Below, piece by piece: positions 1 through 64,000 of a stretch of DNA of 64,000 nt. The stretch spans positions 2,294,001 through 2,358,000 of the forward strand of contig NZ_AP025144.1 in assembly GCF_019977755.1 (NCBI RefSeq), read 5' to 3'. Under the pieces are notes generated by a model that saw only the letters and a list, made by a program, of their open reading frames with translations, made no database searches and was not told the DNA's origin. The first letter of the stretch is position 1, and each line of letters starts with the position of its first letter. The stretch comes from Vibrio penaeicida. GTDB lineage: Bacteria > Pseudomonadota > Gammaproteobacteria > Enterobacterales > Vibrionaceae. Position numbers and translations under genes: made by a program.

Positions 1-1181
1 TAGATTAAAGTGCCCAGAAAAATATTAAAAATTTGTAAGAAGACAGCACCTATATCGCCCTGAGTTGCAATCCATGCATTCACAAAAACGGGGCTAAGAA
101 AAGGCAAAGAAACACTGGGGGAGGATACCCAGCCACTCTCAATTGCAAACAGACTCACCGCGACATTCATCATAGGAACTAAAATAAAAGGGATGATTAA
201 CCTGGGGTTGAAAATAATAGGTAACCCAAAGAGCAACAGTTCATTCACGTTAACAGCAGCAATAGGTATGCTTGCCAAAGCAATCACTTTGAAAGACGGT
301 TGTTTGGCGACCATTAATAATGCAAGGATCAGCGAGAATGTTGCCCCACTCCCCCCAATGAACACAAAGCTTCCCATAAACGATAAATTCATATGATAAA
401 AGGCTTCGCCGCCAGAAATCACAGTGGAATGATTCAGATTGACCGCCTCGATAAGCAATTCAACCATCGGCAGCAATGCGTAATACCCGTGAATACCCAG
501 AAACCAAAATACCGAATTTAAGAAGCTAAAAACCAACCCAAATGAGTAAGGTTCATTGGCATAATCCAACAACCTCATATCCACTGATATAATGTTGGAT
601 AGAGACGTAATAAACGCCATATTGATAAGAATGGTGCAGCCGCCAACCACAATAGCAGGCAATATCATGTTTAGAGATTCTTTCACTATCTGACCAGCAC
701 TATCCAAGCTGGTTAATGTGCTCCATTTTTGCTTTACTGACCAACTCAAAATAGGAACAAAATACAGTGGTGTCACAATCGCCATAATAACGCTGTACAT
801 AACCATAACTTGCTCGTCGGGAATAAGTTCTTGAACAACGACCAAATAGGCGATGGACAATAAGGCAACGGGTGGTCTGGGTAAGCGGTATTGCATCGCA
901 AGAATCGAAGAGATGGACGCGGTGAGTAGAATTGGGAATATCGCGGTAAGCTCTGAGTACACAGTAAAGCTGAGCTCAACCCAGACAGGTCTTTCACTGT
1001 GGAAAAAATCACCTATAGCGGCGATAAATAAGACGATCGATGACAACATTAAGCAAGGTACCGTCCACAGCATTCCTTCACGCAGTGCAAGCAACGAAGA
1101 CCATAAATGCTTAGTGAAGGACTCCTGATCCCCTCGAAATATCAGCATTTTTAGTTTGTCCGCTCGATTCCAAATCTGCAT
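1..1181 (-). CDS. PTS EIIC-like membrane domain protein (3' part beyond left edge)
   Basis: The reading frame is open from an ATG at 1181 to base 1 (393 complete codons) without a stop, so the C-terminus is missing. The start has a GAGG Shine-Dalgarno six bases upstream; an in-frame ATG at 1214 lacks one. The protein is very hydrophobic with about eight to ten membrane segments and shows sugar-PTS EIIC hallmarks: GIHGYYALLP in the middle and NELLLFGLPIIFNP near the cut end. EIIC domains form the sugar channel of phosphotransferase systems. From family knowledge, Vibrios carry EIIC-like domains fused to a C-terminal EAL (cyclic-di-GMP phosphodiesterase) domain and lacking EIIB. The N-terminal style here fits that group, but the EAL part would lie outside the window, so this is inference. 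An ordinary PTS permease is the alternative. Confidence 0.7.
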   Translation of the reverse strand, partial: MQIWNRADKLKMLIFRGDQESFTKHLWSSLLALREGMLWTVPCLMLSSIVLFIAAIGDFFHSERPVWVELSFTVYSELTAIFPILLTASISSILAMQYRLPRPPVALLSIAYLVVVQELIPDEQVMVMYSVIMAIVTPLYFVPILSWSVKQKWSTLTSLDSAGQIVKESLNMILPAIVVGGCTILINMAFITSLSNIISVDMRLLDYANEPYSFGLVFSFLNSVFWFLGIHGYYALLPMVELLIEAVNLNHSTVISGGEAFYHMNLSFMGSFVFIGGSGATFSLILALLMVAKQPSFKVIALASIPIAAVNVNELLLFGLPIIFNPRLIIPFILVPMMNVAVSLFAIESGWVSSPSVSLPFLSPVFVNAWIATQGDIGAVFLQIFNIFLGTLI

Positions 1182-1302
1182 GTCAAACCTCGGCAAAACC
1201 ACTCTAGCTAACATTAGCACAGGGTTACAAAGAACCTCTTCCCGAAAGTGAGACCACACTGATTTCGTGCTATCCACGGAAGATTTCAGGCCTTGAATAC
1301 AA

Positions 1303-1330
1303 AAAACGCCACATCCTGTGGCGTTTTCTA
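1303..1330 (-). terminator. Rho-independent terminator, symmetric
   Basis: A perfect 11-bp stem (AAAACGCCACA / TGTGGCGTTTT) with a 3-base loop has A-rich and T-rich flanks, so it can work on either strand. It lies just after the minus-strand nucleotidyltransferase gene and about 120 bp before the EIIC-like gene, which suggests the two are separate transcripts. Confidence 0.8.
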
Positions 1331-1349
1331 CTGATCATATTCCTAGGTT

Positions 1350-2147
1350 TTACCCAATTCGAAACTCGGTTTTTTCGTACGCTTTCACTAGCCACTTTCC
1401 GTAACCATCGAGTATCCCAATGATAGAGCGTTTAGGTACTGGCTTACCTTGCAGCAGAATAACAAGGCGTTGAATCTCAACTTTTTTCTTTGGGTAATAA
1501 CGCAAAAATTGTTTCCCACATTCTACTGGGTTCTCTATCCACTGCTTATCTTTGTACATGATCAACGAATAACTGGCTCTCAGGAGCTTCTTCGCAATCA
1601 CTTTCTGGAGGTAACGCATTTCAATATCGGCATTCGCTTTTGCAATTTTTTCTCTGTAAAGCGTGACCCAATCTCCTACATCCATGTTCCAATGCTTAGC
1701 AATCTCCCAACTAGGTTCGAAGTCTCCAAAGCTTTGCGAAAGATCTTCGCCATGCACGCATACGCAACAGTGTCTAAGCATAAAACCCCATGTAAAGATG
1801 CCATCTAAACTCAGGATTTCTGGCATCATGCCAAACTGGAATTGAATTCCGGTAATCAAATGGTTGTATTGCTTAGAGAATCGCCATTTGATGGTTTTTA
1901 CTATGGTGTGTTCTTTATCGGAGAATGGCCTTTGGGTCACGATAACAATATCGAGATTGGAATGACCTATTTTTGCACTCTTACGAGCAACACTACCAAA
2001 AATATAAACACTGTGAAGGTTAGAGGTTAGCCCTCTGGTAAGGAAAGCAAGTACTTCATTAATGACCGACTGAAAGTCGGGTTGGAAAGGCTGTTTAGGG
2101 TCGATAACCGGCAGTGAAGTGGTTGTGTTCAAAAGAGTATTCCGCAT
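1350..2147 (-). CDS. Nucleotidyltransferase-fold protein with altered active site
   Basis: The 265-aa protein has the Pol-beta-type nucleotidyltransferase signature at about residues 50-70: GSVARKSAK followed by SNLDIVIV. In active members the second part is S-D-x-D; here the first metal-binding Asp is Asn (codon AAT) while the second is kept. The remaining ~190 residues are charged, partly helical and unassigned. Family members transfer nucleotides to proteins, RNA or antibiotics, or act in toxin-antitoxin pairs. No partner gene is seen here, so a toxin-antitoxin role is not supported. The gene stands alone between a terminator and the divergent efpL promoter region. No clear ribosome-binding site precedes the ATG, so the start is moderately certain. 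Confidence 0.7.
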   Translation of the reverse strand: MRNTLLNTTTSLPVIDPKQPFQPDFQSVINEVLAFLTRGLTSNLHSVYIFGSVARKSAKIGHSNLDIVIVTQRPFSDKEHTIVKTIKWRFSKQYNHLITGIQFQFGMMPEILSLDGIFTWGFMLRHCCVCVHGEDLSQSFGDFEPSWEIAKHWNMDVGDWVTLYREKIAKANADIEMRYLQKVIAKKLLRASYSLIMYKDKQWIENPVECGKQFLRYYPKKKVEIQRLVILLQGKPVPKRSIIGILDGYGKWLVKAYEKTEFRIG

Positions 2148-2343
2148 TTTTGACTGGTGTTTGTAGACTCAATCATATTCGCCCAGCATTCGCGTTCGAT
2201 CAAGTCTACTCATAGAAATAATGCCAACTTACGCTCAAGGTCGCGTGAGGATACTCCCATCCTCTTAAACTGGCACGCTGAGCCTAGCATATTGAAGTTA
2301 CTTGAGTATAATTTCAGGTTGTAGAAATATTTAGGAATCTTAT

Positions 2344-2910
2344 ATGCCAAGGGCTAGCGAGTTAAAAAAAGGGTTTGCCATTATCTCAAATGGTAAAACA
2401 TTGCTAATTAAAGACATTGAAGTTACGACACCAGGTGGACGTGGCGGCGCAAAAATCTATAAGTTACGTTGTACTGACTTATCAAATGGCTCGCGCGTTG
2501 ATGAGCGCTTTAAATCTGACGATGTTGTCGATACGACCGACATGGCAAAACGCAATGTTGTCTTCTCTTACATCGACGGCGATGAGTACATCTTCATGGA
2601 CAACGAAGACTACACTCAGTTTAACTTCAAGCAAGACGACATTGCCGAAGAACTGCTGTTTATTAATGAAGAAACTCAAGGTTTACAGGTACTGGTTGTT
2701 AATGACCAGCCCGTTGGTCTGGAACTCCCGTCTACCGTTGAACTGGTGATTGAAGAAACCGATCCTTCAATCAAAGGCGCTTCAGCGTCTGCTCGTACCA
2801 AGCCAGCCCGATTTGCTACAGGCTTGACGGTACAAGTCCCTGAATATATTTCCACAGGTGATCGCATCGTAGTGCATACGACCGAACGCAAATACATGAA
2901 CCGAGCTTAA
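2344..2910 (+). CDS. efpL: Elongation factor P-like protein EfpL (YeiP)
   Basis: The 188-aa protein matches the EF-P/YeiP length and layout: an N-terminal KOW-like barrel (about 1-65), a middle OB domain and a C-terminal OB domain ending at TGDRIVVHTTERKYMNR. EF-P proteins bind between the ribosomal P and E sites and relieve stalling at proline-rich stretches. The functional loop reads TTPGGRGGAK, with Arg33 at the tip where classical EF-P has a modified lysine. This is the mark of the YeiP/EfpL branch, which is thought to act without the EpmAB modification. The start has AGGAA seven bases upstream. It is followed four bases later by the DUF440 gene, so the two form an operon. Confidence 0.95.
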   Translation: MPRASELKKGFAIISNGKTLLIKDIEVTTPGGRGGAKIYKLRCTDLSNGSRVDERFKSDDVVDTTDMAKRNVVFSYIDGDEYIFMDNEDYTQFNFKQDDIAEELLFINEETQGLQVLVVNDQPVGLELPSTVELVIEETDPSIKGASASARTKPARFATGLTVQVPEYISTGDRIVVHTTERKYMNRA

Positions 2911-2914
2911 TCAC

Positions 2915-3235
2915 ATGACCGATTTAATTTCTTTTGATGATGTCATCGATGCCGCATACGATATCTTTCTCGAAATGGCACCCGACAATTTAGAACCAGC
3001 CGATGTCATCATTTTTACGGCTCAATTTGAAGATCGTGGCGCTGCAGAGCTAGTCGAGACACGAGACGACTGGGTTGGTCATGTTGGATTCGACGTAGAT
3101 AAAGAAGTTTACGCTGAAGTGAGAATTGGCTTGGTCAACGAAGAAAGTGACGAGCTCGACGATGTGTTTGCTCGCCTACTGGTTAGCCGCGACCCAGATA
3201 ACAAATTCTGCCATATACTTTGGAAAAGAGACTGA
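2915..3235 (+). CDS. DUF440 (YciU/HI1450 family) acidic protein
   Basis: The 106-aa protein is strongly acidic. It carries the family pattern: an N-terminal helical stretch (FDDVIDAAYDIFLEMAPDNL), a central GHVGFDVDKEVYAEVRIGL and the C-terminal CHILWKRD. It belongs to the DUF440 family typified by H. influenzae HI1450 and E. coli YciU. HI1450 was proposed as a double-stranded-DNA mimic that interacts with HU; whether this protein does so is unknown. It sits four bases after efpL, a pairing consistent with co-transcription, and ends just before a bidirectional terminator. Confidence 0.85.
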   Translation: MTDLISFDDVIDAAYDIFLEMAPDNLEPADVIIFTAQFEDRGAAELVETRDDWVGHVGFDVDKEVYAEVRIGLVNEESDELDDVFARLLVSRDPDNKFCHILWKRD

Positions 3236-3260
3236 TCGTTCCTTTGGCACACGCTCTAAC

Positions 3261-3298
3261 AAAAAAGCCCACAGACTTCATATGTCGGTGGGCTTTTT
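3261..3298. terminator. Bidirectional terminator between DUF440 gene and M6 protease
   Basis: The stem AAAAAGCCCAC / GTGGGCTTTTT is extended by GAC/GTC after one mismatch and has a 7-base loop. Poly-A on one side and poly-T on the other serve the convergent genes ending at 3235 (+) and 3373 (-). Confidence 0.85.
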
Positions 3299-3304
3299 AA
3301 TTGC

Positions 3305-3336
3305 TACTAGGTTACTAGGTTACTAGGTTACTAAAT
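3305..3336. repeat. Octamer tandem repeat (TACTAGGT)
   Basis: Three perfect head-to-tail copies of TACTAGGT are followed by a degenerate fourth (TACTAAAT), in the short gap between the bidirectional terminator and the protease stop codon. No coding role is visible. It may be a slippage-prone microsatellite. Confidence 0.85.
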
Positions 3337-3372
3337 CCTAAGTGACTCAGTGAGTGAGGAAAAGCATCCCCG

Positions 3373-5682
3373 TTACCAAAGCTTCATTAGATTAACCGTT
3401 GCCGTGCTGCCATCTTCGGCTTGATCCACAACCTGAAGTACAATTCCATAGTGTGGGGTTAGTCTACCTGTCGCTGGGCGAATTGGGTTCGAGTAATCCT
3501 CCCAGTCTGCAAACATTGGGTTTGCGACAACATATGGGTCATCTAACGTCAGCCCCTTCTTATCCACTAGGTGAATTTGCTTACCCGTTTTTGTGTTAAA
3601 CGCAGCATCACGTACTTGGTAACGAGAAGTCGCTGGCGTACCGTCACTCCAGAACTGTGGGTTGCGATCCGCATCAACTACGCCTAACCAACCTTCACCA
3701 GGGTGAGAAGCGACACCATTATCTGTGTGAGAGGTGTCGACATACCAGAGTACCAGCCCCTCATCAAACGTCATGATGTGGTCGTTGCGATTGATGTGCG
3801 CAAGACCTTTATCAACACCTTTATGTTGACGCCACTCAGCAAGGTAGTAGTGCTCGTGCTCAAAGTTGCCGTTATTCAGCGCCATACCATCAAGGGTTAG
3901 CTCAGGTGCACTCGACTCCGCATTGAAGTAAGCCAAAGTTTGAGAATCCGCGCTAACGGTAACTTCATCAAACCAGTACCCATTCTTCACGTATCCACCA
4001 TCCGTTAGATAGTTAAATGAAATGGTTACTGTCTGACCTGCGTATGCAGTTAGGTCAAACGTCGCGTCTACCCAACCATTTGAAACACCTGTAAAACCGA
4101 TGCCATAACCAATTTCGTGCGGATCGTAAGTTGTCGTAATGTTACCTGTAATAGGGGTTCCATTAACCAAAACTCGACCAAAATCGTATTCGTCTTCGAT
4201 GTCGTAGTTCACCTTAAACGTCAGCGCTGCCGATGCTGCATTTGGAATAGCCACATCAAAATGAACGTTGGTGTTTAAGTTATCACCTCGCTGAGAGTAA
4301 AACGATTGAGCCCCTACAACATCCATTAACTTCACGATTTTTGGTGGGAGGTTAATACGCAAATAGTCGTGGTTTACACCTTTCGAATTCGCCTGATCAA
4401 GTGTGATCGATTGAGGAGCAGTATTTAGCTGGTCAAACTCGACTGTTTTACCATGTAGCCAATTTCCGCCCAACGAGTTTTGCAAGAACTGTCTCGCCCA
4501 TGGGCTAAAGCCTGTTGGCTCAGTACCCGGGATCAACCCAGCCCAAGAACCAGAAGACATGATAGACCAATAAGAAACAGGTTCTCCTGGTGTGCTTCCC
4601 CATTCATCCTGACCATAAACGGTATCGTATTCGTCTGGAAGACCGAGATCGTGCCCATATTCGTGCGCCGCAACACCCGCTGCAGCGTCAATTGGTTGAA
4701 TGGTGTAATCGTATGCAGCCATCAAACCACCCCAGTTAGGGACTGACGATGATGTGCCTTCAAGTTCAAAGACATTACCCAAATTCCATCGATGCGACCA
4801 AATCGCGTCGGAGCCCAAATTACCGCCCCCTGCTTCTTGCCCAACACCGGAATGGAAAATCATGATGTGATCGACCAAGCCATCGGGTTCACGGTAATTA
4901 CCATCACCATCTAGGTCATAACGGTCTTCGAGATCATAATCACTCAGGTTTACACTTGGATCTGCGGCAGCAGCCACTAATGCTTCCCTAACCAAATCTC
5001 GGGCATTCACATCTTTTGTGCTCCCCTTTTGTGCCCCATAAAAGGCAGCGGGATGCTGAGCTTTATACCATCCAGCAACCCCTCCAATTTGAGTATATGA
5101 GCCACCAGATTGCTGCTCATAAAACTGCACCATGGAAATGAGATTTTTGCCATTACTTCCCACGTAACCACTTTGACCAAACAGCATGTCTTGGTAATGT
5201 GAAGGCGTGTAATCGTCATAATAATTCGACGTTTCGTCTGGAGTGACCATATTGGCTGGATAGTCAGGAAACTCAATTAAAATAGCGAGAACTTTGTCTT
5301 GGGTAATAGGTCCAGCCCAATTACTTTCTGGTATCGATCTCGCAATGGTTGCAGGTATATTGTCTGAAATATCAGAAGACATTAGCTCCAATAGGCGCTT
5401 ATTTCTTTTTTCCTCGTAGCTGGCCAATTCCCCTTTTTCAGGTTTTTGAACATGAATTGAAGAAAGGTACGCATAAAGTGCCCTTTCAGATTCAGTTTCA
5501 TTTGCTTCTTTTGAAATAACGCCCGTCTTTTTCAGCATTGTGATCAATCTATCCTGATTAACCACCCCAAAATCAACGCCGTGAGAAGAAGGCGCGCCAT
5601 GCGCGATAGTAGAAAACCCAAGCAGTGAGCATAGAACACCCGCTGCTACTTTACTTTTTATTGGTAATACATGTGAACTCAT
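3373..5682 (-). CDS. Secreted M6-family metalloprotease (immune inhibitor A-like)
   Basis: The 769-aa secreted zinc protease has a Sec signal peptide (about 1-29, ending STIAHGA), a long propeptide-like N-terminal region and the peptidase M6 domain. The zinc motif HEYGHDLGLPDEYD lies at about residue 340, with HExxH plus a downstream D ligand. A C-terminal region with a jelly-roll/MAM-like segment (about 480-600, WFDEVTV) follows. The family includes Bacillus InhA, which cleaves host antibacterial proteins, and Vibrio PrtV. Its length matches InhA (about 800 aa) better than PrtV, and no PKD repeats are visible. AAGG precedes the ATG. The gene stands alone with a very long AT-rich upstream region, which suggests complex regulation or acquisition. 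Confidence 0.92.
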   Translation of the reverse strand: MSSHVLPIKSKVAAGVLCSLLGFSTIAHGAPSSHGVDFGVVNQDRLITMLKKTGVISKEANETESERALYAYLSSIHVQKPEKGELASYEEKRNKRLLELMSSDISDNIPATIARSIPESNWAGPITQDKVLAILIEFPDYPANMVTPDETSNYYDDYTPSHYQDMLFGQSGYVGSNGKNLISMVQFYEQQSGGSYTQIGGVAGWYKAQHPAAFYGAQKGSTKDVNARDLVREALVAAAADPSVNLSDYDLEDRYDLDGDGNYREPDGLVDHIMIFHSGVGQEAGGGNLGSDAIWSHRWNLGNVFELEGTSSSVPNWGGLMAAYDYTIQPIDAAAGVAAHEYGHDLGLPDEYDTVYGQDEWGSTPGEPVSYWSIMSSGSWAGLIPGTEPTGFSPWARQFLQNSLGGNWLHGKTVEFDQLNTAPQSITLDQANSKGVNHDYLRINLPPKIVKLMDVVGAQSFYSQRGDNLNTNVHFDVAIPNAASAALTFKVNYDIEDEYDFGRVLVNGTPITGNITTTYDPHEIGYGIGFTGVSNGWVDATFDLTAYAGQTVTISFNYLTDGGYVKNGYWFDEVTVSADSQTLAYFNAESSAPELTLDGMALNNGNFEHEHYYLAEWRQHKGVDKGLAHINRNDHIMTFDEGLVLWYVDTSHTDNGVASHPGEGWLGVVDADRNPQFWSDGTPATSRYQVRDAAFNTKTGKQIHLVDKKGLTLDDPYVVANPMFADWEDYSNPIRPATGRLTPHYGIVLQVVDQAEDGSTATVNLMKLW

Positions 5683-6564
5683 TACAAGCCTTTTTTTCCT
5701 GATTATTTAATACATATTTGCCAACTGAATTGGTCAAAATTCCATTTATTAAAAAAGGCGATATATAGCAAACAATTCCATATTGTTAATTTTATAGATC
5801 ATCTCTAAACCTATATATCTAAATTCTAAAAGTTAAAAATATTAATAATTAATTTAGAATCTGGTTCTATTAAGTAATACAAAATTACAAATCTGTCCAC
5901 TTCAAATAAACTAAGCAAAAATAATGAAAATGCCATATTAAGTTAATTATAAATAAAATATACAGAGCTAATGATTGTTACATGTTGTTTTTCTAGATTA
6001 AAAGCCTTTCAACATAAATAGTTAACTCTATTAAGATTTAAATTAAAATCCATAAAAATCATAACATTGAACTAAGTACTATTTTTATAATGATAATTGT
6101 AAATATAATAAGGAGAAAACTTAACACTGGGTCTTTATTTTTCATTCACTTTTATTAAATAAAAATATAACAAAAATAGATTACTGAATAATGAATAGTG
6201 ATCTCATTCAATTGAAATTAATAAATTAGTAGTTCCAGATTAATAAGACTGTGATTTTTATTTTCAATCCTATCAGAAATGCATGAATCGATATGTTATC
6301 ACATAACATTAGATTGAAGGACACCCCTTATAATGGAGAACTACTTTAACTTGAAGTTCGCCCCCTAATTCTTGTCTCGTTTCTTTAAACATTCCCCTAA
6401 CATCGATTTTTTAAATATCAGTTTGACTAATGATAATGTCGAGAGCAGATACGCACAATCACATGATGAGTACATACCTAAGCTACTGATGTGGATTGGA
6501 GAACGAATACTGGTAAGAACATCACTCTAGGCGCAATGCCCCTACTCCTCTACATAAGGCTAGA
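5683..6564. other. AT-rich intergenic region without a recognised gene
   Basis: About 0.9 kb of strongly AT-rich DNA lies between the protease start and the rluB terminator. I find no credible protein gene. The only frame with a possible ribosome site is an 11-codon ORF at 6333-6368 preceded by GAAGGA, which is too short to call. The part next to 5682 must contain the protease promoter. Multiple A/T tracts would suit H-NS binding (inference). Confidence 0.6.
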
Positions 6565-6597
6565 AAAACAAAAGCCTCGCACATTGGCGAGGCTCTG
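6565..6597 (-). terminator. rluB terminator
   Basis: On the minus strand AGCCTCGC / GCGAGGCT forms an 8-bp stem with a 6-base loop, followed by TTTGTTTTT. It lies 27 bases after the rluB stop codon. Confidence 0.85.
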
Positions 6598-6620
6598 AAC
6601 AGAAAACTGTATGGTTTGGG

Positions 6621-7547
6621 TTAACCTTGGCGACGAGTCGATTTGGTTGGTTTCGCTGGCTTTCCAGGCTTACGTCGCTGGTTGCTTCTACCTGCTGGCT
6701 TGCTCACACGCTCTTCGTGACGCTTAACTGCGCGTCGGATTTTCTGGCTACGTGAACGATCACGGTTGCGAGATGAGTTGTGTGGGTCAATCATTGAAGT
6801 CTTTTCTGGTTGAAGCTCGACCATCTCTCTCAAGTAGTTCACTTCTTTTAGTTCAAGCTCCATCCAACCGCCACGGGGCAACTTCTTGTCTAAGAAGATG
6901 TCACCATAACGAACACGCTTAAGTCGGCTTACAGTCGGGCCTTGAGATTCCCACAAACGGCGAACTTCACGGTTACGACCTTCATTGATTACGACGTAGA
7001 AAGTATGGTTCATACCTTCACCACCAGCGTAAACAACATCTTCAAAACGAGCCATGCCATCTTCAAGCTTAACGCCACGAACCAAGTTCTGGATCATTTT
7101 TTCGGTTACTTCACCGAACACACGAACAAGGTACTCACGATCAACCTGACGAGATGGGTGCATCAATCTATTTGCAAGCTCACCATCTGTGGTAAACAAC
7201 AACAAGCCAGAGGTATTCGCATCAAGACGACCAACTGATACCCAGCGAGCCCCTTGAATTTTAGGCAAACGGTCAAATACCGTACGGCGACCTTCAGGGT
7301 CGTGGCGAGTACAAAGCTCACCTTCCGGTTTGTAGTAGGCTAGTACACGACAAACCACTTCTTCCGATGCTTTTACAGATACGTTATGTCCGTCAATACG
7401 AACAACTGCATTCTCATCTTCCAAGCGTTCGCCAAGCTTAGCAACGATACCGTTCACGCTAACACGCCCAGCTTTGATTAACGCTTCAATCTCACGGCGT
7501 GAACCGTGACCAGCACGCGCTAAAATTTTCTGTAACTTTTCGCTCAT
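6621..7547 (-). CDS. rluB: 23S rRNA pseudouridine(2605) synthase RluB
   Basis: The 308-aa protein has an N-terminal S4 RNA-binding domain (about 1-60, [18 protein letters not shown]) and an RsuA/RluB-type catalytic domain. The catalytic motif [13 protein letters not shown] lies near residue 107, and its Asp is the family nucleophile. A basic, disordered C-terminal tail (about 255-308, rich in R, K, S, P) follows, as in E. coli RluB. The enzyme isomerises U2605 in helix 93 of 23S rRNA. The position beside yciO and rnm, and divergent from trp, matches E. coli and Vibrio synteny and supports RluB over RluE/RluF. Confidence 0.93.
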
Positions 7548-7675
7548 TTATTTACCTATGTGTCGCCTTCACAGACGTCGAGTGCAAAATTTGATGCCAC
7601 CAGTTTGGTGGGCGCGTATTATCGCAGACTTTCACCATGAAAATCTAGGGGCTGTTTCTCTTTCGGTATGATTTC

Positions 7676-8296
7676 TTACTCAAATGCCGCCGGATCACCA
7701 GCACCAAGACGAGCAATAACAGGGTCGCCTTCGCTAAAGTCAACCACCGTCGTTGGTTGCTCGCCTAGATAGCCACCATTTAGAATCACATCAACCGCAT
7801 GTTCTAGCTTATCGCGGATGTCTTCAGGATCCGATTCCGCTACGTCACTGCCTGGTAAAATCAATGTAGTAGACATCAAAGGTTCACCTAGCGCTTCTAA
7901 CAGCTCTAGCGCAATCACATTGTCTGGAACACGAATACCGATGGTTTTTTTCTTTGAATTCATCAAACGGCGAGGCACCTCTTTCGTGCCTTTAAAGATA
8001 AACGTGAACGGTCCGGGAGTATTACTTTTCAAAAGCCGGAATGCTGTATTGTCAACTCTGGCATAAAGCGAAAGCTCCGACAGGTCACGGCACAGCAACG
8101 TAAAGTTATGTTTATCGTCCAGCTTTCGGATCCGACAGATGCGATCTAGCGCTTGTTTGTTTTCAAGCTGGCACCCAAGGGCATAGCCAGAATCAGTTGG
8201 GTACACAACAACACCACCGTTGCGAATAATGGCAACAGATTGGGTAATTAAACGTGCTTGCGGGTTTTCAGGATGAATGTAAAAAAATTGGCTCAT
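7676..8296 (-). CDS. yciO: Sua5/YciO-family protein YciO
   Basis: The 206-aa protein matches E. coli YciO in length and from its first residues ([13 protein letters not shown]). It has a Sua5/YrdC-type fold: [11 protein letters not shown] near residue 33, KxR-type residues and EVPRRL. The family includes the threonylcarbamoyl-AMP synthase of tRNA t6A synthesis; YciO itself is a divergent paralogue with weak or uncertain activity. The start at 8296 is chosen because it overlaps the rnm stop by four bases (ATGA), which indicates translational coupling. A longer in-frame start at 8359 lies inside rnm and would add a basic 21-residue tail with no family match. Confidence 0.93.
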
Positions 8297-9171
8297 TGAT
8301 CTTCCTCGCTTACGAGCTCTTCGTCTCTTGAGTGTGGGGTGAGGCCCCAGTCTTTCCATACTGGCTCAACGCCAGAGGGCAGCCATAGATTTCTTCCCAG
8401 CTCCATCCACGGTGAAGGATAATGGAAGTCAGAACCTTGGGAAGCTAATAGTTTGTATTGTATAGCATAATCGGCAAGAGTGCGTCGTTCTTGTTGCGCT
8501 TGTTGTGGTTGAGCCACTTCCATAGCATCACCACCCGCTTCACAAAACGCAGTAATAAGACGCTTTATCCATTTCGCTGTTAACTGATATCGGCCCGGAT
8601 GTGCCAGTACGGCCTGCCCTCCAGCCTGATGAATTGCATCTACAGCTTCAGGAATAGAACACCATACAGGTGGAACATAGCCCGGATTGTTCCGTGTAAG
8701 ATATTTTTTAAATACTTGCTGCATGGTTTTCGCATAGCCATTATCCACGAGCCATTTAGCAAAATGCGCTCGGGTAAGCGAAGCTTCTCCGGCTATGGCT
8801 TTTACCCCTGCTAGCACGCCTTCTTGTGTGACCTTTTCCAGCCTATGTGCCATCAGCTCTGAGCGCTCAGTCCTTCTTTGCTTTTGTTCTTTGATCAACG
8901 TTTGGAGTGCTGGATGACCCGTATCCACACCGAGTCCAACAATATGAATGTCTTTGTTTTGCCAAACCGTTGATATCTCAATCCCATCAATCAACGTGAG
9001 TGGTAGATTATTTTCTCGAATGTACTCATGCGCAATAGGTAAGCCGTCAACCGTATCGTGATCGGTAATCGCAAGGGTATGCAACCCAAATTCGAGGGCT
9101 CTATCTATTAATTGTGATGGTGTCAGCCGACCATCCGATGCGGTGGTGTGGCTGTGAAGATCTATTTTCAT
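8293..9171 (-). CDS. rnm: RNase AM (5'-3' exoribonuclease, PHP domain)
   Basis: The 292-aa PHP-domain phosphoesterase has [11 protein letters not shown] at residues 4-14 and ITDHDTVDG near 36-44 as metal-binding motifs, plus HPGRY and GSDFHYP in the second half. E. coli Rnm (YciV, TrpH) is a 5'-3' exonuclease that matures 5' ends of rRNAs and degrades short RNAs. The gene starts about 10 bases from the trp promoter and is read divergently, exactly as in E. coli. The downstream yciO overlaps it by four bases. Confidence 0.93.
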
Positions 9172-9179
9172 ATTTATGC

Positions 9180-9213
9180 TTGACTTTTTTTCCTTGCACT
9201 AGTTAACTAGTAC
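9180..9213 (+). promoter_or_regulatory. trp promoter with TrpR operator
   Basis: The -35 box TTGACT (9180-9185) and -10 box TTAACT (9203-9208) are separated by 17 bases; the -10 is identical to that of the E. coli trp promoter. The -10 is embedded in the palindrome ACTAGTTAACTAGT (9198-9211), a near-exact match to the E. coli trp operator. This indicates repression by tryptophan-bound TrpR. The trpR gene is not in the window. Confidence 0.93.
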
Positions 9214-9243
9214 ACAGTTTCAGGTTACGCACTAAGGTTGCTC

Positions 9244-9405
9244 ATGTTACAGGAATTTAACTCACAACATAACGACAAAGTAACAGCAGACAATGTTGTA
9301 GCAAGCTTAGTTGCTGTAGCAAACATAGTGGCTGTTGCAAACGTAGCTGTTGCTTCGTGGTGGCGTGTGTGGTTAAAACCTACGTGGGCTATTGCGTTAA
9401 CCTGA
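9244..9405 (+). CDS. trpL: trp operon leader peptide TrpL
   Basis: The 53-codon leader starts MLQEFNSQH, as I recall Vibrio trp leaders doing, and ends with a Trp-rich stretch (SWWRVWLKPTW) holding four Trp codons (9358-9363, 9370-9372, 9385-9387). Ribosome stalling on these codons controls the downstream attenuator. Unusually, the middle is an 18-nt direct duplication encoding VAVANIVAVANVAVA, so the peptide is nearly four times the length of the 14-residue E. coli leader and has a hydrophobic core. It lies downstream of the TrpR-controlled promoter and 21 bases before the attenuator hairpin. Confidence 0.92.
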   Translation: MLQEFNSQHNDKVTADNVVASLVAVANIVAVANVAVASWWRVWLKPTWAIALT

Positions 9406-9426
9406 TTTATAGAATCTTGAAGAAAT

Positions 9427-9457
9427 AGCCCGCTCACTGAGCGGGCTTTTTCGTTTT
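9427..9457 (+). terminator. trp attenuator terminator hairpin
   Basis: A 9-bp GC-rich stem AGCCCGCTC / GAGCGGGCT with a 3-base loop is followed by TTTTTCGTTTT. It sits 21 bases after the trpL stop and 123 bases before trpE, the classical attenuator position. Confidence 0.93.
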
Positions 9458-9579
9458 GTCGACTTACTCACATTCAACCGAACAATAATGCAGCAAAACA
9501 ACGCTTTCCAAGATTGGGGCGAAGAGTTGAATATGCGAGTATGTATTTTGAGAAACGTGTTTAATCAAAAGGAGGTCTT

Positions 9580-11145
9580 GTGAATAAGGCCATAATGATA
9601 AAAGAGAAAGGACAAGTAACACTTCACCCAATGTCCGTGCCTTACAGCGAAGATCCTACACGCCTTTTTCAGGTGCTTTGCTCAGAAAAAACCAACAGCC
9701 TCTTACTTGAGTCTGCTGAGATCGATTCCAAAGAAAACCTAAGCAGTTGGTTGCTCGTTGATGCCGCTGTTCGAATTGTCTGTCGCGGTCACCAAGTGGT
9801 GTACGAAGCCCTAACAGAAAATGGTCGTCACCTGATTAAACGCCTTTCGACCAATTTACATCATGATGTTGAAAATGCCTTAAGCGACGATAGCTTAATT
9901 TTAGATTTCGAAGAACCTGATGCCAATTTAGATGAAGACAGCCGCTTACGTGAAGCCTCAAGCTTTGACGCGCTTCGTCTTGTGCAACACAGCTACGACC
10001 TTAAAAATAAAGATAAGCACACGATATTTATGGGTGGATTGTTTGCGTATGACCACGTGGCAAACTTCGAACCACTTGGACATGCAGACGCCACTAACTC
10101 ATGCCCTGACTACGTATTTTATGTAGCTGAAACCCTTATGGTAGTGGATCACCAAACTAGACAGTGCACAGTTCAAGCTACGCAATTTGATGGTGATAGC
10201 TCGACAGAACAAACATTAAAAGCTCGATTAGCAGATATAGCCGAAAAAAGTCATGAGCCAGCACCGCTAAAAGACGCTCAAAAACTGGCTGACGTAAACG
10301 CTGTTCCAAGCGTCTCTGATGAGGTATTCTGCCAAACCGTTACGGACTTAAAAGAATACGTGGTAAAAGGTGACGTCTTCCAAGTCGTTCCTTCACGACG
10401 TTTTACACTCCCTTGTCCTTCGCCATTGGCTGCATACAAAGAACTGAAGCGCAGTAATCCAAGCCCATATATGTTCTACATGCACGATGAGCTTTTCACT
10501 CTATTTGGCGCCTCTCCTGAGAGCGCTTTGAAATACGAAACCACCACCAATCAAGTGGAAATCTATCCTATTGCAGGAACACGTCCTCGTGGCAAAAGAG
10601 CAGACGGTGGCATCGACTTCGACCTAGATAGCCGAATTGAATTAGAACTGCGTGCAGACATGAAAGAAAACGCCGAGCACATGATGCTGGTTGATTTAGC
10701 GCGTAATGACGTGGCTCGTATCTCCGAAGCGGGTACCAGACATGTTGCCGATTTACTGAAAGTAGACCGTTATAGCCACGTAATGCATCTGGTATCTCGC
10801 GTTGTAGGTCAATTGCGTGAAGATTTAGACGCACTGCATGCTTATCAAGCGTGCATGAACATGGGCACGTTAACTGGTGCACCAAAAATCCGTGCGATGC
10901 AGCTGATACGGGATGTCGAGAAAGCGCGCCGCGGTAGTTATGGTGGTGCTGTTGGATACCTGACAGGTGAAGGGGATTTAGATACCTGTATCGTTATTCG
11001 TTCCGCTTACATCGAAGATGGTATCGCACAAGTACAAGCAGGTGCAGGTGTGGTTTACGATTCTAACCCTCAAGCAGAAGCCGATGAAACTCGCGGTAAA
11101 GCACAAGCGGTTATTTCAGCAATCCAAACAGCGCACAAGGAGTAA
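9580..11145 (+). CDS. trpE: Anthranilate synthase component I
   Basis: The 521-aa TrpE converts chorismate to anthranilate using ammonia delivered by TrpG. The start is GTG, fixed by a strong AAAGGAGG eight bases upstream. LLLESAEIDSK near residue 37 is the LLES-type tryptophan feedback-inhibition motif. The chorismate-binding domain fills the C-terminal half (PIAGTRPRGK, DLARNDVAR, GTLTGAPKI, AGAGVVYDS). It is the first structural gene of the trp operon; trpG follows after five bases. In enteric bacteria TrpG is fused to TrpD, but here it is free. Confidence 0.97.
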   Translation: MNKAIMIKEKGQVTLHPMSVPYSEDPTRLFQVLCSEKTNSLLLESAEIDSKENLSSWLLVDAAVRIVCRGHQVVYEALTENGRHLIKRLSTNLHHDVENALSDDSLILDFEEPDANLDEDSRLREASSFDALRLVQHSYDLKNKDKHTIFMGGLFAYDHVANFEPLGHADATNSCPDYVFYVAETLMVVDHQTRQCTVQATQFDGDSSTEQTLKARLADIAEKSHEPAPLKDAQKLADVNAVPSVSDEVFCQTVTDLKEYVVKGDVFQVVPSRRFTLPCPSPLAAYKELKRSNPSPYMFYMHDELFTLFGASPESALKYETTTNQVEIYPIAGTRPRGKRADGGIDFDLDSRIELELRADMKENAEHMMLVDLARNDVARISEAGTRHVADLLKVDRYSHVMHLVSRVVGQLREDLDALHAYQACMNMGTLTGAPKIRAMQLIRDVEKARRGSYGGAVGYLTGEGDLDTCIVIRSAYIEDGIAQVQAGAGVVYDSNPQAEADETRGKAQAVISAIQTAHKE

Positions 11146-11150
11146 AGAAG

Positions 11151-11729
11151 ATGGCGAACTTAGTATTTGTAGACAACTTTGACTCCTTCACTTACAACTT
11201 GGTGGATCAATTTCGATCGCTTGGTCACCACGTCACCATTTATCGCAACCATATTGCCGCCGCTGTCATTGAAGAAGCCATTAGCAAATTAGAAAACCCA
11301 GTTGTTGTGTTATCACCGGGGCCGGGCGCACCTTCTGAAGCGGGATGCATGCCGGAATTAATCCAACGCCTGAAAGGTAAAGTACCAATGATAGGTATTT
11401 GCCTTGGTCATCAAGCCATCGTTGAGGCATATGGCGGTACGGTCGCTGGCGCGGGTGACATCGTTCATGGAAAGGTGTCCATGATGGCACATCGAAATCA
11501 TGCAGCTTACCAAGGGCTGCCCTCTCCTATTGCGATTGCGAGATACCACTCTTTAGTCGCGACATCGGTACCAGAATCACTGGAAATCACCGCGGAAGTC
11601 GACGGGCTTGTCATGTCCGTGGTAAATGAAGAAGATAAAGTCATTGGTTTTCAGTTCCACCCTGAATCGATTATGACCACGCAAGGCGCAAACTTGTTAG
11701 CAAACACCATTCACTGGGCACTGGCGTAG
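11151..11729 (+). CDS. trpG: Anthranilate synthase component II (glutamine amidotransferase)
   Basis: The 192-aa class I glutamine amidotransferase has the catalytic Cys in GICLGHQAI (about residue 84) and the His-Glu pair in FHPES (about 172-176). SPGPGAP forms the oxyanion region. It releases ammonia from glutamine for TrpE. It is a stand-alone protein, not fused to TrpD as in E. coli, which fits Vibrio. It follows trpE by five bases, with a GGAGTAAAG ribosome site inside the trpE end. Confidence 0.96.
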   Translation: MANLVFVDNFDSFTYNLVDQFRSLGHHVTIYRNHIAAAVIEEAISKLENPVVVLSPGPGAPSEAGCMPELIQRLKGKVPMIGICLGHQAIVEAYGGTVAGAGDIVHGKVSMMAHRNHAAYQGLPSPIAIARYHSLVATSVPESLEITAEVDGLVMSVVNEEDKVIGFQFHPESIMTTQGANLLANTIHWALA

Positions 11730-11798
11730 TAAGAATAAAAACAAATTACGGATACTCAGCCTTGCCGTCTAAGTCAGGGCAAAATGAAGGAAGAATTT

Positions 11799-12800
11799 AT
11801 GGAACACATTATAAACAAGCTCTACGACCAGCAATCTCTGACCAAGGATGAAAGTCAGCAACTTTTTGATGCGATCATCAAAGGCGAAATGGACCCTATT
11901 CTATTGGCTGCTGTCCTTACGGCTTTGAAAATCAAAGGCGAAACGCCTAACGAAATCGCAGGAGCCGCTTCAGCACTACTGGAAAATGCCAACCCTTTTC
12001 CACGCCCAGATTATGACTTCGCTGATATTGTCGGCACTGGCGGTGACGGCTCTAACACCATAAACATCTCAACAACAGCGGCGTTTGTTGCTGCCGCGTG
12101 CGGTGTAAAAGTCGCAAAACATGGTAACCGAGGTGTTTCCAGCAAATCGGGCTCGTCTGACTTGCTAGACTCTTTCGGTATCAATCTCGCTATGAGCGCT
12201 GAAGATACGCGTAAAGCGGTGGATGATTTAGGTGTCGCGTTCCTATTTGCGCCTCAATATCACGGTGGTGTGCGACACGCGATGCCTGTTCGCCAAACCA
12301 TGAAAACGCGCACCATCTTCAATATTCTTGGTCCTCTGATCAACCCAGCTCGCCCAAACATAGAGTTAATGGGCGTATACGATGCCGCACTGGTTCGCCC
12401 TATCGCTGAAACGATGTTACAAATGGGCATGAAGCGTGCTGCTGTCGTCCATGGTAGTGGCTTAGATGAAGTGGCGATCCACGGTGATACATTAGTTGCC
12501 GAAATCAAAGACGGTAAGATTGAAGAATATACGCTGTCCCCTGCTGACTTCGGTGTTAATACAACACATCCATTGGAAGCCATTAAAGGCGGAGAGCCCG
12601 CTGAAAACCGAGCGATTATTACCGATATTTTAACGGGTAAAGGCACAGAAGCTCAACTGTCGGCGGTTGCAGTGAATGTCTCTTTACTACTGAAACTGTT
12701 TGGGAATGAAGATCTAAAAGCTAACACGCAAAAAGCTATTGATGCGATGAATTCTGGCAAAGCGTATGAACTCGTAAAACAATTGGCAGAGAGAGGCTAA
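11799..12800 (+). CDS. trpD: Anthranilate phosphoribosyltransferase
   Basis: The 333-aa TrpD joins anthranilate and PRPP. Family motifs are present: GTGGDGSNTINIST (about 78-91), KHGNRGVSSKSGSSD (about 106-120) and RTIFNILGPL. Homologues begin MExIINKLY, and AAGGAAG lies eight bases before the ATG at 11799, so this start is preferred over the ATG at 11784, whose first codons contain that ribosome site. A gap of about 70 bp separates it from trpG, longer than other spacings in the operon. Confidence 0.96.
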   Translation: MEHIINKLYDQQSLTKDESQQLFDAIIKGEMDPILLAAVLTALKIKGETPNEIAGAASALLENANPFPRPDYDFADIVGTGGDGSNTINISTTAAFVAAACGVKVAKHGNRGVSSKSGSSDLLDSFGINLAMSAEDTRKAVDDLGVAFLFAPQYHGGVRHAMPVRQTMKTRTIFNILGPLINPARPNIELMGVYDAALVRPIAETMLQMGMKRAAVVHGSGLDEVAIHGDTLVAEIKDGKIEEYTLSPADFGVNTTHPLEAIKGGEPAENRAIITDILTGKGTEAQLSAVAVNVSLLLKLFGNEDLKANTQKAIDAMNSGKAYELVKQLAERG

Positions 12801-12805
12801 CCACA

Positions 12806-14203
12806 ATGTCTGAACACATCACTAAGCACAACCGAGATATGGCGCAAGTGCTAGCAAAAATTGTTGATGACAAACACGTTTGGGTTGCCGAGCGTAAGAA
12901 ATCTCAGCCTCTAGAAACATTTAAGTCTGCACTAGTACCTTCTGACAGAAGCTTTTACGATGCGCTATCTCAAGATAAGTCCGCGTTCATTTTAGAATGC
13001 AAAAAGGCGTCCCCTTCCAAAGGGCTCATTCGTGATGATTTCGATTTGGATTACATTGCCTCGGTTTACAACAACCATGCCAGCGCAATCTCTGTCTTAA
13101 CGGATGAAAAATACTTTCAAGGTAACTTTGATTTCTTGCCTCAAGTAAAAAAGCAAGTTTCTCAGCCGGTATTGTGTAAAGACTTTATGATAGACGCCTA
13201 TCAAGTCTACCTTGCTCGTCATTACCAAGCAGACGCCATTTTGCTGATGCTTTCTGTGCTGGACGACGACCAATACAAAGCGCTTGCAGAAGTCGCTGAC
13301 AGCTTGAACCTCGGTATTCTGACTGAAGTCAGCAACGACGAAGAACTTGAAAGAGCCATTGCACTAAATGCGAAAGTGGTCGGCATCAACAACCGTAACT
13401 TGCGGGATTTATCTATCGATTTGAACCGAACAAAAGAGCTGGCACCTAAGTTACCAAAGGGGACGATTGTCATCTCTGAATCCGGTATTTATAACAACCA
13501 ACAAGTCCGCGATCTTGCAAAATACGCTGACGGTTTCTTGATCGGTAGTTCACTCATGTCTGAAGACAATCTTGAACTTGCTGTTCGTCGAGTTTTACTG
13601 GGTGAAAACAAAGTCTGTGGGCTTACTCAAGCGGATGACGCTGCCAAGGTTTACCAATCTGGAGCGGTTTACGGCGGTCTGATCTTTGTTGAAAAATCGA
13701 AACGATACGTCGATGCAGACAAAGCTCGCCGAGTCATGAGCGGCGCACCGCTGCAATATGTGGGCGTTTTTCAAAATCATTCCGTACAAGAAGTCGCTTC
13801 TATTGCTAATGATTTGGGGCTTGCGGCTGTCCAGCTTCATGGCGACGAAGACCAAGCATTTGTAGATACATTGAAAACAGCTCTTCCTGAACAATGCCAA
13901 ATCTGGAAGGCATACGGTGTGACCGATAAAGCGCCTCAGCTTTTAGAACAACACATTAATCGACACCTATTAGATTCCAAAGTTGGGAATCAGTCCGGCG
14001 GTACAGGAGTCACATTTGATTGGTCGCTCATTGGTGAAGAAAAGAACATCATGCTCGCTGGTGGGCTCTCGCCAGAAAACGTAAGAGACGCCGCGAATCT
14101 TGGTTGCCTTGGTTTGGATCTAAATTCTGGAGTAGAAAGTTCTCCGGGTCACAAAGATCAAACCAAGCTAACCGACGCATTTAAAGAAATTAGACACTAC
14201 TGA
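12806..14203 (+). CDS. trpCF: Bifunctional indole-3-glycerol phosphate synthase / PRA isomerase
   Basis: The 465-aa fusion has two TIM barrels. The N-terminal InGPS domain (about 1-258) shows ILECKKASPSKG, VLCKDFMID and VISESGI. The C-terminal PRAI domain (about 262-465) shows CGLTQADDA, VGVFQN, LHGDED and LAGGLSPENV. It catalyses two successive steps, isomerisation of phosphoribosyl-anthranilate (C-terminal) and ring closure to indole-glycerol phosphate (N-terminal). This fusion is typical of enteric bacteria and Vibrio. It starts five bases after trpD. Confidence 0.96.
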   Translation: MSEHITKHNRDMAQVLAKIVDDKHVWVAERKKSQPLETFKSALVPSDRSFYDALSQDKSAFILECKKASPSKGLIRDDFDLDYIASVYNNHASAISVLTDEKYFQGNFDFLPQVKKQVSQPVLCKDFMIDAYQVYLARHYQADAILLMLSVLDDDQYKALAEVADSLNLGILTEVSNDEELERAIALNAKVVGINNRNLRDLSIDLNRTKELAPKLPKGTIVISESGIYNNQQVRDLAKYADGFLIGSSLMSEDNLELAVRRVLLGENKVCGLTQADDAAKVYQSGAVYGGLIFVEKSKRYVDADKARRVMSGAPLQYVGVFQNHSVQEVASIANDLGLAAVQLHGDEDQAFVDTLKTALPEQCQIWKAYGVTDKAPQLLEQHINRHLLDSKVGNQSGGTGVTFDWSLIGEEKNIMLAGGLSPENVRDAANLGCLGLDLNSGVESSPGHKDQTKLTDAFKEIRHY

Positions 14204-14241
14204 TCACAAACGAAAAGCTCGTTTAAAGTTAAGGAATTATC

Positions 14242-15432
14242 ATGGCAAAACTTGATGCCTACTTTGGAGAATATGGTGGTCAGTATGTACCACAAATCTT
14301 GGTGCCAGCGCTTGAGCAATTAGAACAAGCGTTTATTGATGCCCAAGAAGATCCCGATTTTCATGCCGAGTTTATGGGCTTACTGCAAGAGTACGCCGGT
14401 CGCCCAACCGCTCTAACACTGACTCGTAATTTAACGAAAGGGACAAAAACAAAACTGTACCTTAAGCGCGAAGATTTGCTTCACGGCGGCGCGCACAAAA
14501 CCAACCAGGTACTCGGTCAAGCATTACTTGCCAAGCGCATGGGTAAGAACGAAATCATTGCAGAAACGGGCGCAGGCCAGCACGGTGTGGCTACAGCATT
14601 GGCTTGTGCACTCCTCGGCTTGAAGTGCCGCGTGTACATGGGTGCAAAAGACGTAGAGCGTCAAAGCCCTAACGTATTCCGTATGAAGCTAATGGGTGCA
14701 GAAGTAATTCCTGTGCATTCAGGCAGCTCGACGCTTAAAGATGCGTGTAACGAAGCGCTGCGTGACTGGTCTGCATCTTATGAGACAGCGCATTACCTTT
14801 TAGGTACAGCAGCGGGACCTCACCCATTCCCGACCATTGTTCGTGAATTCCAACGCATGATTGGTGAAGAAACCAAAAATCAGATCCTTGCTAGAGAAGG
14901 TCGACTGCCAGACTCTGTCATTGCGTGTGTTGGCGGTGGTTCGAATGCCATTGGTATGTTTGCCGATTTCATTGAAGAAACCGATGTAGCACTTATTGGT
15001 GTAGAGCCAGCTGGTTTGGGTATTGATACTGACCAACATGGCGCGCCACTCAAACACGGTAAAACGGGCATCTTCTTTGGTATGAAAGCACCGTTAATGC
15101 AAGACAGCCACGGACAAGTGGAAGAGTCTTACTCTGTCTCGGCAGGTTTGGATTTCCCTTCAGTTGGACCTCAGCATGCGCATTTGAACGCGACAGGTCG
15201 AGCGGAGTACGTGGCGATAAGCGATGATGAAGCATTGGAAGCTTTCCAAACTCTCGCGCGAAACGAAGGTATTATTCCTGCTTTGGAGTCCTCTCATGCA
15301 TTGGCTTATGCCCTGAAAATGGCACACGACAACCCAGAGAAAGAACAAATTCTGATTGTAAATTTATCCGGTCGTGGTGATAAAGATATTTTCACTGTTC
15401 ACGATATTCTTGAGAAAAAAGGAGCGCTGTAA
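14242..15432 (+). CDS. trpB: Tryptophan synthase beta chain
   Basis: The 396-aa PLP enzyme condenses indole with serine. The PLP lysine is in [10 protein letters not shown] (about residue 87). Other family motifs are GAGQHGVA, the phosphate-binding GGGSNA (about residue 233) and the C-terminal LSGRGDKD. It is preceded by AAGGAA. Its stop overlaps the trpA start (TAATG), which couples synthesis of the two subunits of the alpha2-beta2 complex. Confidence 0.97.
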
Positions 15433-16238
15433 TGGATCGTTATCAAGCTATGTTCGCCCGCTTGGCTGAAAAAAACCAAGGCGCATTTGTTCCTTTTGTC
15501 ACCGTTGGCGATCCGAACCCAAAGCAATCTCTGAAAATCATGGAAACGCTGGTCGAAGCAGGTGCCGATGCCCTTGAATTGGGCTTCCCGTTCTCCGATC
15601 CGCTGGCGGATGGTCCAACGATTCAAGGAGCGAATATCCGCGCTTTGGATTCCGGAACCACACCCGATATTTGTTTTGAAAGCATTACGGCAATTCGCAA
15701 GCAGTACCCAGACTTGCCAATTGGTTTGTTAATGTACGCCAACTTGGTTTACGCCAACGGTATCGAAAGTTTCTACAAACGTTGCTCAGATGCTGGAATT
15801 GACTCTGTGCTGATCGCCGACGTACCAACAAATGAAAGCAAAGAGTTTGTAAAAGCGGCGCACAAATATGGCATTCATCCTATCTTTATTGCACCACCAA
15901 CCGCATCAGATGAAACACTTCAGCAAGTGTCTGAATTGGGTGGTGGCTACACGTACTTGCTCTCGCGTGCGGGCGTAACAGGTGCAGAAACAAAAGCGAA
16001 TATGCCTGTCGGCGACATGTTGAGCAAACTTTCTCAATTTAATGCGCCACCGGCACTACTAGGCTTTGGTATTTCCGAGCCAGCGCAAGTTAAAGAGGCG
16101 TTGGAATCAGGTGCGGCTGGGGCTATTTCGGGCTCTGCTGTCGTGAAAATCATAGAGACAAACGTAAGTGACGAATCAGCCATGCTAGCTGCGCTTGCAA
16201 ACTTTGTTGAGCCAATGAAAGCAGCAACGCAAAAATAG
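15432..16238 (+). CDS. trpA: Tryptophan synthase alpha chain
   Basis: The 268-aa TIM-barrel lyase releases indole from indole-3-glycerol phosphate and passes it to TrpB. The catalytic Glu lies in [16 protein letters not shown] (about residues 48-62, with the key Asp about 60). [10 protein letters not shown] and LLSRAGVTG are further family motifs. It is the last gene of the operon, starts within the trpB stop and is followed by a strong terminator at 16302. Confidence 0.97.
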
Positions 16239-16301
16239 TCAAACGAGCTCAAACCAATCCGCTCGGATCACACTGGCTATAACACTCTATGCATGAAACA
16301 A

Positions 16302-16336
16302 AAACGCAACATTTGTGCTAAATGTTGCGTTTATTT
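16302..16336 (+). terminator. trp operon terminator
   Basis: The stem AAACGCAACATTT / AAATGTTGCGTTT (13 bp, 5-base loop) is followed by a T-rich stretch, 64 bases after trpA. It can also work in reverse. Confidence 0.88.
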
Positions 16337-16590
16337 TACATAGCGTTTAATCATTTTTGTTTACCTGTCTCGAACTCGAATAAACAACCTCTCACATATT
16401 CTTAGCAAACGATTGCTTTGCATGTTTATTCAAAAACTCACAGAACACCTATTTTTTCTAACTTATTCACCTAGGTTATATTGATCGCATTTCCAATTCA
16501 GTGTAAAAAGCCAAGCAAGATTTTCATCTATTTTTGATCGTTAAGTTAGATGCAAAATCCATCATTGGCAATATATACAGCACAGAGGTT
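16337..16590 (+). promoter_or_regulatory. Leader region of the dicarboxylate symporter gene
   Basis: No gene is seen here. TATATT at 16477-16482 is a possible -10 element but no convincing -35 accompanies it. A TTG at 16534 opens a longer in-frame version of the symporter, but it has no ribosome site. Confidence 0.4.
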
Positions 16591-17850
16591 ATGGAAGTGT
16601 TAAAAAATAAGGGTTTATTAAGCAATATCGGCGTTCAAGTCGTTATTGCTATGGTTCTAGGTACCGTTGTTGGCGCCTATATGGGAAGCTCTGCGTCATT
16701 GTTTGCGCCTTTAGGCTCAATCTTTATTGCGTTGATTAAAATGCTAGTGATCCCATTGGTTGCAGTCGCGCTAATTTCGGGTGCTGCTGGGTTAGGTGAT
16801 AGCCATTCAGCAGGCAAAGTGGGTGTATTCACACTGGGCTTTTTTGCCGTTACCTCAGCACTGGCGGTGGCACTAGCATTGATAATGGGCTCCGTTTTTC
16901 AACCCGGCGTCGGCATTGATGTGTCTGGTGTCGAAAGCATGTTTTCAAACCAGTACGCCTCTAAAGGTGAGCTCCCTACTTTCTGGGCGACCATTATAGG
17001 CATGATCCCTACCAACGTTTTCCAATCTTTGAATGAAGCGAATATTCTTCAAATATTGGTCTTTTGCCTTTTCTTCGGGATCGCGGTTTCAAAATTAGAG
17101 AAAGAAAAACGCACACCACTTATCAATGGCGTAAATGCAATTGTTGATGCCATGGTATGGATGATCAACTGCGTTATGAAAATTGCACCAATTGGTGTAT
17201 TTGGCTTAATGGCAGACGCAGTAGGTACTTTCGGGTTCAGTGCTCTAACTGTTGTGATTAAACTCTTCTTTGTATACGTTGCTGCCATTCTGATTTTTGG
17301 TTTTGTTGTATACCCAGCATTGGTTCATATCTTTACAAAAACCTCGGCAAAGAAATTTATCTCTGCAATGAAGAAGCCTCAAGCCGTCGCGCTTTCTACA
17401 GCTTCTTCAATGGCTACGTTACCGGTAACGCTAGATACTGTAGAGCACGAGCTTAAGGTGCGAAACTCCACGGCTTCATTCGCTTTACCGCTAGGTGCAA
17501 CCATCAACATGAGCGGTAACGCCATATACTACGGTCTTGTGGCCATTTTCTTTGCACAGTTGTTCAATGTGGATCTAAGTCTTGCTTCGTACGCTGCAAT
17601 CATCGTAACGGCAACGTTGGGTGCAGTAGGTCAAGCTGGCGTACCTGGTCCGTCTTTCCTTGTTGTTGCGGTTCTATTGGCTGCCGGTATCCCTATTGAA
17701 GGCTTACCACTGCTGTTTGCCCTAGACCGTATCTTTGACATGATTCGTACAGCTCTGAACATTACAGGTGATGCTGCATGTGCGGTTATCGTGGATTCGC
17801 TTATCGACGAAGGCGAGACTAACGCTCAACATAAAGTGCAAGACGCCTAA
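16591..17850 (+). CDS. Dicarboxylate/amino acid:cation symporter (DAACS family)
   Basis: The 419-aa inner-membrane secondary transporter has about eight membrane helices plus re-entrant loops. It shows family signatures: PLGSIFIALIKMLVIPLV (about 45-62), the serine-rich re-entrant loop ALSTASSMATLPVT (about 285), and LPLGATINMSGNAIYYG (about 315-331) with the conserved NMxG sodium/substrate site. GltP/DctA relatives import glutamate, aspartate or C4-dicarboxylates with H+ or Na+; the exact substrate cannot be told. The ATG at 16591 has GAGG four bases upstream and matches homologue N-termini better than the upstream TTG. Confidence 0.92.
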   Translation: MEVLKNKGLLSNIGVQVVIAMVLGTVVGAYMGSSASLFAPLGSIFIALIKMLVIPLVAVALISGAAGLGDSHSAGKVGVFTLGFFAVTSALAVALALIMGSVFQPGVGIDVSGVESMFSNQYASKGELPTFWATIIGMIPTNVFQSLNEANILQILVFCLFFGIAVSKLEKEKRTPLINGVNAIVDAMVWMINCVMKIAPIGVFGLMADAVGTFGFSALTVVIKLFFVYVAAILIFGFVVYPALVHIFTKTSAKKFISAMKKPQAVALSTASSMATLPVTLDTVEHELKVRNSTASFALPLGATINMSGNAIYYGLVAIFFAQLFNVDLSLASYAAIIVTATLGAVGQAGVPGPSFLVVAVLLAAGIPIEGLPLLFALDRIFDMIRTALNITGDAACAVIVDSLIDEGETNAQHKVQDA

Positions 17851-17890
17851 ATAAACTTGAACTTTAGTAATAGCTAATTAAAAGAAACAA

Positions 17891-17922
17891 GAAGGAAGCC
17901 GATTGGCTTCCTTCTTCTTAAT
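17891..17922 (+). terminator. Terminator after the symporter
   Basis: GAAGGAAGCC / GGCTTCCTTC (10 bp, 4-base loop) is followed by TTCTTAATTTTTG, 40 bases after the symporter stop. Confidence 0.85.
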
Positions 17923-17944
17923 TTTTGTTGTGTCCGCGTATTGT

Positions 17945-18421
17945 TTACTTCTTCATTCGCTTTTCGATTTCTCTTTTTTCCCAGTCATCACCGAAAAAAT
18001 TAAGTAATTCAAAGGCACGAACTCCCTGCGATACAATGCCGATTCCCCAACCAAACGCTACCCACCAGGCCCACATGTATTCGGGGCTTGTCACTAGGTT
18101 TACGATAAATAAAAACCCAACAGTGACAACGTAAGATAGCAAGCTGGAATAAAACTTTTTCAAGCGTTTCACTTTTCTTGTTACTTGTACTTCTTCTGTA
18201 TTGATACCTTCGTTTGTGACTGTTTCTACGTTTGTCATGGGTGTCTCCTGCTGTAAAGTTTTAATGTCTACTTCAAACACCGCTGCTAACGACTTAAGGG
18301 ATTCCAGTCCGGGCTTGCTCCCCTGCTCTATTCTTTGGATGGTTCTAACACTCAACCCACTCATTTGAGACAGTTGTTCTTGCGACCACCCTCGATCATT
18401 TCTTAGAGCTTTCAAATTCAT
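17945..18421 (-). CDS. XRE-type regulator with two transmembrane helices
   Basis: The 158-aa protein has an N-terminal Cro/CI helix-turn-helix (about 1-60, WSQEQLSQMSGLSVRTIQRIEQG). A linker is followed by a 2TM domain (about 95-150) with two hydrophobic segments (SLLSYVVTVGFLFIVNLV and AWWVAFGWGIGIV). The C-terminus is charged (WEKREIEKRMKK). Proteins of this build are membrane-anchored DNA-binding regulators of unknown signal. It is likely autoregulated or acts on neighbours, but no target is visible. It converges on the symporter terminator. Confidence 0.85.
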   Translation of the reverse strand: MNLKALRNDRGWSQEQLSQMSGLSVRTIQRIEQGSKPGLESLKSLAAVFEVDIKTLQQETPMTNVETVTNEGINTEEVQVTRKVKRLKKFYSSLLSYVVTVGFLFIVNLVTSPEYMWAWWVAFGWGIGIVSQGVRAFELLNFFGDDWEKREIEKRMKK

Positions 18422-18649
18422 AGCAGCGCCTTGTTGATGTGACTAACTTTACCCAAATTTAGACCTGACATTGAACGACACCTTAGCGACAAACACATGA
18501 CAGCCTTTATTTTTCAATTAGTTAGACTAAATCAAACAGATAATAAATCAAGCATCTGTTTACAAAACTTAGAAGAAAAAGGCGATACAAAAAAGTACAG
18601 ACACATCCTTTTTAGGGTCACAATTAGGATACTTTTATTCTATCGTTTT

Positions 18650-19447
18650 TTATTCTGCTTTTTTCAATATGGCTTGTAAGTGTTTAGCGATAAGGGGGAT
18701 ATTTTGCCAAAGCACAAAATGCCCTTCATTTTGTGCCCAAAAGAGTTTTGACGTTTTTGACGGAAGTTTACTTATTGCAAAGGATGAGTTACCTGGGTCG
18801 GCAATGTCATCTTCTTTACCGTGCACAATATGAATTGGCATTGTGAGAGGTTCCCAATTCTGGCTGGCAAGTTTTTTTAGTTCATCAGACAACGACATCA
18901 TTTCAATATTAGATTGGTTCCACTCATCAGGAAGCAACCATTTCGCCAGTACGGTATCTGCAATGTAGTTGTACCATTTTGGGTGCTCTAACTCTGGGTC
19001 AAATGCAGGGGCGACCAATACCATCCCGTGCACTTTTTCTGGTGCGATTAGTGCCAGCTGCAACGCAATCGGGCCACCGAGTGAATGACCAACGAGTATA
19101 TTCGCTTTCTCGTTTGATAAGTAAGGGAGAATGGCTTGGGCTTGACGTCGAATAGAAGTTTCTGGTTCAGGGTTCGATGCGCCAAAACCCAACCTATCGA
19201 TAGCCACTAAATCGGCTATGGATTGCAAATCAGGGAGATCTAAATACCCTAAATACCCTTCTTTGGAGCCAGGGGAGCCGTGTATAAACAAAATTTGAGC
19301 ATTGGAGTCGGCATTAAGACGCTCAGTCACGCCTAATGTATTTGGAATGGGATTAGGTACATCTGCTGTACGAAGCTGGGCAAACACAACTGCAGTGACA
19401 AACACAATGCTGAAAACACTGCCCCAGATTTTCATTCTCTTCTTCAC
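18650..19447 (-). CDS. Membrane-anchored alpha/beta hydrolase
   Basis: The 265-aa protein has an N-terminal signal anchor (about 5-24) and an alpha/beta hydrolase domain. FIHGSPGS (about 55) forms the oxyanion region, and the nucleophile serine is in GHSLGG (about 120). A late Asp in HGKEDDIADPG and the His in NEGHFVLW complete the triad. It probably acts on esters or related bonds at the periplasmic face, since the domain follows an uncleaved or cleavable N-terminal helix. The substrate cannot be predicted. It is monocistronic. Confidence 0.88.
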   Translation of the reverse strand: MKKRMKIWGSVFSIVFVTAVVFAQLRTADVPNPIPNTLGVTERLNADSNAQILFIHGSPGSKEGYLGYLDLPDLQSIADLVAIDRLGFGASNPEPETSIRRQAQAILPYLSNEKANILVGHSLGGPIALQLALIAPEKVHGMVLVAPAFDPELEHPKWYNYIADTVLAKWLLPDEWNQSNIEMMSLSDELKKLASQNWEPLTMPIHIVHGKEDDIADPGNSSFAISKLPSKTSKLFWAQNEGHFVLWQNIPLIAKHLQAILKKAE

Positions 19448-19534
19448 TTAACCCACCAGCCGCCTTACTTATCATTGCCCTAACAGAATAGGACCAATAC
19501 AAGCAGCGCATCAATATTTCACGCTGTAAGATTT

Positions 19535-19833
19535 TATACCCAAGTGATCTCTAGGGTCTGCTGGCCTTTCGTGGTTAAATTTTGTTCGAGTTCTATGCCA
19601 TTTAATCGCGGCGCAAGGTGTGTAGCCTAGTCATTCTAAGCAAATACCTTGCAACAAAGAGTAAAAGGCATAGAAGCGAACCCTTCGGGCAGCATTTGTG
19701 GCTTATTTCTACTGCGTTATCGCTCATTGATGTAGAGCGACTACACCGAATGAGCGTTGCCTTGTATAAATCACCCACAAATTGCTGCAAAAATCATCTC
19801 GAAAGGTCAACAGACCCTAGACACTTGGGTATA
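19535..19833. repeat. 299-bp palindromic repeat element (MITE-like)
   Basis: The ends are imperfect inverted repeats: TATACCCAAGTG, then CTAGGGTCTG, then ACCTTTCG-like sequence at 19535-19570, repeated in reverse at 19796-19833. Inside are two long hairpin arms. One runs from TTCTATGCC to GGCATAGAA and includes CAAGGT/ACCTTG. The other runs from GCAGCATTTGTGG to CCACAAATTGCTGC and includes CGCTCATT/AATGAGCG. The whole can fold into a cruciform or RNA with a closing stem and two arms. It carries no protein gene. The arrangement matches non-autonomous inverted-repeat elements. I recall TATACCCAAGTG-type ends from other Vibrio intergenic regions, but copy number cannot be checked here. Confidence 0.75.
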
Positions 19834-19913
19834 TTTTGCTACTGGATATAAAAGAACGCTGAAAACCTAAGTTTATTTCAGCCCATCAAGCTTAAAAAGA
19901 TCTAGCCCGTGAT

Positions 19914-20309
19914 TTATAGGCTTTTCACCCAATTCTTCCGCCATTCTGGTGCGTCGTAATCATCGGGCCAATATTCTGTTTGCTTGGTGATTTTTCCGTT
20001 GAACACGGTGTGGAACGTCACCGCTTTTGCCACTTCTTTTCCATCCGTCACTGTCACATCACTCACCACTTGCGTTCCATCTTCTATCAAGGTGTTAATG
20101 GTAAACGACCATTTGCCATTAGATGGGTACTCAGAATTGATAGATGCAAAGTTCTCACGTCCAGAAATCAGCTCGTTAGATTGCGGCCAAGCACATTCAA
20201 AGTCTTCACTTAGCCATTGCTGCGCGACGGCATGGAAATCGTTTCCTGCCATTGCGTTCCAATAATTTGCGACAACTTGCTTGGGTGTGAGGTATGAAGT
20301 TTTTTTCAC
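19914..20309 (-). CDS. NTF2-like / SnoaL-type protein
   Basis: The 131-aa protein has the NTF2-like cone fold pattern: an N-terminal helix (PKQVVANYWNAMAGNDFHAVAQQWLSED), G-R-E-N-F and strands ending in KITKQTEYWPDDYDAPEWR. Such proteins are small cyclases, isomerases or binding proteins. The C-terminal segment T-E-Y-WPDD-Y-A-P-WR recurs in SnoaL-like polyketide-cyclase relatives. There is no obvious functional partner. It is the first of three same-strand genes (20368 and 20779 lie upstream) that may be co-transcribed. Confidence 0.75.
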   Translation of the reverse strand: MKKTSYLTPKQVVANYWNAMAGNDFHAVAQQWLSEDFECAWPQSNELISGRENFASINSEYPSNGKWSFTINTLIEDGTQVVSDVTVTDGKEVAKAVTFHTVFNGKITKQTEYWPDDYDAPEWRKNWVKSL

Positions 20310-20367
20310 GTAGTATTCCTTTCATCGTTAATTGGGAATGCTCTACCGCCCACAGGCAAACAGGTTG

Positions 20368-20760
20368 TTATTTTTGTACGACGGTTCCCTGTTTTTGCCC
20401 TGTCTGAAATATGAGAAAGGCAGCACTGCAAATAGTGCCACCAAATATCCATAAATTAGACAAAAACGAATCAAATTCGTAATGTTCGTGAGTCATGAAA
20501 GCGGAGTGCAATATGCCATGAATAACGATGAATGTTGCTATGGCAGTTTGTACTTTTTCGATCTTACTCAGAAAATAAGTGGGCAACATAAACATCATAA
20601 TGAGAAAGAGAGGGATATGAGCAAGAACAAACAAGGTTTGTGCATATTCCTCCGGTATCCACACTGTGAGTGGTAAAACCAACCAAGCGTGATGCACCAT
20701 GGCGTCAATTTCATGTGCCACAAAACAAAATATTCCTATAAAAAAGAGTGTGTTCTTCAT
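20368..20760 (-). CDS. Small integral membrane protein (DUF6713-like)
   Basis: The 130-aa protein has four predicted membrane segments. HEID near residue 16 sits in the first helix and HGILHSAFMTHEHYEF lies in the loop/third helix; the clustered His and Glu residues suggest a metal or haem site (inference). It resembles small HxxE-containing membrane proteins (DUF6713-like) of unknown function. It lies 18 bases after the methyltransferase-like gene on the same strand, which suggests co-transcription. Confidence 0.65.
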   Translation of the reverse strand: MKNTLFFIGIFCFVAHEIDAMVHHAWLVLPLTVWIPEEYAQTLFVLAHIPLFLIMMFMLPTYFLSKIEKVQTAIATFIVIHGILHSAFMTHEHYEFDSFLSNLWIFGGTICSAAFLIFQTGQKQGTVVQK

Positions 20761-20778
20761 TCTTACTTAACTATCAGA

Positions 20779-21231
20779 TTAAATCCAACGACGTACCCTA
20801 GCTTGATATTCAGGGAATGCCTGTGGGAAAAGTTCTGCTAAGAACGCTTCTTCAGGCTTAATTTGGAAACGAGTGATGTAGCCTACAAACCCAATACAAA
20901 ATGAGAATGCCAGCCAATTATTTAAATAGAATCCAATGCCTGTTAGCACCAGTAGCATACCGAGATACATTGGGTTACGCGTAAATTTATACACACCAGA
21001 AGTCACCAGTGCCGTTGTTTTATCCGTCAATGTTGGATGGAAAGTAGTACGAGCCACTCGAAAAGACACCAGCCCTAGTATGGCGATAGCTATACCTGAA
21101 AGTACAAGCAGTAATGCAAAGAACATGAAAACAAATGAGTCACTTATTGGAAACGTAGGCAAGAACCACATGCCCAATCCGCAAATGGCTGCGACTATCG
21201 GAGGAGGTAACTTCAGTTCTAGCGACTGCAT
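20779..21231 (-). CDS. Isoprenylcysteine carboxyl methyltransferase-family membrane protein
   Basis: The 150-aa protein has four membrane segments and the PEMT/ICMT motif TSGVYKFTRNPMYLGM (about 87-102) followed by the acidic PEEAFL (about 126-131), the S-adenosylmethionine-binding pattern of this family. Bacterial members are methyltransferases acting on unknown small molecules or lipids. It is the first gene of a probable three-gene unit with the small membrane protein and the NTF2-like protein. Confidence 0.82.
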   Translation of the reverse strand: MQSLELKLPPPIVAAICGLGMWFLPTFPISDSFVFMFFALLLVLSGIAIAILGLVSFRVARTTFHPTLTDKTTALVTSGVYKFTRNPMYLGMLLVLTGIGFYLNNWLAFSFCIGFVGYITRFQIKPEEAFLAELFPQAFPEYQARVRRWI

Positions 21232-21423
21232 CGATTTCCTTATATTATTTTCGGATTAGCTCAAACCTACCGCAATCAATGATTGTTGAAAAGACTTTAC
21301 TCAGTAACAAAATGAGTTTTGTGCAATTTCGCATAACAATTGTGATATTTTGAATAAATCACGTTACAGGCATTGAAACGGTAAGAAATGCCTTAGTTAC
21401 CTCGTAGATAACGGATTTAGAAT

Positions 21424-22071
21424 GTGAAAAATATTGATATCGCTTTCTTACACACCTCTCTTGTCCACATTGACACTTTTAACACGTTAATCCGGAAGCA
21501 CGCTCCCAATTTAAAAACAACGTATTCTGTTCGTGAGGATATTCTCAAAGAAGCAACAGTAAACGGTGTGAACGCTAATGTAGCCAAATCAACCGAAGAA
21601 GAAATTCGAAAACTTGCCGCACAATCTAAACTGACCATCTGTACGTGCTCGACACTGGGTGGGGTCGTTGAAAAGGTCGCTCTCCTCCATGATTTAAACG
21701 CCATTCGAATTGATCGAGCCATGGCAGACGCTGCAATCAAATACGACAATGTCCTTGTTCTTGCAGCATTGGAAAGCACATTATTACCGACTGAAGAGTT
21801 AATGAATCAGTCCTGTTGTAACACTCTAGCAATGCCGAATATAGAGTATCAACTGATTCCAAATGCGTGGGAATGTTTTATGAAGGGGGATTCCGAAGGC
21901 TACTTCGCCCTTATTGCACGTGATCTATTAGCGAAAGAAGACCAATTCGACGCCATCGTGTTGGCGCAAGCTTCTATGGCTGGCGCGCTTTCAACAAAAC
22001 CCTATTCCATTCCTGTGTTAAGTAGCCCTGAATTGGGAATCGTAACCGCGATTCAAGACTACTTTAGCTAG
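21424..22071 (+). CDS. Asp/Glu racemase-superfamily protein
   Basis: The 215-aa protein has a CTCSTLGG motif near residue 73, carrying the first catalytic-type Cys of the Asp/Glu/hydantoin racemase superfamily, and a second-half motif IVLAQASMAGAL where the partner Cys of classical racemases is replaced by Ala/Ser. Single-Cys members act as decarboxylases or isomerases instead of racemases, so the activity is uncertain. The start is a GTG at 21424. It is monocistronic and divergent from the methyltransferase gene. A short AGGGTCTG motif like the 19535 element ends directly follows the stop. Confidence 0.75.
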   Translation: MKNIDIAFLHTSLVHIDTFNTLIRKHAPNLKTTYSVREDILKEATVNGVNANVAKSTEEEIRKLAAQSKLTICTCSTLGGVVEKVALLHDLNAIRIDRAMADAAIKYDNVLVLAALESTLLPTEELMNQSCCNTLAMPNIEYQLIPNAWECFMKGDSEGYFALIARDLLAKEDQFDAIVLAQASMAGALSTKPYSIPVLSSPELGIVTAIQDYFS

Positions 22072-22110
22072 GGTCTGTTAACAGCGAGAGTTTACAGACT
22101 TGATACTGGC

Positions 22111-22512
22111 TTAGTACGCCATTACACCAAGCACAAATAGTGCTATTAAACTCACCGCGGTTCCCGCAAAGACAACGCTCCGCGCAACTTTCCAGTTAAT
22201 GTAATAACAAATCATATGCGCTACTCGCGATGCAAAATACACCCACGCGAACAAGTTTACCCAATACGGCGTTGCTGAGGATAAAACTGCAAAGATCGTA
22301 ACAAGAATAAAGATGGCGACGCTTTCGTTTGAGTTCAGAAATGCGCGATTGACTCGAAACAGTAAGTTATCGTGGTCTGATGTAATGGCATGACCGGGTT
22401 TGTGCTTTTTGACGATACCTATAATATCGGCGACTAAGAGTTGTAGAAATATGAGTGCGCCTGTCAATCCGAAAACCAACACTACGGATTGGTACTCAGC
22501 TATAAATGACAT
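22111..22512 (-). CDS. MAPEG-family membrane protein
   Basis: The 133-aa protein has four membrane helices and the MAPEG pattern RVNRAFLNSNESVAIF (about 48-63) followed by ASRVAHMICYYINW (about 90-103). The human family includes microsomal glutathione transferases and leukotriene C4 synthase; bacterial members are mostly uncharacterised. It converges with the racemase-like gene. Confidence 0.85.
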   Translation of the reverse strand: MSFIAEYQSVVLVFGLTGALIFLQLLVADIIGIVKKHKPGHAITSDHDNLLFRVNRAFLNSNESVAIFILVTIFAVLSSATPYWVNLFAWVYFASRVAHMICYYINWKVARSVVFAGTAVSLIALFVLGVMAY

Positions 22513-22660
22513 ATGAATCTTCCTTGATATAAAATGAGTCGCTCTACCTTACTAAAGCTTCCTCAAAATACCAGTTAAACCTTCTAATTCGCGTGTAAAG
22601 TTGATGAATCAAAAACAACAAAGCGAAAAGTCGCTAAAATTTCCCCAAATTAGCGCACAA

Positions 22661-22690
22661 AAAAGCCATCGCGGTGGCGATGGCTTAATA
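22661..22690 (-). terminator. Terminator of the small lipoprotein gene
   Basis: AGCCATCGC / GCGATGGCT (9 bp, 4-base loop) is followed on the minus strand by TTTTTTG, 34 bases after the lipoprotein stop at 22720. Confidence 0.82.
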
Positions 22691-22719
22691 CGAAACAGTT
22701 TTTAAAAGAATACCCAGTA

Positions 22720-22932
22720 TTACTGATTAAGGCCTTCTTGGTATTCCTCATAACTCGTTCGAGAATCATCCATACAACGTTCGTACTCTAGTTTATCTGC
22801 AATACTCTGACACTGATTCTGCTGCGAAGATCTTGTACCGTAGTAACCTTGTGGTCCAGTACAGCCAGCAAGTACAAATGCTGCAGTAAAGAGCGAGATT
22901 GTTGTTAAGAGCGAAGTTGTCGCTGTTTTCAT
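22720..22932 (-). CDS. Small lipoprotein
   Basis: The 70-aa protein has a type II signal peptide with lipobox LAGC (Cys23). The mature part of 48 residues is polar, with three more Cys-flanked stretches (QNQCQS, YERCMDD), and could form one disulfide. It is probably outer-membrane or periplasmic. No family is recognised. It lies 33 bases after the YciC-like gene, which suggests one transcript ending at the 22661 terminator. Confidence 0.8.
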   Translation of the reverse strand: MKTATTSLLTTISLFTAAFVLAGCTGPQGYYGTRSSQQNQCQSIADKLEYERCMDDSRTSYEEYQEGLNQ

Positions 22933-22965
22933 TATGAGTTCCCTATTCTGTTCCAGTCCGGGATT

Positions 22966-23652
22966 TTAGACCGTTTCCGTAATCTTTGGTTCGTTATCTT
23001 TTACAAAACTGTACACGCGGAATGTGTAGGCTGTGATCAAAACCAAGAGAACAGAACTTATTGCTCCTACAAAGAAGTCGACAACCATATTATCGATTTC
23101 TAACACGCTCAATAGAATTGAAATGAAATAAGTTGGCATGGCCTGAAGTAACGCCACCAATAAGTAGCCGCCCAAAATTGGCCATTGATGCTCTTTCGTC
23201 GCCGCCCAGCTTGATGATAATGCTTGGGTATACGTTTTTTTCTCTAATACACAGTAAAACTCAGCCAAGCAGAATCGACCAATTAAGTAGATACCGGGGA
23301 TGATCAATAGCATCATGCCGAACAAAATAGCTATGCCCATTAAAATATACATAACGAGAAGCCTAACAAAAGCTTGGCTACCAAAATTATAACATTGAGA
23401 AGTGGTTAGCGTGGCACCGTCATAACGCGATTGGAACAATACAACCAAAGCCGCTTGGTAAAGGGGAAGGAGTACAAAAGGAATAAGACTTATCATGATT
23501 CCCTGAGCGTTGGACATATCTTCAAAGTCCACAGGATTCAAAGCGTAAAACAAATCCACAATCGCGATCACAGGTATCATGATCAAAAAAACACCTTGAA
23601 TATGGCGTGCGTAGTAATTCCAAGATTCTTGAATGATCTTAAAGATGTCCAT
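22966..23652 (-). CDS. YciC-like integral membrane protein
   Basis: The 228-aa protein has about six membrane helices. The central motif LLIIPGIYLIGRFCLAEFYCVLEK parallels the VVPGI region of E. coli YciC (UPF0259), and the flow of helices is similar. The function is unknown; E. coli YciC is an envelope protein. The ATG at 23652 (MDIFKII) has AGGGA upstream and is preferred to the in-frame start at 23682. It is probably co-transcribed with the downstream lipoprotein. Confidence 0.75.
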   Translation of the reverse strand: MDIFKIIQESWNYYARHIQGVFLIMIPVIAIVDLFYALNPVDFEDMSNAQGIMISLIPFVLLPLYQAALVVLFQSRYDGATLTTSQCYNFGSQAFVRLLVMYILMGIAILFGMMLLIIPGIYLIGRFCLAEFYCVLEKKTYTQALSSSWAATKEHQWPILGGYLLVALLQAMPTYFISILLSVLEIDNMVVDFFVGAISSVLLVLITAYTFRVYSFVKDNEPKITETV

Positions 23653-23840
23653 CGTATTCCCTAGCAAGTTAGCCTTGCCCAAAGCCTGTTATATAAATGC
23701 AGCCTAAAAATATAGTGTTTAAGGCAATCTTTCAAACATTTGTCGGCGATAACGCTTAGCAATCTCAAGATCTTAGCGTCTTGTAACCTCTCGTTACAAG
23801 ATCCTGTGTATTTACTGGTGGAATGGACGTATCGGAAAAT

Positions 23841-23864
23841 AAAAAAGCCCCGAGACAGGGGCAA
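23841..23864 (-). terminator. Terminator of the 73-aa membrane protein gene
   Basis: On the minus strand GCCCC / GGGGC with a 6-base loop is followed by TTTTTTATTTT, about 85 bases after the stop at 23947. Confidence 0.75.
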
Positions 23865-23946
23865 AATACATAGTATGGCGTCAGCTGGAGCAACTCTACT
23901 GAATTACAGTTCTAGAGTTTCCGCGACTGACTAAGGAAGTAATGGA

Positions 23947-24168
23947 TCAGGAGTTTTCGCCAACCGAATCTTCTGCTTTGCTTGCCGTTCGAACCGCGAC
24001 GTAACAGATGACCACCATAAGTAGGGGAATGGCCGCTGCCGTCACTTCAACCCAAACGTAACCCATGAAACTTTTCGCTAAAATCAAATGACCAAATACA
24101 AGCATTAGTGCACATACAATAGCAACGATAATCAATTTAACCTCTTGTGAGGCAGAATGTTTTTCCAT
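23947..24168 (-). CDS. Small two-helix membrane protein, unknown function
   Basis: The 73-aa protein has two strongly hydrophobic segments (about 11-30 and 39-60) with a short loop containing FMGYVWVE and a polar C-terminus (TASKAEDSVGENS). A GGAG-type site (CGAGGAGTCGAACC) lies upstream of the ATG. No family is recognised. It is flanked by its own terminator and the LPMO terminator, so it is monocistronic. Confidence 0.65.
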   Translation of the reverse strand: MEKHSASQEVKLIIVAIVCALMLVFGHLILAKSFMGYVWVEVTAAAIPLLMVVICYVAVRTASKAEDSVGENS

Positions 24169-24261
24169 GGTTCGACTCCTCGGTTGGACTTACTGATTTA
24201 TGCCATAGATACACCAATGTTAGGTAGAACAGATCTTGCAAAAAGAAACCGAACAGTTGAG

Positions 24262-24290
24262 AAAGAAAACGCCTCCGAAGAGGCGTTGCA
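24262..24290 (-). terminator. Terminator of the LPMO gene
   Basis: AACGCCTC / GAGGCGTT (8 bp, 4-base loop) is followed by TTTCTTTC on the minus strand, 20 bases after the LPMO stop. Confidence 0.8.
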
Positions 24291-24307
24291 GAAACATTGT
24301 TATTGAA

Positions 24308-25492
24308 TTAACGCCAAACACCCCATTTGCCTGTGGTGCCGGGTTCTTCGCCTTTTGTCCACCATTGCGCAGTCCAACTACGACCAGCATGGGATACAAC
24401 CGCGCCTTTTTCATAGGCTTTGGTAGCGACCCACGCATCATTTGCTGGAGGAGTTGGCGGCGTTGGATCTACCGCTTTAATGAGTGAGAGTTGATAAGAA
24501 GGCTCTGCATTAGGGGCATGAACTTTGTTCGCCAAAACATTGGAACTGTCATACATGTAATGGTTCATCTCGGAATGCCAGATACCAATAAACCACTTCC
24601 CTTTGTTTTGATCATTAATTTGAGCTGCAATCAAACCAGCCCAGTTCGATTGATTATTTGCTGTGATGGGCAATTGAATATCGTGAATCTCTTGACCGGT
24701 AGGACTAAATGTACGGAACCGTGCGGTATCCCCTACTTCTACAGGACCAAAATCAGGTGCTACAAAATAGCCAAGCTCAGTTAGGTTTCTCGTTGGAGGC
24801 GTTGGATCAACTGGGCCTGGATCTGGGTTAGTACCACCGCCATTCAAACGGATATCACTACAGTTGTAAAAGCCCTCACCGCCTGGGTCTTTACGTTGCC
24901 AGCGTGTGTAAAGTACGGCATCGCCAGTTCTTCCTTCTGGAATTTTCACTGTGAGTCGATACCTTCTATCGGGTCCGAGCACAACGTTATCGTTCCTGAC
25001 CAGCATATCAAGATCAGACCAAGTTAACGGCGCATCCCCAGTGTATGAAGCGTTGGATAGATAGACCTGCCAATACGATGGATCATGAGGTGTGTCGGCA
25101 TAAAAGACCAGTTCAAACTCATTGTTCGCGTCAAGTTGGACAGACGTTTTTTGCCAATGCGGTGACGCCACATCTAGGCCAGCTTTCGAGTTTGCACCTG
25201 CCGAACATAAGCTACCATCTTGGATTACCGCTTTGACATGTGCCATGTCTCCGTAATTGGCAACATTCGCAGCAATTTCGTTTCTTTGTACGAAAGGAAA
25301 GGCACCCGAAACATCGAATGCCGCCTGACACGCTTGGTTAGGAATCGCATCAACCCAAAAACCACCATCTAAATAACATGTGTTTTGTCTCGCACTCGGG
25401 AACTCAACCCACCCATGCGCGTTGGCAAGGTTAGGCACCAAAACCTGCGATAATCCTGCCAGTGCGACAGAACAAATAGCCAGTTTATTCAT
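24308..25492 (-). CDS. Chitin-active lytic polysaccharide monooxygenase (AA10) with CBM5/12
   Basis: The 394-aa secreted copper enzyme cleaves crystalline chitin oxidatively. The signal peptide ends NANA before HGWVEFPSARQ, so the mature protein begins with His, the first residue of the copper histidine brace. The second brace His is likely in DTPHDPSYW (about 140). The AA10 domain spans about 26-220. A proline-rich linker (NPDPGPVDPTPPTRN) leads to an unassigned module of about 110 residues (HSEMNHYMYD), then a second Pro linker and a C-terminal CBM5/12 chitin-binding module (WVATKAYEKGAVVSHAG, WWTKGEEPG). The start at 25492 has GGAGA upstream; the longer ORF start lacks support. It is monocistronic. 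Confidence 0.92.
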   Translation of the reverse strand: MNKLAICSVALAGLSQVLVPNLANAHGWVEFPSARQNTCYLDGGFWVDAIPNQACQAAFDVSGAFPFVQRNEIAANVANYGDMAHVKAVIQDGSLCSAGANSKAGLDVASPHWQKTSVQLDANNEFELVFYADTPHDPSYWQVYLSNASYTGDAPLTWSDLDMLVRNDNVVLGPDRRYRLTVKIPEGRTGDAVLYTRWQRKDPGGEGFYNCSDIRLNGGGTNPDPGPVDPTPPTRNLTELGYFVAPDFGPVEVGDTARFRTFSPTGQEIHDIQLPITANNQSNWAGLIAAQINDQNKGKWFIGIWHSEMNHYMYDSSNVLANKVHAPNAEPSYQLSLIKAVDPTPPTPPANDAWVATKAYEKGAVVSHAGRSWTAQWWTKGEEPGTTGKWGVWR

Positions 25493-25711
25493 TATTTCTC
25501 TCCGTTTAATTTTCCTGAACATGCTCGCTTTGGCGTAAATATCTACGCGAAGTGATCAGCGAGCAATTTCAGATTAACAAAGCGAAAATAGGTCGGAGTT
25601 GAATGTAAGTTTATAAATGAAAAGGATTTGTTAAAACGATAAAGTGATTCCATAATCAATCGAACTCATTGCAACCATTTCGGTTGTTTTGCGCTTGAAT
25701 TCAAAGTGACT

Positions 25712-27148
25712 TTATCTGTTTTCACGCAGCATATCTGAAAGGATCGAGGAGAGGGTTTTTATTGCATCCCGTGTTGTCTCGTCCCAGTCGAAAGAGCAGT
25801 TCAAACGAATATGATGACAAAAGTGTTGGTCAGAGCTAAAAAGGGTTCCGGGAGCTATTCCAATTTTTTGTTGAAGTGCTTTTAAGTAGACTTCTTGCGC
25901 CTTTACTCTTGCAGGCAATTCTAGCCATATGAAGTACCCTCCTTTGGGTTCCGTTACTTTAATCTCACTTGGTAACCAATCTTTCAACCCTTTTAAAAAG
26001 GCGTTTTGTCGTTGTTGCAGGGTTCTTCTTAGCTTTCTTAAATGCGTGTCATACCCGCCCGATTGAAGATACTCAGCAATACCCATTTGAGTAGGAATGC
26101 TAGCCGAAAGGGTCGACATCAACTGCGCCCGTTGCAGATCCTTTGCGTACTGACGATTGGCTACCCATCCAACCCGATAGCCAGGCGCTAAACATTTGGA
26201 AAAAGAGCCGCAATGCAGGACTCGATGTTCAGAATCAAAATGTTTGGCAGGCAAAGGTTTGGTTTGATCAAAATACAATTCGGAATACACATCGTCTTCA
26301 ATGAGAGGAACATCATGCATCGCCAGCATACCGATTAACTGGCGCTTTTTCTCTGGAGGCAACGAATGTCCAATCGGATTCTGAAAAGAAGTCATAAACC
26401 AACAGGCTTTGATTGGTAACGTAGACAGCGCTTCTTCAAACAATTCCAAGTTAATGCCAAACTTCGGGCAACTGGGGATCTCGACAACTTTCAATTGTAG
26501 CCGTTCAATAGCTTGCAGCGCGCCATAAAAAGTAGGCGATTCAACCGCAACTAAATCTCCGGGTTTCGTCAGAACTTGTAAACTTAAGTTCAGCGCTTCC
26601 ATCGCTCCGGATGTCACCACAATATCGTCCGGTACGACATGAATGCCTTCAAGGTTATATCGCTGCGCAATACAGCGCCTCAGTGCATCGTTCCCTGGTG
26701 GTAAATTAGTGACTGTAGACTGAGGGAGCATCTTTCGCCCACTGCTCGCTAGGTTTCTCGTGAGCACTTGAAATGGAAACAATTCTGGGTCCGGAAACGC
26801 ACTACTTAACGGAACAATGTCGTTATCACGTGTTTGTTGAATAACATCAAACAATAAATCGTTAATGTTCACGTTGTCTGATTGGTTTACAGATTCTCGT
26901 GTGCTAGGAAGAATGGGTTCAGGTTTGCTTAGTGAGATTTTTCTTGATGAGACATAATATCCAGACTGTGGTCGAGCCGTAACCCACCCTTGGCTTTCCA
27001 ACAGCTGATACGATTGCATAACAGTAGAGATACTAAAACCAGATGTTTTGCATGTCGCCCGTACTGATGGCAACTTGTCTCCTGCTCGCCAAACACCACT
27101 TTCTATCTGCGTTTTTATCTCTTGTGCTAACTGCTCGTATCTCGTCAT
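25712..27148 (-). CDS. MocR/PdxR-type GntR regulator with aminotransferase domain
   Basis: The 478-aa protein has an N-terminal GntR winged helix (about 1-70, LPSVRATCKTSGFSISTVMQSYQLLE) and a class I aminotransferase fold (about 105-478). The PLP-binding lysine is in GSFSKCLAPGYRVGW (about 300). Other motifs are FMTSFQNPIGHS and EDDVYSELYF. MocR proteins use the PLP pocket as a sensor and regulate vitamin B6, GABA, taurine or amino-acid genes, often a divergent neighbour. The divergent gene here is a protein phosphatase 326 bp away, so its target is not obvious. Confidence 0.9.
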   Translation of the reverse strand: MTRYEQLAQEIKTQIESGVWRAGDKLPSVRATCKTSGFSISTVMQSYQLLESQGWVTARPQSGYYVSSRKISLSKPEPILPSTRESVNQSDNVNINDLLFDVIQQTRDNDIVPLSSAFPDPELFPFQVLTRNLASSGRKMLPQSTVTNLPPGNDALRRCIAQRYNLEGIHVVPDDIVVTSGAMEALNLSLQVLTKPGDLVAVESPTFYGALQAIERLQLKVVEIPSCPKFGINLELFEEALSTLPIKACWFMTSFQNPIGHSLPPEKKRQLIGMLAMHDVPLIEDDVYSELYFDQTKPLPAKHFDSEHRVLHCGSFSKCLAPGYRVGWVANRQYAKDLQRAQLMSTLSASIPTQMGIAEYLQSGGYDTHLRKLRRTLQQRQNAFLKGLKDWLPSEIKVTEPKGGYFIWLELPARVKAQEVYLKALQQKIGIAPGTLFSSDQHFCHHIRLNCSFDWDETTRDAIKTLSSILSDMLRENR

Positions 27149-27474
27149 TCTGTTGGGGCTTCTTTGGACCTGTCGTATCGAGCTCGAATAGTAGTCTCTC
27201 TTATTCGAATTTCCATCAAAACACTGATGTTCTATTTTCTATTTGTGAAGAAACGCACCGATTAGCCATATATGTATCTCATACTAAGAAATGGGGCTGG
27301 ATAAACGCACCGTCTGCAAGATAGTGCTTCTGTAACGTAGCTAGTTGGGTATATAGTCAACTAGAAAACTTTCGTATAACGTTCACAAGACGGTTCTGGC
27401 TCAGTTTCTAGTTGTTTTAACGAATAAGTTTTTAACAAATAAGTGTTTTCGAAGAATAAAGTGGTTTCAAAGAA
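27149..27474. promoter_or_regulatory. Divergent intergenic region with inverted repeat
   Basis: This 326-bp gap holds the promoters of the MocR gene and the phosphatase gene. An inverted repeat CTAGTTG / CAACTAG (27341-27347 and 27358-27364, 10-base spacer) is a candidate operator. AAACGCAC is repeated directly (about 27250 and 27303). No RNA gene is recognised. Confidence 0.4.
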
Positions 27475-28218
27475 ATGGAATTCAGGCATCAACATATAAA
27501 CGTATCTAATTTCAATCGTGTATTCGTCATTGGCGATATTCACGGAAAACTAGGGCATTTAAAACACACATTACAAGATATTGATTTTAATCCTGATACC
27601 GATTTACTTATCTCGGTTGGCGACCTGATTGATCGAGGTCCACAATCGGCTGAAACTTTACGTTTTTACTCAGAAAACGACTGGTTCCTCTCTATTATTG
27701 GAAACCACGAACTGATGATGTCCAATGCGATGTCGGTTTGGGAGTTAGAAAATAAGAATAAAGATCAGAGAAGGCTGTTGGAGCTCTGGTGTAAAAACGG
27801 CGGTGATTGGGCACTAGAAGAATCGGTTGATACCTTAAGAAGCTTACAGGCAATTGTCGAAGATATGCCCAGCGCCATCACTTGTGACCTCCCCGATGGA
27901 AGAAAAGTCGGCATAAGCCACGCTCAACCTCACAGCCTCGATTGGACAGAAATGCAGAACTGGCAAGGCAATATGCTAGAAAACCCTAGGTGGATTTGGG
28001 GAAGAACGCGTATAAAAGGTGAACCATCGGATCCCGTTACGAATGTAGACTTCACCATTCATGGGCACACAAGAAGTGACAAAGTTGTCCGCATTGCAAA
28101 CAGCTACTTTATTGATACAGCATCGCGAAATGACTACGCCGGAGAGTTCACAATGATCGAAATACTCTCTGGTGAATTTTTCTCTGGTATCACTTTGGAA
28201 GAGTGGGAAGGATTGTAG
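27475..28218 (+). CDS. Metallophosphoesterase, PrpA/PphA-type protein phosphatase
   Basis: The 247-aa protein has the full phosphoprotein-phosphatase motif set: GDIHG (20-24), GDLIDRG (49-55), GNHE (76-79), HAQPH and the C-terminal GHTR. These ligate two metal ions. It is of the size of lambda-phage phosphatase and E. coli PrpA/PrpB (PphA/B), serine/threonine phosphatases active in the cytoplasm. No kinase gene is adjacent. The ribosome site is weak. Confidence 0.9.
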   Translation: MEFRHQHINVSNFNRVFVIGDIHGKLGHLKHTLQDIDFNPDTDLLISVGDLIDRGPQSAETLRFYSENDWFLSIIGNHELMMSNAMSVWELENKNKDQRRLLELWCKNGGDWALEESVDTLRSLQAIVEDMPSAITCDLPDGRKVGISHAQPHSLDWTEMQNWQGNMLENPRWIWGRTRIKGEPSDPVTNVDFTIHGHTRSDKVVRIANSYFIDTASRNDYAGEFTMIEILSGEFFSGITLEEWEGL

Positions 28219-28325
28219 ATCAACTTACTTGATATTTAACTCATTTTTCATACTGTTCAATTTGTGTTCTTGGCATAAGCTTAATTTAAGTTGACCTAAA
28301 GGAAGCAACGCTAAAGGAATGAAGA

Positions 28326-28784
28326 ATGAAATTAAAATATCTACTTGTGACGCTGGCTTGTACCCTATCTTTTCAGATTGCCGCTAAGCCTAGTGTTAAC
28401 GATATGCAGCAATGCCAAGCTCTCATTGATTTTATTGAACAAAAGCTCAGCAACCCACCAGCAAAATACAAATCCGATCTTGTAGATACTGCCAAACTGG
28501 GGCTGGGTAAATACGACGATTACATTCAAAGTGACATTGTCACACCTGGGTTGATCGAGTTTAATGGGGGTGACAAAGCAAAAGCCGCTGAAATGCAGAA
28601 ACAAGTGGATGCGTTTAAGTCTTCCTTAACGAAAGCTTTAAACCAAAGATACTCTCAACCAGGGTTGTTTATGGATCAAGTCGTGGCATTAAATGAATGC
28701 ACGAAAAAAGCCGTTCCTTCGGGTGAAGCATTAGACGATCTAAAACGTTCAATGGAATCATTAATCGCCTTGGTACAAAGCTAG
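28326..28784 (+). CDS. Periplasmic protein of unknown function
   Basis: The 152-aa protein has a Sec signal peptide (about 1-20, LACTLSFQIAA then KPS). The mature part is helical and charged, with two Cys residues (QQCQAL and NECTKK) far apart that could form a disulfide. The gene follows the phosphatase by 107 bp and has AAGGAATGAAG before the ATG. No family is recognised. Confidence 0.75.
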   Translation: MKLKYLLVTLACTLSFQIAAKPSVNDMQQCQALIDFIEQKLSNPPAKYKSDLVDTAKLGLGKYDDYIQSDIVTPGLIEFNGGDKAKAAEMQKQVDAFKSSLTKALNQRYSQPGLFMDQVVALNECTKKAVPSGEALDDLKRSMESLIALVQS

Positions 28785-28841
28785 AGCCCTCAATAATGCC
28801 AAGCATTTATTGCATTATGATGCCTCTAATAAAAAGGGGCG

Positions 28842-29951
28842 TCATAAAATTTGAATGGTCGCGTTGTCAATAAAATCCCAATCCAATTCCGCCCCCAACC
28901 CTGCCGTTTCTGGGAGGTTGGCGTAACCCTTTTCTATAGGTAGCGCCTGTTTCAAACCAAATGAAAAAGTGTCCGTCGGATACAAGAGTTCAACATACGT
29001 CGTGTTGCTGATTGCTGCCGCCACATGCATATTCACTAACTCCAATGGATGGAAAATTGTGGTGTGCAGTTCGCAATTCAAATGGAAAGATTCCGCTAAG
29101 TTTGCCGTTTTAAGGACTCCGGTAATACCGCCGGACCAAGATACATCTGCTCTAACTGCATCATAAACACCAGCCGACAGTGCTTCCGCAACGGAATAAG
29201 GATGATGCGGCAACACCTCTGCACCCACGATTGGAATAGACACCTTCGACTTCAGCTTTTTAAGTGCGGTAAATGACTCATCGGGCAAAGGCTCTTCCAA
29301 CCACGCATAGTTCAACGCTTCCAACCCTTTAGCAAACTCCACCGCCTCTAAAAGTGAATATGACGCAACCGGATCGGACATAAGTGTGAAATCTTCACCA
29401 ACCGCTTCCCGAACCGCTTGGTGAATATCCAAATCTTCACGCATGTTATTACCCGGTGGGTGAATTTTGTATGCATGATACCCAGCATTTTTTACTGCTA
29501 GCGCTTCTTTCTTATAATCTTCCAATGTTGGAAGCACCAGCGATGAGGTATAAACAGGTACGCGCTGCCTTGAACCTCCTATATAGCGCCATAAAGGCTG
29601 CCCTGCATGCTGAGCGCCTAATAGCCATAAACAACAATCAAAGGGACCATAACTGTACATAGGCAAATGATGCCACCATCGATTAAGTGTCCGGTATTCC
29701 TGCCATAGCTTTTCTCGGTCGAGTGCATTTTTGCCAATTAGAAGTGTTGGCATGCTAGACGCTGCTAGATGACCCGCCCCTAATGCTGACTTTCCTGCAA
29801 AACCAAACATGGATGCACTCAATCCACATTCAGTTGTGAGTGTCACCACAAGAAAGTTCAACGCCTCTGATTTACCCGCTTTTTTTAACGCGTGCGCGTT
29901 CATAGCTGTGTCTGTTTGACAGCAGCGTATTTCGACCTGTTTGATTATCAT
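28842..29951 (-). CDS. Enolase-superfamily acid-sugar dehydratase-like protein
   Basis: The 369-aa protein has the mandelate racemase/muconate-lactonising fold: an N-terminal capping domain and a C-terminal barrel. Metal ligands appear as Asp in LMSDPV, Glu in WLEEPL and Glu in GAEVLP, spaced as in the family. The second-strand base motif reads YKIHPPG (KxH) where many members have KxK. A late His sits in CELHTT. Such enzymes dehydrate or epimerise sugar acids by proton abstraction next to a carboxylate. It is the last gene of the minus-strand catabolic island, 45 bp after the UxaA-type gene, so a sugar-acid substrate is likely; the identity is unknown. Confidence 0.85.
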   Translation of the reverse strand: MIIKQVEIRCCQTDTAMNAHALKKAGKSEALNFLVVTLTTECGLSASMFGFAGKSALGAGHLAASSMPTLLIGKNALDREKLWQEYRTLNRWWHHLPMYSYGPFDCCLWLLGAQHAGQPLWRYIGGSRQRVPVYTSSLVLPTLEDYKKEALAVKNAGYHAYKIHPPGNNMREDLDIHQAVREAVGEDFTLMSDPVASYSLLEAVEFAKGLEALNYAWLEEPLPDESFTALKKLKSKVSIPIVGAEVLPHHPYSVAEALSAGVYDAVRADVSWSGGITGVLKTANLAESFHLNCELHTTIFHPLELVNMHVAAAISNTTYVELLYPTDTFSFGLKQALPIEKGYANLPETAGLGAELDWDFIDNATIQIL

Positions 29952-29996
29952 GATTGTTACCGTGATAGGTTAGGGGGCTGTTATCCCGAAATAACG

Positions 29997-31187
29997 CTAT
30001 TTATAAGTAATTAAGCACTCAGCATGCCCCAACGCCTCAGACTTGGTTTGCTGACCTTGAGCAACAGAAACAACGAGGTCGGTAATTTCATTGGCTACAG
30101 AATCCAGCTCGACACCTTCCAGCACTTTTCCGGCATTCACATCCATATCATTGGACATGCGGCTGTATGTTTCTGGGTTTGCACATATTTTAATGACAGG
30201 AGAAATCGCGCTTCCCACTACTGAGCCTCGCCCAGTCGTAAACAACACCATATGAGCCCCACAGGCGATCAATTCTGTGATTTCTGCATTATCAGCGATG
30301 TTAGGAAAGCCGAACCGTACTTCGCCATCGGGAACAACATCCAGCAACCAAAGCCCTTTTTGAGTAGGTAATTCCGCGGGCTTGATTATGCCTTCAATCG
30401 GGCGTGTACCACTCTTGGAATACGCCCCTAAAGACTTTTCTTCAATAGTGGATAGACCGCCATCTGCATTGCCCGGCGCAAAGCTCGCAAAACCAAGAGT
30501 GCTGTAATAGCGAGCCGCCTTATCGACCGACTCTACCAGCGCTTTTGAAATCTCAGGAGTCGAGCCACGCTCACTCATATGCGTTTCACAACCTATCAGT
30601 TCACCTGTTTCTTCAAAAATACAGGTTGCCCCCATATCCACTAACGTGTCGAAGCTTAGACCTACAGCCGGATTCGCTGTTATCCCTGACGTGCCGTCAG
30701 AGCCACCACAGATAGTTGCAACGGAAAGCTCGCTGATGTCCATGTCCACTTTGGTTTCAGACGCCAATATGTCCATCACGCCCGTGACCCACTCTATCCC
30801 TAAATCAATGGCGTTTTGCGTGCCACCCACTTCTTGAATGCTGATGGTACGTGAGGGTCTGCCACTGGCTTTGACCAGTTTATCCAGCTTCTCTCGGTTC
30901 ATGCTTTCGCACCCAAGAGAAACAAATAAGACCGCACCAACATTTGGATGAGTTGCCAGCCCAGACAATACACGCTCTGCATGAGAATTGGGGTAACACC
31001 CCGGAAAGCCGACTTCATGCACGATACCCGGCGCGATTCCTTCAAAGTGGCGAACAATTTTGCTCACCACAAAATGGCTACACTCCACCAAATACGCCAC
31101 CATTATTTGATTGCGAATCCCTTTTCGCCCATCACTTCTTAAATAGCCTTGCAAATGGACTTCACGGTTATATATGGCATCACTCAT
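29997..31187 (-). CDS. UxaA-family dehydratase, large (catalytic) subunit
   Basis: The 396-aa protein has the galactarate/altronate dehydratase C-terminal domain. Motifs: GYLRSDGRKGIRN near the start, GCYPNSHAERVL, LGCES, ICGGSDGTSGITANPA, FEETGELIGCE and LFTTGRGSVVG. The conserved Cys residues bind iron in the family. The SAF-domain small subunit is encoded just upstream, overlapping it by eight bases. This two-gene split also occurs in altronate dehydratases and in SuyAB (R)-sulfolactate sulfo-lyase. The ATG at 31187 is chosen because GGAGGG lies seven bases upstream; the ATG at 31193 is too close. It beta-eliminates water (or sulfite) from a hydroxy acid; the substrate is not deducible. 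Confidence 0.87.
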   Translation of the reverse strand: MSDAIYNREVHLQGYLRSDGRKGIRNQIMVAYLVECSHFVVSKIVRHFEGIAPGIVHEVGFPGCYPNSHAERVLSGLATHPNVGAVLFVSLGCESMNREKLDKLVKASGRPSRTISIQEVGGTQNAIDLGIEWVTGVMDILASETKVDMDISELSVATICGGSDGTSGITANPAVGLSFDTLVDMGATCIFEETGELIGCETHMSERGSTPEISKALVESVDKAARYYSTLGFASFAPGNADGGLSTIEEKSLGAYSKSGTRPIEGIIKPAELPTQKGLWLLDVVPDGEVRFGFPNIADNAEITELIACGAHMVLFTTGRGSVVGSAISPVIKICANPETYSRMSNDMDVNAGKVLEGVELDSVANEITDLVVSVAQGQQTKSEALGHAECLITYK

Positions 31188-31479
31188 GAACATGCCCTCC
31201 TCTTTGATGCGATGGGATATATTGACTATGAAGGTTATGAGTGTGAATCAACTCCCCCGCATCTACATCGGCACTACACCGCCCAATTGGCACACCGTAC
31301 TTGATGATCAATGTGCCTTTTTTGAGTGCCATTCGTGCAACCTTAAACCCTACAGGCGTCGGCTGTTTAACCTCAATAGCCAGCTCGGATCCTTCCCTCG
31401 TTACCACTTCTTGCTGGCGTAACTCCCGACAAGCAATTAACACATTGTCGTCCTCTTTAAGCAAAATCACCGATGCCAT
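31180..31479 (-). CDS. UxaA-family dehydratase, SAF-domain small subunit
   Basis: The 99-aa protein corresponds to the N-terminal SAF domain of UxaA/GarD dehydratases: an early LKEDDNVLIACRELRQQEVV and a conserved core VARMALKKGTLIIKYGVPIG followed by AGELIHTHNLHS, which is diagnostic for the small subunit. It pairs with the large subunit, overlapping it by eight bases. Its start overlaps the RraA stop (TAATG), so the three proteins are translationally coupled. Confidence 0.87.
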   Translation of the reverse strand: MASVILLKEDDNVLIACRELRQQEVVTREGSELAIEVKQPTPVGFKVARMALKKGTLIIKYGVPIGRCSADVDAGELIHTHNLHSQYIPSHQRGGHVHE

Positions 31480-32147
31480 TAGAATTTACCGTATTGCAAA
31501 TAGGCTTCCTGTGCATCCATTCCATCAAGAATTGCGCTGCGCACTTTGTTCTCAACTTTAGTGGATGCATAAGCGGCTTCGGCCACTGATTTAGCAATGG
31601 ATTTAGGAATGATAATGGCACCATCGTCGTCAGCGAGTAGGTAGTCGCCAGGAGATATCGAAACCTCTCCGATTTGGATTGGCACATCAAACCCAACAGG
31701 TTTCCAGTACCCGACAACATCTTCCGGTGTATAGAATCGGTGCCACAACTGGAAACCAATTTTTCGAATAAACCCAGTATCTCTTGCCCCGCCATCCACC
31801 AAGCAACCAAGCACACCTTTATGTTGCAGTGTTTCTGCCGAAAGCTCCCCCATGTGGGCAACTTTGTTATCGTTTGGCTGACACACCCAAATATGCCCGG
31901 GTTTTGCTTTGGAAAGTAACCCCGTCCATTCCAGCAAACTCTGATGACCATCCATAGATTGATCAACTTCACCCAGAATGGTGAACACGGGTCCGGCTAA
32001 GACTTGATCCGTAATAAGAGGGCGCAATTCGCGAGGCAAAACGTAGTTCGTCATGCCCTCTCCTCGCATCACATCATTAACCACGCCGGTATAGCAGTGT
32101 TGGAGCAACTCTGTAATTTCATCTTGTTCATTGGTATGGCTTGTCAT
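31479..32147 (-). CDS. RraA-family aldolase/decarboxylase
   Basis: The 222-aa protein has RraA-fold motifs GPVFTI, HMGELSAETLQHKGVLG and VDGGARDT, which hold the metal- and substrate-binding residues of 4-hydroxy-4-methyl-2-oxoglutarate/4-carboxy-4-hydroxy-2-oxoadipate aldolases. True RNase E inhibitor RraA proteins are shorter (about 160 aa), so an aldolase/oxaloacetate decarboxylase role is favoured. In this island it could cleave a 2-keto-acid produced by the dehydratases to pyruvate plus a second product (inference). It starts two bases after the ABC ATPase gene. Confidence 0.85.
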   Translation of the reverse strand: MTSHTNEQDEITELLQHCYTGVVNDVMRGEGMTNYVLPRELRPLITDQVLAGPVFTILGEVDQSMDGHQSLLEWTGLLSKAKPGHIWVCQPNDNKVAHMGELSAETLQHKGVLGCLVDGGARDTGFIRKIGFQLWHRFYTPEDVVGYWKPVGFDVPIQIGEVSISPGDYLLADDDGAIIIPKSIAKSVAEAAYASTKVENKVRSAILDGMDAQEAYLQYGKF

Positions 32148-32149
32148 GA

Positions 32150-33271
32150 TTACTCTCCCTGGGGGCTCTCAGCTAAAAGGGACTGCTCGGTTCCTTTGTC
32201 AAAGAGGTGAATTCGATCTAACCCGATAGCAAATTCCAAACGCTCTCCGTTTCTCACATCCCTCGGGCTTAACATTTTCGATTGAACTTCTTTCTGCCCT
32301 ATTTGCACGAACAAAATAGTCTCTGTGCCTTGCGGTTCAGAAATGATCACGCTTTCATGAAATGGCGTACTTTGTGCGCCGCTTTCCATACCATGCCCTA
32401 CTGGGTAGAGATCATCCGGTCGGATACCAACCACAATTTTTTGCTCGTGCTGGACTTTTCCTAGGAAGCGCTCCGGTAACTCTATTTCGTGAGCGCCTTC
32501 CAAGTGCAGTATCCATTTCCCGTTTTGCTCGTAAGCAATAGCATCGATCATGTTCATAGGGGGGCTTCCTATAAAAGACGCCACAAACATGTTCGTTGGC
32601 GCATGGAAGATCTCCATGGGGGAGCCGACCTGCTCTATGTAGCCATCTCGCATCACCACCACGCGGTCGGCCAGTGTCATGGCTTCAACCTGATCGTGAG
32701 TCACGTACACCACCGTCGTTTTAACCGTTTGGTGGAGTTTTTTAATCTCGGTACGCATCTGCACGCGTAGCTTTGCATCTAGGTTGGACAGGGGTTCGTC
32801 GAACAAAAATACGTCCGGAGTGCGCACAATGGCTCGCCCCATCGCTACCCGTTGACGCTGCCCACCAGAAAGCTCGGCAGGCATCCTATCCATCAAACTG
32901 TCTAGCCCTAGAATTTGGGCCGCGTTTTGTACTCGTTTTTCGATTTCAGATTCTTCTATATTGGAAATTTTCAATCCAAAACCTAAGTTCTCTTCCACCG
33001 TCATATGTGGATATAGTGCGTAGCTCTGGAACACCATGGAGATGTTTCTGTCTCTGGGCGGCAAATCATTTACCACTCTATCGCCAATCACTACCTCGCC
33101 ACTGGTGATGCCTTCTAACCCTGCGATGATTCTTAGGGTGGTCGACTTTCCGCAGCCAGACGGACCAACCAAAACCACGAATTCATTGTGTTTGATATCC
33201 AAATCGACACCATGAACTACTTCAGTTTTGCCGTATCTTTTTACTACCTTGTTCAGCTTTACGTCAGCCAT
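32150..33271 (-). CDS. CUT1-type sugar ABC transporter ATPase (MalK/UgpC-like)
   Basis: The 373-aa protein has Walker A GPSGCGKST (37-45), Q-loop MVFQSYALYPHM, signature LSGGQRQRVAMGRAI (about 134) and Walker B VFLFDEPLSNLDAKLR, followed by a C-terminal TOBE/OB regulatory domain (about 240-373), as in MalK-type ATPases. It powers the two permeases encoded just upstream; spacing is six bases. CUT1 systems import disaccharides, oligosaccharides, glycerol-3-phosphate or polyols. Confidence 0.93.
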   Translation of the reverse strand: MADVKLNKVVKRYGKTEVVHGVDLDIKHNEFVVLVGPSGCGKSTTLRIIAGLEGITSGEVVIGDRVVNDLPPRDRNISMVFQSYALYPHMTVEENLGFGLKISNIEESEIEKRVQNAAQILGLDSLMDRMPAELSGGQRQRVAMGRAIVRTPDVFLFDEPLSNLDAKLRVQMRTEIKKLHQTVKTTVVYVTHDQVEAMTLADRVVVMRDGYIEQVGSPMEIFHAPTNMFVASFIGSPPMNMIDAIAYEQNGKWILHLEGAHEIELPERFLGKVQHEQKIVVGIRPDDLYPVGHGMESGAQSTPFHESVIISEPQGTETILFVQIGQKEVQSKMLSPRDVRNGERLEFAIGLDRIHLFDKGTEQSLLAESPQGE

Positions 33272-33277
33272 AGATGT

Positions 33278-34138
33278 TTATCCTTTTACACCACCAAATG
33301 TCAGCCCTGAAATCAGGTGCTTTTGAACTAAAAACGTAAGAATAAGTGCCGGAATAATGATGATTACCGCCATGGCACACATGCCTGCCCAGTCAATCGT
33401 AAATTGAGCGGTAAAATCCATTAACCCTACGGGCAACGTCTTACTGTCTGTGGAACGGGTAAGCTGACTCGCCAACGCATATTCGTTCCAAGAGGTAAGG
33501 AAGGCGAAAATACCCGCCGATGCCAAACCCGATTTTGCTAAAGGAAATTCAATTTTCCAAAACGCTTGCCAACGTGTACAACCATCGACTTGCGCGGCTT
33601 CGGATAAGTCCTTAGGTATCTGCCTGAAAAATCCATCAATCAGCCAGATCGTGAAAGGCACATTCAATGCGACATACACCAAAATCACCCCAAATTGTGT
33701 GTCTATCCAGCCGAGCTTACTCCACAGAATGAACACTGGTAGGCTTAGGGCGATACCAGGGATGGTTCGCGAGAGCATTAAGCCCAAAAACAGAGCGTCT
33801 TTCCCTTTAAAACGATACCGAGCAAAAGCGTACCCACCAGCAATACCAATCAAAATGGCTATAACCGTGCTGGTTACTGCGATAATCAGCGAGTTCATAA
33901 AATAACTGCCAACCGGAATCGCGATTTGGTCTACCCCAGCGCCAAGTATCGACATGAAGTTGGATAGCCCGAATTCTTGCGGAATCCAAACCGGAGGCTT
34001 GGCTAAGATCTCTCCATTCGGTCGAAAAGCCGAAAACATCACCCAGACACCAGGGATACACATCAAGGAAATCAGTATGAATACCCCAACTCGAACCGCC
34101 AGTTTCTGAAGCGTGACACGTGTTGATGCCAAGATCAT
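33278..34138 (-). CDS. CUT1-type ABC permease (MalG-like)
   Basis: The 286-aa protein has six membrane helices. The EAA loop is EAAQVDGCTRWQAFWKIEFPLAKSG (about 180-204), which contacts the ATPase. FRPNGEILAKPPVW after the first helix is typical of MalG-like subunits. It overlaps the MalF-like gene by four bases (ATGA) and precedes the ATPase by six. Confidence 0.93.
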   Translation of the reverse strand: MILASTRVTLQKLAVRVGVFILISLMCIPGVWVMFSAFRPNGEILAKPPVWIPQEFGLSNFMSILGAGVDQIAIPVGSYFMNSLIIAVTSTVIAILIGIAGGYAFARYRFKGKDALFLGLMLSRTIPGIALSLPVFILWSKLGWIDTQFGVILVYVALNVPFTIWLIDGFFRQIPKDLSEAAQVDGCTRWQAFWKIEFPLAKSGLASAGIFAFLTSWNEYALASQLTRSTDSKTLPVGLMDFTAQFTIDWAGMCAMAVIIIIPALILTFLVQKHLISGLTFGGVKG

Positions 34139-35052
34139 TGTGCACCTCCCATGAAGCGACGAGCCGCCATTAATTTACGAAAGAAATAGAAGGTAAAAGC
34201 GATAGAAAGCAGAATCGATACATACGCCATAGCATTGGCTTGCCCCATTTTGGCGTTGTCGTAACCGACTCGCGCAATCAACGTCCACAATAGCTCGGTT
34301 CGCCCTGCGGGACCGCCTCCTGTCATCACGTCGACAATATCGAACGCTCGCGCCACATCCAGTGAGCGAATCGTCATCGCAATAAAAATAAAGGGCATTA
34401 AAAACGGTAAAGTAATGTGTCTAAACACCTGAATGGGTGAACATCCATCCACTTTCGCGGCTTCAATTGGGTCTTGTGGCATCGCATATAGCCCTGCCAG
34501 TAATAAGATGGCAAAGACACTGGTACTCATCCAGATTTCAGCAATCATGATGGACATCATGGCCAAGGTGCCATCCACCAGCCACGGAATCGCTTGATCT
34601 GTCCACCCTAGTGTTTGAAGTAAGTTGTTTAAAATGCCTATGTTGTCGTTAAAAACAAATTTGAACTGGAAGCCGACCAATATTGGAGAAAACATCATCG
34701 GGAACATCATGACAGTGCGCAACAAACGCTTTCCTTTCGTGATTTGATTCACCAACAGGGCAATAACTAACCCAAGCACCAGCTCCACATTCAAAACGAT
34801 GGTTAAGAAAAACACCGTTCTTGCGAATACCCACCAGAAATCTGCGTCGGAAAATATTCGGCTGTAATTTCTCAGCCCGATAAACTTCCAAAGTGTTTCA
34901 GGACGAGTGATTTTGTATGGCGTAAAACTTGTGTACAGAGAGAATATCAGTGGTAACAGGACCACAACGAGTATGGTGACTATTGCTGGTAATAGCAGCA
35001 TATAGGGAACCGACTCTTCTCGGTGTACAAAACGCCGAATTGCTCGAAACAT
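34135..35052 (-). CDS. CUT1-type ABC permease (MalF-like)
   Basis: The 305-aa protein has six membrane helices and an EAA loop EAAKVDGCSPIQVFRHITLP (about 196-215). YTSFTPYKITRP after helix 1 is typical of MalF-like subunits without the large MalF P2 loop. It partners the MalG-like subunit. A 92-bp gap with two strong hairpins separates it from the solute-binding-protein gene upstream. Confidence 0.93.
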   Translation of the reverse strand: MFRAIRRFVHREESVPYMLLLPAIVTILVVVLLPLIFSLYTSFTPYKITRPETLWKFIGLRNYSRIFSDADFWWVFARTVFFLTIVLNVELVLGLVIALLVNQITKGKRLLRTVMMFPMMFSPILVGFQFKFVFNDNIGILNNLLQTLGWTDQAIPWLVDGTLAMMSIMIAEIWMSTSVFAILLLAGLYAMPQDPIEAAKVDGCSPIQVFRHITLPFLMPFIFIAMTIRSLDVARAFDIVDVMTGGGPAGRTELLWTLIARVGYDNAKMGQANAMAYVSILLSIAFTFYFFRKLMAARRFMGGAQ

Positions 35053-35076
35053 ACCTATCCTTGTATTAGTTGAGAT

Positions 35077-35120
35077 TAGGGTCTGCTGACCCTATTCAAG
35101 CTGGGTGGGTTCCCCCACCC
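35077..35120 (-). repeat. Tandem intercistronic hairpins between binding protein and permease genes
   Basis: Two perfect 7-bp stems with 4-base loops lie side by side: TAGGGTC/GACCCTA (35077-35094) and GGGTGGG/CCCACCC (35103-35120). No T-run follows, so they are not terminators. In this position such structures typically protect the binding-protein mRNA and lower permease expression. Confidence 0.75.
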
Positions 35121-35144
35121 TTATATGCTTATATCCCTACAGCC

Positions 35145-36464
35145 TTATAAATAGCCTGCGTCTTCCATCACTTCGCGAGCGCCTTCGGCAGCATCATCCA
35201 ATGCTTCCTTCACGGTTTTATCACCAACGACGGCAGCCTGAAGTTGAGGCCAAATTTGGTTAGAGACTTCGATCCATTCTGGGATCAGCGGTGGCGTAAA
35301 CGCATCTTCAGCCATGGACTGTTGGTAGGTTTTGAATACCTGAACCATAAAGTCATTGTTCATGGCACGATTCGCTTCAATGATGTCTTGCCATACTCGT
35401 TCACGAGTAGGTAGCAAGCCTCGACGGGCTTCGAGAATCTGACCTTCGTAGCTCGTTAAGAACGTAATGAACGATGCCGCTGCTTGTTTGTTTTCACACG
35501 CTTCTGTAATAGAAAAAGTGTGAGACCCCGACCAACCCGTGCGTTTACCACCAGAACCTTTAGGCGCTTTGACTAGCCCAATGTCGCCTGCCACTTTGGA
35601 GTTTTTCGGGTCATTGAAAAACGCAGCCCAACCAGCCCAATCCAAATCTAATGCAACGGTGCCTGAAGCAAATCCAAGCCCAGTATCATCCCACAAGTAG
35701 TTTGGCACCCCTGCTGGAACCGCTTTGGCTTCATACAAATCCACAAACCATTGCAGCGCTCGCTGACCTGCTTCGGAGTTAAAGGTTGGGTTCCAATCTT
35801 TATCAAATAACGCGCCACCTTCTGCCACCAGCATCTCGTAGAAACGACCTGTGATTGCTTCGTCTTTACCGACATACTGGGTGCCGTAGAAGTTCGGTGG
35901 ATCCGCGAAGAAAATCGCCTGATCTTTCACTTGGCTCCACGTTTCAGGTGGCGTTAAGTCATAACCATATTTGGCTTTAAACTTAGACTTGTTGTCTTCG
36001 TCTTCAAACAAAGATTTTTTGTAGTAAAGGTTTGAAATATCACTGTGCCTTGGCAACTGCACCAAGCGCCCATCAATGGTTCCGTGCTCAAGCGTCAGTG
36101 CAACAAACTCATCGAGTACACTCTTGCTGATCAGCTTACTGAGATCCGTATAGATAGAGCCATACTGAGGGGCGAAACTGGTATGGTTAGATGCCACACA
36201 ATAATTGATGTTGTTGGCGGCGATATCTTGTTTGATTTCGCGATCTAACTCAAAATGGTTTTTGCGTGAAAGCACTTCGACTTTCATGCCCGTTTTCTTT
36301 TCCCACTTTGGAATCAAAGTGTAGAGAGGTTCATACTGCGCACCGCCTATGAGCTTAACGCGCAGTACCTTGTCGTCTGCGGCATTTGCAACAGAAACAG
36401 AGGCAGTTAAACAAGCCAATCCAATGGCCTTCGTCAGTGTGTTCGATCCTAATAAACGCTTCAT
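35145..36464 (-). CDS. CUT1-type periplasmic solute-binding protein
   Basis: The 439-aa family 1 extracellular solute-binding protein has a signal peptide (about 1-29, LACLTASVSVANA then ADDK). The mature start KVLRVKLIGGAQYEPLYTLIPKWEKKTGMKVEV is the usual alpha/beta domain of this family, with TGWSGSHTFSITEACENK in the second lobe. It captures the ligand for the permeases. The ATG at 36464 has GGAGG five bases upstream; an ATG at 36476 also has GGGAGG eight bases upstream, so the start is not settled, but the later one gives a standard signal peptide. Confidence 0.9.
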   Translation of the reverse strand: MKRLLGSNTLTKAIGLACLTASVSVANAADDKVLRVKLIGGAQYEPLYTLIPKWEKKTGMKVEVLSRKNHFELDREIKQDIAANNINYCVASNHTSFAPQYGSIYTDLSKLISKSVLDEFVALTLEHGTIDGRLVQLPRHSDISNLYYKKSLFEDEDNKSKFKAKYGYDLTPPETWSQVKDQAIFFADPPNFYGTQYVGKDEAITGRFYEMLVAEGGALFDKDWNPTFNSEAGQRALQWFVDLYEAKAVPAGVPNYLWDDTGLGFASGTVALDLDWAGWAAFFNDPKNSKVAGDIGLVKAPKGSGGKRTGWSGSHTFSITEACENKQAAASFITFLTSYEGQILEARRGLLPTRERVWQDIIEANRAMNNDFMVQVFKTYQQSMAEDAFTPPLIPEWIEVSNQIWPQLQAAVVGDKTVKEALDDAAEGAREVMEDAGYL

Positions 36465-36540
36465 CATGTCCTCCATGACGCCGTCCTCCCTGTATTGAGA
36501 GCCGGCTAAAGATTAGTCGTAAAGATTAAACTTACGTGGG

Positions 36541-37689
36541 TCACTTAAGTAAAAACTCCTTGGTGATCGATCCGGTATGCTGACCTAGTGTTGGTGCAGC
36601 TACCTTGCTGTTCAAAACTTTCCCGTCAAACCTTATGGGTAGACGAGTTGTCAGTAATTCTTCTACATCTTGGTGTTCGAGTTTTTGAAGCATATCGAGG
36701 TGCTGAAATGCTTCCGTTTCAATCAAATCATCCCAGTTCAACACTTCCGATGCCCATACATCGTGTTGCGAGAATATCGACATCCAGTGTTCGGTCTTTT
36801 CTTCCAACAACTTGGTTTGTATTTGCTCTTTAATTTCATCTCGATGGCTAAACCACATTTTGCTGTCGGTGTATTGAGCGATGTTTTCGTCGCCCATTAA
36901 TTTCCCAAGCTGGTCAACGGGCCCCATGGCGATCGCGATATAGTTATCTTTGGTTTTATAGATGCCATAAGGTGCTGATAAATACGCATGAGCATTGTTC
37001 ATTTGGCTACGTTCTTGTTTTTTCTTACCGCTATTCAAGTACGTGGTAAGCACCTCAAACTGAAAATCAATCAACACTTCCATTAAGCTGGTTTCTACTT
37101 TGCCGCCTTTTCCTGTGGACTGGCTTTTTACCAACGCTGCCAACACACCTTGAACCAATGCATTCCCCGCCAACATATCCGCGACGGCTAACCCCATTGG
37201 CGTCGGTGGCATATCGCTGTTTCCACTTAGCCATGTCAAACCAGATAAAGACTGCGCTAACAGATCCTGCCCGGGGCGATTCACCCACGGTCCCGTCGTG
37301 CCATAACCAGAAACGGACCCATATATAACTGTAGGATTAAATTGACGAATTGTTTCATAATCCAGTCCCAATCTTTCGATCACACCCGGTCGAAAATTCT
37401 GCAAAACAATGTCCGCTTTCTTTAACAAATTCTTTACAGCGGCAATGTCTTCAGGCTTTTTTAAATCAGCGCAAAAGCTTTCTTTGTTGCGGTTAATGGC
37501 TTGAAACAGTGAATTCACTCCACCCACATCGGTGTCGGTTAGATATAAGTGGCGGCACAAATCTCCGGAGCCTGGGCGCTCTATTTTGATTACACGAGCC
37601 CCTAAGTCAGCCAGCTTCAGTCCAGCCAAGGGACCTGCAAGGAACTGGCTAAAATCGACCACCAACTTCCCTTCTAGTGGCAATGTCAT
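36541..37689 (-). CDS. CaiB/BaiF (class III) CoA-transferase
   Basis: The 382-aa protein starts LPLEGKLVVDFSQFLAGP with GADLGARVIKIERPGSGD-type flow typical of class III CoA-transferases. The catalytic Asp is likely in GLAVADMLAGNA (about 165). QNFRPGVIERLGLDYE and SGYGTTGPW are further family motifs. It moves CoA between carboxylic acids, for example succinyl-CoA to mesaconate or a hydroxy acid. The ATG at 37689 has AAGGAG upstream and overlaps the upstream gene by four bases (ATGA). Together with the two MaoC hydratases it implies CoA-thioester intermediates in this island. Confidence 0.9.
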   Translation of the reverse strand: MTLPLEGKLVVDFSQFLAGPLAGLKLADLGARVIKIERPGSGDLCRHLYLTDTDVGGVNSLFQAINRNKESFCADLKKPEDIAAVKNLLKKADIVLQNFRPGVIERLGLDYETIRQFNPTVIYGSVSGYGTTGPWVNRPGQDLLAQSLSGLTWLSGNSDMPPTPMGLAVADMLAGNALVQGVLAALVKSQSTGKGGKVETSLMEVLIDFQFEVLTTYLNSGKKKQERSQMNNAHAYLSAPYGIYKTKDNYIAIAMGPVDQLGKLMGDENIAQYTDSKMWFSHRDEIKEQIQTKLLEEKTEHWMSIFSQHDVWASEVLNWDDLIETEAFQHLDMLQKLEHQDVEELLTTRLPIRFDGKVLNSKVAAPTLGQHTGSITKEFLLK

Positions 37690-38813
37690 CTTTTGCTCCT
37701 TGCGTACTCTTGCTGAATGTTCTCGACCGTTTTTTCCGGTGAAAGCTGCCCTTGTAGGCAAGCGTTAACCCAATCGCCTGCCACATCCTGAAATTGCATG
37801 TACCCATTATGTCTCGGGCGCAAATAGGCGTTTTCTAGCGTGGTTAATGTGTCTTTAAAAAAGTGATTGGATTGCTGGTTGCAATGTTCATCCTGCCACG
37901 CAACCAAATTCCCGGGCTGCCCACCGGAGTTAAAGAAGAGATCTTTTTGCACTTCAGCGGAAGCAATCCAGAAGGCGTATTTCAATGCAATGTCTTTGTG
38001 TTGGGTAGACGCAGAGATAGCAACACCTGTTCCCCCCAATGTTGTGCCACCGACTGCGTTGTCACCAAATACTGGCGCGTCGCAAGAACGGACGACATGC
38101 TGGCGAAACCCTTCTCGCCCGTAGTTGCTGTAGCCATACAAATAAGGGACGTACGCGGCATCATCTCGGCTGGCGAGCCATTCATAAGCACCAATGGGGT
38201 TCATAGAAAAGCAACACTCATCCAGATGCTGGCTTACACGCAAGAGCTGGTTCAATGCCGCGATGCCCTGCTCAGTAGCGACACCGTTTACATCGATACC
38301 AAATGGGGTTCCTTGGTTGGCGAGCACATTGTAAAAAGACATGAGTGCGTCGATAGGCTTTAATGGCCACACAACCTTGCCGGCTTCCGCTAGTGCAACC
38401 ACTTCATCCCATTCACGTGGAACACTGTCTAATTTATCGGGGCGGTATGCCGCCACAGGGGTAGCCGCGTCAATCGCTAGCGCCCATTGGTGCCCATGAA
38501 AATACGATGGATGCGATTGCCCGACCGATTGCTCGGCGAGTGTTTCCAGTTGATCGTCATAACCATTTCCATCCAGAGGAAGCAGCAAACCAGTTTCGGA
38601 CGCCGCGCCAGCGTGAGGGTGATCGATCACCATTAAGTCGAACTCAGTGGTCATTTCTTCAAGAGGACGATCGGCAAACGCCTGCAAAGATCGTTTATGC
38701 CAAATGATCTCTACGTCTGGGTTAAGCTCTGCAAACTTATTTGCTGTCGCGACCATTGGATCATACCCGCGGCAGTGATCCCAAGTCATACCATGTAGTG
38801 TTACCTTACTCAC
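37686..38813 (-). CDS. Solute-binding-protein-like protein without signal peptide
   Basis: The 375-aa protein has the family 1 solute-binding fold ([23 protein letters not shown] near the N-terminus, [38 protein letters not shown]), but it begins [18 protein letters not shown] with no hydrophobic leader. The GTG at 38813 is chosen because AAGGAG lies eight bases upstream and it overlaps the MaoC stop by eight bases. The ATG at 38837 lies further inside that gene and also gives no signal peptide. It would stay in the cytoplasm unless exported by another route. It may be a sensor, a chaperone-like binder or a component that hands substrate to enzymes; none is shown. Confidence 0.8.
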
Positions 38814-39354
38814 CCGCAGACTCCTTCTTGCCATCATTATCTTTGTAGAGAACTGTCAATAAGTGCTCGCAATAAAGCACAAGCTCGCCTTCGCCCTTAT
38901 AAACGCTGTAGCTCACGCGGACTAACCCCATCTCGTCGTACTTGGGTTCTTTCGATAGGTTTTTTCGTACGGTGTATATGGTGTCGCCAATAAAGGTAGG
39001 TTTGATGAAACGAAGCTTGTCGTAGCCGTAAGAAAAAGAGTTGAGGCAATTAGTCGCAACCAACCCTAACCCGTACGAGAAAACCTGAGCACCTGCCACC
39101 AACCGCTTTCCAAAATGTCCTTCTTCTTTAGCAAAGGTGTCATCGGCTACATAGGGGTGCAGATCCATCACCAGACTATTAAATAGCATGGCTTCACCTT
39201 CAGAAATGGTGCGCCTTAACGATCGAATGGTATGACCGACTTCGAAATCCTCGTAATACCAATCTTCTGCATTCCAAACCGGAATATCAGCGTGGTCAGT
39301 GGGCATGCCTTTTACCGGACGTGATGAAACGCCCACTGTCGGTTTTCTTTCCAT
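38806..39354 (-). CDS. MaoC-like hydratase/dehydratase
   Basis: The 182-aa single hot-dog domain protein has the hydratase region [20 protein letters not shown], with Asp and His in the positions of the R-hydratase motif D-x-x-P-x-H modified to D-L-H-P, then [17 protein letters not shown] and [16 protein letters not shown]. Relatives hydrate enoyl-CoA or mesaconyl-CoA-type substrates. The ATG at 39354 has GAGG five bases upstream. It is the first gene of the minus-strand operon, overlapped by the binding-protein-like gene. A divergent paralogue starts at 39501. Confidence 0.87.
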
Positions 39355-39500
39355 GATAACCTCAACTTTAATTTCATATTCGAAATCTAATTTCAAAATC
39401 AACACTAGCACTTGACTAAAAAATGATCAACAATAAATTTCAAATATAAATCTAGATTGTGAATATGAAATTTAACAAAAGATAAACGTAGGTAATGATC
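39355..39500. promoter_or_regulatory. Divergent promoter region with long-spaced 12-bp inverted repeat
   Basis: Between the two MaoC genes AATTTCATATTC (39370-39381) is perfectly inverted as GAATATGAAATT (39461-39472), with further ATTTC/GAAAT half-sites between (TTCGAAAT, ATTTCAAAT). The region is highly AT-rich. The symmetry between divergent genes suggests a shared operator, possibly with looping. The regulator gene is not in the immediate neighbourhood. Confidence 0.55.
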
Positions 39501-39944
39501 ATGGAACGAGCACGATATTTTGAAGACTACGAAATGGATGAAATGCGCCTTACTGTGGGACGTACCATTACAGAAACGGATTTTGTGGTACATGCAGGTC
39601 ACACTGGGGATTTTTTCCCACACCATATGGATGAAGAGTTTTGCAAACAGCAGCCTTGGGGAAAAAGAATTGCCCACGGCACGATGACATTTGCGATTGG
39701 CATCGGTTTAACCGCCACAGAGATTAACCCTTTAGCCTTCACGTATGGATATGAAAGGCTGCGCTTCCCTAATCCGGTCTATATTGGGGATACCATCAAA
39801 AGCCGAATAACCATAAGCAAAAAGGTAGATGACCCTAAACGTGAGGGTTTTGGACAAGTCACCGAAACTGTAGAGGTGTTGAATCAAGACCGGAAAACCG
39901 TGCTGTATTGCGAGCATATTTTGCTTGTAGAGAAGAAAAAATAA
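39501..39944 (+). CDS. MaoC-like hydratase/dehydratase
   Basis: The 147-aa hot-dog domain has the motif [14 protein letters not shown] (about 34-47), matching the R-specific enoyl-CoA hydratase pattern GDxxPxHxD, followed by [17 protein letters not shown] and [16 protein letters not shown]. It is similar in layout to the divergent MaoC protein, suggesting duplication; both end ...V/TVLYCEHxLxV. The ATG at 39501 has TAGG eight bases upstream, better than the ATG at 39495. The two could act as a heteromer, as many MaoC hydratases do (inference). It is followed by the oxidoreductase gene. Confidence 0.87.
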
Positions 39945-40040
39945 GCTAAAAGCCCTTTTACACGACTATCTTTATCGCATAACTGGCGTAGTAGTATCAA
40001 AGCACAACACTACGCCAAATTAGAATTCAAGGAGTGAACG

Positions 40041-41096
40041 ATGACAATGGAATTGCAGCAAACTTGGCCAAAACCCAATAACCCCAAACCAATCGTAATC
40101 ATTGGAGCTGGCGGAATAGTTCATGATGCACATTTACCCGCCTACAAAAAAGCCGGTTTTCATGTTCAGGGGATCTTTGATATTGATACTTCTAGAGCGG
40201 AAAAAGTCGCCAGCGATTGGGGAATCGAGACTGTATATAAAAGCTTAGAAGATGCCACCCAGTTTACCAATGTGGTTTACGACCTCCCTCTTCCCCCTAT
40301 TGCAGCCCCACAGGTGCTCGAAATGCTCCCCGATGGCGTACCCGTTTTGATTCAAAAGCCTCTAGGATTGGATCTTGAGCAAGCAAAAGTAATCCGTGAC
40401 ATTTGTGAGCGCAAAAACCTCATCGCAGCCGTGAACTTTCAGCTTCGATTTTCTGCCATGATGCTGGCACTAAGAGACGTCGTTCAAAGCGGTAAGCTGG
40501 GTGAGCTAACGGATATTGAAGTCCACTTAAACATTCATACTCCGTGGGAAATGTTTCCGTTTCTACTCAAAATGGAGCGAATCGAATTACTGGTTCATTC
40601 AATACATTACATCGATCTCATTCGCTCTATCGCGGGCAACCCAAAATCCGTCTATTGCCGGAGCATGGCGGATCCTCGCTCGCAAGACTTCAAACAAACT
40701 CGCACCAGCGCAATATTGGATTACGAATATCCTCTGCGCTGCCTAATGTCAATCAATCACAATCACGATTACGGTCGTAAAGCGCAAGACGCCAGTTTCC
40801 GCTTTGAAGGCACCGAAGGCTGCGTGATGATAAAAATGGGCGTCCTGCTGGATTACCCCAACGGCGAGCCTGATGAGTTTCTATTTTGTGAGCGGGGTAA
40901 AGAATGGCAGTCCGTCCCACTTGAAGGCGGGTGGTTCCCAGAAGCGTTTATCGGCACCATGAGCAACATTCAACGCTTCGCATCCGGTGAAGATGACACC
41001 CTACACACTGCTGTTGCAGACGCTTTCCAAACCATGGCGGTTGTTGAAGCCTGCTTTGAAAGCAACAAAGCAAAAGGGACGGATATCCAATACTAA
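40041..41096 (+). CDS. Gfo/Idh/MocA-family NAD(P)-dependent oxidoreductase
   Basis: The 351-aa protein has an N-terminal Rossmann domain with IVIIGAGGIVHDAHLPAYKKAG (about 17-38), the catalytic Lys region IQKPLGLD (about 111, with Gln replacing the usual Glu of EKP) and a C-terminal substrate domain with HSIHYIDLIRSIAG. Family members oxidise sugars, inositols or sugar acids at a hydroxyl. The ribosome site AAGGAG is seven bases upstream. It lies 96 bp after the MaoC gene on the same strand and is followed by a strong terminator. It probably provides the oxidation step for the imported substrate. Confidence 0.9.
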   Translation: MTMELQQTWPKPNNPKPIVIIGAGGIVHDAHLPAYKKAGFHVQGIFDIDTSRAEKVASDWGIETVYKSLEDATQFTNVVYDLPLPPIAAPQVLEMLPDGVPVLIQKPLGLDLEQAKVIRDICERKNLIAAVNFQLRFSAMMLALRDVVQSGKLGELTDIEVHLNIHTPWEMFPFLLKMERIELLVHSIHYIDLIRSIAGNPKSVYCRSMADPRSQDFKQTRTSAILDYEYPLRCLMSINHNHDYGRKAQDASFRFEGTEGCVMIKMGVLLDYPNGEPDEFLFCERGKEWQSVPLEGGWFPEAFIGTMSNIQRFASGEDDTLHTAVADAFQTMAVVEACFESNKAKGTDIQY

Positions 41097-41120
41097 CTTA
41101 ATTAACCCACCACTCATTAA

Positions 41121-41160
41121 AAAAGGCTGCCAAGTAACATGACATTGGCAGCCTTTTTTT
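41121..41160 (+). terminator. Terminator of the MaoC-oxidoreductase unit
   Basis: AAAAGGCTGCCAA / TTGGCAGCCTTTT (13 bp) with an 11-base loop that can extend by GT/AC is followed by TTT. It ends the island on the plus strand. Confidence 0.88.
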
Positions 41161-41296
41161 GATGAAGGAGAGATAACTCACACAAAATACATCTCCAAGA
41201 AATATGAATTACGTTGCAATGTATAATCGCCTCGATTTTACAGAGTCAATTTTGGTCTTTAAGACTCTGTTATTCATAATAAATATTGGAGAAAAA

Positions 41297-41632
41297 ATGA
41301 AAAAGCTACTCTTATTGTTATCTTTGGTGGTTTCTACAAATGCATTTGCCGCTTTCAATTGTGAGGTGACCGTTAATCGAGTACTCGTATACGGGAATGG
41401 AAGTGTAAATATTCTGCATTCTGGCAGAAATGACTATACCTATATATGCAATACAAAAGGCACATGGAAAGGCATAGATACTGTCACCTGTTCATTGTGG
41501 GTTGGCATGCTGCAAAATATCCAAAATAACGCCAAGAAAGCGATATTTTATTATGGCGGACAAGGCACATGCGCAACGCTTCCAACCTATGGTAATACAC
41601 CAGCTCCCGTATACATTGGTTCAATTCAGTAG
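41297..41632 (+). CDS. Small secreted Cys-containing protein
   Basis: The 111-aa protein has a signal peptide (LLLLLSLVVSTNAFA, cleavage after residue 18). The mature domain of about 93 residues has four Cys (FNCEV, YICNT, VTCSL, GTCAT). The pattern VLVYGNGSVNIL...YICNTKGTW...CSLW...KKAIFYYGGQGTCATLPTYG looks like a compact beta-rich, disulfide-bonded secreted fold. The ATG at 41297 follows TTGGAGAAAAA; the longer ORF from 41204 lacks this and would bury the signal peptide. TATAAT at 41222-41227 is a likely -10. Function unknown; it resembles small exported proteins found in Vibrio accessory DNA. Confidence 0.75.
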   Translation: MKKLLLLLSLVVSTNAFAAFNCEVTVNRVLVYGNGSVNILHSGRNDYTYICNTKGTWKGIDTVTCSLWVGMLQNIQNNAKKAIFYYGGQGTCATLPTYGNTPAPVYIGSIQ

Positions 41633-41655
41633 CGGTTAGACGGATACAGGTAGAT

Positions 41656-41716
41656 AACACGATGCGCTACACGCCATTTGGTTTGGCGTTAGCGCTTGTT
41701 CTTTATTATAGAGGGA
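41656..41716 (+). terminator. Bulged hairpin after the small secreted protein gene
   Basis: GCGCTA (41664-41669) pairs with TAGCGC (41690-41695), and CGCCA (41672-41676) with TGGCG (41684-41688), leaving unpaired bases between. A T-rich stretch follows. It may be a weak terminator. The extra-helical bases and GGCGTTA also recall integron attC sites, but the canonical 7-base ends are missing. Confidence 0.45.
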
Positions 41717-41801
41717 AAACATTGCAACAGATTAAAACCGAATTTTGGTCTGGTGAGAAATACGATGCCCGATATGCAACGAACTATCTCAAGGAACCAA
41801 A

Positions 41802-42266
41802 TTGAATCACATAGAAATAAAAGGTCCTGAAAAAGGGTTAGGAAGACAATGTGAGGTAGTGCTTCGCACTGTACCAGAGTGGTTTGGACGTGAAGAAGCG
41901 CTACGAGAATACGTGGGTACGATTGAAACATTGGGTACCTATACCGCATGGCAGAAAGATAAGTTGGTTGGGTTCTTTTCCGTCGATTACCACAATGACT
42001 ACTCCGCAGAATTACATATACTAGCCGTAGATAAGGCAAACCATCGCCAAGGTATAGGGCGAAGATTACTAGCGGCTGTAGAATCGGATCTAAAAGCGAG
42101 AGCGATTAAGCTTCTCCAAGTTAAAACGTTAGGAACGTCTGCTTGCGACAATAACTACGACAAAACGAGACATTTCTATATAGGTATGGGCTTTTACCCA
42201 CTTGAAGAACTTGTGGATTTTTGGGGAAAAGGAACCCCTTGCTTACTTATGGTGAAATGCATTTAA
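41802..42266 (+). CDS. GNAT-family N-acetyltransferase
   Basis: The 154-aa protein has the acetyl-CoA-binding motif ANHRQGIGRRLLAAVE (about 79-94) after strands with GTYTAWQKDKLVGFFSVDY and AELHILAVD. The late segment TRHFYIGMGFYPLEEL is also GNAT-typical. The start is TTG at 41802 with AAGGA eight bases upstream. It acetylates an amine on an unknown substrate. Such enzymes are frequent in mobile and cassette DNA. Confidence 0.85.
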   Translation: MNHIEIKGPEKGLGRQCEVVLRTVPEWFGREEALREYVGTIETLGTYTAWQKDKLVGFFSVDYHNDYSAELHILAVDKANHRQGIGRRLLAAVESDLKARAIKLLQVKTLGTSACDNNYDKTRHFYIGMGFYPLEELVDFWGKGTPCLLMVKCI

Positions 42267-42541
42267 CCTAATATTTGCCTCAACCAGCAATTCCTAGCCC
42301 ATTAATGAGGCGTTAAATTTTCTTGATTGGATGTTTTGATAGTTCTAAATAGCGAGGCACACAAATCCGTATTAAGAATACCTTTCAAATCATGCTGAAC
42401 AATTTTTAACTAAAGATGATATGACTCGCACAGATAAGGAATCTAAGATATGCAATCCGATTTACTCTGTATACTCGCCCCCTTTTTTGAAAGCCCAAGT
42501 CCGTGTTGAAAAATGGACGTTAAAATGAAACGAGGGATCCG

Positions 42542-42922
42542 ATGTTTTGGGGAATAGCTTTTTCGATCTATGTCATTTATTTATTAGGGATCATTCCTTT
42601 AAAGATATATCACTATTGGACTGGTAAAGAAACGAGCGCTTTAAAGGTAAAAATTGAAGAGTTTTCAGGTAGTTTATTTTTCTCTATTGGACTCATTGCA
42701 GTATATGGTCAAATCAACCAACAGTTTTTCTTTGTTCATGAGTTTTGGATCGCTTGGCTAATTATCTATACTACGTACTGTATTATCAGCCTTTTTTACT
42801 CACCAAAAATGCGGCATGTAGCGAATGTAGCAAGCAAGAAAGTACTTATCATTGGGACGGTCATAGCTCACGTAGTATCACTTCCTCTGTATTATGCTGT
42901 GTTTATTCAAGCTGGTGTCTAG
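42542..42922 (+). CDS. Four-helix membrane protein, unknown function
   Basis: The 126-aa protein has four predicted membrane helices (about 2-22, 44-58, 68-88, 101-122), with positively charged loops (HYWTGKETSALKVK, SPKMRHVANVASKK). No conserved family motif is recognised. A GAGGGATCCG site precedes the ATG. It is a single gene, 275 bp from its upstream neighbour and 265 bp from the next. Confidence 0.65.
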   Translation: MFWGIAFSIYVIYLLGIIPLKIYHYWTGKETSALKVKIEEFSGSLFFSIGLIAVYGQINQQFFFVHEFWIAWLIIYTTYCIISLFYSPKMRHVANVASKKVLIIGTVIAHVVSLPLYYAVFIQAGV

Positions 42923-43187
42923 CCCTCACAAATTGTCGAAATAACAAGCATGGCTTTTAATGTATAGCCCTATACTTAATGTTTTAAATATCAGAAAACT
43001 AGAGGAAAATAGGTAACCTAATCATTGAAAGTGAAGTGGCTCGCACTGGTCAAATAGCCCACAAATATGAGCTTGGTAGCATTGTATAATACCCCATAAA
43101 TTTAGTTCACATTTAAAGTAGTATGCAGTAGCGGTAGTTCTCCGCTCTTGGCTACTTTATTGGGCGTTAGTTTGCTATGGAGAAAAC

Positions 43188-43523
43188 ATGAAATTTTTAG
43201 TCAAGATGATCCCAGTATTTTGTATGGCGACTTTTGGTGTTCAAGCTGGATACCAAACAGGAAAAGTAGAGTCGCTTTATGCAAGAGCATCCGATAATTT
43301 GCATCTTGTAACATTGAGCGGCGGTACAGCCAAAACGGGCTCTCCGAGCTGCGCAACAAGAGGTTACTGGCTAATTAGAGATGAAAACTCAGCCGCTGGA
43401 AAGTCGCAATTTAGTCAATTATTGGCAGCCAAGTTGGCTGGTGCAACCGTGAAAATTGAAGGCCTCAATACGTGCAGCCGTTGGGGCGATGGTGAAGACA
43501 TTAACACTATAATAATTAAGTAA
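43188..43523 (+). CDS. Small secreted protein
   Basis: The 111-aa protein has a signal peptide (about 1-20, IPVFCMATFGVQA) and a mature domain of about 90 residues with two Cys (SPSCATRG and NTCSRWG). The pattern GKVESLYARASDNLHLVTLSG and AGKSQFSQLLAAKLAGATVKIEG suggests a small beta-rich domain also seen in other secreted Vibrio and Shewanella proteins (from memory). Function unknown. GGAGAAAAC precedes the ATG. The 5' leader holds a hairpin AGTAGC / GCTACT (43127-43156), and TATAAT at 43085-43090 may be the -10. Confidence 0.7.
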   Translation: MKFLVKMIPVFCMATFGVQAGYQTGKVESLYARASDNLHLVTLSGGTAKTGSPSCATRGYWLIRDENSAAGKSQFSQLLAAKLAGATVKIEGLNTCSRWGDGEDINTIIIK

Positions 43524-43645
43524 TGGATACTTTTATCAAAACAAAGCGTAAAGCATCATTTGTTTGATAATAATCGCTGCAAAATGCCTATGCATGACAT
43601 TTTCGATTTGGAAAGGACAGATGCTAATGATTTAGCAAAATTAGA

Positions 43646-43681
43646 GTGGGTGTTCAGGGCATTCTGAACACCCACCTTTTT
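43646..43681 (+). terminator. Strong bidirectional terminator
   Basis: A perfect 12-bp stem GTGGGTGTTCAG / CTGAACACCCAC with a 6-base loop is followed by CTTTTT. It lies between the secreted protein gene (+) and yibL (-). Confidence 0.88.
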
Positions 43682-43699
43682 AGATTTGGGCTGAAAAAA

Positions 43700-44056
43700 T
43701 TAGAACTTTTTCGGGGCGTAACCTGTCATTACTTTCAACTGAAGTTCTTTACCCAGTTTTGTTGTCGGGTGCACAACAACCAAGCCTTTTACTGATTTCT
43801 TCAGTTTGCCCATATCCGCTTGTTCAGCTTTAGTGATTTCACGTGAGAATGGCATATCAAGCAAGCTTTTACGCTCTTTGTTCATGTCGTACTGTTGCTT
43901 GTGCTTCATTGAGTTTGCTTTCTTGTTCATTTTTTCTATTTCATCAACGAACTTTGAAATCATTTCCTGATCGCCACGCCCTTTCGCTGCGTCTAGTTTA
44001 CGCTGACAGTTATCTAAACGATTGTGAAGCTTTTGAAGTTCTTGCTTTAGGCTCAT
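43700..44056 (-). CDS. yibL: YibL family ribosome-associated protein
   Basis: The 118-aa protein aligns with E. coli YibL (120 aa). It has an N-terminal coiled coil with [16 protein letters not shown] and the conserved C-terminal half [21 protein letters not shown] then [16 protein letters not shown] and MTGYAPKKF. YibL cosediments with ribosomes; the exact role is unknown. The ATG at 44056 gives the family length; the ORF extends three codons further. Confidence 0.92.
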
Positions 44057-44214
44057 GGTGATCATCTCATTGAAACAGGAAAGGGCGGCGAGTGTAGCAT
44101 AAGCTCCCTTGCTGCCCTAGCTATAAATGGATGAAGTGCAATAGTGGGAAGTCGCAGGCCACAGAACATGCTTTTACAAGTTATCACGCAACCAGCTAAT
44201 TTCATTGGAATCTA

Positions 44215-45399
44215 TTAATCTGCTAACTCAAGACAAATCGCTACGCCTTGTCCGCCGCCAATGCACATGGACGCCAAGCCTCGTTTTGCGTTTGCTCTTA
44301 TCATTTGATGAATCAGAGACACAACAATTCTACAGCCCGATGCTGCTAAGGGGTGACCAAGCGCAATGGCACCTCCATTGGGGTTCACTTTTTCTGGATT
44401 CAGAGACAAATCTCGCATTACCGCAATGGATTGAGCAGCAAAGGCTTCATTCAGTTCAACCACATCTAACTGGTCTACGGTCCACCCTGCCTTTGATAGC
44501 GCATGTTTTGATGCCAGTACTGGACCTAACCCCATATCTATCGGATCCAATGCCGCGGATGCGTAAGAGACGATTCGAACCATAGGTTTGAGACCAGCGG
44601 ATGCCAATGCACTTCCTCGCCCGACTAAAACGGAAGCTGCGCCATCGTTGATACCTGAAGCATTTCCAGCGGTAATAGTTCCTTGTCCGACAAATGCAGG
44701 GGGCATTTCTGACAACTTCTTGAGGGATGACTGAGGGCGTGGCTGTTCATCATGGGAAACAATGGCGTCACTTTTGTTTGTCTTCACCTTAATGGAAACA
44801 ATCTCTTGTTCAAAAAGGCAAGATTCCATCGCTCTTTTGGTTTTTAGTTGCGAGTTCAGAGCAAACTCATCCTGCATTTCTCTGGATATGTCATAACGAC
44901 TGGCAATGGGTTCGACTGTTTCCCCCATGTGTATGTTGTAGAACTTATCCCAAAGCCCATCTGTGATCATGCTGTCTTTCATTACTTGATCGCCTAGCTT
45001 TTTGGGTGCGCGGGCATGCAACACGTGCGGGGCTTGTGTCATAGAATCTTGCCCACCTGCAAGCACCAGATCCGCGTCTCCCGCTTTGATAGCCTGCGCC
45101 GCCAGATGAATCGACTTCTGCCCTGCACCACAAACCATGTTAACCGTCATCGCGGGGATACGGCTTGGCAAACCCGCCCAAACCGCCGACTGCCGAGCGG
45201 GGTTCTGACCCGCGCCTCCTGTCAGAACCTGCCCAATAATGACTTCATCGATCAAATTGTGGTCAAAGTCATGCTCTGCCAGCATTCCTTTTATGACCTG
45301 CGAACCAATTTCCGCTGCGGATAAGCTTGCGAACGCGCCATTTAACTTTCCAATGGGTGATCGCTTTGCTGCGGCAATGTATATGTCGTTGTCCTTCAT
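44215..45399 (-). CDS. Acetyl-CoA C-acyltransferase (thiolase)
   Basis: The 394-aa thiolase has the full catalytic set: nucleophile Cys in NMVCGAGQKS (about 89), His in GGAIALGHPLAASG (about 350) and second Cys in SMCIGGGQG (about 380). It cleaves beta-ketoacyl-CoA or acetoacetyl-CoA to acetyl-CoA, or runs in reverse. Nine bases separate it from the aldehyde dehydrogenase gene. In this region it likely splits the acetoacetyl-CoA made by the acetoacetyl-CoA synthetase. Confidence 0.93.
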   Translation of the reverse strand: MKDNDIYIAAAKRSPIGKLNGAFASLSAAEIGSQVIKGMLAEHDFDHNLIDEVIIGQVLTGGAGQNPARQSAVWAGLPSRIPAMTVNMVCGAGQKSIHLAAQAIKAGDADLVLAGGQDSMTQAPHVLHARAPKKLGDQVMKDSMITDGLWDKFYNIHMGETVEPIASRYDISREMQDEFALNSQLKTKRAMESCLFEQEIVSIKVKTNKSDAIVSHDEQPRPQSSLKKLSEMPPAFVGQGTITAGNASGINDGAASVLVGRGSALASAGLKPMVRIVSYASAALDPIDMGLGPVLASKHALSKAGWTVDQLDVVELNEAFAAQSIAVMRDLSLNPEKVNPNGGAIALGHPLAASGCRIVVSLIHQMIRANAKRGLASMCIGGGQGVAICLELAD

Positions 45400-45408
45400 A
45401 ATCAGACC

Positions 45409-46830
45409 TTAGACGTAACCCGCCGTCGATTTGACTTCAAGATAGTCCTCCAGCCCCCACTCTCCGTGCTCGCGACCATTTCCGGATTGCTTGTAGCCGC
45501 CAAACGGCGCATTCGCATCCCAGTCTGCACCATTAATCCAAATGGATCCGACTCTGAGTTTTCGGGCAATCTGTCTGGCTTTTTCCATATCTAAGCACTG
45601 TATGTATGCAGAAAGACCGTAAACGGTGTCGTTAGCAATCTCAATGGCTTCGCTTTCTGTTTTATAACCAATCAACGCAATGACGGGTCCAAAAATCTCT
45701 TCCTGAGCAATGGTCATCGAATTATCAACATCGGCGAATACGGTAGGTTTAACGAAGTAGCCTTTTGAAAGGCCATCTGGCCGACCTAAGCCACCAGTCA
45801 CTAAGGTGGCTCCTTCTTCGATGCCAGCTTTGATTAAGGATTGAATTCGCTCGAACTGGATCTTATTAACGACCGGACCAAGCGTAACATCACCCATCGG
45901 GTCGCCCACGCTGTGAGCATCGGCAGCTTCTTTGGCGAAGCGTTTAGCGTCTTCCATTTTTTCTTCCGGAATCAGCATTCTTGCTGGTGAGCGACAAGCC
46001 TGACCGCAATTGACATAACAAGCCGTTACCCCATCTTTCACTGCCTTTTCCAAATCTGCATCTCGCATGATCAAGTTGGCTGATTTCCCGCCTAACTCCT
46101 GCGCTACCCTTTTGACAGTTGAGGCGGCGGATTTTGCTACCGCAATCCCTGCTCGGGTTGAACCCGTGACCGAAACCATGTCGACATCAGGATGACGAGA
46201 CAGAGCTCCGCCAGCACTGTCACCAGCGCCGGTAATATGGTTGTACACACCTGCGGGGTATCCCGCCTGATGAACCAGCTCGGCAAATTTGATGGAGGAT
46301 AACGGAGAAAACTCAGACGGCTTCGCCACCATGGTGCACCCAGCAGCCAGAGCTGGGGCGGCTTTCACGACCAGTTGATTCATTGGCCAGTTCCAAGGCG
46401 TGATCAGAACGCATACACCAATAGGTTCTTTTGAAATTAATGTGTTTCCACGAACTTCCTCGAAGGATTCTTTCTCTAATGCTGCGATAGTGGCTTCCAG
46501 ATGCGCTGTGCCTACCCACGCCTGGGCCGCTTCTGAAAACGCTTTGGTGGTGCCCATTTCGAGCACCATTAAATGCGCTATTTCTTCGTATGCGTCGTTA
46601 TAAAGAGACAATAAACGCTTCAGCAACGCTAAACGCTCTTCTTTGGAGGTCATTGAAAAGTCATCAAACGCTGCTTTTGCAGCCGCTACGGCTCGGTTAA
46701 CGTCCGTTTCATTGGCCATAGGGATCTGACTGGTTACGGCTTCCGTCGCCGGATTAATCAGCGTATGAGTGTCGCTGGAATCGGGTGTGACCCACTGACC
46801 ATTGATATAAAATTTTCCTATATTTTCCAT
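45409..46830 (-). CDS. NAD(P)-dependent aldehyde dehydrogenase
   Basis: The 473-aa protein has ITPWNWPMNQ near residue 140, the cofactor loop VSVTGSTRAG, the general-base Glu in QELGGKSANL (about 245) and the catalytic Cys in CGQACRSPARM (about 280). It oxidises an aldehyde to the acid. The context suggests an aldehyde released by the retro-aldolase-like complex or by the GMC oxidoreductase. GGAAGGA six bases upstream favours the ATG at 46830 over that at 46833. Confidence 0.93.
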   Translation of the reverse strand: MENIGKFYINGQWVTPDSSDTHTLINPATEAVTSQIPMANETDVNRAVAAAKAAFDDFSMTSKEERLALLKRLLSLYNDAYEEIAHLMVLEMGTTKAFSEAAQAWVGTAHLEATIAALEKESFEEVRGNTLISKEPIGVCVLITPWNWPMNQLVVKAAPALAAGCTMVAKPSEFSPLSSIKFAELVHQAGYPAGVYNHITGAGDSAGGALSRHPDVDMVSVTGSTRAGIAVAKSAASTVKRVAQELGGKSANLIMRDADLEKAVKDGVTACYVNCGQACRSPARMLIPEEKMEDAKRFAKEAADAHSVGDPMGDVTLGPVVNKIQFERIQSLIKAGIEEGATLVTGGLGRPDGLSKGYFVKPTVFADVDNSMTIAQEEIFGPVIALIGYKTESEAIEIANDTVYGLSAYIQCLDMEKARQIARKLRVGSIWINGADWDANAPFGGYKQSGNGREHGEWGLEDYLEVKSTAGYV

Positions 46831-46865
46831 CATGATTCCTTCCTTAAAGGGCTTGTGAACCCCAA

Positions 46866-48074
46866 TTATCCTTTACCAGCGGCCAGCCTGACTGAATCCG
46901 GATGCTGACGTAATTTCAACATTGCCCACGTTCCCACAAAGGGACCGGGTACTAAGATTAGAAATGTCCACTGCCAACTGCCTAGCCACTGTGCAACTTG
47001 CGGCGTTATCCAGATAGCAAAAATCGTAATCGCAAAACCAATGCCCATTTGCAAAGCCAGCGATGACCCCACCAGCGACGAATCAGACAGCTCCGTTACC
47101 GCTGCTGAAAACTGAGCACTGTCGGCCACAACCGTGAAGCCCCAGACCATGGCAACAAGGGTAAATACCCAAACAGGACCATCGAAATAAAACCCCACTA
47201 AAAGTGCTGCGCTCCCAGAGCAAATCATCATTATCGACGTGGCGTAACAACGACCGATTTTGTCGGCAAGCCAACCACAGAAAACACACCCCGGAGCGCC
47301 CAGTGCCACCACAGAAAAAGTCAGAAATGCAGCATTGCTCACTTCTAAACCATTCGATTGCGCCGCAGTGATGTAAGCCAGAAGCCAGCCCCACATAGCG
47401 TAGAGTTCCCACATGTGCCCGAAATAACCAAAGTTGGCAAGCATGACAGGCCGATTCTTAACAACCTGACCAAGTTGCCTCGGGTTAAACTTTGTCTTAG
47501 CAAAAGAGTGAGGTCCTTCACTGAGCAAAAATCCGAAAATGATGGCTGCAATAAAGCTGCACACCGAGCTGCCGATGATCACCAGCCGCCAGTCGATATT
47601 GGCGGTGTCTCCTCGAAACAAAAATGGCAGAGCGGACCCTAAAGTTAATGCCCCCACCATTGCGCCCATTGCCAATCCACGCCCTTTAACAAACCACGTA
47701 GCAATAAACTTCATCGCAGGCGGGTAGATGAAAGCAAGAGACACACCCGTGATAAAACGAAGCAACATGGCGAGACCACCCGTTGGTTCGGTTAAAAGCA
47801 GTGCGTTGGATAACGCGGCGACCAAGCTCGCGGCTGCCATCAACCTGGTCAGTTTCAAAACATCCGAAATGGACATCAGGCTCGATGTCAGAGCGCCGGC
47901 GACAAACCCGACCTGGACAGCATTGGTTAACCAGGATGATTGCCCTGTGGTGAGTTCAAATACAACAATCAGCTCTGGGAGAATGGCAGTTGCCGAAAAC
48001 CACGTGGTTAACGACAAAATCACGGCTGCCGCCGCTAAACTCAATGCTTTCCAATGTTCGGGGATCACGCTCAT
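46866..48074 (-). CDS. MFS transporter
   Basis: The 402-aa protein has 12 membrane helices. An MFS loop 2-3 motif variant is seen at SLMSISDVLKLTRLM and a loop 8-9 version at CGWLADKIGRCY. It is a secondary transporter; substrate unknown, perhaps the compound degraded here or a product. Its ATG directly follows the MaoC stop (TAAATG). Confidence 0.88.
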   Translation of the reverse strand: MSVIPEHWKALSLAAAAVILSLTTWFSATAILPELIVVFELTTGQSSWLTNAVQVGFVAGALTSSLMSISDVLKLTRLMAAASLVAALSNALLLTEPTGGLAMLLRFITGVSLAFIYPPAMKFIATWFVKGRGLAMGAMVGALTLGSALPFLFRGDTANIDWRLVIIGSSVCSFIAAIIFGFLLSEGPHSFAKTKFNPRQLGQVVKNRPVMLANFGYFGHMWELYAMWGWLLAYITAAQSNGLEVSNAAFLTFSVVALGAPGCVFCGWLADKIGRCYATSIMMICSGSAALLVGFYFDGPVWVFTLVAMVWGFTVVADSAQFSAAVTELSDSSLVGSSLALQMGIGFAITIFAIWITPQVAQWLGSWQWTFLILVPGPFVGTWAMLKLRQHPDSVRLAAGKG

Positions 48075-48524
48075 TTACAATCCTTCTAGCGCCACCGTAA
48101 ACGTGGTTGCACTGCCCTCGACACACACATCCCCTTCACTGTCCGAAATGGTAGCTTTCAGTTGGCAAATGGGTTTGTCGTCTCTCACAGACTCAACCAC
48201 TACAGTCGCAGTTATTGTTTCGTTCACGCCAACCGCTTTCAGAAATTTAAGGTCCGTATGCAAAAATACGGTTCCCGGACCGGGCAAATCCTGCGCAACA
48301 GCGGCATTTAACATGCCTGTTGTTACCCCCCCCTGCACGATCAATTTTCCGAAAGGCGTTTTTTTGGCAAGTTCTTCATCAAAGTGGACTGGGTTTCTGT
48401 CCCCTGTCATTTCAGTGAATGCATCAATATCTTCAAGTTTAGTCGTTCGCTTTCTCGAAGCTGTTTGCCCCACTTCCGGTTTGCCTTTCACAACCCCTTT
48501 CCAACCATCTTCATTCGTACTCAT
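48075..48524 (-). CDS. MaoC-like (R)-specific hydratase
   Basis: The 149-aa hot-dog protein has the canonical motif FTEMTGDRNPVHFD (about 36-49), with the catalytic Asp and His, followed by GKLIVQGGVTTGM. It hydrates a trans-2-enoyl-CoA. The neighbouring DUF35 protein and Cys-less thiolase match the partners of the ChsH1/ChsH2-Ltp2 type hydratase-aldolase system, so it may form a complex with them (inference). Confidence 0.92.
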   Translation of the reverse strand: MSTNEDGWKGVVKGKPEVGQTASRKRTTKLEDIDAFTEMTGDRNPVHFDEELAKKTPFGKLIVQGGVTTGMLNAAVAQDLPGPGTVFLHTDLKFLKAVGVNETITATVVVESVRDDKPICQLKATISDSEGDVCVEGSATTFTVALEGL

Positions 48525-48539
48525 AACTCGTTTCCTTTG

Positions 48540-48995
48540 TTAGTTAACCTGCTCGAAGCAGGGCAAAATCCGACCCCCCAAGTTTGTAGGTGCAAACTTG
48601 AATCTGTCTCCGATTTGCATGTCCTTTTTTGTCCGAAATAGATGACTTAACAAAGTTGGTCCTTCGTCCAGTTCAATCAAACCAACATAGTAGGGTGTTA
48701 TGTCTATCCATCCGGGATGCCCCGGTTTGTTTACCTGAGAGTAACTTTTTAATGTTCCGCCTCCTGTCACCCTCTGCCACTGCAAGTCTTCTCCCCAGCA
48801 GAACGGGCATTGCGAACGCGGATAAAAAATGTGCTTATGACAGGATTGGCACTGCTGTATTTCCAGTTCGTATTCAGATACAGCCCGCCAGAAAGGTTGT
48901 GTCAGCGCGGTTATCGTTGGCCCCGGAACTTGCAAGTGCTCTAACATTTTCAAGCGTTCTAAAGTTTGCAAATGCTTTAAATGATCCCTATTCAT
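48540..48995 (-). CDS. DUF35 OB-fold protein with zinc ribbon
   Basis: The 151-aa protein has a rubredoxin-like zinc ribbon CQSCHKHIFYPRSQCPFCW (CxxC-x10-CxxC, about 54-72) and a DUF35 OB fold (YYVGLIELDEGPTLLSHL). DUF35 proteins bind SCP-type thiolases or HMG-CoA-synthase-like enzymes and position the acyl-CoA. It overlaps the Cys-less thiolase gene by four bases (ATGA at 48995), so the two are made together. The longer reading frame (to 49070) lies inside that gene. Confidence 0.92.
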   Translation of the reverse strand: MNRDHLKHLQTLERLKMLEHLQVPGPTITALTQPFWRAVSEYELEIQQCQSCHKHIFYPRSQCPFCWGEDLQWQRVTGGGTLKSYSQVNKPGHPGWIDITPYYVGLIELDEGPTLLSHLFRTKKDMQIGDRFKFAPTNLGGRILPCFEQVN

Positions 48996-50146
48996 TGCTC
49001 CGCTCCTAAAACCAAAGCCACGGCCTCGCTCATGGTGGCGCCATTTCCTGTTACCAAAGCAGTACGACAAGACGGCATTTGGCGCACCTCTGCCGTCCCC
49101 CGAATTTGGTGAACCGCTTCCACCACATGCGTCATGCCACCAGCCAGATCCGGCTGCCCGTAACCCAACTGACCACCGTGTGTGTTAATCGGCTGTTTGG
49201 CTTCAACACCCATTCCGCCGTTATTCGACAACCACTGCCCAAACTCGCCGGGTGCGCATAATCCTGCGTCCTCTATGGTTGTGGCGACCATGATGGTGTA
49301 ACAGTCATAAAGCGAGAGAAAATCGATATTTTTAACGGACAATCCCGACTGTTTTAATGCACGTTGAATGGCGGGTTTAAGAGGACCTGACGTGAGATTT
49401 GGTGCCTGACTGACAGCGCGATGGGTGACTTTTTCCCCCGCTCCCAGAAGATAAACCGGAGAATGATTCGCCTTTTTAAAATGACGGCTGGAAGTCACAA
49501 TAACCGCCTCAGCCCCTGCCACGGGCATCACTATTTCAAATAAGTGGAGAGGTGACGCGATAATTGGCGACGCCAGTACATCATCAACACTTGCCGGCTT
49601 TCCGTGAAAAATGGCATTGGGATTAAGTTGTGCGTTTTGCCGCGAGCCTGCTGCTATTTGAGCGTAGTCTTTAGCACGGCACCCATGTTTGTGCATGTGT
49701 GCCTGCATAAGCAGCGCGTATGAGATATTGGCACCGGAAGCACCGAAAGGCACATCAAATTCCCGAATCGGGTTCCGGTTGGGTGAACGGCTGGGTTCTG
49801 GATTGCGATGATTACCAATCACACACAATACGGTTTCGCACATTCCAGTTTGAATCGCAGCCACAGCACGCCAAATCATTCCCGCTCCGGATGCACCACC
49901 AAGATCGACAACGTTCGCCATCGTCGGTTGAAGCCCCATGTACTCTGCAATAGTCGCTGGCACATGCTGGGGGGTTTCACCCACTTGCGGGCAAACCAGT
50001 AACCCATCGATATCAGAAGGAGACAAGCCTGCGTCTTTTGCGGCATAACTTGAAACCCGCATCAACATTTCCAGCGTTGTGACACCCTCGGTTTGCCGCT
50101 GAGGTTTCAGAGAAGCAACGCCTGTTATCCCAATTGCGTTATTCAC
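48992..50146 (-). CDS. SCP-type thiolase-fold protein lacking the nucleophilic Cys
   Basis: The 384-aa thiolase-fold protein reads VVDLGGASGAGMIW (about 78) where active thiolases have the nucleophile Cys, and keeps NTHGGQLGYGQPDLAGG (about 330). SLYDCYTIMV carries aromatic residues near the active site as in Ltp2-type aldolases. With a DUF35 partner, this matches enzymes that perform retro-aldol cleavage of beta-hydroxyacyl-CoA instead of thiolysis. It overlaps both neighbours by four bases (acetoacetyl-CoA synthetase upstream, DUF35 downstream), indicating stoichiometric translation. Confidence 0.87.
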   Translation of the reverse strand: MNNAIGITGVASLKPQRQTEGVTTLEMLMRVSSYAAKDAGLSPSDIDGLLVCPQVGETPQHVPATIAEYMGLQPTMANVVDLGGASGAGMIWRAVAAIQTGMCETVLCVIGNHRNPEPSRSPNRNPIREFDVPFGASGANISYALLMQAHMHKHGCRAKDYAQIAAGSRQNAQLNPNAIFHGKPASVDDVLASPIIASPLHLFEIVMPVAGAEAVIVTSSRHFKKANHSPVYLLGAGEKVTHRAVSQAPNLTSGPLKPAIQRALKQSGLSVKNIDFLSLYDCYTIMVATTIEDAGLCAPGEFGQWLSNNGGMGVEAKQPINTHGGQLGYGQPDLAGGMTHVVEAVHQIRGTAEVRQMPSCRTALVTGNGATMSEAVALVLGAEQ

Positions 50147-52086
50147 CAGGCATTCTCCCGAGTCAGTTGTTTGTACTCTTCAAGGCATGCCTGATTGGCT
50201 ATCGACCCGATATTTTTAACCACGCCACCCGCCACGACCGTTCTTGCTGCGCCTTCTACACGTTTTCCATTCACGGTATAAGGAACATCAGAAACGATGT
50301 GCACTCTGGCGGGCACATGTCGTGGAGAAGCACTCTGTCTGATCTGATTGCGAATTTCAGCCACCAGCATTTTTGATACGTCTTCCCCGGGCGCTGGCTT
50401 TAAGCAGAGTACGACGTCTTCGTCACCATCATGTTGATGACCGAATGCAAGGTAATCGTCCACTTCTTTATATTGTTCGCAGACAGCGTAAATTTCAGAA
50501 ATGCCAATTCGGACGCCACCGGGTTTGAGTGTGTTGTCTGACCGACCATGGACGTATCCGCCACCCGAATAGGTGAATTCAACCACATCACCGTGAGTCC
50601 ACACCTCGTTTCGATCGCCAAAGTACGTATCGTGGTATCGCTTATCACCATCCTCTCCCCAAAACGTAAGCGGCATCGAGGGAAAAGGTTCGGTGCAGAC
50701 CAATTCGCCACGCTCTCCAATAACCGGAATATCCCGATCATCTAAAACCGCTATGGAATGCCCCAGTGCTTTGACCATGAGTTGCCCGCGGTAAACGGGA
50801 TGAACCGGTGACCCAATTAAGAAGCAACCTAATATCTCCGTTCCACCAGAAATGGAGGCAAACATCATGTCTTCTTTTATGGCTTGATACACCCAGTCGA
50901 ACTGGTGCGGCAGTGTCGGCGCACCGCAAACCATAAGAGATTTCAGGCTTGAAAGTGCGTAGTGTTGATTTGGAAGAAACGCTTCTGCCGCTAAAGTCGC
51001 GAGATACTTAGGGCTAACGCCTAAGTGTGTCAAACCAAGATCAGAGGCTAAATTCCAGAGTGGTGTGGAATCCAAACCGTCTGGAGTTTTCAAAATGGGT
51101 GCACCGTCATACAGAACAATAGCGGCTCCGGCAGCAAGCGCCGATAGGTTCCAGTGATACATCATCCAGGCGGTGTTGCTGTACCACATCACCCGATCAT
51201 TGCGTTGAACATCGCCATGCAAAACATGCTCTTTCAAATGCTGTAGCAATACCCCACCTACCCGATGAACAATGGCTTTGGGTGCACCAGTTGTTCCAGA
51301 GGTATAGAGCACATAGATGGGGTGGTCAAAAGGAGTACGGGTATACGCCAACGGCTCTTGGCTACCATAATCGCCTTGGCGAATAGCACGATCACTGACT
51401 AATTCACCTTCACCACTTTGCACAATGGTTTGAATGCTCGGAATGCCGTCTACGACCTGATTAATGCGCTCAGAAATATCAAATGATTTGCCGCCATACT
51501 GATAACGCGGTTCTACGAATAATACTTTGGGTTCTACCTGACCAATTCGGTCAATAATTGCAGACTGACCAAAATCTGGCGAACAGGAAGTCCATACTGC
51601 TCCTATGCTCACAGAGCTCAATAAAGCAACCAAGGCATCGACGTTATTTGGTTGAACCCCTGCCACCCTATCGCCCTGCTGAACTCCAGACTGACGCAAA
51701 CCATCGGCGACTTTCGCTACTCTCATCCTGAGATCTTTACGCGTAAACTGCGCCTGCTGACCAAATTCATTAGCGGTAAACACCACCACTTCGTCGTCAG
51801 GTCCTTTAAGCATGTTCTCCGCCAAGCTCAGCTGAGCATCTGGAAAGAAGCGAGCCCCCGTCATTCTTGCTGTGGGGCTGGGGACATAGAAGGTTTCTCC
51901 TTTATCGCCTACAACATCACAGAAATCCCAAACCGACGACCAAAAGCCACCGAGGTCGCTCACCGACCAGCGGTGCAGCGTATCGTAATCATTCGGGTCG
52001 AAGCCAACGTCCTTTGCAAACTGACTCAGCCTCGACTGACGAATTCGTTCTGCAGATGGTTTCCAAAGTATTTCATTGTTCATCAT
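50143..52086 (-). CDS. aacS: Acetoacetyl-CoA synthetase
   Basis: The 647-aa adenylate-forming enzyme has a length and N-terminal ACAS-N segment of acetoacetate-CoA ligases (FWSSVWDFCDVVG, LSLAENML). The P-loop is YTSGTTGAPKAIVHR (about 263); later motifs are GGTEILGCF and VHGRSDNTLKPGGVRIG. It activates acetoacetate to acetoacetyl-CoA with ATP. Acetoacetate typically comes from HMG-CoA lyase in leucine or isoprenoid breakdown; here its source is unclear. An ATG one codon later (52083) is equally possible. Confidence 0.92.
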   Translation of the reverse strand: MMNNEILWKPSAERIRQSRLSQFAKDVGFDPNDYDTLHRWSVSDLGGFWSSVWDFCDVVGDKGETFYVPSPTARMTGARFFPDAQLSLAENMLKGPDDEVVVFTANEFGQQAQFTRKDLRMRVAKVADGLRQSGVQQGDRVAGVQPNNVDALVALLSSVSIGAVWTSCSPDFGQSAIIDRIGQVEPKVLFVEPRYQYGGKSFDISERINQVVDGIPSIQTIVQSGEGELVSDRAIRQGDYGSQEPLAYTRTPFDHPIYVLYTSGTTGAPKAIVHRVGGVLLQHLKEHVLHGDVQRNDRVMWYSNTAWMMYHWNLSALAAGAAIVLYDGAPILKTPDGLDSTPLWNLASDLGLTHLGVSPKYLATLAAEAFLPNQHYALSSLKSLMVCGAPTLPHQFDWVYQAIKEDMMFASISGGTEILGCFLIGSPVHPVYRGQLMVKALGHSIAVLDDRDIPVIGERGELVCTEPFPSMPLTFWGEDGDKRYHDTYFGDRNEVWTHGDVVEFTYSGGGYVHGRSDNTLKPGGVRIGISEIYAVCEQYKEVDDYLAFGHQHDGDEDVVLCLKPAPGEDVSKMLVAEIRNQIRQSASPRHVPARVHIVSDVPYTVNGKRVEGAARTVVAGGVVKNIGSIANQACLEEYKQLTRENAW

Positions 52087-52105
52087 TAACTGTCCCTAGC
52101 TTTCC

Positions 52106-54100
52106 TTAGTTTTTCCGAGTCTTATCCATTCCCACGGCATCCCATACCAGCTCTGCCAAATCCTGAACAACGATTTGCTCTTCCACACCCAATGCCTGAA
52201 CCGCTGCGCTGTACATCACCACGTCTTTCGGGCAGGACACCACAAACCTGTTCACCTTCCCAAGGGACAGGGCTTCGCGAATTCGATTTTCACTGGGTCG
52301 CTCTTTGAAATGGGTATCGTCCATAAAAATTCGCCCACCGCCGGCACCGCAGCAAAAGCTGTTTTCTCGATTTCTCGGCATTTCGTGGAGTTCATGCCCC
52401 AGTGCCTGAATCAATGTTCTCGGTACATCAAACCCATCGTTATACCGACCGAGATAACAAGGGTCGTGATATGTCACCTGATGTGAGGCACTTTTATCGA
52501 CGGTCAATTTCCCTTGCTGAATCAGCTCCAGCAACAGCTCGGAATAATGGAGCACATCGTAATTCGCGCCCAAAGCAGGATACTCCGACTTTAATGCATT
52601 CAGGCTGTGTGGGTCGGTTGTCATAATTCGATTGAACTCGCACGCTTCTAATTGGGCGATGTTGTGCTGTGCCAACAATTCAAATAAGCCTTCGTCGCCT
52701 GCTCGTCGAACGTCGTTTCCGCTGTTTCGTTCTCCGTCGTACAGAATGCCGACATCAACACCCGCCTGTTGCAGCAGCTGTGCAACCAGTAAAGACAATT
52801 TCTGTGCTCTTGCATCGAAGCTGGCAAAGTCGCCAACAAACCAGAGAATGTCGACAGGTTCCTTACGGGCGTCCTTGAGTTTCGGCTTCAACCCCTTAGT
52901 CCAGCGGGCTCGCTGCTTCGCTGGCTTTCCAAACGAATTCCCGTGAGATTGAAAACTGGTGAGAGACGTTTGCAGCATGGGCTCTACGTCCCCGGCTTCT
53001 ACCATGGTGCGACGCAACGACACGATTTTCGGCACATGTTCAATTCTTACTGGGCACGCCTGCATGCACGCCCGACATGTGGTGCAAGACCACAGGGTTT
53101 CTGTCGCAATAACTCCGCCAACAATTGGTACATTCGCTTCTGGTTGGGAGTTAGCTTTAAGCATCCCTTCGCGTAGATCCATAATCAGCGTTTTGGGGCT
53201 TAATGAAGAACCCGCCGCATGGGCGGGACATACCGCCTGACACCGACCACACTCGGTACACGACAAAGTATCGAGCAAATCTTTCCATGAAAAATCATCA
53301 AACGTCTCAACGACCGACACACCACTTGCCGCGTCTTGGCTGGAATCCGGTGAACGCAGTTGCCCTTTGGGTTCAAGGGGTCGGAAGAAAATGTTGGGCC
53401 CTGCGGTAAACATGTGGCGATGCTTTGAACCGGGTATGTAAATCAGAAAGCCCAAGATCACCAGAATATGTAGCCAATAGAAAATCCCAGTGGCGACGTT
53501 GCCTGCTTCAGGCGTCATTCCCAGTGTCCGCATACCGTTAGCCAGCATGCTTGATATGGGTCGAAAGTCGTGACTGGGGAGTTGTGAAGCCACAATGGAA
53601 GCAGAAAACTCCAGAATCATGGTGAATACAATCCCGAGCACCAGACAGTAAATGATCACCGCATCTTTTTGGTTTGAACCTTCAAACCGCGCGGGTTTTA
53701 GAATCAATCGCTGCCATGCTGCCAGACCGACACCGATGACTATGATGACAGTAAACAATTCCTGAAGCAGAGCAATCCACGTCTCGCCACCATAAGCAAC
53801 CAGGCTGAAACCAGGAAACAATCCCGAGCCAAACGCCTGAACTATCGCGGTAAAAAGTACGATAAAGCTGCTGAATATCATCAAATGCAACACGCCTGAA
53901 TAGCGGATTTTTAGAAGGCGTTTGTGCATTCCTACGTCCCCAAACACGCCTTTCAACCGCTCACTCATGTGGTCAAATCGTTCTATCGATCTGGCCTTTT
54001 TTAGCGGTTTGAGTCTTTGCCAAAAACGCCAAAACGTAATGGCAAACGCCAGAAGCGTGATAACCCAAAGGAGAAGTGATTGCATTGATGACATGACCAT
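52106..54100 (-). CDS. Membrane Fe-S oxidoreductase (EtfD/HdrD-like ETF:quinone reductase)
   Basis: The 664-aa protein has an N-terminal integral domain of about six helices (nitrate-reductase-gamma-like, about 1-240). Two [4Fe-4S] motifs follow, CTECGRCQAVCP (about 290) and CTTCRACMQACP (about 345). The C-terminal cysteine-rich CCG domain shows YHDPCYLGR and SFCCGAGGG. This is the architecture of EtfD-type proteins that pass electrons from ETF to quinones. It directly follows etfA, with the stop and start overlapping (TAATG). ATG 54094 has better-spaced GGGGAG, so the start is uncertain by two codons. Confidence 0.88.
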   Translation of the reverse strand: MVMSSMQSLLLWVITLLAFAITFWRFWQRLKPLKKARSIERFDHMSERLKGVFGDVGMHKRLLKIRYSGVLHLMIFSSFIVLFTAIVQAFGSGLFPGFSLVAYGGETWIALLQELFTVIIVIGVGLAAWQRLILKPARFEGSNQKDAVIIYCLVLGIVFTMILEFSASIVASQLPSHDFRPISSMLANGMRTLGMTPEAGNVATGIFYWLHILVILGFLIYIPGSKHRHMFTAGPNIFFRPLEPKGQLRSPDSSQDAASGVSVVETFDDFSWKDLLDTLSCTECGRCQAVCPAHAAGSSLSPKTLIMDLREGMLKANSQPEANVPIVGGVIATETLWSCTTCRACMQACPVRIEHVPKIVSLRRTMVEAGDVEPMLQTSLTSFQSHGNSFGKPAKQRARWTKGLKPKLKDARKEPVDILWFVGDFASFDARAQKLSLLVAQLLQQAGVDVGILYDGERNSGNDVRRAGDEGLFELLAQHNIAQLEACEFNRIMTTDPHSLNALKSEYPALGANYDVLHYSELLLELIQQGKLTVDKSASHQVTYHDPCYLGRYNDGFDVPRTLIQALGHELHEMPRNRENSFCCGAGGGRIFMDDTHFKERPSENRIREALSLGKVNRFVVSCPKDVVMYSAAVQALGVEEQIVVQDLAELVWDAVGMDKTRKN

Positions 54101-55056
54101 TACTCCCCAGCTTTGATTCGCTCGGTTAGCGCTGGCAGAACATTAAACATGTCGCACACCGCTCCATAATGGGCTTTATTAAAAATGGGCGCTTGTTCAT
54201 CCGAATTTAATGCGATGATCAAGTCCGATTCCTGCATACCTTCAAGATGCTCCGGAGCACCAGACACACCGGCCATCAAGTAAAGTTTCGGTTTTACTTT
54301 TGTTCCCGATTTCCCAACCTGATGCGCTTTGGGCAGCCAGCCCGCATCGATAACGGGGCGCGATCCACCGACCTCGGCTTCCAAAGCTTCCGCCAGCGCT
54401 TCCACAACGGGGAGTTTTTCCTTTCCACCCAAAGCGCGACCTACACAGACAATTCGATCCGCTTTCGTCAGATCAACGCCATCACTGTCCGGTTCAAGCA
54501 TTCCTACAAACTCAATACCTGAGTTTCCTAATCCGGCAACATCGAAAGAGACAATTTCTGGTGTTGGACCTGCTTCCATCTCATATTTAACCGCTCCGGG
54601 CATAACGGTCACAACAGCAGGCAGCGAGACATGGTTTCGAGCAAGCACTTTGCCGCCATAAACCTGAGAAGTTACCGACAGCGCGTCGCCATCAATCGCC
54701 ATTTCAAGGGCGTAAGCGACCAAAGGAATGGACTGCGCATGCGCAACGCCACCTGCCAAATCAACACCAGCGGTGCTGTAACTCAAGAGGACGAGGTCAG
54801 GTTGAACATGCTCTACTGCCTGATTCAGGCACACCATCACCTCACCGGACAAATAGTTGCCAAACAGTTCATGCTCTACAGCCAACAGCTGCGATACAGC
54901 AGGAAGCTGTGATGCAATGCGACTGGCGGCTTCCCTATCCTGCACGCACACCAACGCAGTGACTTCAAGGTTTAGATTGGACGCCATTTGAATCAGCTCC
55001 AATGAGGAGTCCGAAACCTTCCCCGAATCATGTTCGATTAGAATTAAACTCTGCAT
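54100..55056 (-). CDS. etfA: Electron transfer flavoprotein alpha subunit
   Basis: The 318-aa protein has an N-terminal AANH-like domain and a C-terminal FAD-binding domain with GKSGTKVKPKLYLMAGVSGA, HLEGMQESDLIIALNSDEQAPIF (about 285-307), the ETF-alpha signature. It carries electrons from flavin dehydrogenases, such as acyl-CoA dehydrogenases, to the EtfD-like protein encoded next. Stop and start overlap with etfB. Confidence 0.92.
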   Translation of the reverse strand: MQSLILIEHDSGKVSDSSLELIQMASNLNLEVTALVCVQDREAASRIASQLPAVSQLLAVEHELFGNYLSGEVMVCLNQAVEHVQPDLVLLSYSTAGVDLAGGVAHAQSIPLVAYALEMAIDGDALSVTSQVYGGKVLARNHVSLPAVVTVMPGAVKYEMEAGPTPEIVSFDVAGLGNSGIEFVGMLEPDSDGVDLTKADRIVCVGRALGGKEKLPVVEALAEALEAEVGGSRPVIDAGWLPKAHQVGKSGTKVKPKLYLMAGVSGAPEHLEGMQESDLIIALNSDEQAPIFNKAHYGAVCDMFNVLPALTERIKAGE

Positions 55057-55823
55057 CAGACAAATCCTTTTTCCTTCAACAGTTGATAGAGCTGATCTGA
55101 GATCTCATCAGGCTCTCCTTCCAGCATCTCTGCGCCATCTTCTAGATCTGGCAGTGCGAGCTGTGCATCTTCAGAGACATCATCAGGAAGATACAAATCC
55201 AGATCCAAATCAGGTACTTCGACTTTGAGTAATTCTCTCAGGCGGCTTCCTGAAACAAACCTCGGAGGTTGAGTAGCTGCCTGAACCCCAATAACCGCAG
55301 GGGTAGTCAGGCTAAGAAGTGCCGCACGACCACCTGAATATTCCTGTCGGACAATGACGTTGTTTTCGTCGATACGAACATCAGAAACCGCACTGACCTG
55401 AGACCACCCCAAGTGCGCCGCCAAATGTGGAGCGAGTTCGCCGTACACATCGTCCGTGGAAAGCACCCCTACCATGACAACATCTGGCTTTATTTCCTGA
55501 ATGGCTTCCGCGTAGGCAGAAGCCACTCGCTGTGATGAACGACTCTCTTCTTCTTCAATATCCACGGGAATGTGGTAGACGGCATCTGCATCTCTTGCCA
55601 ATGCTGTTTTGAGCATTCGGTTACTGCCTTCATCTTCCAGTGCAATGGCGGTTACATGAGCGCCATAGGACTCCTTGAGCAGGACAGCCTGTTCAAGTGC
55701 CTGATCATCGAATGGGTTTAAATCCAATCCGATCCACTCTCTATCAATGTCACGCTCATCCTCAGTCAGTTCGATTTCTTCCGAAAGGACTGGGTTGAGC
55801 CTTAAAATGACTGCAATTTTCAT
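55056..55823 (-). CDS. etfB: Electron transfer flavoprotein beta subunit
   Basis: The 255-aa protein belongs to the AANH-fold ETF beta family: GLDLNPFDDQALEQAVLLKE (about 32), VLSTDDVYGELAPHLAAHLG and QEYSGGRAALLSLTTPAVIGVQ. It binds AMP and contacts partner dehydrogenases. GGAGG four bases upstream favours the ATG at 55823, which touches the stop of the preceding gene. It is likely a pathway-specific ETF, separate from the housekeeping one. Confidence 0.9.
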   Translation of the reverse strand: MKIAVILRLNPVLSEEIELTEDERDIDREWIGLDLNPFDDQALEQAVLLKESYGAHVTAIALEDEGSNRMLKTALARDADAVYHIPVDIEEEESRSSQRVASAYAEAIQEIKPDVVMVGVLSTDDVYGELAPHLAAHLGWSQVSAVSDVRIDENNVIVRQEYSGGRAALLSLTTPAVIGVQAATQPPRFVSGSRLRELLKVEVPDLDLDLYLPDDVSEDAQLALPDLEDGAEMLEGEPDEISDQLYQLLKEKGFV

Positions 55824-56275
55824 CATTCCTCCTTCTGAGTCTCGACTGAAGGTGTTGGTCGATAAATGGAACCGCGTCTTGCCACTCGGGCCAGCATGCC
55901 GTTGGTCATGTACTCTGGCGTTTCATAGGGGTCATAAGGTGCTGGCTCCTGTCCGGGATAGCCGATGACTTCTCTGACTTGCTCCGATAACAGATAACCA
56001 CCAGAAACGACATTGGTTATGGCATCAAAGGCGCGTCGGTCTTCAACGCACAGCGCATTCATCGCTTCAGAAATGTCTTTTCCATCCACAAAATGAACGC
56101 CACGCATAAAATCCGGAACGAGGTCGGGTCGAACAGAGAACACCTTATCGAGTATCTCCTTGTGAACGCCTACATCGGACGCCGCAGGTTTTTCACCGTA
56201 TTCAGGGATCAGAAAATCTGCGATTTTGGCGATGGTCTGCCGGATTTCTTCAGTCAGTTGATTTGCTCCAGACAT
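55823..56275 (-). CDS. Small partner subunit of GMC oxidoreductase (gluconate-2-DH subunit 3-like)
   Basis: The 150-aa protein begins directly at the GMC stop (TAATG overlap). Features are an N-terminal helix, IADFLIPEYGEKPAASD, DRRAFDAITNVVSGGYL and a proline-rich tail (PAPYDPYETPEYM). The IADFLIPxxxxxPGA-like and ITxxVxxGYY-like segments resemble the gluconate 2-dehydrogenase subunit 3 family, but no twin-arginine signal is present. It probably forms a complex with the GMC enzyme and may guide or stabilise it. Confidence 0.75.
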   Translation of the reverse strand: MSGANQLTEEIRQTIAKIADFLIPEYGEKPAASDVGVHKEILDKVFSVRPDLVPDFMRGVHFVDGKDISEAMNALCVEDRRAFDAITNVVSGGYLLSEQVREVIGYPGQEPAPYDPYETPEYMTNGMLARVARRGSIYRPTPSVETQKEE

Positions 56276-57924
56276 TATGAAACCTCCACATTTCTTGCTT
56301 CACGGATAATATGCATGGTCTGACGGTGGGCTACCGCCATAATGGTTGCTGTTGGGTTAACTCCCCCAGATGTTGGGAAAGTACTGCCATCAAAGATGAA
56401 TAGGTTTGGCACATCATGAGCCTGCCCCCACTGATTCACGACGGCATTTTCTCGCTCGTTCCCCATTTTTGCGGTACCCAATAGATGCCAGCCAGATTCG
56501 CGCATTTGCGGACACACCTGCGTTTCAATGGCGCCTGCCGCCACAAGAGCCTCTTCGGCTCGTGCGTTGTGAAAATCCAGCAGTTTCCTTGAGTTATCCG
56601 ATGTTTTGTACACAAGTTTTGGCGCTGGAATACCGTCGGAGTCTGTCAAATCACTATCAAGGGTGACCTGATTGGACTCTTCTGGGAGATCTTCACCGAT
56701 AATGGCGTACAATCCTGTTCGTCCAAATCGACGTTCGATCATGTCGTGCCAATTGTTACCCCAAGCGTCTTCCACTTTTCCGCCATCTTTAAAGACTTCA
56801 GATCCAACAAAGCCTTTAGCACTCAATGGACCGCCACCGGACATGCCACCCCATTTAGCACCACGGACAAAGCCGCGGCTCTCATCGGTTTCATAGAATT
56901 CGAACGAATCGATCAACATACCGGATGGTCCTTGCCAGCTTTGCAAGTCATCAGGGAAATGCCCCATGACCAGTCCGAATGGGTGCATCATTAGGCGTTT
57001 GCCCACCAGACCTGAATTGTTGGCTAAACCGTTAGGGAATGTTTTGGATTTTGAATTGAGCAGAATGCGCGGCGTACCAATGGTGTTGGCGCATAGGATC
57101 ACGACTTTTCCTCGCTGACGACGCTCACGGCCATTCTTGTCGATGTAAATGGCACCAGTGACGCGCTGTTTGTAATCGTCGTACTCGATTTCACGCACAC
57201 GTGCGCCAGAGATGAGTTTCAGCCCACCTCTTATCGCTTCTGGGAAAAGTGCAAGATCCGGCGACCATTTCGCTTTTTCGTTACAGCCGAACATGCAGGT
57301 CCCGCGTCTTGCACAAGGATTAAGCCCATTGTAAGGCACCGACGGAATCGCATTGGAACCCGGCCACCAATGCCAGCCAAGCTTGTCCAAGCCTTGCGCT
57401 AATCGATTTCCGACTTTGCCAATAGGTATGTTGGGTGTCGGATAGCCAGACTGAGGAGGATACGCAGGGTTGCCTCCTGTTCCAGACAAGCCAACATCAT
57501 GTTCAACAGCAAGCAAGTGCGGCAGCAAGTCTTCGTAGCTGAATGGCCAATCATCAGCAACACCATCTAATGTTCGTACTTTGAAATCAGATGGAAGAAA
57601 AGGCACCCAGTGTCCGGCCCAAATGGTTCCGCTTCCGCCCACTGCCGATGCCATCAAAGGTTCGATATCACTTTCTGTTGTATTGATTGGGTAATCGCGT
57701 TCGCGATCACGAACATTGGGAGCGGGATGCCACTGCTTACCACCCGCCAGCTCAAATTCCGGTTTATCGCCAGGGTAGTCACCAGGGTCAACCCAGTCTC
57801 CCTGTTCCAAAGTAACAACAGACATCCCTGCTTTGACTAGGTATCTTGCTGCCACAGAACCAGACGGTCCGGAGCCGATAATGACTACATCAGCGATTTC
57901 AGATTCTTTGACTCGTTTGCTCAT
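56275..57924 (-). CDS. GMC-family FAD-dependent oxidoreductase
   Basis: The 549-aa flavoprotein has N-terminal ADVVIIGSGPSGSVAARYL (about 11-29), the ADP-binding motif of FAD. GGSGTIWAGHWV is the flavin-attachment/GMC region. The C-terminal GWHLLGTAKMG holds the catalytic His, and GGVNPTATIMAVAHR is typical. A Cys-rich CARRGTCMFGCNEKAKW (about 203-219) resembles that of membrane-bound sorbitol, gluconate and alcohol dehydrogenases. It oxidises an alcohol; electrons may pass to the adjacent ETF/EtfD module (inference). No signal peptide, so cytoplasmic. Confidence 0.9.
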   Translation of the reverse strand: MSKRVKESEIADVVIIGSGPSGSVAARYLVKAGMSVVTLEQGDWVDPGDYPGDKPEFELAGGKQWHPAPNVRDRERDYPINTTESDIEPLMASAVGGSGTIWAGHWVPFLPSDFKVRTLDGVADDWPFSYEDLLPHLLAVEHDVGLSGTGGNPAYPPQSGYPTPNIPIGKVGNRLAQGLDKLGWHWWPGSNAIPSVPYNGLNPCARRGTCMFGCNEKAKWSPDLALFPEAIRGGLKLISGARVREIEYDDYKQRVTGAIYIDKNGRERRQRGKVVILCANTIGTPRILLNSKSKTFPNGLANNSGLVGKRLMMHPFGLVMGHFPDDLQSWQGPSGMLIDSFEFYETDESRGFVRGAKWGGMSGGGPLSAKGFVGSEVFKDGGKVEDAWGNNWHDMIERRFGRTGLYAIIGEDLPEESNQVTLDSDLTDSDGIPAPKLVYKTSDNSRKLLDFHNARAEEALVAAGAIETQVCPQMRESGWHLLGTAKMGNERENAVVNQWGQAHDVPNLFIFDGSTFPTSGGVNPTATIMAVAHRQTMHIIREARNVEVS

Positions 57925-58061
57925 GTCTTACCATCCTTACAGTGTTCAGCAGAGGCAGTATTTCGGAACCGCGCTGTGCCGTTCTATGCGTTATTGATGT
58001 GTTATCTTTAATCCATTGCGTATATTTCTAACTTGTTATTTTTATTTGTATTTTTCTTTTC

Positions 58062-58862
58062 TTAATGTGCTTCTTCAGGTGCACTACCTTCGCTCTGTTG
58101 TCCTAAATAGATTTGATGTAGATCGTCCCTTTGCGCGAGATCCTGAGCGCTTCCTGAAAGCACTACTTTTCCGCTGTCTATCACGTAGGCGCGGTTCGCG
58201 TATTTAAGGGACTGGCGTATATTCTGTTCCGCTACAAGAAAAGACATTCCCTCCTCCTTATTGAGTGAGGCAATGATCGAGAAGATTTCCTGAACCAAAA
58301 TCGGTGCTAACCCCATAGAGGGCTCATCAAGCAGCACCAAATCTGGGCGAGTAAGCAGTGCTCTGCCTATGGCTAACATTTGCTGTTCGCCTCCAGAACA
58401 CATACCGGCCTGAGTAGCACGTTTCTCTTTGAGCCTTGGAAACCAGCGATACACACGCTCCAGATCCGTTTTCACTTGCTGGTTCGATAGCTTGTGTAGA
58501 AAGGTGCCGCTTTTCAGGTTTTCTTCGACCGTTAGACGCGAGAAGACATGTCTTCCTTCAAGTACGTGAACAATATTGCGATGCGCCAACCGATGAGCAG
58601 CAACACCGATATTGCTTTCACCTTTAAAATGGATACGTCCTTTGCTGACTTTTGCTCGGTCTGCGTGTACTAACCCAGATATCGCTTTTAATGTCGTGCT
58701 TTTCCCTGCTCCGTTTACACCTAAAACAGTCACAATTTCGCCGCGATTCACGGTAAGGGAGACATCCGAAACAGCGAGTACAGATTCGTCATAAATGACT
58801 TCAATCTGGTCTACCACAAGCAGCTCTTTGCTCGCTTCATTTCCATTCTGTTGACGATTCAT
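58062..58862 (-). CDS. LIV-type ABC transporter ATPase (LivF-like)
   Basis: The 266-aa protein has Walker A LGVNGAGKSTT (about 50), the signature CSGGEQQMLAIGRALL (about 155) and Walker B LVLLDEPSMGLAP. The CSGGEQQ form and the EGRHVF segment are typical of LivF. It is one of two ATPases; the other is encoded at 62389. It is the most downstream transporter gene, 137 bp before the GMC gene. Confidence 0.92.
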   Translation of the reverse strand: MNRQQNGNEASKELLVVDQIEVIYDESVLAVSDVSLTVNRGEIVTVLGVNGAGKSTTLKAISGLVHADRAKVSKGRIHFKGESNIGVAAHRLAHRNIVHVLEGRHVFSRLTVEENLKSGTFLHKLSNQQVKTDLERVYRWFPRLKEKRATQAGMCSGGEQQMLAIGRALLTRPDLVLLDEPSMGLAPILVQEIFSIIASLNKEEGMSFLVAEQNIRQSLKYANRAYVIDSGKVVLSGSAQDLAQRDDLHQIYLGQQSEGSAPEEAH

Positions 58863-58960
58863 GCATCCTCCCTAAATCCTCGGTTCAGCTTGTCTAACAG
58901 GTTCAACCTAGCCCATCGGAGCTTTGGGCAAGCCAAATGGCTCACCCACACTCCTAAACC

Positions 58961-60298
58961 TCATGGGTTGTTTGGGTCCCTAGGTGTGATTCCTTGCTCC
59001 TTCGCAAACGCTGCAGATTTCTCTGCAATAAGAGGAGCAATAAGAGATTGGTCTCCCTTAATCCAGTCGGTGATAAGCTTAAAGCTCGTGCCATCCCATT
59101 CCTGAATACGCGCGGCGCCACCACCTTCGTGATCACTAGGCGTAACTTTCAACTCTTGAAGCAGACCAACCATGCCAAGCTCTTTAAGACGCTGGTTGTC
59201 TATTTCCATATTTTCGAGCCCCCAGCGCATCTCCTCACCATTGATTGGGCGATTTCCGAATTTGGTCATAGCGGTTCGCATCCCTTCTACTGCCAGCGCT
59301 GCATTCACCATACCGATGTTGTAATACACGGTGCCGAACCCGCGGAGGTCTTTGAGATCCGTTTTACCAGTGTTGATGATTTCTTTACGAAGACGCTTAT
59401 GGATGTCAAAATCCGTACCGCCCGGATAAGGTGCCAGAGCTTTGTAGCCAATCGCGGCAGCGCCGGCCGGAATCATGTCGGTTTCAGAGCCAGCCCAAAC
59501 GTCACCAATCATCTTATTGATATCAATACCGAATCGCTTAGCCGTTTTAATACCGACTGGCGTCATTACACCCCAAGTTCGAAGTACTACCCAGTCCGGG
59601 CGAATACCGCGAACCTGACGCCATATTGCAGACTGTTCACTGCCGGGGTGTGCGACTGGGATCTGAATGTTTTCAAACCCGTATTTTTCAGCCAGTTTCA
59701 CCATGATGGGTTGAGACGAACGTCCGTACCCTGAGTCGTGATAAACGGTAACGATCTTTTTGCCTTTTAGAGCCTCAAACCCACCCTCTTGCTGAGCAAT
59801 GTACGACATCGCCACATAACCTTGTGAGTAGTAGGTAAACAGCAACGGAAACTCGTACGGGAAAACTAAGCCGTTCAACGATTCTGGTCGCCCACCTGCA
59901 GGGTCAATCAATGGGATTTTGTCTTTTCTGGCGCGCTCACCAAGTGCATAGGTCGCAGGCGTAGAATGGGTCATAAAGAACGGTGTTGGCGACCCGCCCT
60001 TGCCATCTTTTATCCGCTCGTATACTTCAACTGCGCGATCGGGGCTGTATTCTGTCTCAAACTCTTCGACGTTCAGCTTCACTCCATTTATGCCACCTTC
60101 CACTTCATTGATGTATGTGAAGTAGTCGATCTCCCCTGCAAACCAAGGGGCGCCACTTGAGGCATAGGGACCGACTCGATAAGTCGGGAGTGGTATAAAT
60201 TGGTCTGCTGCATTCGCAACCGAAGACACAACGGGTGCAAGCAACGAAGACAACGCAATAACGGTGACGCAAAGACTCCGTGAAATGTAGTTTTTCAT
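58961..60298 (-). CDS. Periplasmic substrate-binding protein of LIV-type transporter
   Basis: The 445-aa protein has a signal peptide (about 1-31, ending SSVANA). The mature Peripla_BP_6-like start is QFIPLPTYRVGPYASSGAPW, then GGINGVKLNVEEFETEYSPDRAVEVYERI. It is longer than amino-acid LivJ/LivK, and I associate this subfamily with operons for hydrophobic or aromatic acids, not leucine (from family knowledge). The ligand is not identifiable. ATG at 60298 or 60301. Confidence 0.88.
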   Translation of the reverse strand: MKNYISRSLCVTVIALSSLLAPVVSSVANAADQFIPLPTYRVGPYASSGAPWFAGEIDYFTYINEVEGGINGVKLNVEEFETEYSPDRAVEVYERIKDGKGGSPTPFFMTHSTPATYALGERARKDKIPLIDPAGGRPESLNGLVFPYEFPLLFTYYSQGYVAMSYIAQQEGGFEALKGKKIVTVYHDSGYGRSSQPIMVKLAEKYGFENIQIPVAHPGSEQSAIWRQVRGIRPDWVVLRTWGVMTPVGIKTAKRFGIDINKMIGDVWAGSETDMIPAGAAAIGYKALAPYPGGTDFDIHKRLRKEIINTGKTDLKDLRGFGTVYYNIGMVNAALAVEGMRTAMTKFGNRPINGEEMRWGLENMEIDNQRLKELGMVGLLQELKVTPSDHEGGGAARIQEWDGTSFKLITDWIKGDQSLIAPLIAEKSAAFAKEQGITPRDPNNP

Positions 60299-60379
60299 CA
60301 TGTGCTTCCTTGTTGATGGTAGCCGAATCCGCGGCTACTCAGTCTTTATGAAAAGAAATACTTAATCTTTCCGTTCTGC

Positions 60380-61447
60380 TTAGATTCGGAGTGGCCAGTT
60401 CCTTATGCGTGCTGCCAAGTTACTGACCATTCGAGTAATTCCTTCTGGCTCCTTAATCAAAAACCAGATGATGAGTACACCAAATATAACTTTGTTGAGG
60501 TTGGACAAAATGCCTGGGTCGATACTGCCGCCAAGAAAGGTTTTCACGAAATAATCAATGGAGATAGGCATTAAGAAGATAAATGCAGCGCCAATGTAGC
60601 AACCTCGAATTGAGCCCATACCACCGATAATGATGATGAACAAAATCTGGAATGATCGCTCAATCTGGAAACTCAACGTACTGGCCGTTCCAAGAAAAAC
60701 AAATGCCCACAAAGCGCCAGCGATACCAAGATAAAAACCACTAACTGCAAACGCTAACGTTTTGTATTTTCTGGCGTTGATGCCAATCACTCCGGCGGCG
60801 GTGTCCATATCCCGTATCGACATCCAATTTCTTCCAACGGGGCTTTTTACCAAGTTGCACGCCACCCAAGTGAGACCGAAGATAACGAGAATGGAGAAGT
60901 AATAGCGAACCGTTGAAGAGTCGTTAATATCAAGTCCAAACAATTCCATTGGTGGTAAAGAGATGGTCGGGACAGCACCAAAGTTGTAGAACCACGCAAC
61001 CTGAGTAAATAGCCACTCTATAAAAAACTGAAGCGTGAGGCTTGTAACCATCACGTAGAAGCCTTTCAACCTTGAACTCGGTAAACCAAACAAAAAACCG
61101 ACGATCGCAGCAACCACCCCACCCAGTAAAATGGTCAAAGGCAAAAACTGAATATTCCCGTGTACCGCAAAGGCATAGGTCGCGTAAGCACCGACGGCCA
61201 TGAAGCCACCTGCACCTAGCGATACTTGCCCCGTGTAACCTGTTAGTAAGTTCAGCCCTATTCCAGCCAGAGCCAGAATCAATACTGGCAGTAATACTGC
61301 GGAGACCCAATATTCCGACATCACCATTGGAAACAGAATGGCAAGCCCCATGAATAGGACAAGTGACAGCCTATTTTGAGGTCTTTTGAACGTACTCGAA
61401 GGCAAAAATTTACTGGCAACTTGTGCGTGCGTATCCATGCTCAACAT
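60380..61447 (-). CDS. LIV-type ABC permease (LivM-like)
   Basis: The protein of about 355 aa has roughly ten membrane helices. LLTGYTGQVSLGAGGFMAVGAYATY (about 65-90) and IGGMGSIRGCYIGAAFIF (late loop) are LivM signatures. Its start is uncertain: a GTG at 61453 overlaps the LivH stop by four bases, while ATG 61447 has AGAGGG seven bases upstream and is chosen. Confidence 0.9.
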   Translation of the reverse strand: MLSMDTHAQVASKFLPSSTFKRPQNRLSLVLFMGLAILFPMVMSEYWVSAVLLPVLILALAGIGLNLLTGYTGQVSLGAGGFMAVGAYATYAFAVHGNIQFLPLTILLGGVVAAIVGFLFGLPSSRLKGFYVMVTSLTLQFFIEWLFTQVAWFYNFGAVPTISLPPMELFGLDINDSSTVRYYFSILVIFGLTWVACNLVKSPVGRNWMSIRDMDTAAGVIGINARKYKTLAFAVSGFYLGIAGALWAFVFLGTASTLSFQIERSFQILFIIIIGGMGSIRGCYIGAAFIFLMPISIDYFVKTFLGGSIDPGILSNLNKVIFGVLIIWFLIKEPEGITRMVSNLAARIRNWPLRI

Positions 61448-61449
61448 TT

Positions 61450-62331
61450 TCACACCCTCTCAACCTGAATTTCACCGAATAGCCCGGCAGGACGAACATA
61501 CAAAAACAGCAGTGCAAGCAAGAACGCAAACCAAGAGGAAATGCCGCCACCAATGAGTGGCCCTAGATAGGTTTCGGCCAATGCTTCACCGGCACCTACA
61601 ATTAAGCCGCCTACAATAGCTCCACCTATGGAGGTAAACCCGCCGATGATCAGCACAGGGAGTGCTTTAAGTACAACCAAAGACAAGGAGAATGCGACGC
61701 CCTGTCGCGCGCCCCAAACCATTCCCGCTACCAATGCCACTACGCCAGAAACAAACCAAACAATTTGCCAGATTCGGTTCAAGTTAATACCGATGGTTTG
61801 CGCGGCTCTGATGTCGTCGGCAACTGCCCGAAGAGAAATGCCCAATCTTGTTTTGTTGAACAGGCTGGCCAGTACCGCAACTAAAGTAACGGCAATGAGG
61901 GCAGCATAAAGATCGAATTCACTAATCAGTATGTCTCCAATAAAAATCGGAAGATCTTCTATACCGATATCTAGAGCTCGAACCTCAGCTCCCATAAGCC
62001 CTTGTGCCAGCCCTTCCACAACATAAGACAAACCCAGTGTTGCCATAAAGAGGGTCATAGGGCTTCGATTTGCCAAAGGTCTCAGCACCGTTCTTTCAAT
62101 CACAACGGCACCTATGCCAAGAACAACCAGAGTAAGAATGATCGCGATAAAAAATGGAAAACCGGAGTCAATCAGGGTGACTAACGTTAACGCAGCAAAC
62201 AGTAGAATCGAGCCTTGGGCGTAGTTGAACACACCGCTGGCTTTGAAAATCAGAACAAACCCTATCGCCACTAAGGTGTACATGGTTCCTGCTAATAAAC
62301 CGCCTATCAGTGTTTCGATAAAGATATTCAT
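61450..62331 (-). CDS. LIV-type ABC permease (LivH-like)
   Basis: The 293-aa protein has about eight membrane helices. It starts with IFIETLIGGLLAGTMYTLVAIGFVLIF and has GVFNYAQGSIL, and a late IIGGFTSIGGAIVGGLIVG, all LivH signatures. The ATG at 62331 has GGAG eight bases upstream; the longer ORF start does not. It partners LivM. Confidence 0.92.
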   Translation of the reverse strand: MNIFIETLIGGLLAGTMYTLVAIGFVLIFKASGVFNYAQGSILLFAALTLVTLIDSGFPFFIAIILTLVVLGIGAVVIERTVLRPLANRSPMTLFMATLGLSYVVEGLAQGLMGAEVRALDIGIEDLPIFIGDILISEFDLYAALIAVTLVAVLASLFNKTRLGISLRAVADDIRAAQTIGINLNRIWQIVWFVSGVVALVAGMVWGARQGVAFSLSLVVLKALPVLIIGGFTSIGGAIVGGLIVGAGEALAETYLGPLIGGGISSWFAFLLALLFLYVRPAGLFGEIQVERV

Positions 62332-62388
62332 AGCCAACAACTCCATGAGAAGCGCGCAAAGAAAAGCGAACTGAGAGATGAATTGAAG

Positions 62389-63159
62389 TTAATCATTATC
62401 TTCTCCAAGGTAGGCAGCGATAACTTCGGGGTTATTTTGAACATCGTCTGGGGTGCCATCCCCAACCTTACGCCCGTAATCAAGCACAACAACATGATCA
62501 GACAAGTTCATCACCATGTTGATGTCGTGCTCAATCAGAACAACCGTCACGTTCAACTCTTGGTTGATTGATAAGATGAACTCTGCCATTTCCAGCTTTT
62601 CATCTTTATTCATCCCTGCCATTGGCTCATCCAGCAGTAACATGTCTGGGGAGGAGGCGAGTGCTCTGCCTAACCCAACGCGTTTCTGGACACCGTATGC
62701 GAGGTTTTCAACCACGGTATCTCTGTGCGCTTGAAGATCCAGAAACTTCAATACTTGCTCAGCTCGCTCTCGGAATAACGCCTCTTCCCGTTTGGCAGAA
62801 GGTAGGTTCAACGCATGAGATAAAATGCCAACTGTTGAGTGTCTTGATAACCCAGTGAGAACGTTATCTAATACACTCATTTTCTTAAACAATGCATTGT
62901 TCTGAAACATTCTTCCGATACCCCTTTTTGCTGCTTCTAGGGGTTGTATCTTTTTAAAATGTTCTTGGTTAAAAACAATTTCCCCTGAATCGGGTCGATA
63001 GACGCCATTCAGAATATTTAGCATTGAGCTTTTTCCCGCGCCGTTAGGACCGATCAATGAACAGATCTCGCCACGAGTAACAGAGAAGGAAAAATCGGAT
63101 ATCGCTTTCACCCCTTTGAAGGACAACGAGATATCACGTACATCTAAGATACTATCCAT
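62389..63159 (-). CDS. LIV-type ABC transporter ATPase (LivG-like)
   Basis: The 256-aa protein has Walker A IGPNGAGKSS (about 36-45), Q-loop GRMFQNNALFKKMSV and Walker B MLLLDEPMAGMNKDEK. The signature is ENLAYGVQKRVGLGRALA (usually LSYGQQRRLE in LivG; here YGVQ). VVLIEHDINMVMNLSDHVVVLDYG is LivG-typical. It overlaps the acyl-CoA-synthetase-like gene by eight bases. Confidence 0.92.
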   Translation of the reverse strand: MDSILDVRDISLSFKGVKAISDFSFSVTRGEICSLIGPNGAGKSSMLNILNGVYRPDSGEIVFNQEHFKKIQPLEAAKRGIGRMFQNNALFKKMSVLDNVLTGLSRHSTVGILSHALNLPSAKREEALFRERAEQVLKFLDLQAHRDTVVENLAYGVQKRVGLGRALASSPDMLLLDEPMAGMNKDEKLEMAEFILSINQELNVTVVLIEHDINMVMNLSDHVVVLDYGRKVGDGTPDDVQNNPEVIAAYLGEDND

Positions 63160-64000
63160 GTGCGTTTTCTCCTTCTAACTGAACAGAAGAAAGACGGGCA
63201 TTAAGGGGATTTACCGCAGACAAATCAGTACTATTCAACCGACTGAAGCCGTTAACTCGTTTCAGGCGCTTCAACAGGAGTTGTGACCACCAGCTTTTGT
63301 ATCCCTTGAGCGCTTTTGTTGATAGTGAAAGCGCCAAACCCTCTTTTGTTGGAAGCCGGCTTTGAAAGTCTTTCATGTAACGACCAAAGCGATCTTTTGA
63401 GCAAATTAGATGAGTAGGTTGAATCTCAACCCGATCTCGAGCAGAAGACTCTGACGACTCAGGAAATGCGATAGCGAGGTGATCTTTTGTGGTGGTATCG
63501 AAAAGAACCTGAATGCCCGATTCCCAATCGGTAGATTCATCACACCAGCCAACCTTTCCCTCTCCCATGAACACTGTGTCTAGGTATTCGGTTGTCGGCG
63601 GTTGCTGTTGGCAAACCACGACTTCGTCAATGGGAATTGTGTTCCACAGACCCACAATGCGAGGCTCGCTACCAGTTGAAAAACAAGTTATAGGTTTTGA
63701 TATTGGAAGAGACAAACACCGATTTAACGTTTGTCTTTTTTCAATGTAGCAATGTGTCGGGGAATGGGCTTCAATCAGTTCCGACAGTTCTTTTTCACTG
63801 GCTGCCGACGGAATGGGGATGACTCGTCCTCCCATCGAGCAAACCGCCAAGCCTAACACTAGGAGTTTTGGCTCATAGTTACCGCTAATCAACAATACTG
63901 CATCCGACGACAGACCCTTTTGGATCAAACATGACGCTGTGCTTTCGAGTGTTGTATGTAGCCAAGACCAATTAAATCCTAGCCACTCTCCTTGCGATTT
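63152..64000 (-). CDS. Short acyl-CoA-synthetase-like protein (5' part beyond right edge)
   Basis: The frame is open from base 64000 to the stop at 63152 (282 codons visible), so the N-terminus is missing. GEWLGFNWSWLHTTLESTA and LISGNYEPKLLVLGLAVCSMGGRVIPIP match the beginning of the AMP-binding domain. The rest does not show the core ATP-binding P-loop (SGTTG-x-PK); the closest string is LFDTTTKDH. The protein stops where a full enzyme would have about 350 more residues. It is coupled to livG by an eight-base overlap, so this is not a simple sequencing break. It could be a degenerate or non-catalytic relative of the acyl-CoA ligases that often accompany LIV-type transporters. Confidence 0.7.
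   Translation of the reverse strand, partial: KSQGEWLGFNWSWLHTTLESTASCLIQKGLSSDAVLLISGNYEPKLLVLGLAVCSMGGRVIPIPSAASEKELSELIEAHSPTHCYIEKRQTLNRCLSLPISKPITCFSTGSEPRIVGLWNTIPIDEVVVCQQQPPTTEYLDTVFMGEGKVGWCDESTDWESGIQVLFDTTTKDHLAIAFPESSESSARDRVEIQPTHLICSKDRFGRYMKDFQSRLPTKEGLALSLSTKALKGYKSWWSQLLLKRLKRVNGFSRLNSTDLSAVNPLNARLSSVQLEGENAHG

Follow-up and report, generated by a model that had tools for sequence, protein, structure and literature searches.

A Vibrio penaeicida gene island as the probable half of a split regulon for fucose-type sugar catabolism, with an orphan solute-binding-fold/CoA-transferase module

The gene island at positions 28842-41096 of the window (the whole analysed stretch of 64,000 nucleotides from Vibrio penaeicida) is, with a probability of roughly two in three, one half (half A) of a bipartite regulon in which a known pathway takes a modified form and is joined by an orphan CoA module. 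The pathway, judged from the sequence, is likely to be an oxidative one that degrades a sugar of the fucose type, either 6-deoxy-L-galactose or a relative, without phosphorylating it. The initial annotation had treated the island as a self-contained pathway, which does not hold, since the mutarotase, lactonase-like, SDR and FAH families are encoded in half B of the same genome. The putative shared operator and the half-B operon make a seemingly incomplete island a testable pathway.

All genes of the initial annotation (CUT1 transporter, UxaA, RraA, enolase, CaiB, two MaoC and Gfo/Idh) were recovered at 28842-41096 by ORF and domain checks and confirmed by domain matches, and their strands agree with the two divergent units described there; likewise, no kinase and no KDPG-type aldolase were found among the island ORFs. 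The minus-strand unit encodes an enolase-superfamily protein of the MR/MLE group, a candidate acid-sugar dehydratase or cycloisomerase (28842..29951; PF13378), a UxaA/GarD large subunit (29997..31193; GD_AH_second and GD_AH_C, PF04295 and PF20629) and small subunit (31180..31479; SAF domain, PF08666, 5.5e-7), and an RraA-like candidate class II pyruvate aldolase (31479..32147; PF03737). These are followed by the UgpC-type ATPase (32150..33271; NF008653, 484.5 bits with a cut-off of 432), two permeases (33278..34138 and 34135..35052; both PF00528) and the periplasmic solute-binding protein SBP1 with a signal-type N-terminus (35145..36476; SBP_bac_1, PF01547) of the CUT1 transporter. The same strand carries CaiB, a class III CoA-transferase (36541..37689; CoA_transf_3, PF02515, 5.4e-102, scored on a longer ORF reaching 37761), SBPcyt, a solute-binding-protein fold without signal peptide (37686..38837; SBP_bac_8, 8.5e-11), and MaoC1, a hotdog protein without the catalytic His (38806..39354; PF01575). 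The plus-strand unit encodes the hydratase MaoC2 (39495..39944; PF01575, intact GDxxPHH) and a Gfo/Idh/MocA dehydrogenase, a candidate sugar 1-dehydrogenase (40041..41096; PF01408). The SBPcyt gene, which holds a second SBP domain, had been overlooked; it lies between MaoC1 and CaiB, overlaps the CaiB gene by 4 bases, and its product has the fold of ABC-transporter solute-binding proteins. The SAF domain and the GD_AH second and C-terminal domains are held by adjacent genes, which places the pair in the UxaA/GarD superfamily as a heteromer. A thiolase and an ALDH (44215-46833) were considered as island members and rejected, being missing from the flank of a related contig (L012).

The same gene set in the same order was found in three further Vibrio contigs (L011-L013), so the order is not due to chance. 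The proteins of genes recovered intact there are 85-100% identical to those of the island; in L012, ORF calling missed MaoC2 and yielded only part of the enolase-family gene. Island orthologues are also present in Photobacterium and in alphaproteobacteria identified by name, where they belong to gene clusters for the non-phosphorylating catabolism of fucose-type sugars. Identities of 45-73% link nine island proteins to the clusters of Martelella (eight proteins) or Pararhizobium (MaoC1). SBP1 matches the Martelella cluster SBP at 57% and a 322-residue piece in Photobacterium at 83%, and the Gfo/Idh/MocA protein matches the Gfo of the Martelella cluster at 55%. An annotated L-fuconate dehydratase is present in the clusters of Martelella, Pararhizobium and Roseibium, that of Martelella matching the Xanthomonas L-fuconate dehydratase (PDB 2hne, E 3e-172).

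Half B lies 4.7-9.6 kb past the window end and encodes a lactonase-like amidohydrolase, a mutarotase, an SDR, an FAH hydrolase, an enolase-family protein and an IclR regulator. In this genome about 27.6 kb separates the facing ends of the halves, and in Photobacterium the halves form a single cluster. In all four other island genomes, the contig with the island also carries a 75-99% orthologue of the half-B enolase-family gene; the best match of this gene in five comparison Vibrio genomes is 39%. A conserved 33-bp palindrome (TTTCAWAT-N17-ATATGAAA), derived by comparing the intergenic regions of related clusters, stands before both halves. Its copy at 39438..39470, between the divergent units, is the top site of the 64 kb window, scoring 20.2 bits where the runner-up reaches 5.8. 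The island genes are probably under one operator, and co-regulation, on which the initial annotation had made its proposal depend, is suggested by this palindrome common to both halves. The motif TTGATCA was set aside as operator: TTGATCAW occurs at chance level in L082 (2 found, 2.66 expected) and L014 (1 found, 2.46 expected), and its 15 copies in the window (8.15 expected; 4 of 100 shuffles reach as many) are scattered throughout. Promoter 20-mers were compared in seven pairs, six with 12 shuffles each and the seventh (17/20) without shuffles; one pair scored 15, a single letter more than the best of its 12 shuffles (14), two equalled the shuffle maximum (16 and 15), and the rest of the shuffled pairs did not.

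The mutarotase of half B (PF05336, 118.5 bits) is of the rhaM family, which does not specify the sugar. L-fucono-1,5-lactonase is the only NCBIfam match of the lactonase-like protein at E 1e-15 (133.9 bits, below the cut-off of 400). The FAH hydrolase matches PF01557, and its best model is NF053535, the rhamnonate version (343.2 bits, below the cut-off of 500). Because both proteins score below the curated cut-offs and the best FAH model is that for rhamnonate, the sugar could differ from fucose; another 6-deoxyhexose, L-galactose or D-arabinose could take its place.

Orthologues of the UxaA large subunit (62-63%) occur in two related clusters (L053, L054) at the position held by FucD elsewhere, and in the stretches retrieved from four genomes (G332, G440, G192, G830) UxaA is present and FucD absent. 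No enolase-type FucD orthologue was found in the own genome, the best match being 36% over residues 179-375 of 425. Since the UxaA pair stands at the position of the enolase-type fuconate dehydratase in related clusters, it is probably the sugar-acid (L-fuconate-type) dehydratase, and it may replace the enolase-type FucD. The RraA-like protein has 49-55% orthologues in L045 and L110-L113, in two of which (L110, L112) it adjoins 61-62% orthologues of the island enolase-family protein. The nearest PDB entries of the latter are 1rvk and 4hcd, 'isomerase/lactonizing enzyme' (E 1e-48). RraA, UxaA, SDR and FAH occur all together in G192, which is judged, with its order, to be alphaproteobacterial; RraA is therefore not simply an alternative to SDR and FAH.

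The non-phosphorylating L-fucose pathway proceeds through FucM, FucA, FucB, FucC, FucF and FucG or FucH (PMC11199699). It is matched across both halves by the mutarotase, dehydrogenase, lactonase-like amidohydrolase, dehydratase candidate, SDR and FAH. As outlined in that source, the pathway differs in its 1-dehydrogenase and dehydratase, for which the Vibrio candidates are of the Gfo/Idh and UxaA types, and CoA is needed at no step; Vibrio further has RraA, additional proteins of the enolase family and the CaiB/SBPcyt/MaoC module. For Paraburkholderia mimosarum (A19U_RS0100650/655), gene context led to the proposal of an L-fuconate dehydratase of heteromeric UxaA type (PMC6336799). The proposal, as given there, shares with the island the split UxaA subunits in a fucose-type cluster; the present case differs in concerning Vibrio and relatives, and both assignments are drawn from gene context. 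The fucose-induced fuc locus of Campylobacter jejuni contains a split uxaA, an amidohydrolase, a mutarotase, a dehydrogenase and dapA (PMC6946681, PMC12566272). It likewise joins split UxaA to an amidohydrolase and a mutarotase but, in the parts of these sources that describe the locus, has MFS transporters, has a DapA-type protein instead of SDR and FAH, and is given without naming a CoA module. A gene-for-gene match of the island to a characterized pathway was found only in part: the half-B families are of known type and the CoA module is extra.

In the proposed scheme, the CUT1 transporter would import a fucose-type sugar, which would be mutarotated, oxidized at C1 by Gfo and then delactonized. 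The UxaA heteromer would dehydrate the sugar acid to a 2-keto-3-deoxy acid, which the SDR would oxidize before FAH cleaves the product to pyruvate and lactate; by another route, RraA would split the 2-keto-3-deoxy acid into pyruvate and lactaldehyde. The CoA module would form an accessory branch, in which SBPcyt would bind a carboxylate or a sugar acid within the cytoplasm and, with CaiB, form the CoA thioester, and the MaoC1/MaoC2 pair (one degenerate, one active) would add or remove water at C3. This branch would bring in sugar acids (epimers, O-substituted forms) that ordinary dehydratases cannot take. The reaction assigned to the module is put forward tentatively.

The CoA_transf_3 domain spans the full length of CaiB, which matched 35 PDB sequences, the nearest being succinate-hydroxymethylglutarate CoA-transferase. 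The Asp of its RPGQD motif, presumably the catalytic aspartate of class III CoA-transferases, is aligned to Asp in both PDB alignments inspected. MaoC2 (closest PDB 4ffu, E 8e-65) has GDxxPHH in 18 of 18 rows; MaoC1 has D-x-H-P-Y-V in 17 of 17, with Val in place of His, the Asp and His of the motif being taken here as the catalytic residues. In carnitine metabolism, CoA-transferases and hydratases of the CaiB/CaiD type occur in pairs. The island resembles this in placing a hydratase (MaoC here; a crotonase in other SBPcyt clusters) next to a class III CoA-transferase and differs in its sugar-transporter context and in the signal-less partner of SBP fold, which is not known from carnitine systems. 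The initial annotation was right to set CoA-transferase and MaoC outside the standard sugar-acid pathways: the CoA part fits no described pathway found, and no description of the SBPcyt/CaiB pair or of a CaiB/MaoC module in fucose catabolism was found among the papers listed by searches of the open-licence PMC literature (for one of them the first 15 of 39).

The pairing was followed in 49 SBPcyt loci, some of them second copies from one genome. They comprise the window, L008-L010, L014 and L015 (L011-L013 left out as near-duplicates); L016 and L018-L021, five of 146 plasmid records (near-duplicate L017 left out); 18 of the 23 places of one search (G215 and one G146 place left out; the window, L008 and L010 already counted); 18 of the 19 places of a second (the remaining one being that of L045); and two of the five places of a third (two already in the set; G622 left out). 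SBPcyt and CaiB lie on the same strand at most 100 bp apart, in either order, in 36 of these loci, and CaiB is absent in five. No natural fusion was seen among the 36 adjacent pairs, an in-frame pair in L057 being split by a stop. CaiB is usually paired with SBPcyt, in an apparently undescribed combination, and the two constitute a recurrent orphan module of SBP fold and CoA-transferase. Near-invariant residues are present in SBPcyt across all 49 loci. Its conservation (35 of 348 core columns, 41% mean identity) is comparable to that of the enzyme CaiB (55 of 372, 47%), a resemblance that is not decisive. Because SBPcyt positions are constant beside different transporters, a common ligand or a catalytic role fits better than a sugar-specific carrier. 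SBPcyt divergence tracks that of CaiB (0.79) more than that of the UgpC-type ATPase (0.39) at the same 38 loci. Such distance correlations carry shared descent: on one set of 29 loci, SBPcyt correlates almost as strongly with IclR (0.88) as with CaiB (0.92). In G391, two CaiBs are 83% identical and the SBPcyts of the same loci 40%; this and the five loci that lack CaiB count against the proposed scheme.

It is possible, if somewhat doubtful, that SBPcyt and CaiB constitute an undescribed two-component CoA-transferase, in which the SBP fold, relocated to the cytoplasm, serves as substrate-capturing or catalytic subunit; together with the MaoC pair or a crotonase, this enzyme would give sugar acids a route through CoA thioesters. 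If so, the enzyme is at work in Pseudomonadota and Bacteroidota at the least, next to CUT1 transporters that are near or only distantly related; CoA-thioester chemistry would join sugar-acid catabolism, the solute-binding-protein fold would gain a new use, and many 'extracellular solute-binding protein' annotations would need correcting. It is about as likely that the module acts on another compound imported alongside and shares nothing but its regulation with the sugar pathway. Such a separate role would fit Sinorhizobium meliloti, where about 11 kb separates the CaiB/SBPcyt pair from the transporter (L016). Against it, several type I clusters have the module next to the operator-like site and to the IclR gene, and the module also accompanies other sugar-transport gene sets. 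The S. meliloti pSymB locus SMb21103-SMb21106 is reportedly an L-fucose transporter in fitness data (a search for SMb21106 by name found nothing in the open-licence PMC literature).

The initial annotation had joined sugar import, dehydration and CoA chemistry, which stands, in a single line within the island, the imported sugar acid being dehydrated to an unsaturated acid that CaiB turns into a CoA thioester, MaoC rehydrates and RraA cleaves. This sequence of steps is unlikely, even though all the needed activities are encoded beside one operator-like site and the CoA module is accompanied by RraA and a UxaA subunit in L045, in L113 and in Photobacterium (L014 with L091). The lactonase-like, mutarotase, SDR and FAH genes join the island unit in relatives and are present in this genome, and the retrieved stretches of L018-L020 hold the module without a UxaA or RraA match. 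Moreover, UxaA-type dehydration, as treated for D-arabinonate in PMC6336799, yields a 2-keto-3-deoxy acid and not a free unsaturated acid.

Among 7995 scored candidates, 3325 pass E 0.001 as SBPcyt-like, the lower end of which may hold ordinary SBPs. A signal-like hydrophobic segment (12 residues above 1.6, a threshold chosen in this analysis) was found in the first 60 residues of 0 of the best 120 SBPcyt homologues listed (top value 1.53) and of 19 of 20 SBP1 orthologues, whose starts were set at the first start codon and are in some cases over-long; over 40 residues the counts are 0/120 and 16/20, and over 30 residues 0/120 and 13/20. SBPcyt thus seems to stay inside the cell. It is highly improbable that SBPcyt belongs to a second transporter as its ordinary periplasmic binding protein, given these counts, the closer divergence of SBPcyt with CaiB than with the ATPase, and a Bacteroidota plasmid of Rufibacter on which the SBPcyt/CaiB pair lies beside a sugar symporter with no ABC permease annotated or matched within 29 kb. 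In the window copies, the hydrophobic segment reaches 0.41 in SBPcyt (first 40 residues) and 1.99 in SBP1 (first 60).

The catabolic island at 28842-41096 is half of a larger unit, and its most probable function (roughly 0.7) is an oxidative catabolism of the fucose type, split over two operons. ORF and domain searches of the window confirmed the coordinates and families of all genes named in the initial annotation. One gene had been overlooked, namely 37686-38837 (-), which lies between MaoC1 and CaiB and encodes a second solute-binding-protein domain, apparently without a signal peptide (SBPcyt). The genes of the minus-strand operon are closely packed or overlap, with at most 92 bases between neighbours.

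The second operon (half B; G000:C1:2362657-2367569) holds genes absent from the island and encodes IclR, an enolase-family protein, FAH, SDR, mutarotase and a lactonase-like amidohydrolase. It is located in the same genome, at a distance of 27.6 kb from the near end of the island and 4.7-9.6 kb past the end of the window. TRAP-transporter-like and amino-sugar-enzyme-like genes, judged by eye from their first residues only, adjoin it at L082:11933-16834. A single stretch of a draft Photobacterium contig (L014 and L091), with several genes fragmented, carries amidohydrolase, MaoC2, MaoC1, SBPcyt, CaiB, IclR, an enolase-family protein, FAH hydrolase and SDR, together with mutarotase, the Gfo/Idh/MocA dehydrogenase (Gfo), the periplasmic binding protein SBP1 (35145-36476 (-) in the window), permeases, UgpC, RraA, the UxaA pair and a second enolase-family protein. 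In the draft contig of L091 (Photobacterium sp. JCM 19050) the UxaA large subunit, UgpC and an enolase-family gene each appear to be split in two. Plasmids of Martelella, Roseibium and Pararhizobium contain the same core and an annotated L-fuconate dehydratase. For nine island proteins a counterpart with 45-73% identity was identified, in the Martelella cluster for eight of them and in the Pararhizobium cluster for MaoC1; the Martelella cluster itself yielded no MaoC1. The Martelella dehydratase aligns over its full length with the L-fuconate dehydratase structure of Xanthomonas (E 3e-172); a solved protein that has no named function ranks above it in the structural database. In all four other island-bearing genomes, an orthologue of the half-B enolase-family gene (75-99% identity) shares a contig with the island (for G1095 judged from the contig number). 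Among five comparison Vibrio genomes, one gave no match to this gene and the best match elsewhere was 39%.

A 33-bp palindrome, TTTCATAT-N17-ATATGAAA, is located between the divergent units of related clusters, the genomes of which are probably alphaproteobacterial. With a weight matrix built solely on five of these related-cluster sites (L045, L110-L113; two from one genus), the top site in the 64 kb window was 39438-39470 (20.2 bits; next 5.8). At the half-B locus L082 it was 11597-11629 and scored 18.3 bits, with the lactonase-like gene 27 bases downstream; an overlapping site reached 11.9 bits and the best non-overlapping one 2.2. In L014 the matrix ranks a site between Gfo and SBP1 first, at 22.3 bits, followed by two at the gap separating MaoC1 from MaoC2, at 17.5 and 14.5 bits. 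L019 and L020 each have a weaker version of the palindrome upstream of MaoC1, and L020 has another between amidohydrolase and IclR; the palindrome search found no site of at least 12 of 16 in L018, L046, L049, L050, L114 and L115. The spacing was taken from the related clusters, yet the Vibrio sequences had already been viewed, so the matrix result is strong but not blind evidence that the two halves, as predicted from sequence, form one regulon. IclR would be the protein that binds the site. Beside the main site, 39372-39404 also resembles the operator, though more weakly (13.9 bits).

The UxaA pair (29997-31193 (-) and 31180-31479 (-), the latter a SAF-domain ORF for the small subunit) is a putative sugar-acid dehydratase, because it adjoins SDR and FAH in L053 and L054, in the position held in other clusters by the enolase-type L-fuconate dehydratase, and lies between RraA and SDR/FAH in G192; moreover, gene context in Paraburkholderia led to the proposal of a heteromeric L-fuconate dehydratase of the UxaA type (PMC6336799), and in C. 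jejuni fucose induces split uxaA genes (PMC12566272). RraA is plausibly a pyruvate aldolase; since it occurs together with SDR and FAH (G192), it may act on another intermediate. The exact sugar is not fixed, because FAH and the lactonase-like protein score under curated cut-offs; L-fucose ranks first, followed by other 6-deoxyhexoses, L-galactose or D-arabinose.

The unit varies a known pathway type and includes one recurrent orphan module, comprising CaiB (36541-37689 (-)), SBPcyt and the MaoC proteins, which merits biochemistry. A search of 100 genomes for SBPcyt at E 0.001 gave four with a match: the source genome (6.78 Mb), two more among the 61 of its genus, and one of the same order whose match is weak. 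Within the genus the family is thus rare, and both further copies (L009, L010) lie in a cluster of a different kind from the island. The closest named contigs found belong to two Vibrio penaeicida strains (SBPcyt identity 91% and 96%) and Vibrio sp. S9_S30 (91%). At E 1e-30, 18 of 398 genomes sampled from the phylum had SBPcyt; at E 1e-60 it was detected in 5 of 385 genomes from the class of G192 and in 17 of 292 from its order. These samples supplied loci of a 49-locus set. Besides the island, the source genome carries SBPcyt and CaiB once more, in a cluster that also holds crotonase, SDR and CUT1 genes (L008:10962-13239, near 3.19 Mb of G000:C1) and in which the SBPcyt frame is broken by TGA. 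On a Rufibacter tibetensis plasmid a second, apparently signal-less solute-binding-protein ORF (L021:17568-18815) adjoins SBPcyt and two CaiB genes. SBPcyt clusters of L118-L121, L059, L060 and L062 contain crotonase, CaiB, SDR and IclR, their transporter genes being only distantly CUT1-like.

CaiB is present in 44 of the 49 loci and was not found in L117, L122, L127, L128 and L129; a MaoC or crotonase match occurs in 42. CaiB and SBPcyt are at most 100 bp apart on the same strand in 36 loci, in either order (SBPcyt first 19, CaiB first 17). Across 43 loci, the correlation between SBPcyt and CaiB distances is 0.78, a value reached by 0 of 500 permutations; it is 0.79, versus 0.39 for SBPcyt-UgpC, in the 38 loci also having the UgpC-type ATPase, and 0.92, with 0.88 for IclR, in the 29 loci with IclR; shared descent adds to all of these values. 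The two clusters of G391, with CaiBs 83% and SBPcyts 40% identical, count against tight coupling. MaoC2 retains GDxxPHH in 18 of 18 rows, and Val replaces the catalytic His of MaoC1 in 17 of 17. In loci with both, the two may assemble into a heteromer that pairs an active with a degenerate subunit; several loci with MaoC2, among them L053-L056, gave no MaoC1 match. Tentatively, CaiB with SBPcyt would convert a sugar acid to its CoA thioester, and MaoC would add or remove water at C3, a route to which we give low confidence; action of the module on a separate, co-regulated substrate is equally likely.

Elsewhere in the window, a separate catabolic stretch (44215-63928 (-); domain scan of all but the last three ORFs) encodes thiolase, aldehyde dehydrogenase, MFS, thiolase-like protein, AMP-ligase, Fe-S protein, an ETF pair, GMC oxidoreductase and branched-chain-type ABC genes. 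The gene at 24308-25522 (-) encodes a GbpA-like lytic polysaccharide monooxygenase that carries a family 5/12 carbohydrate-binding module.
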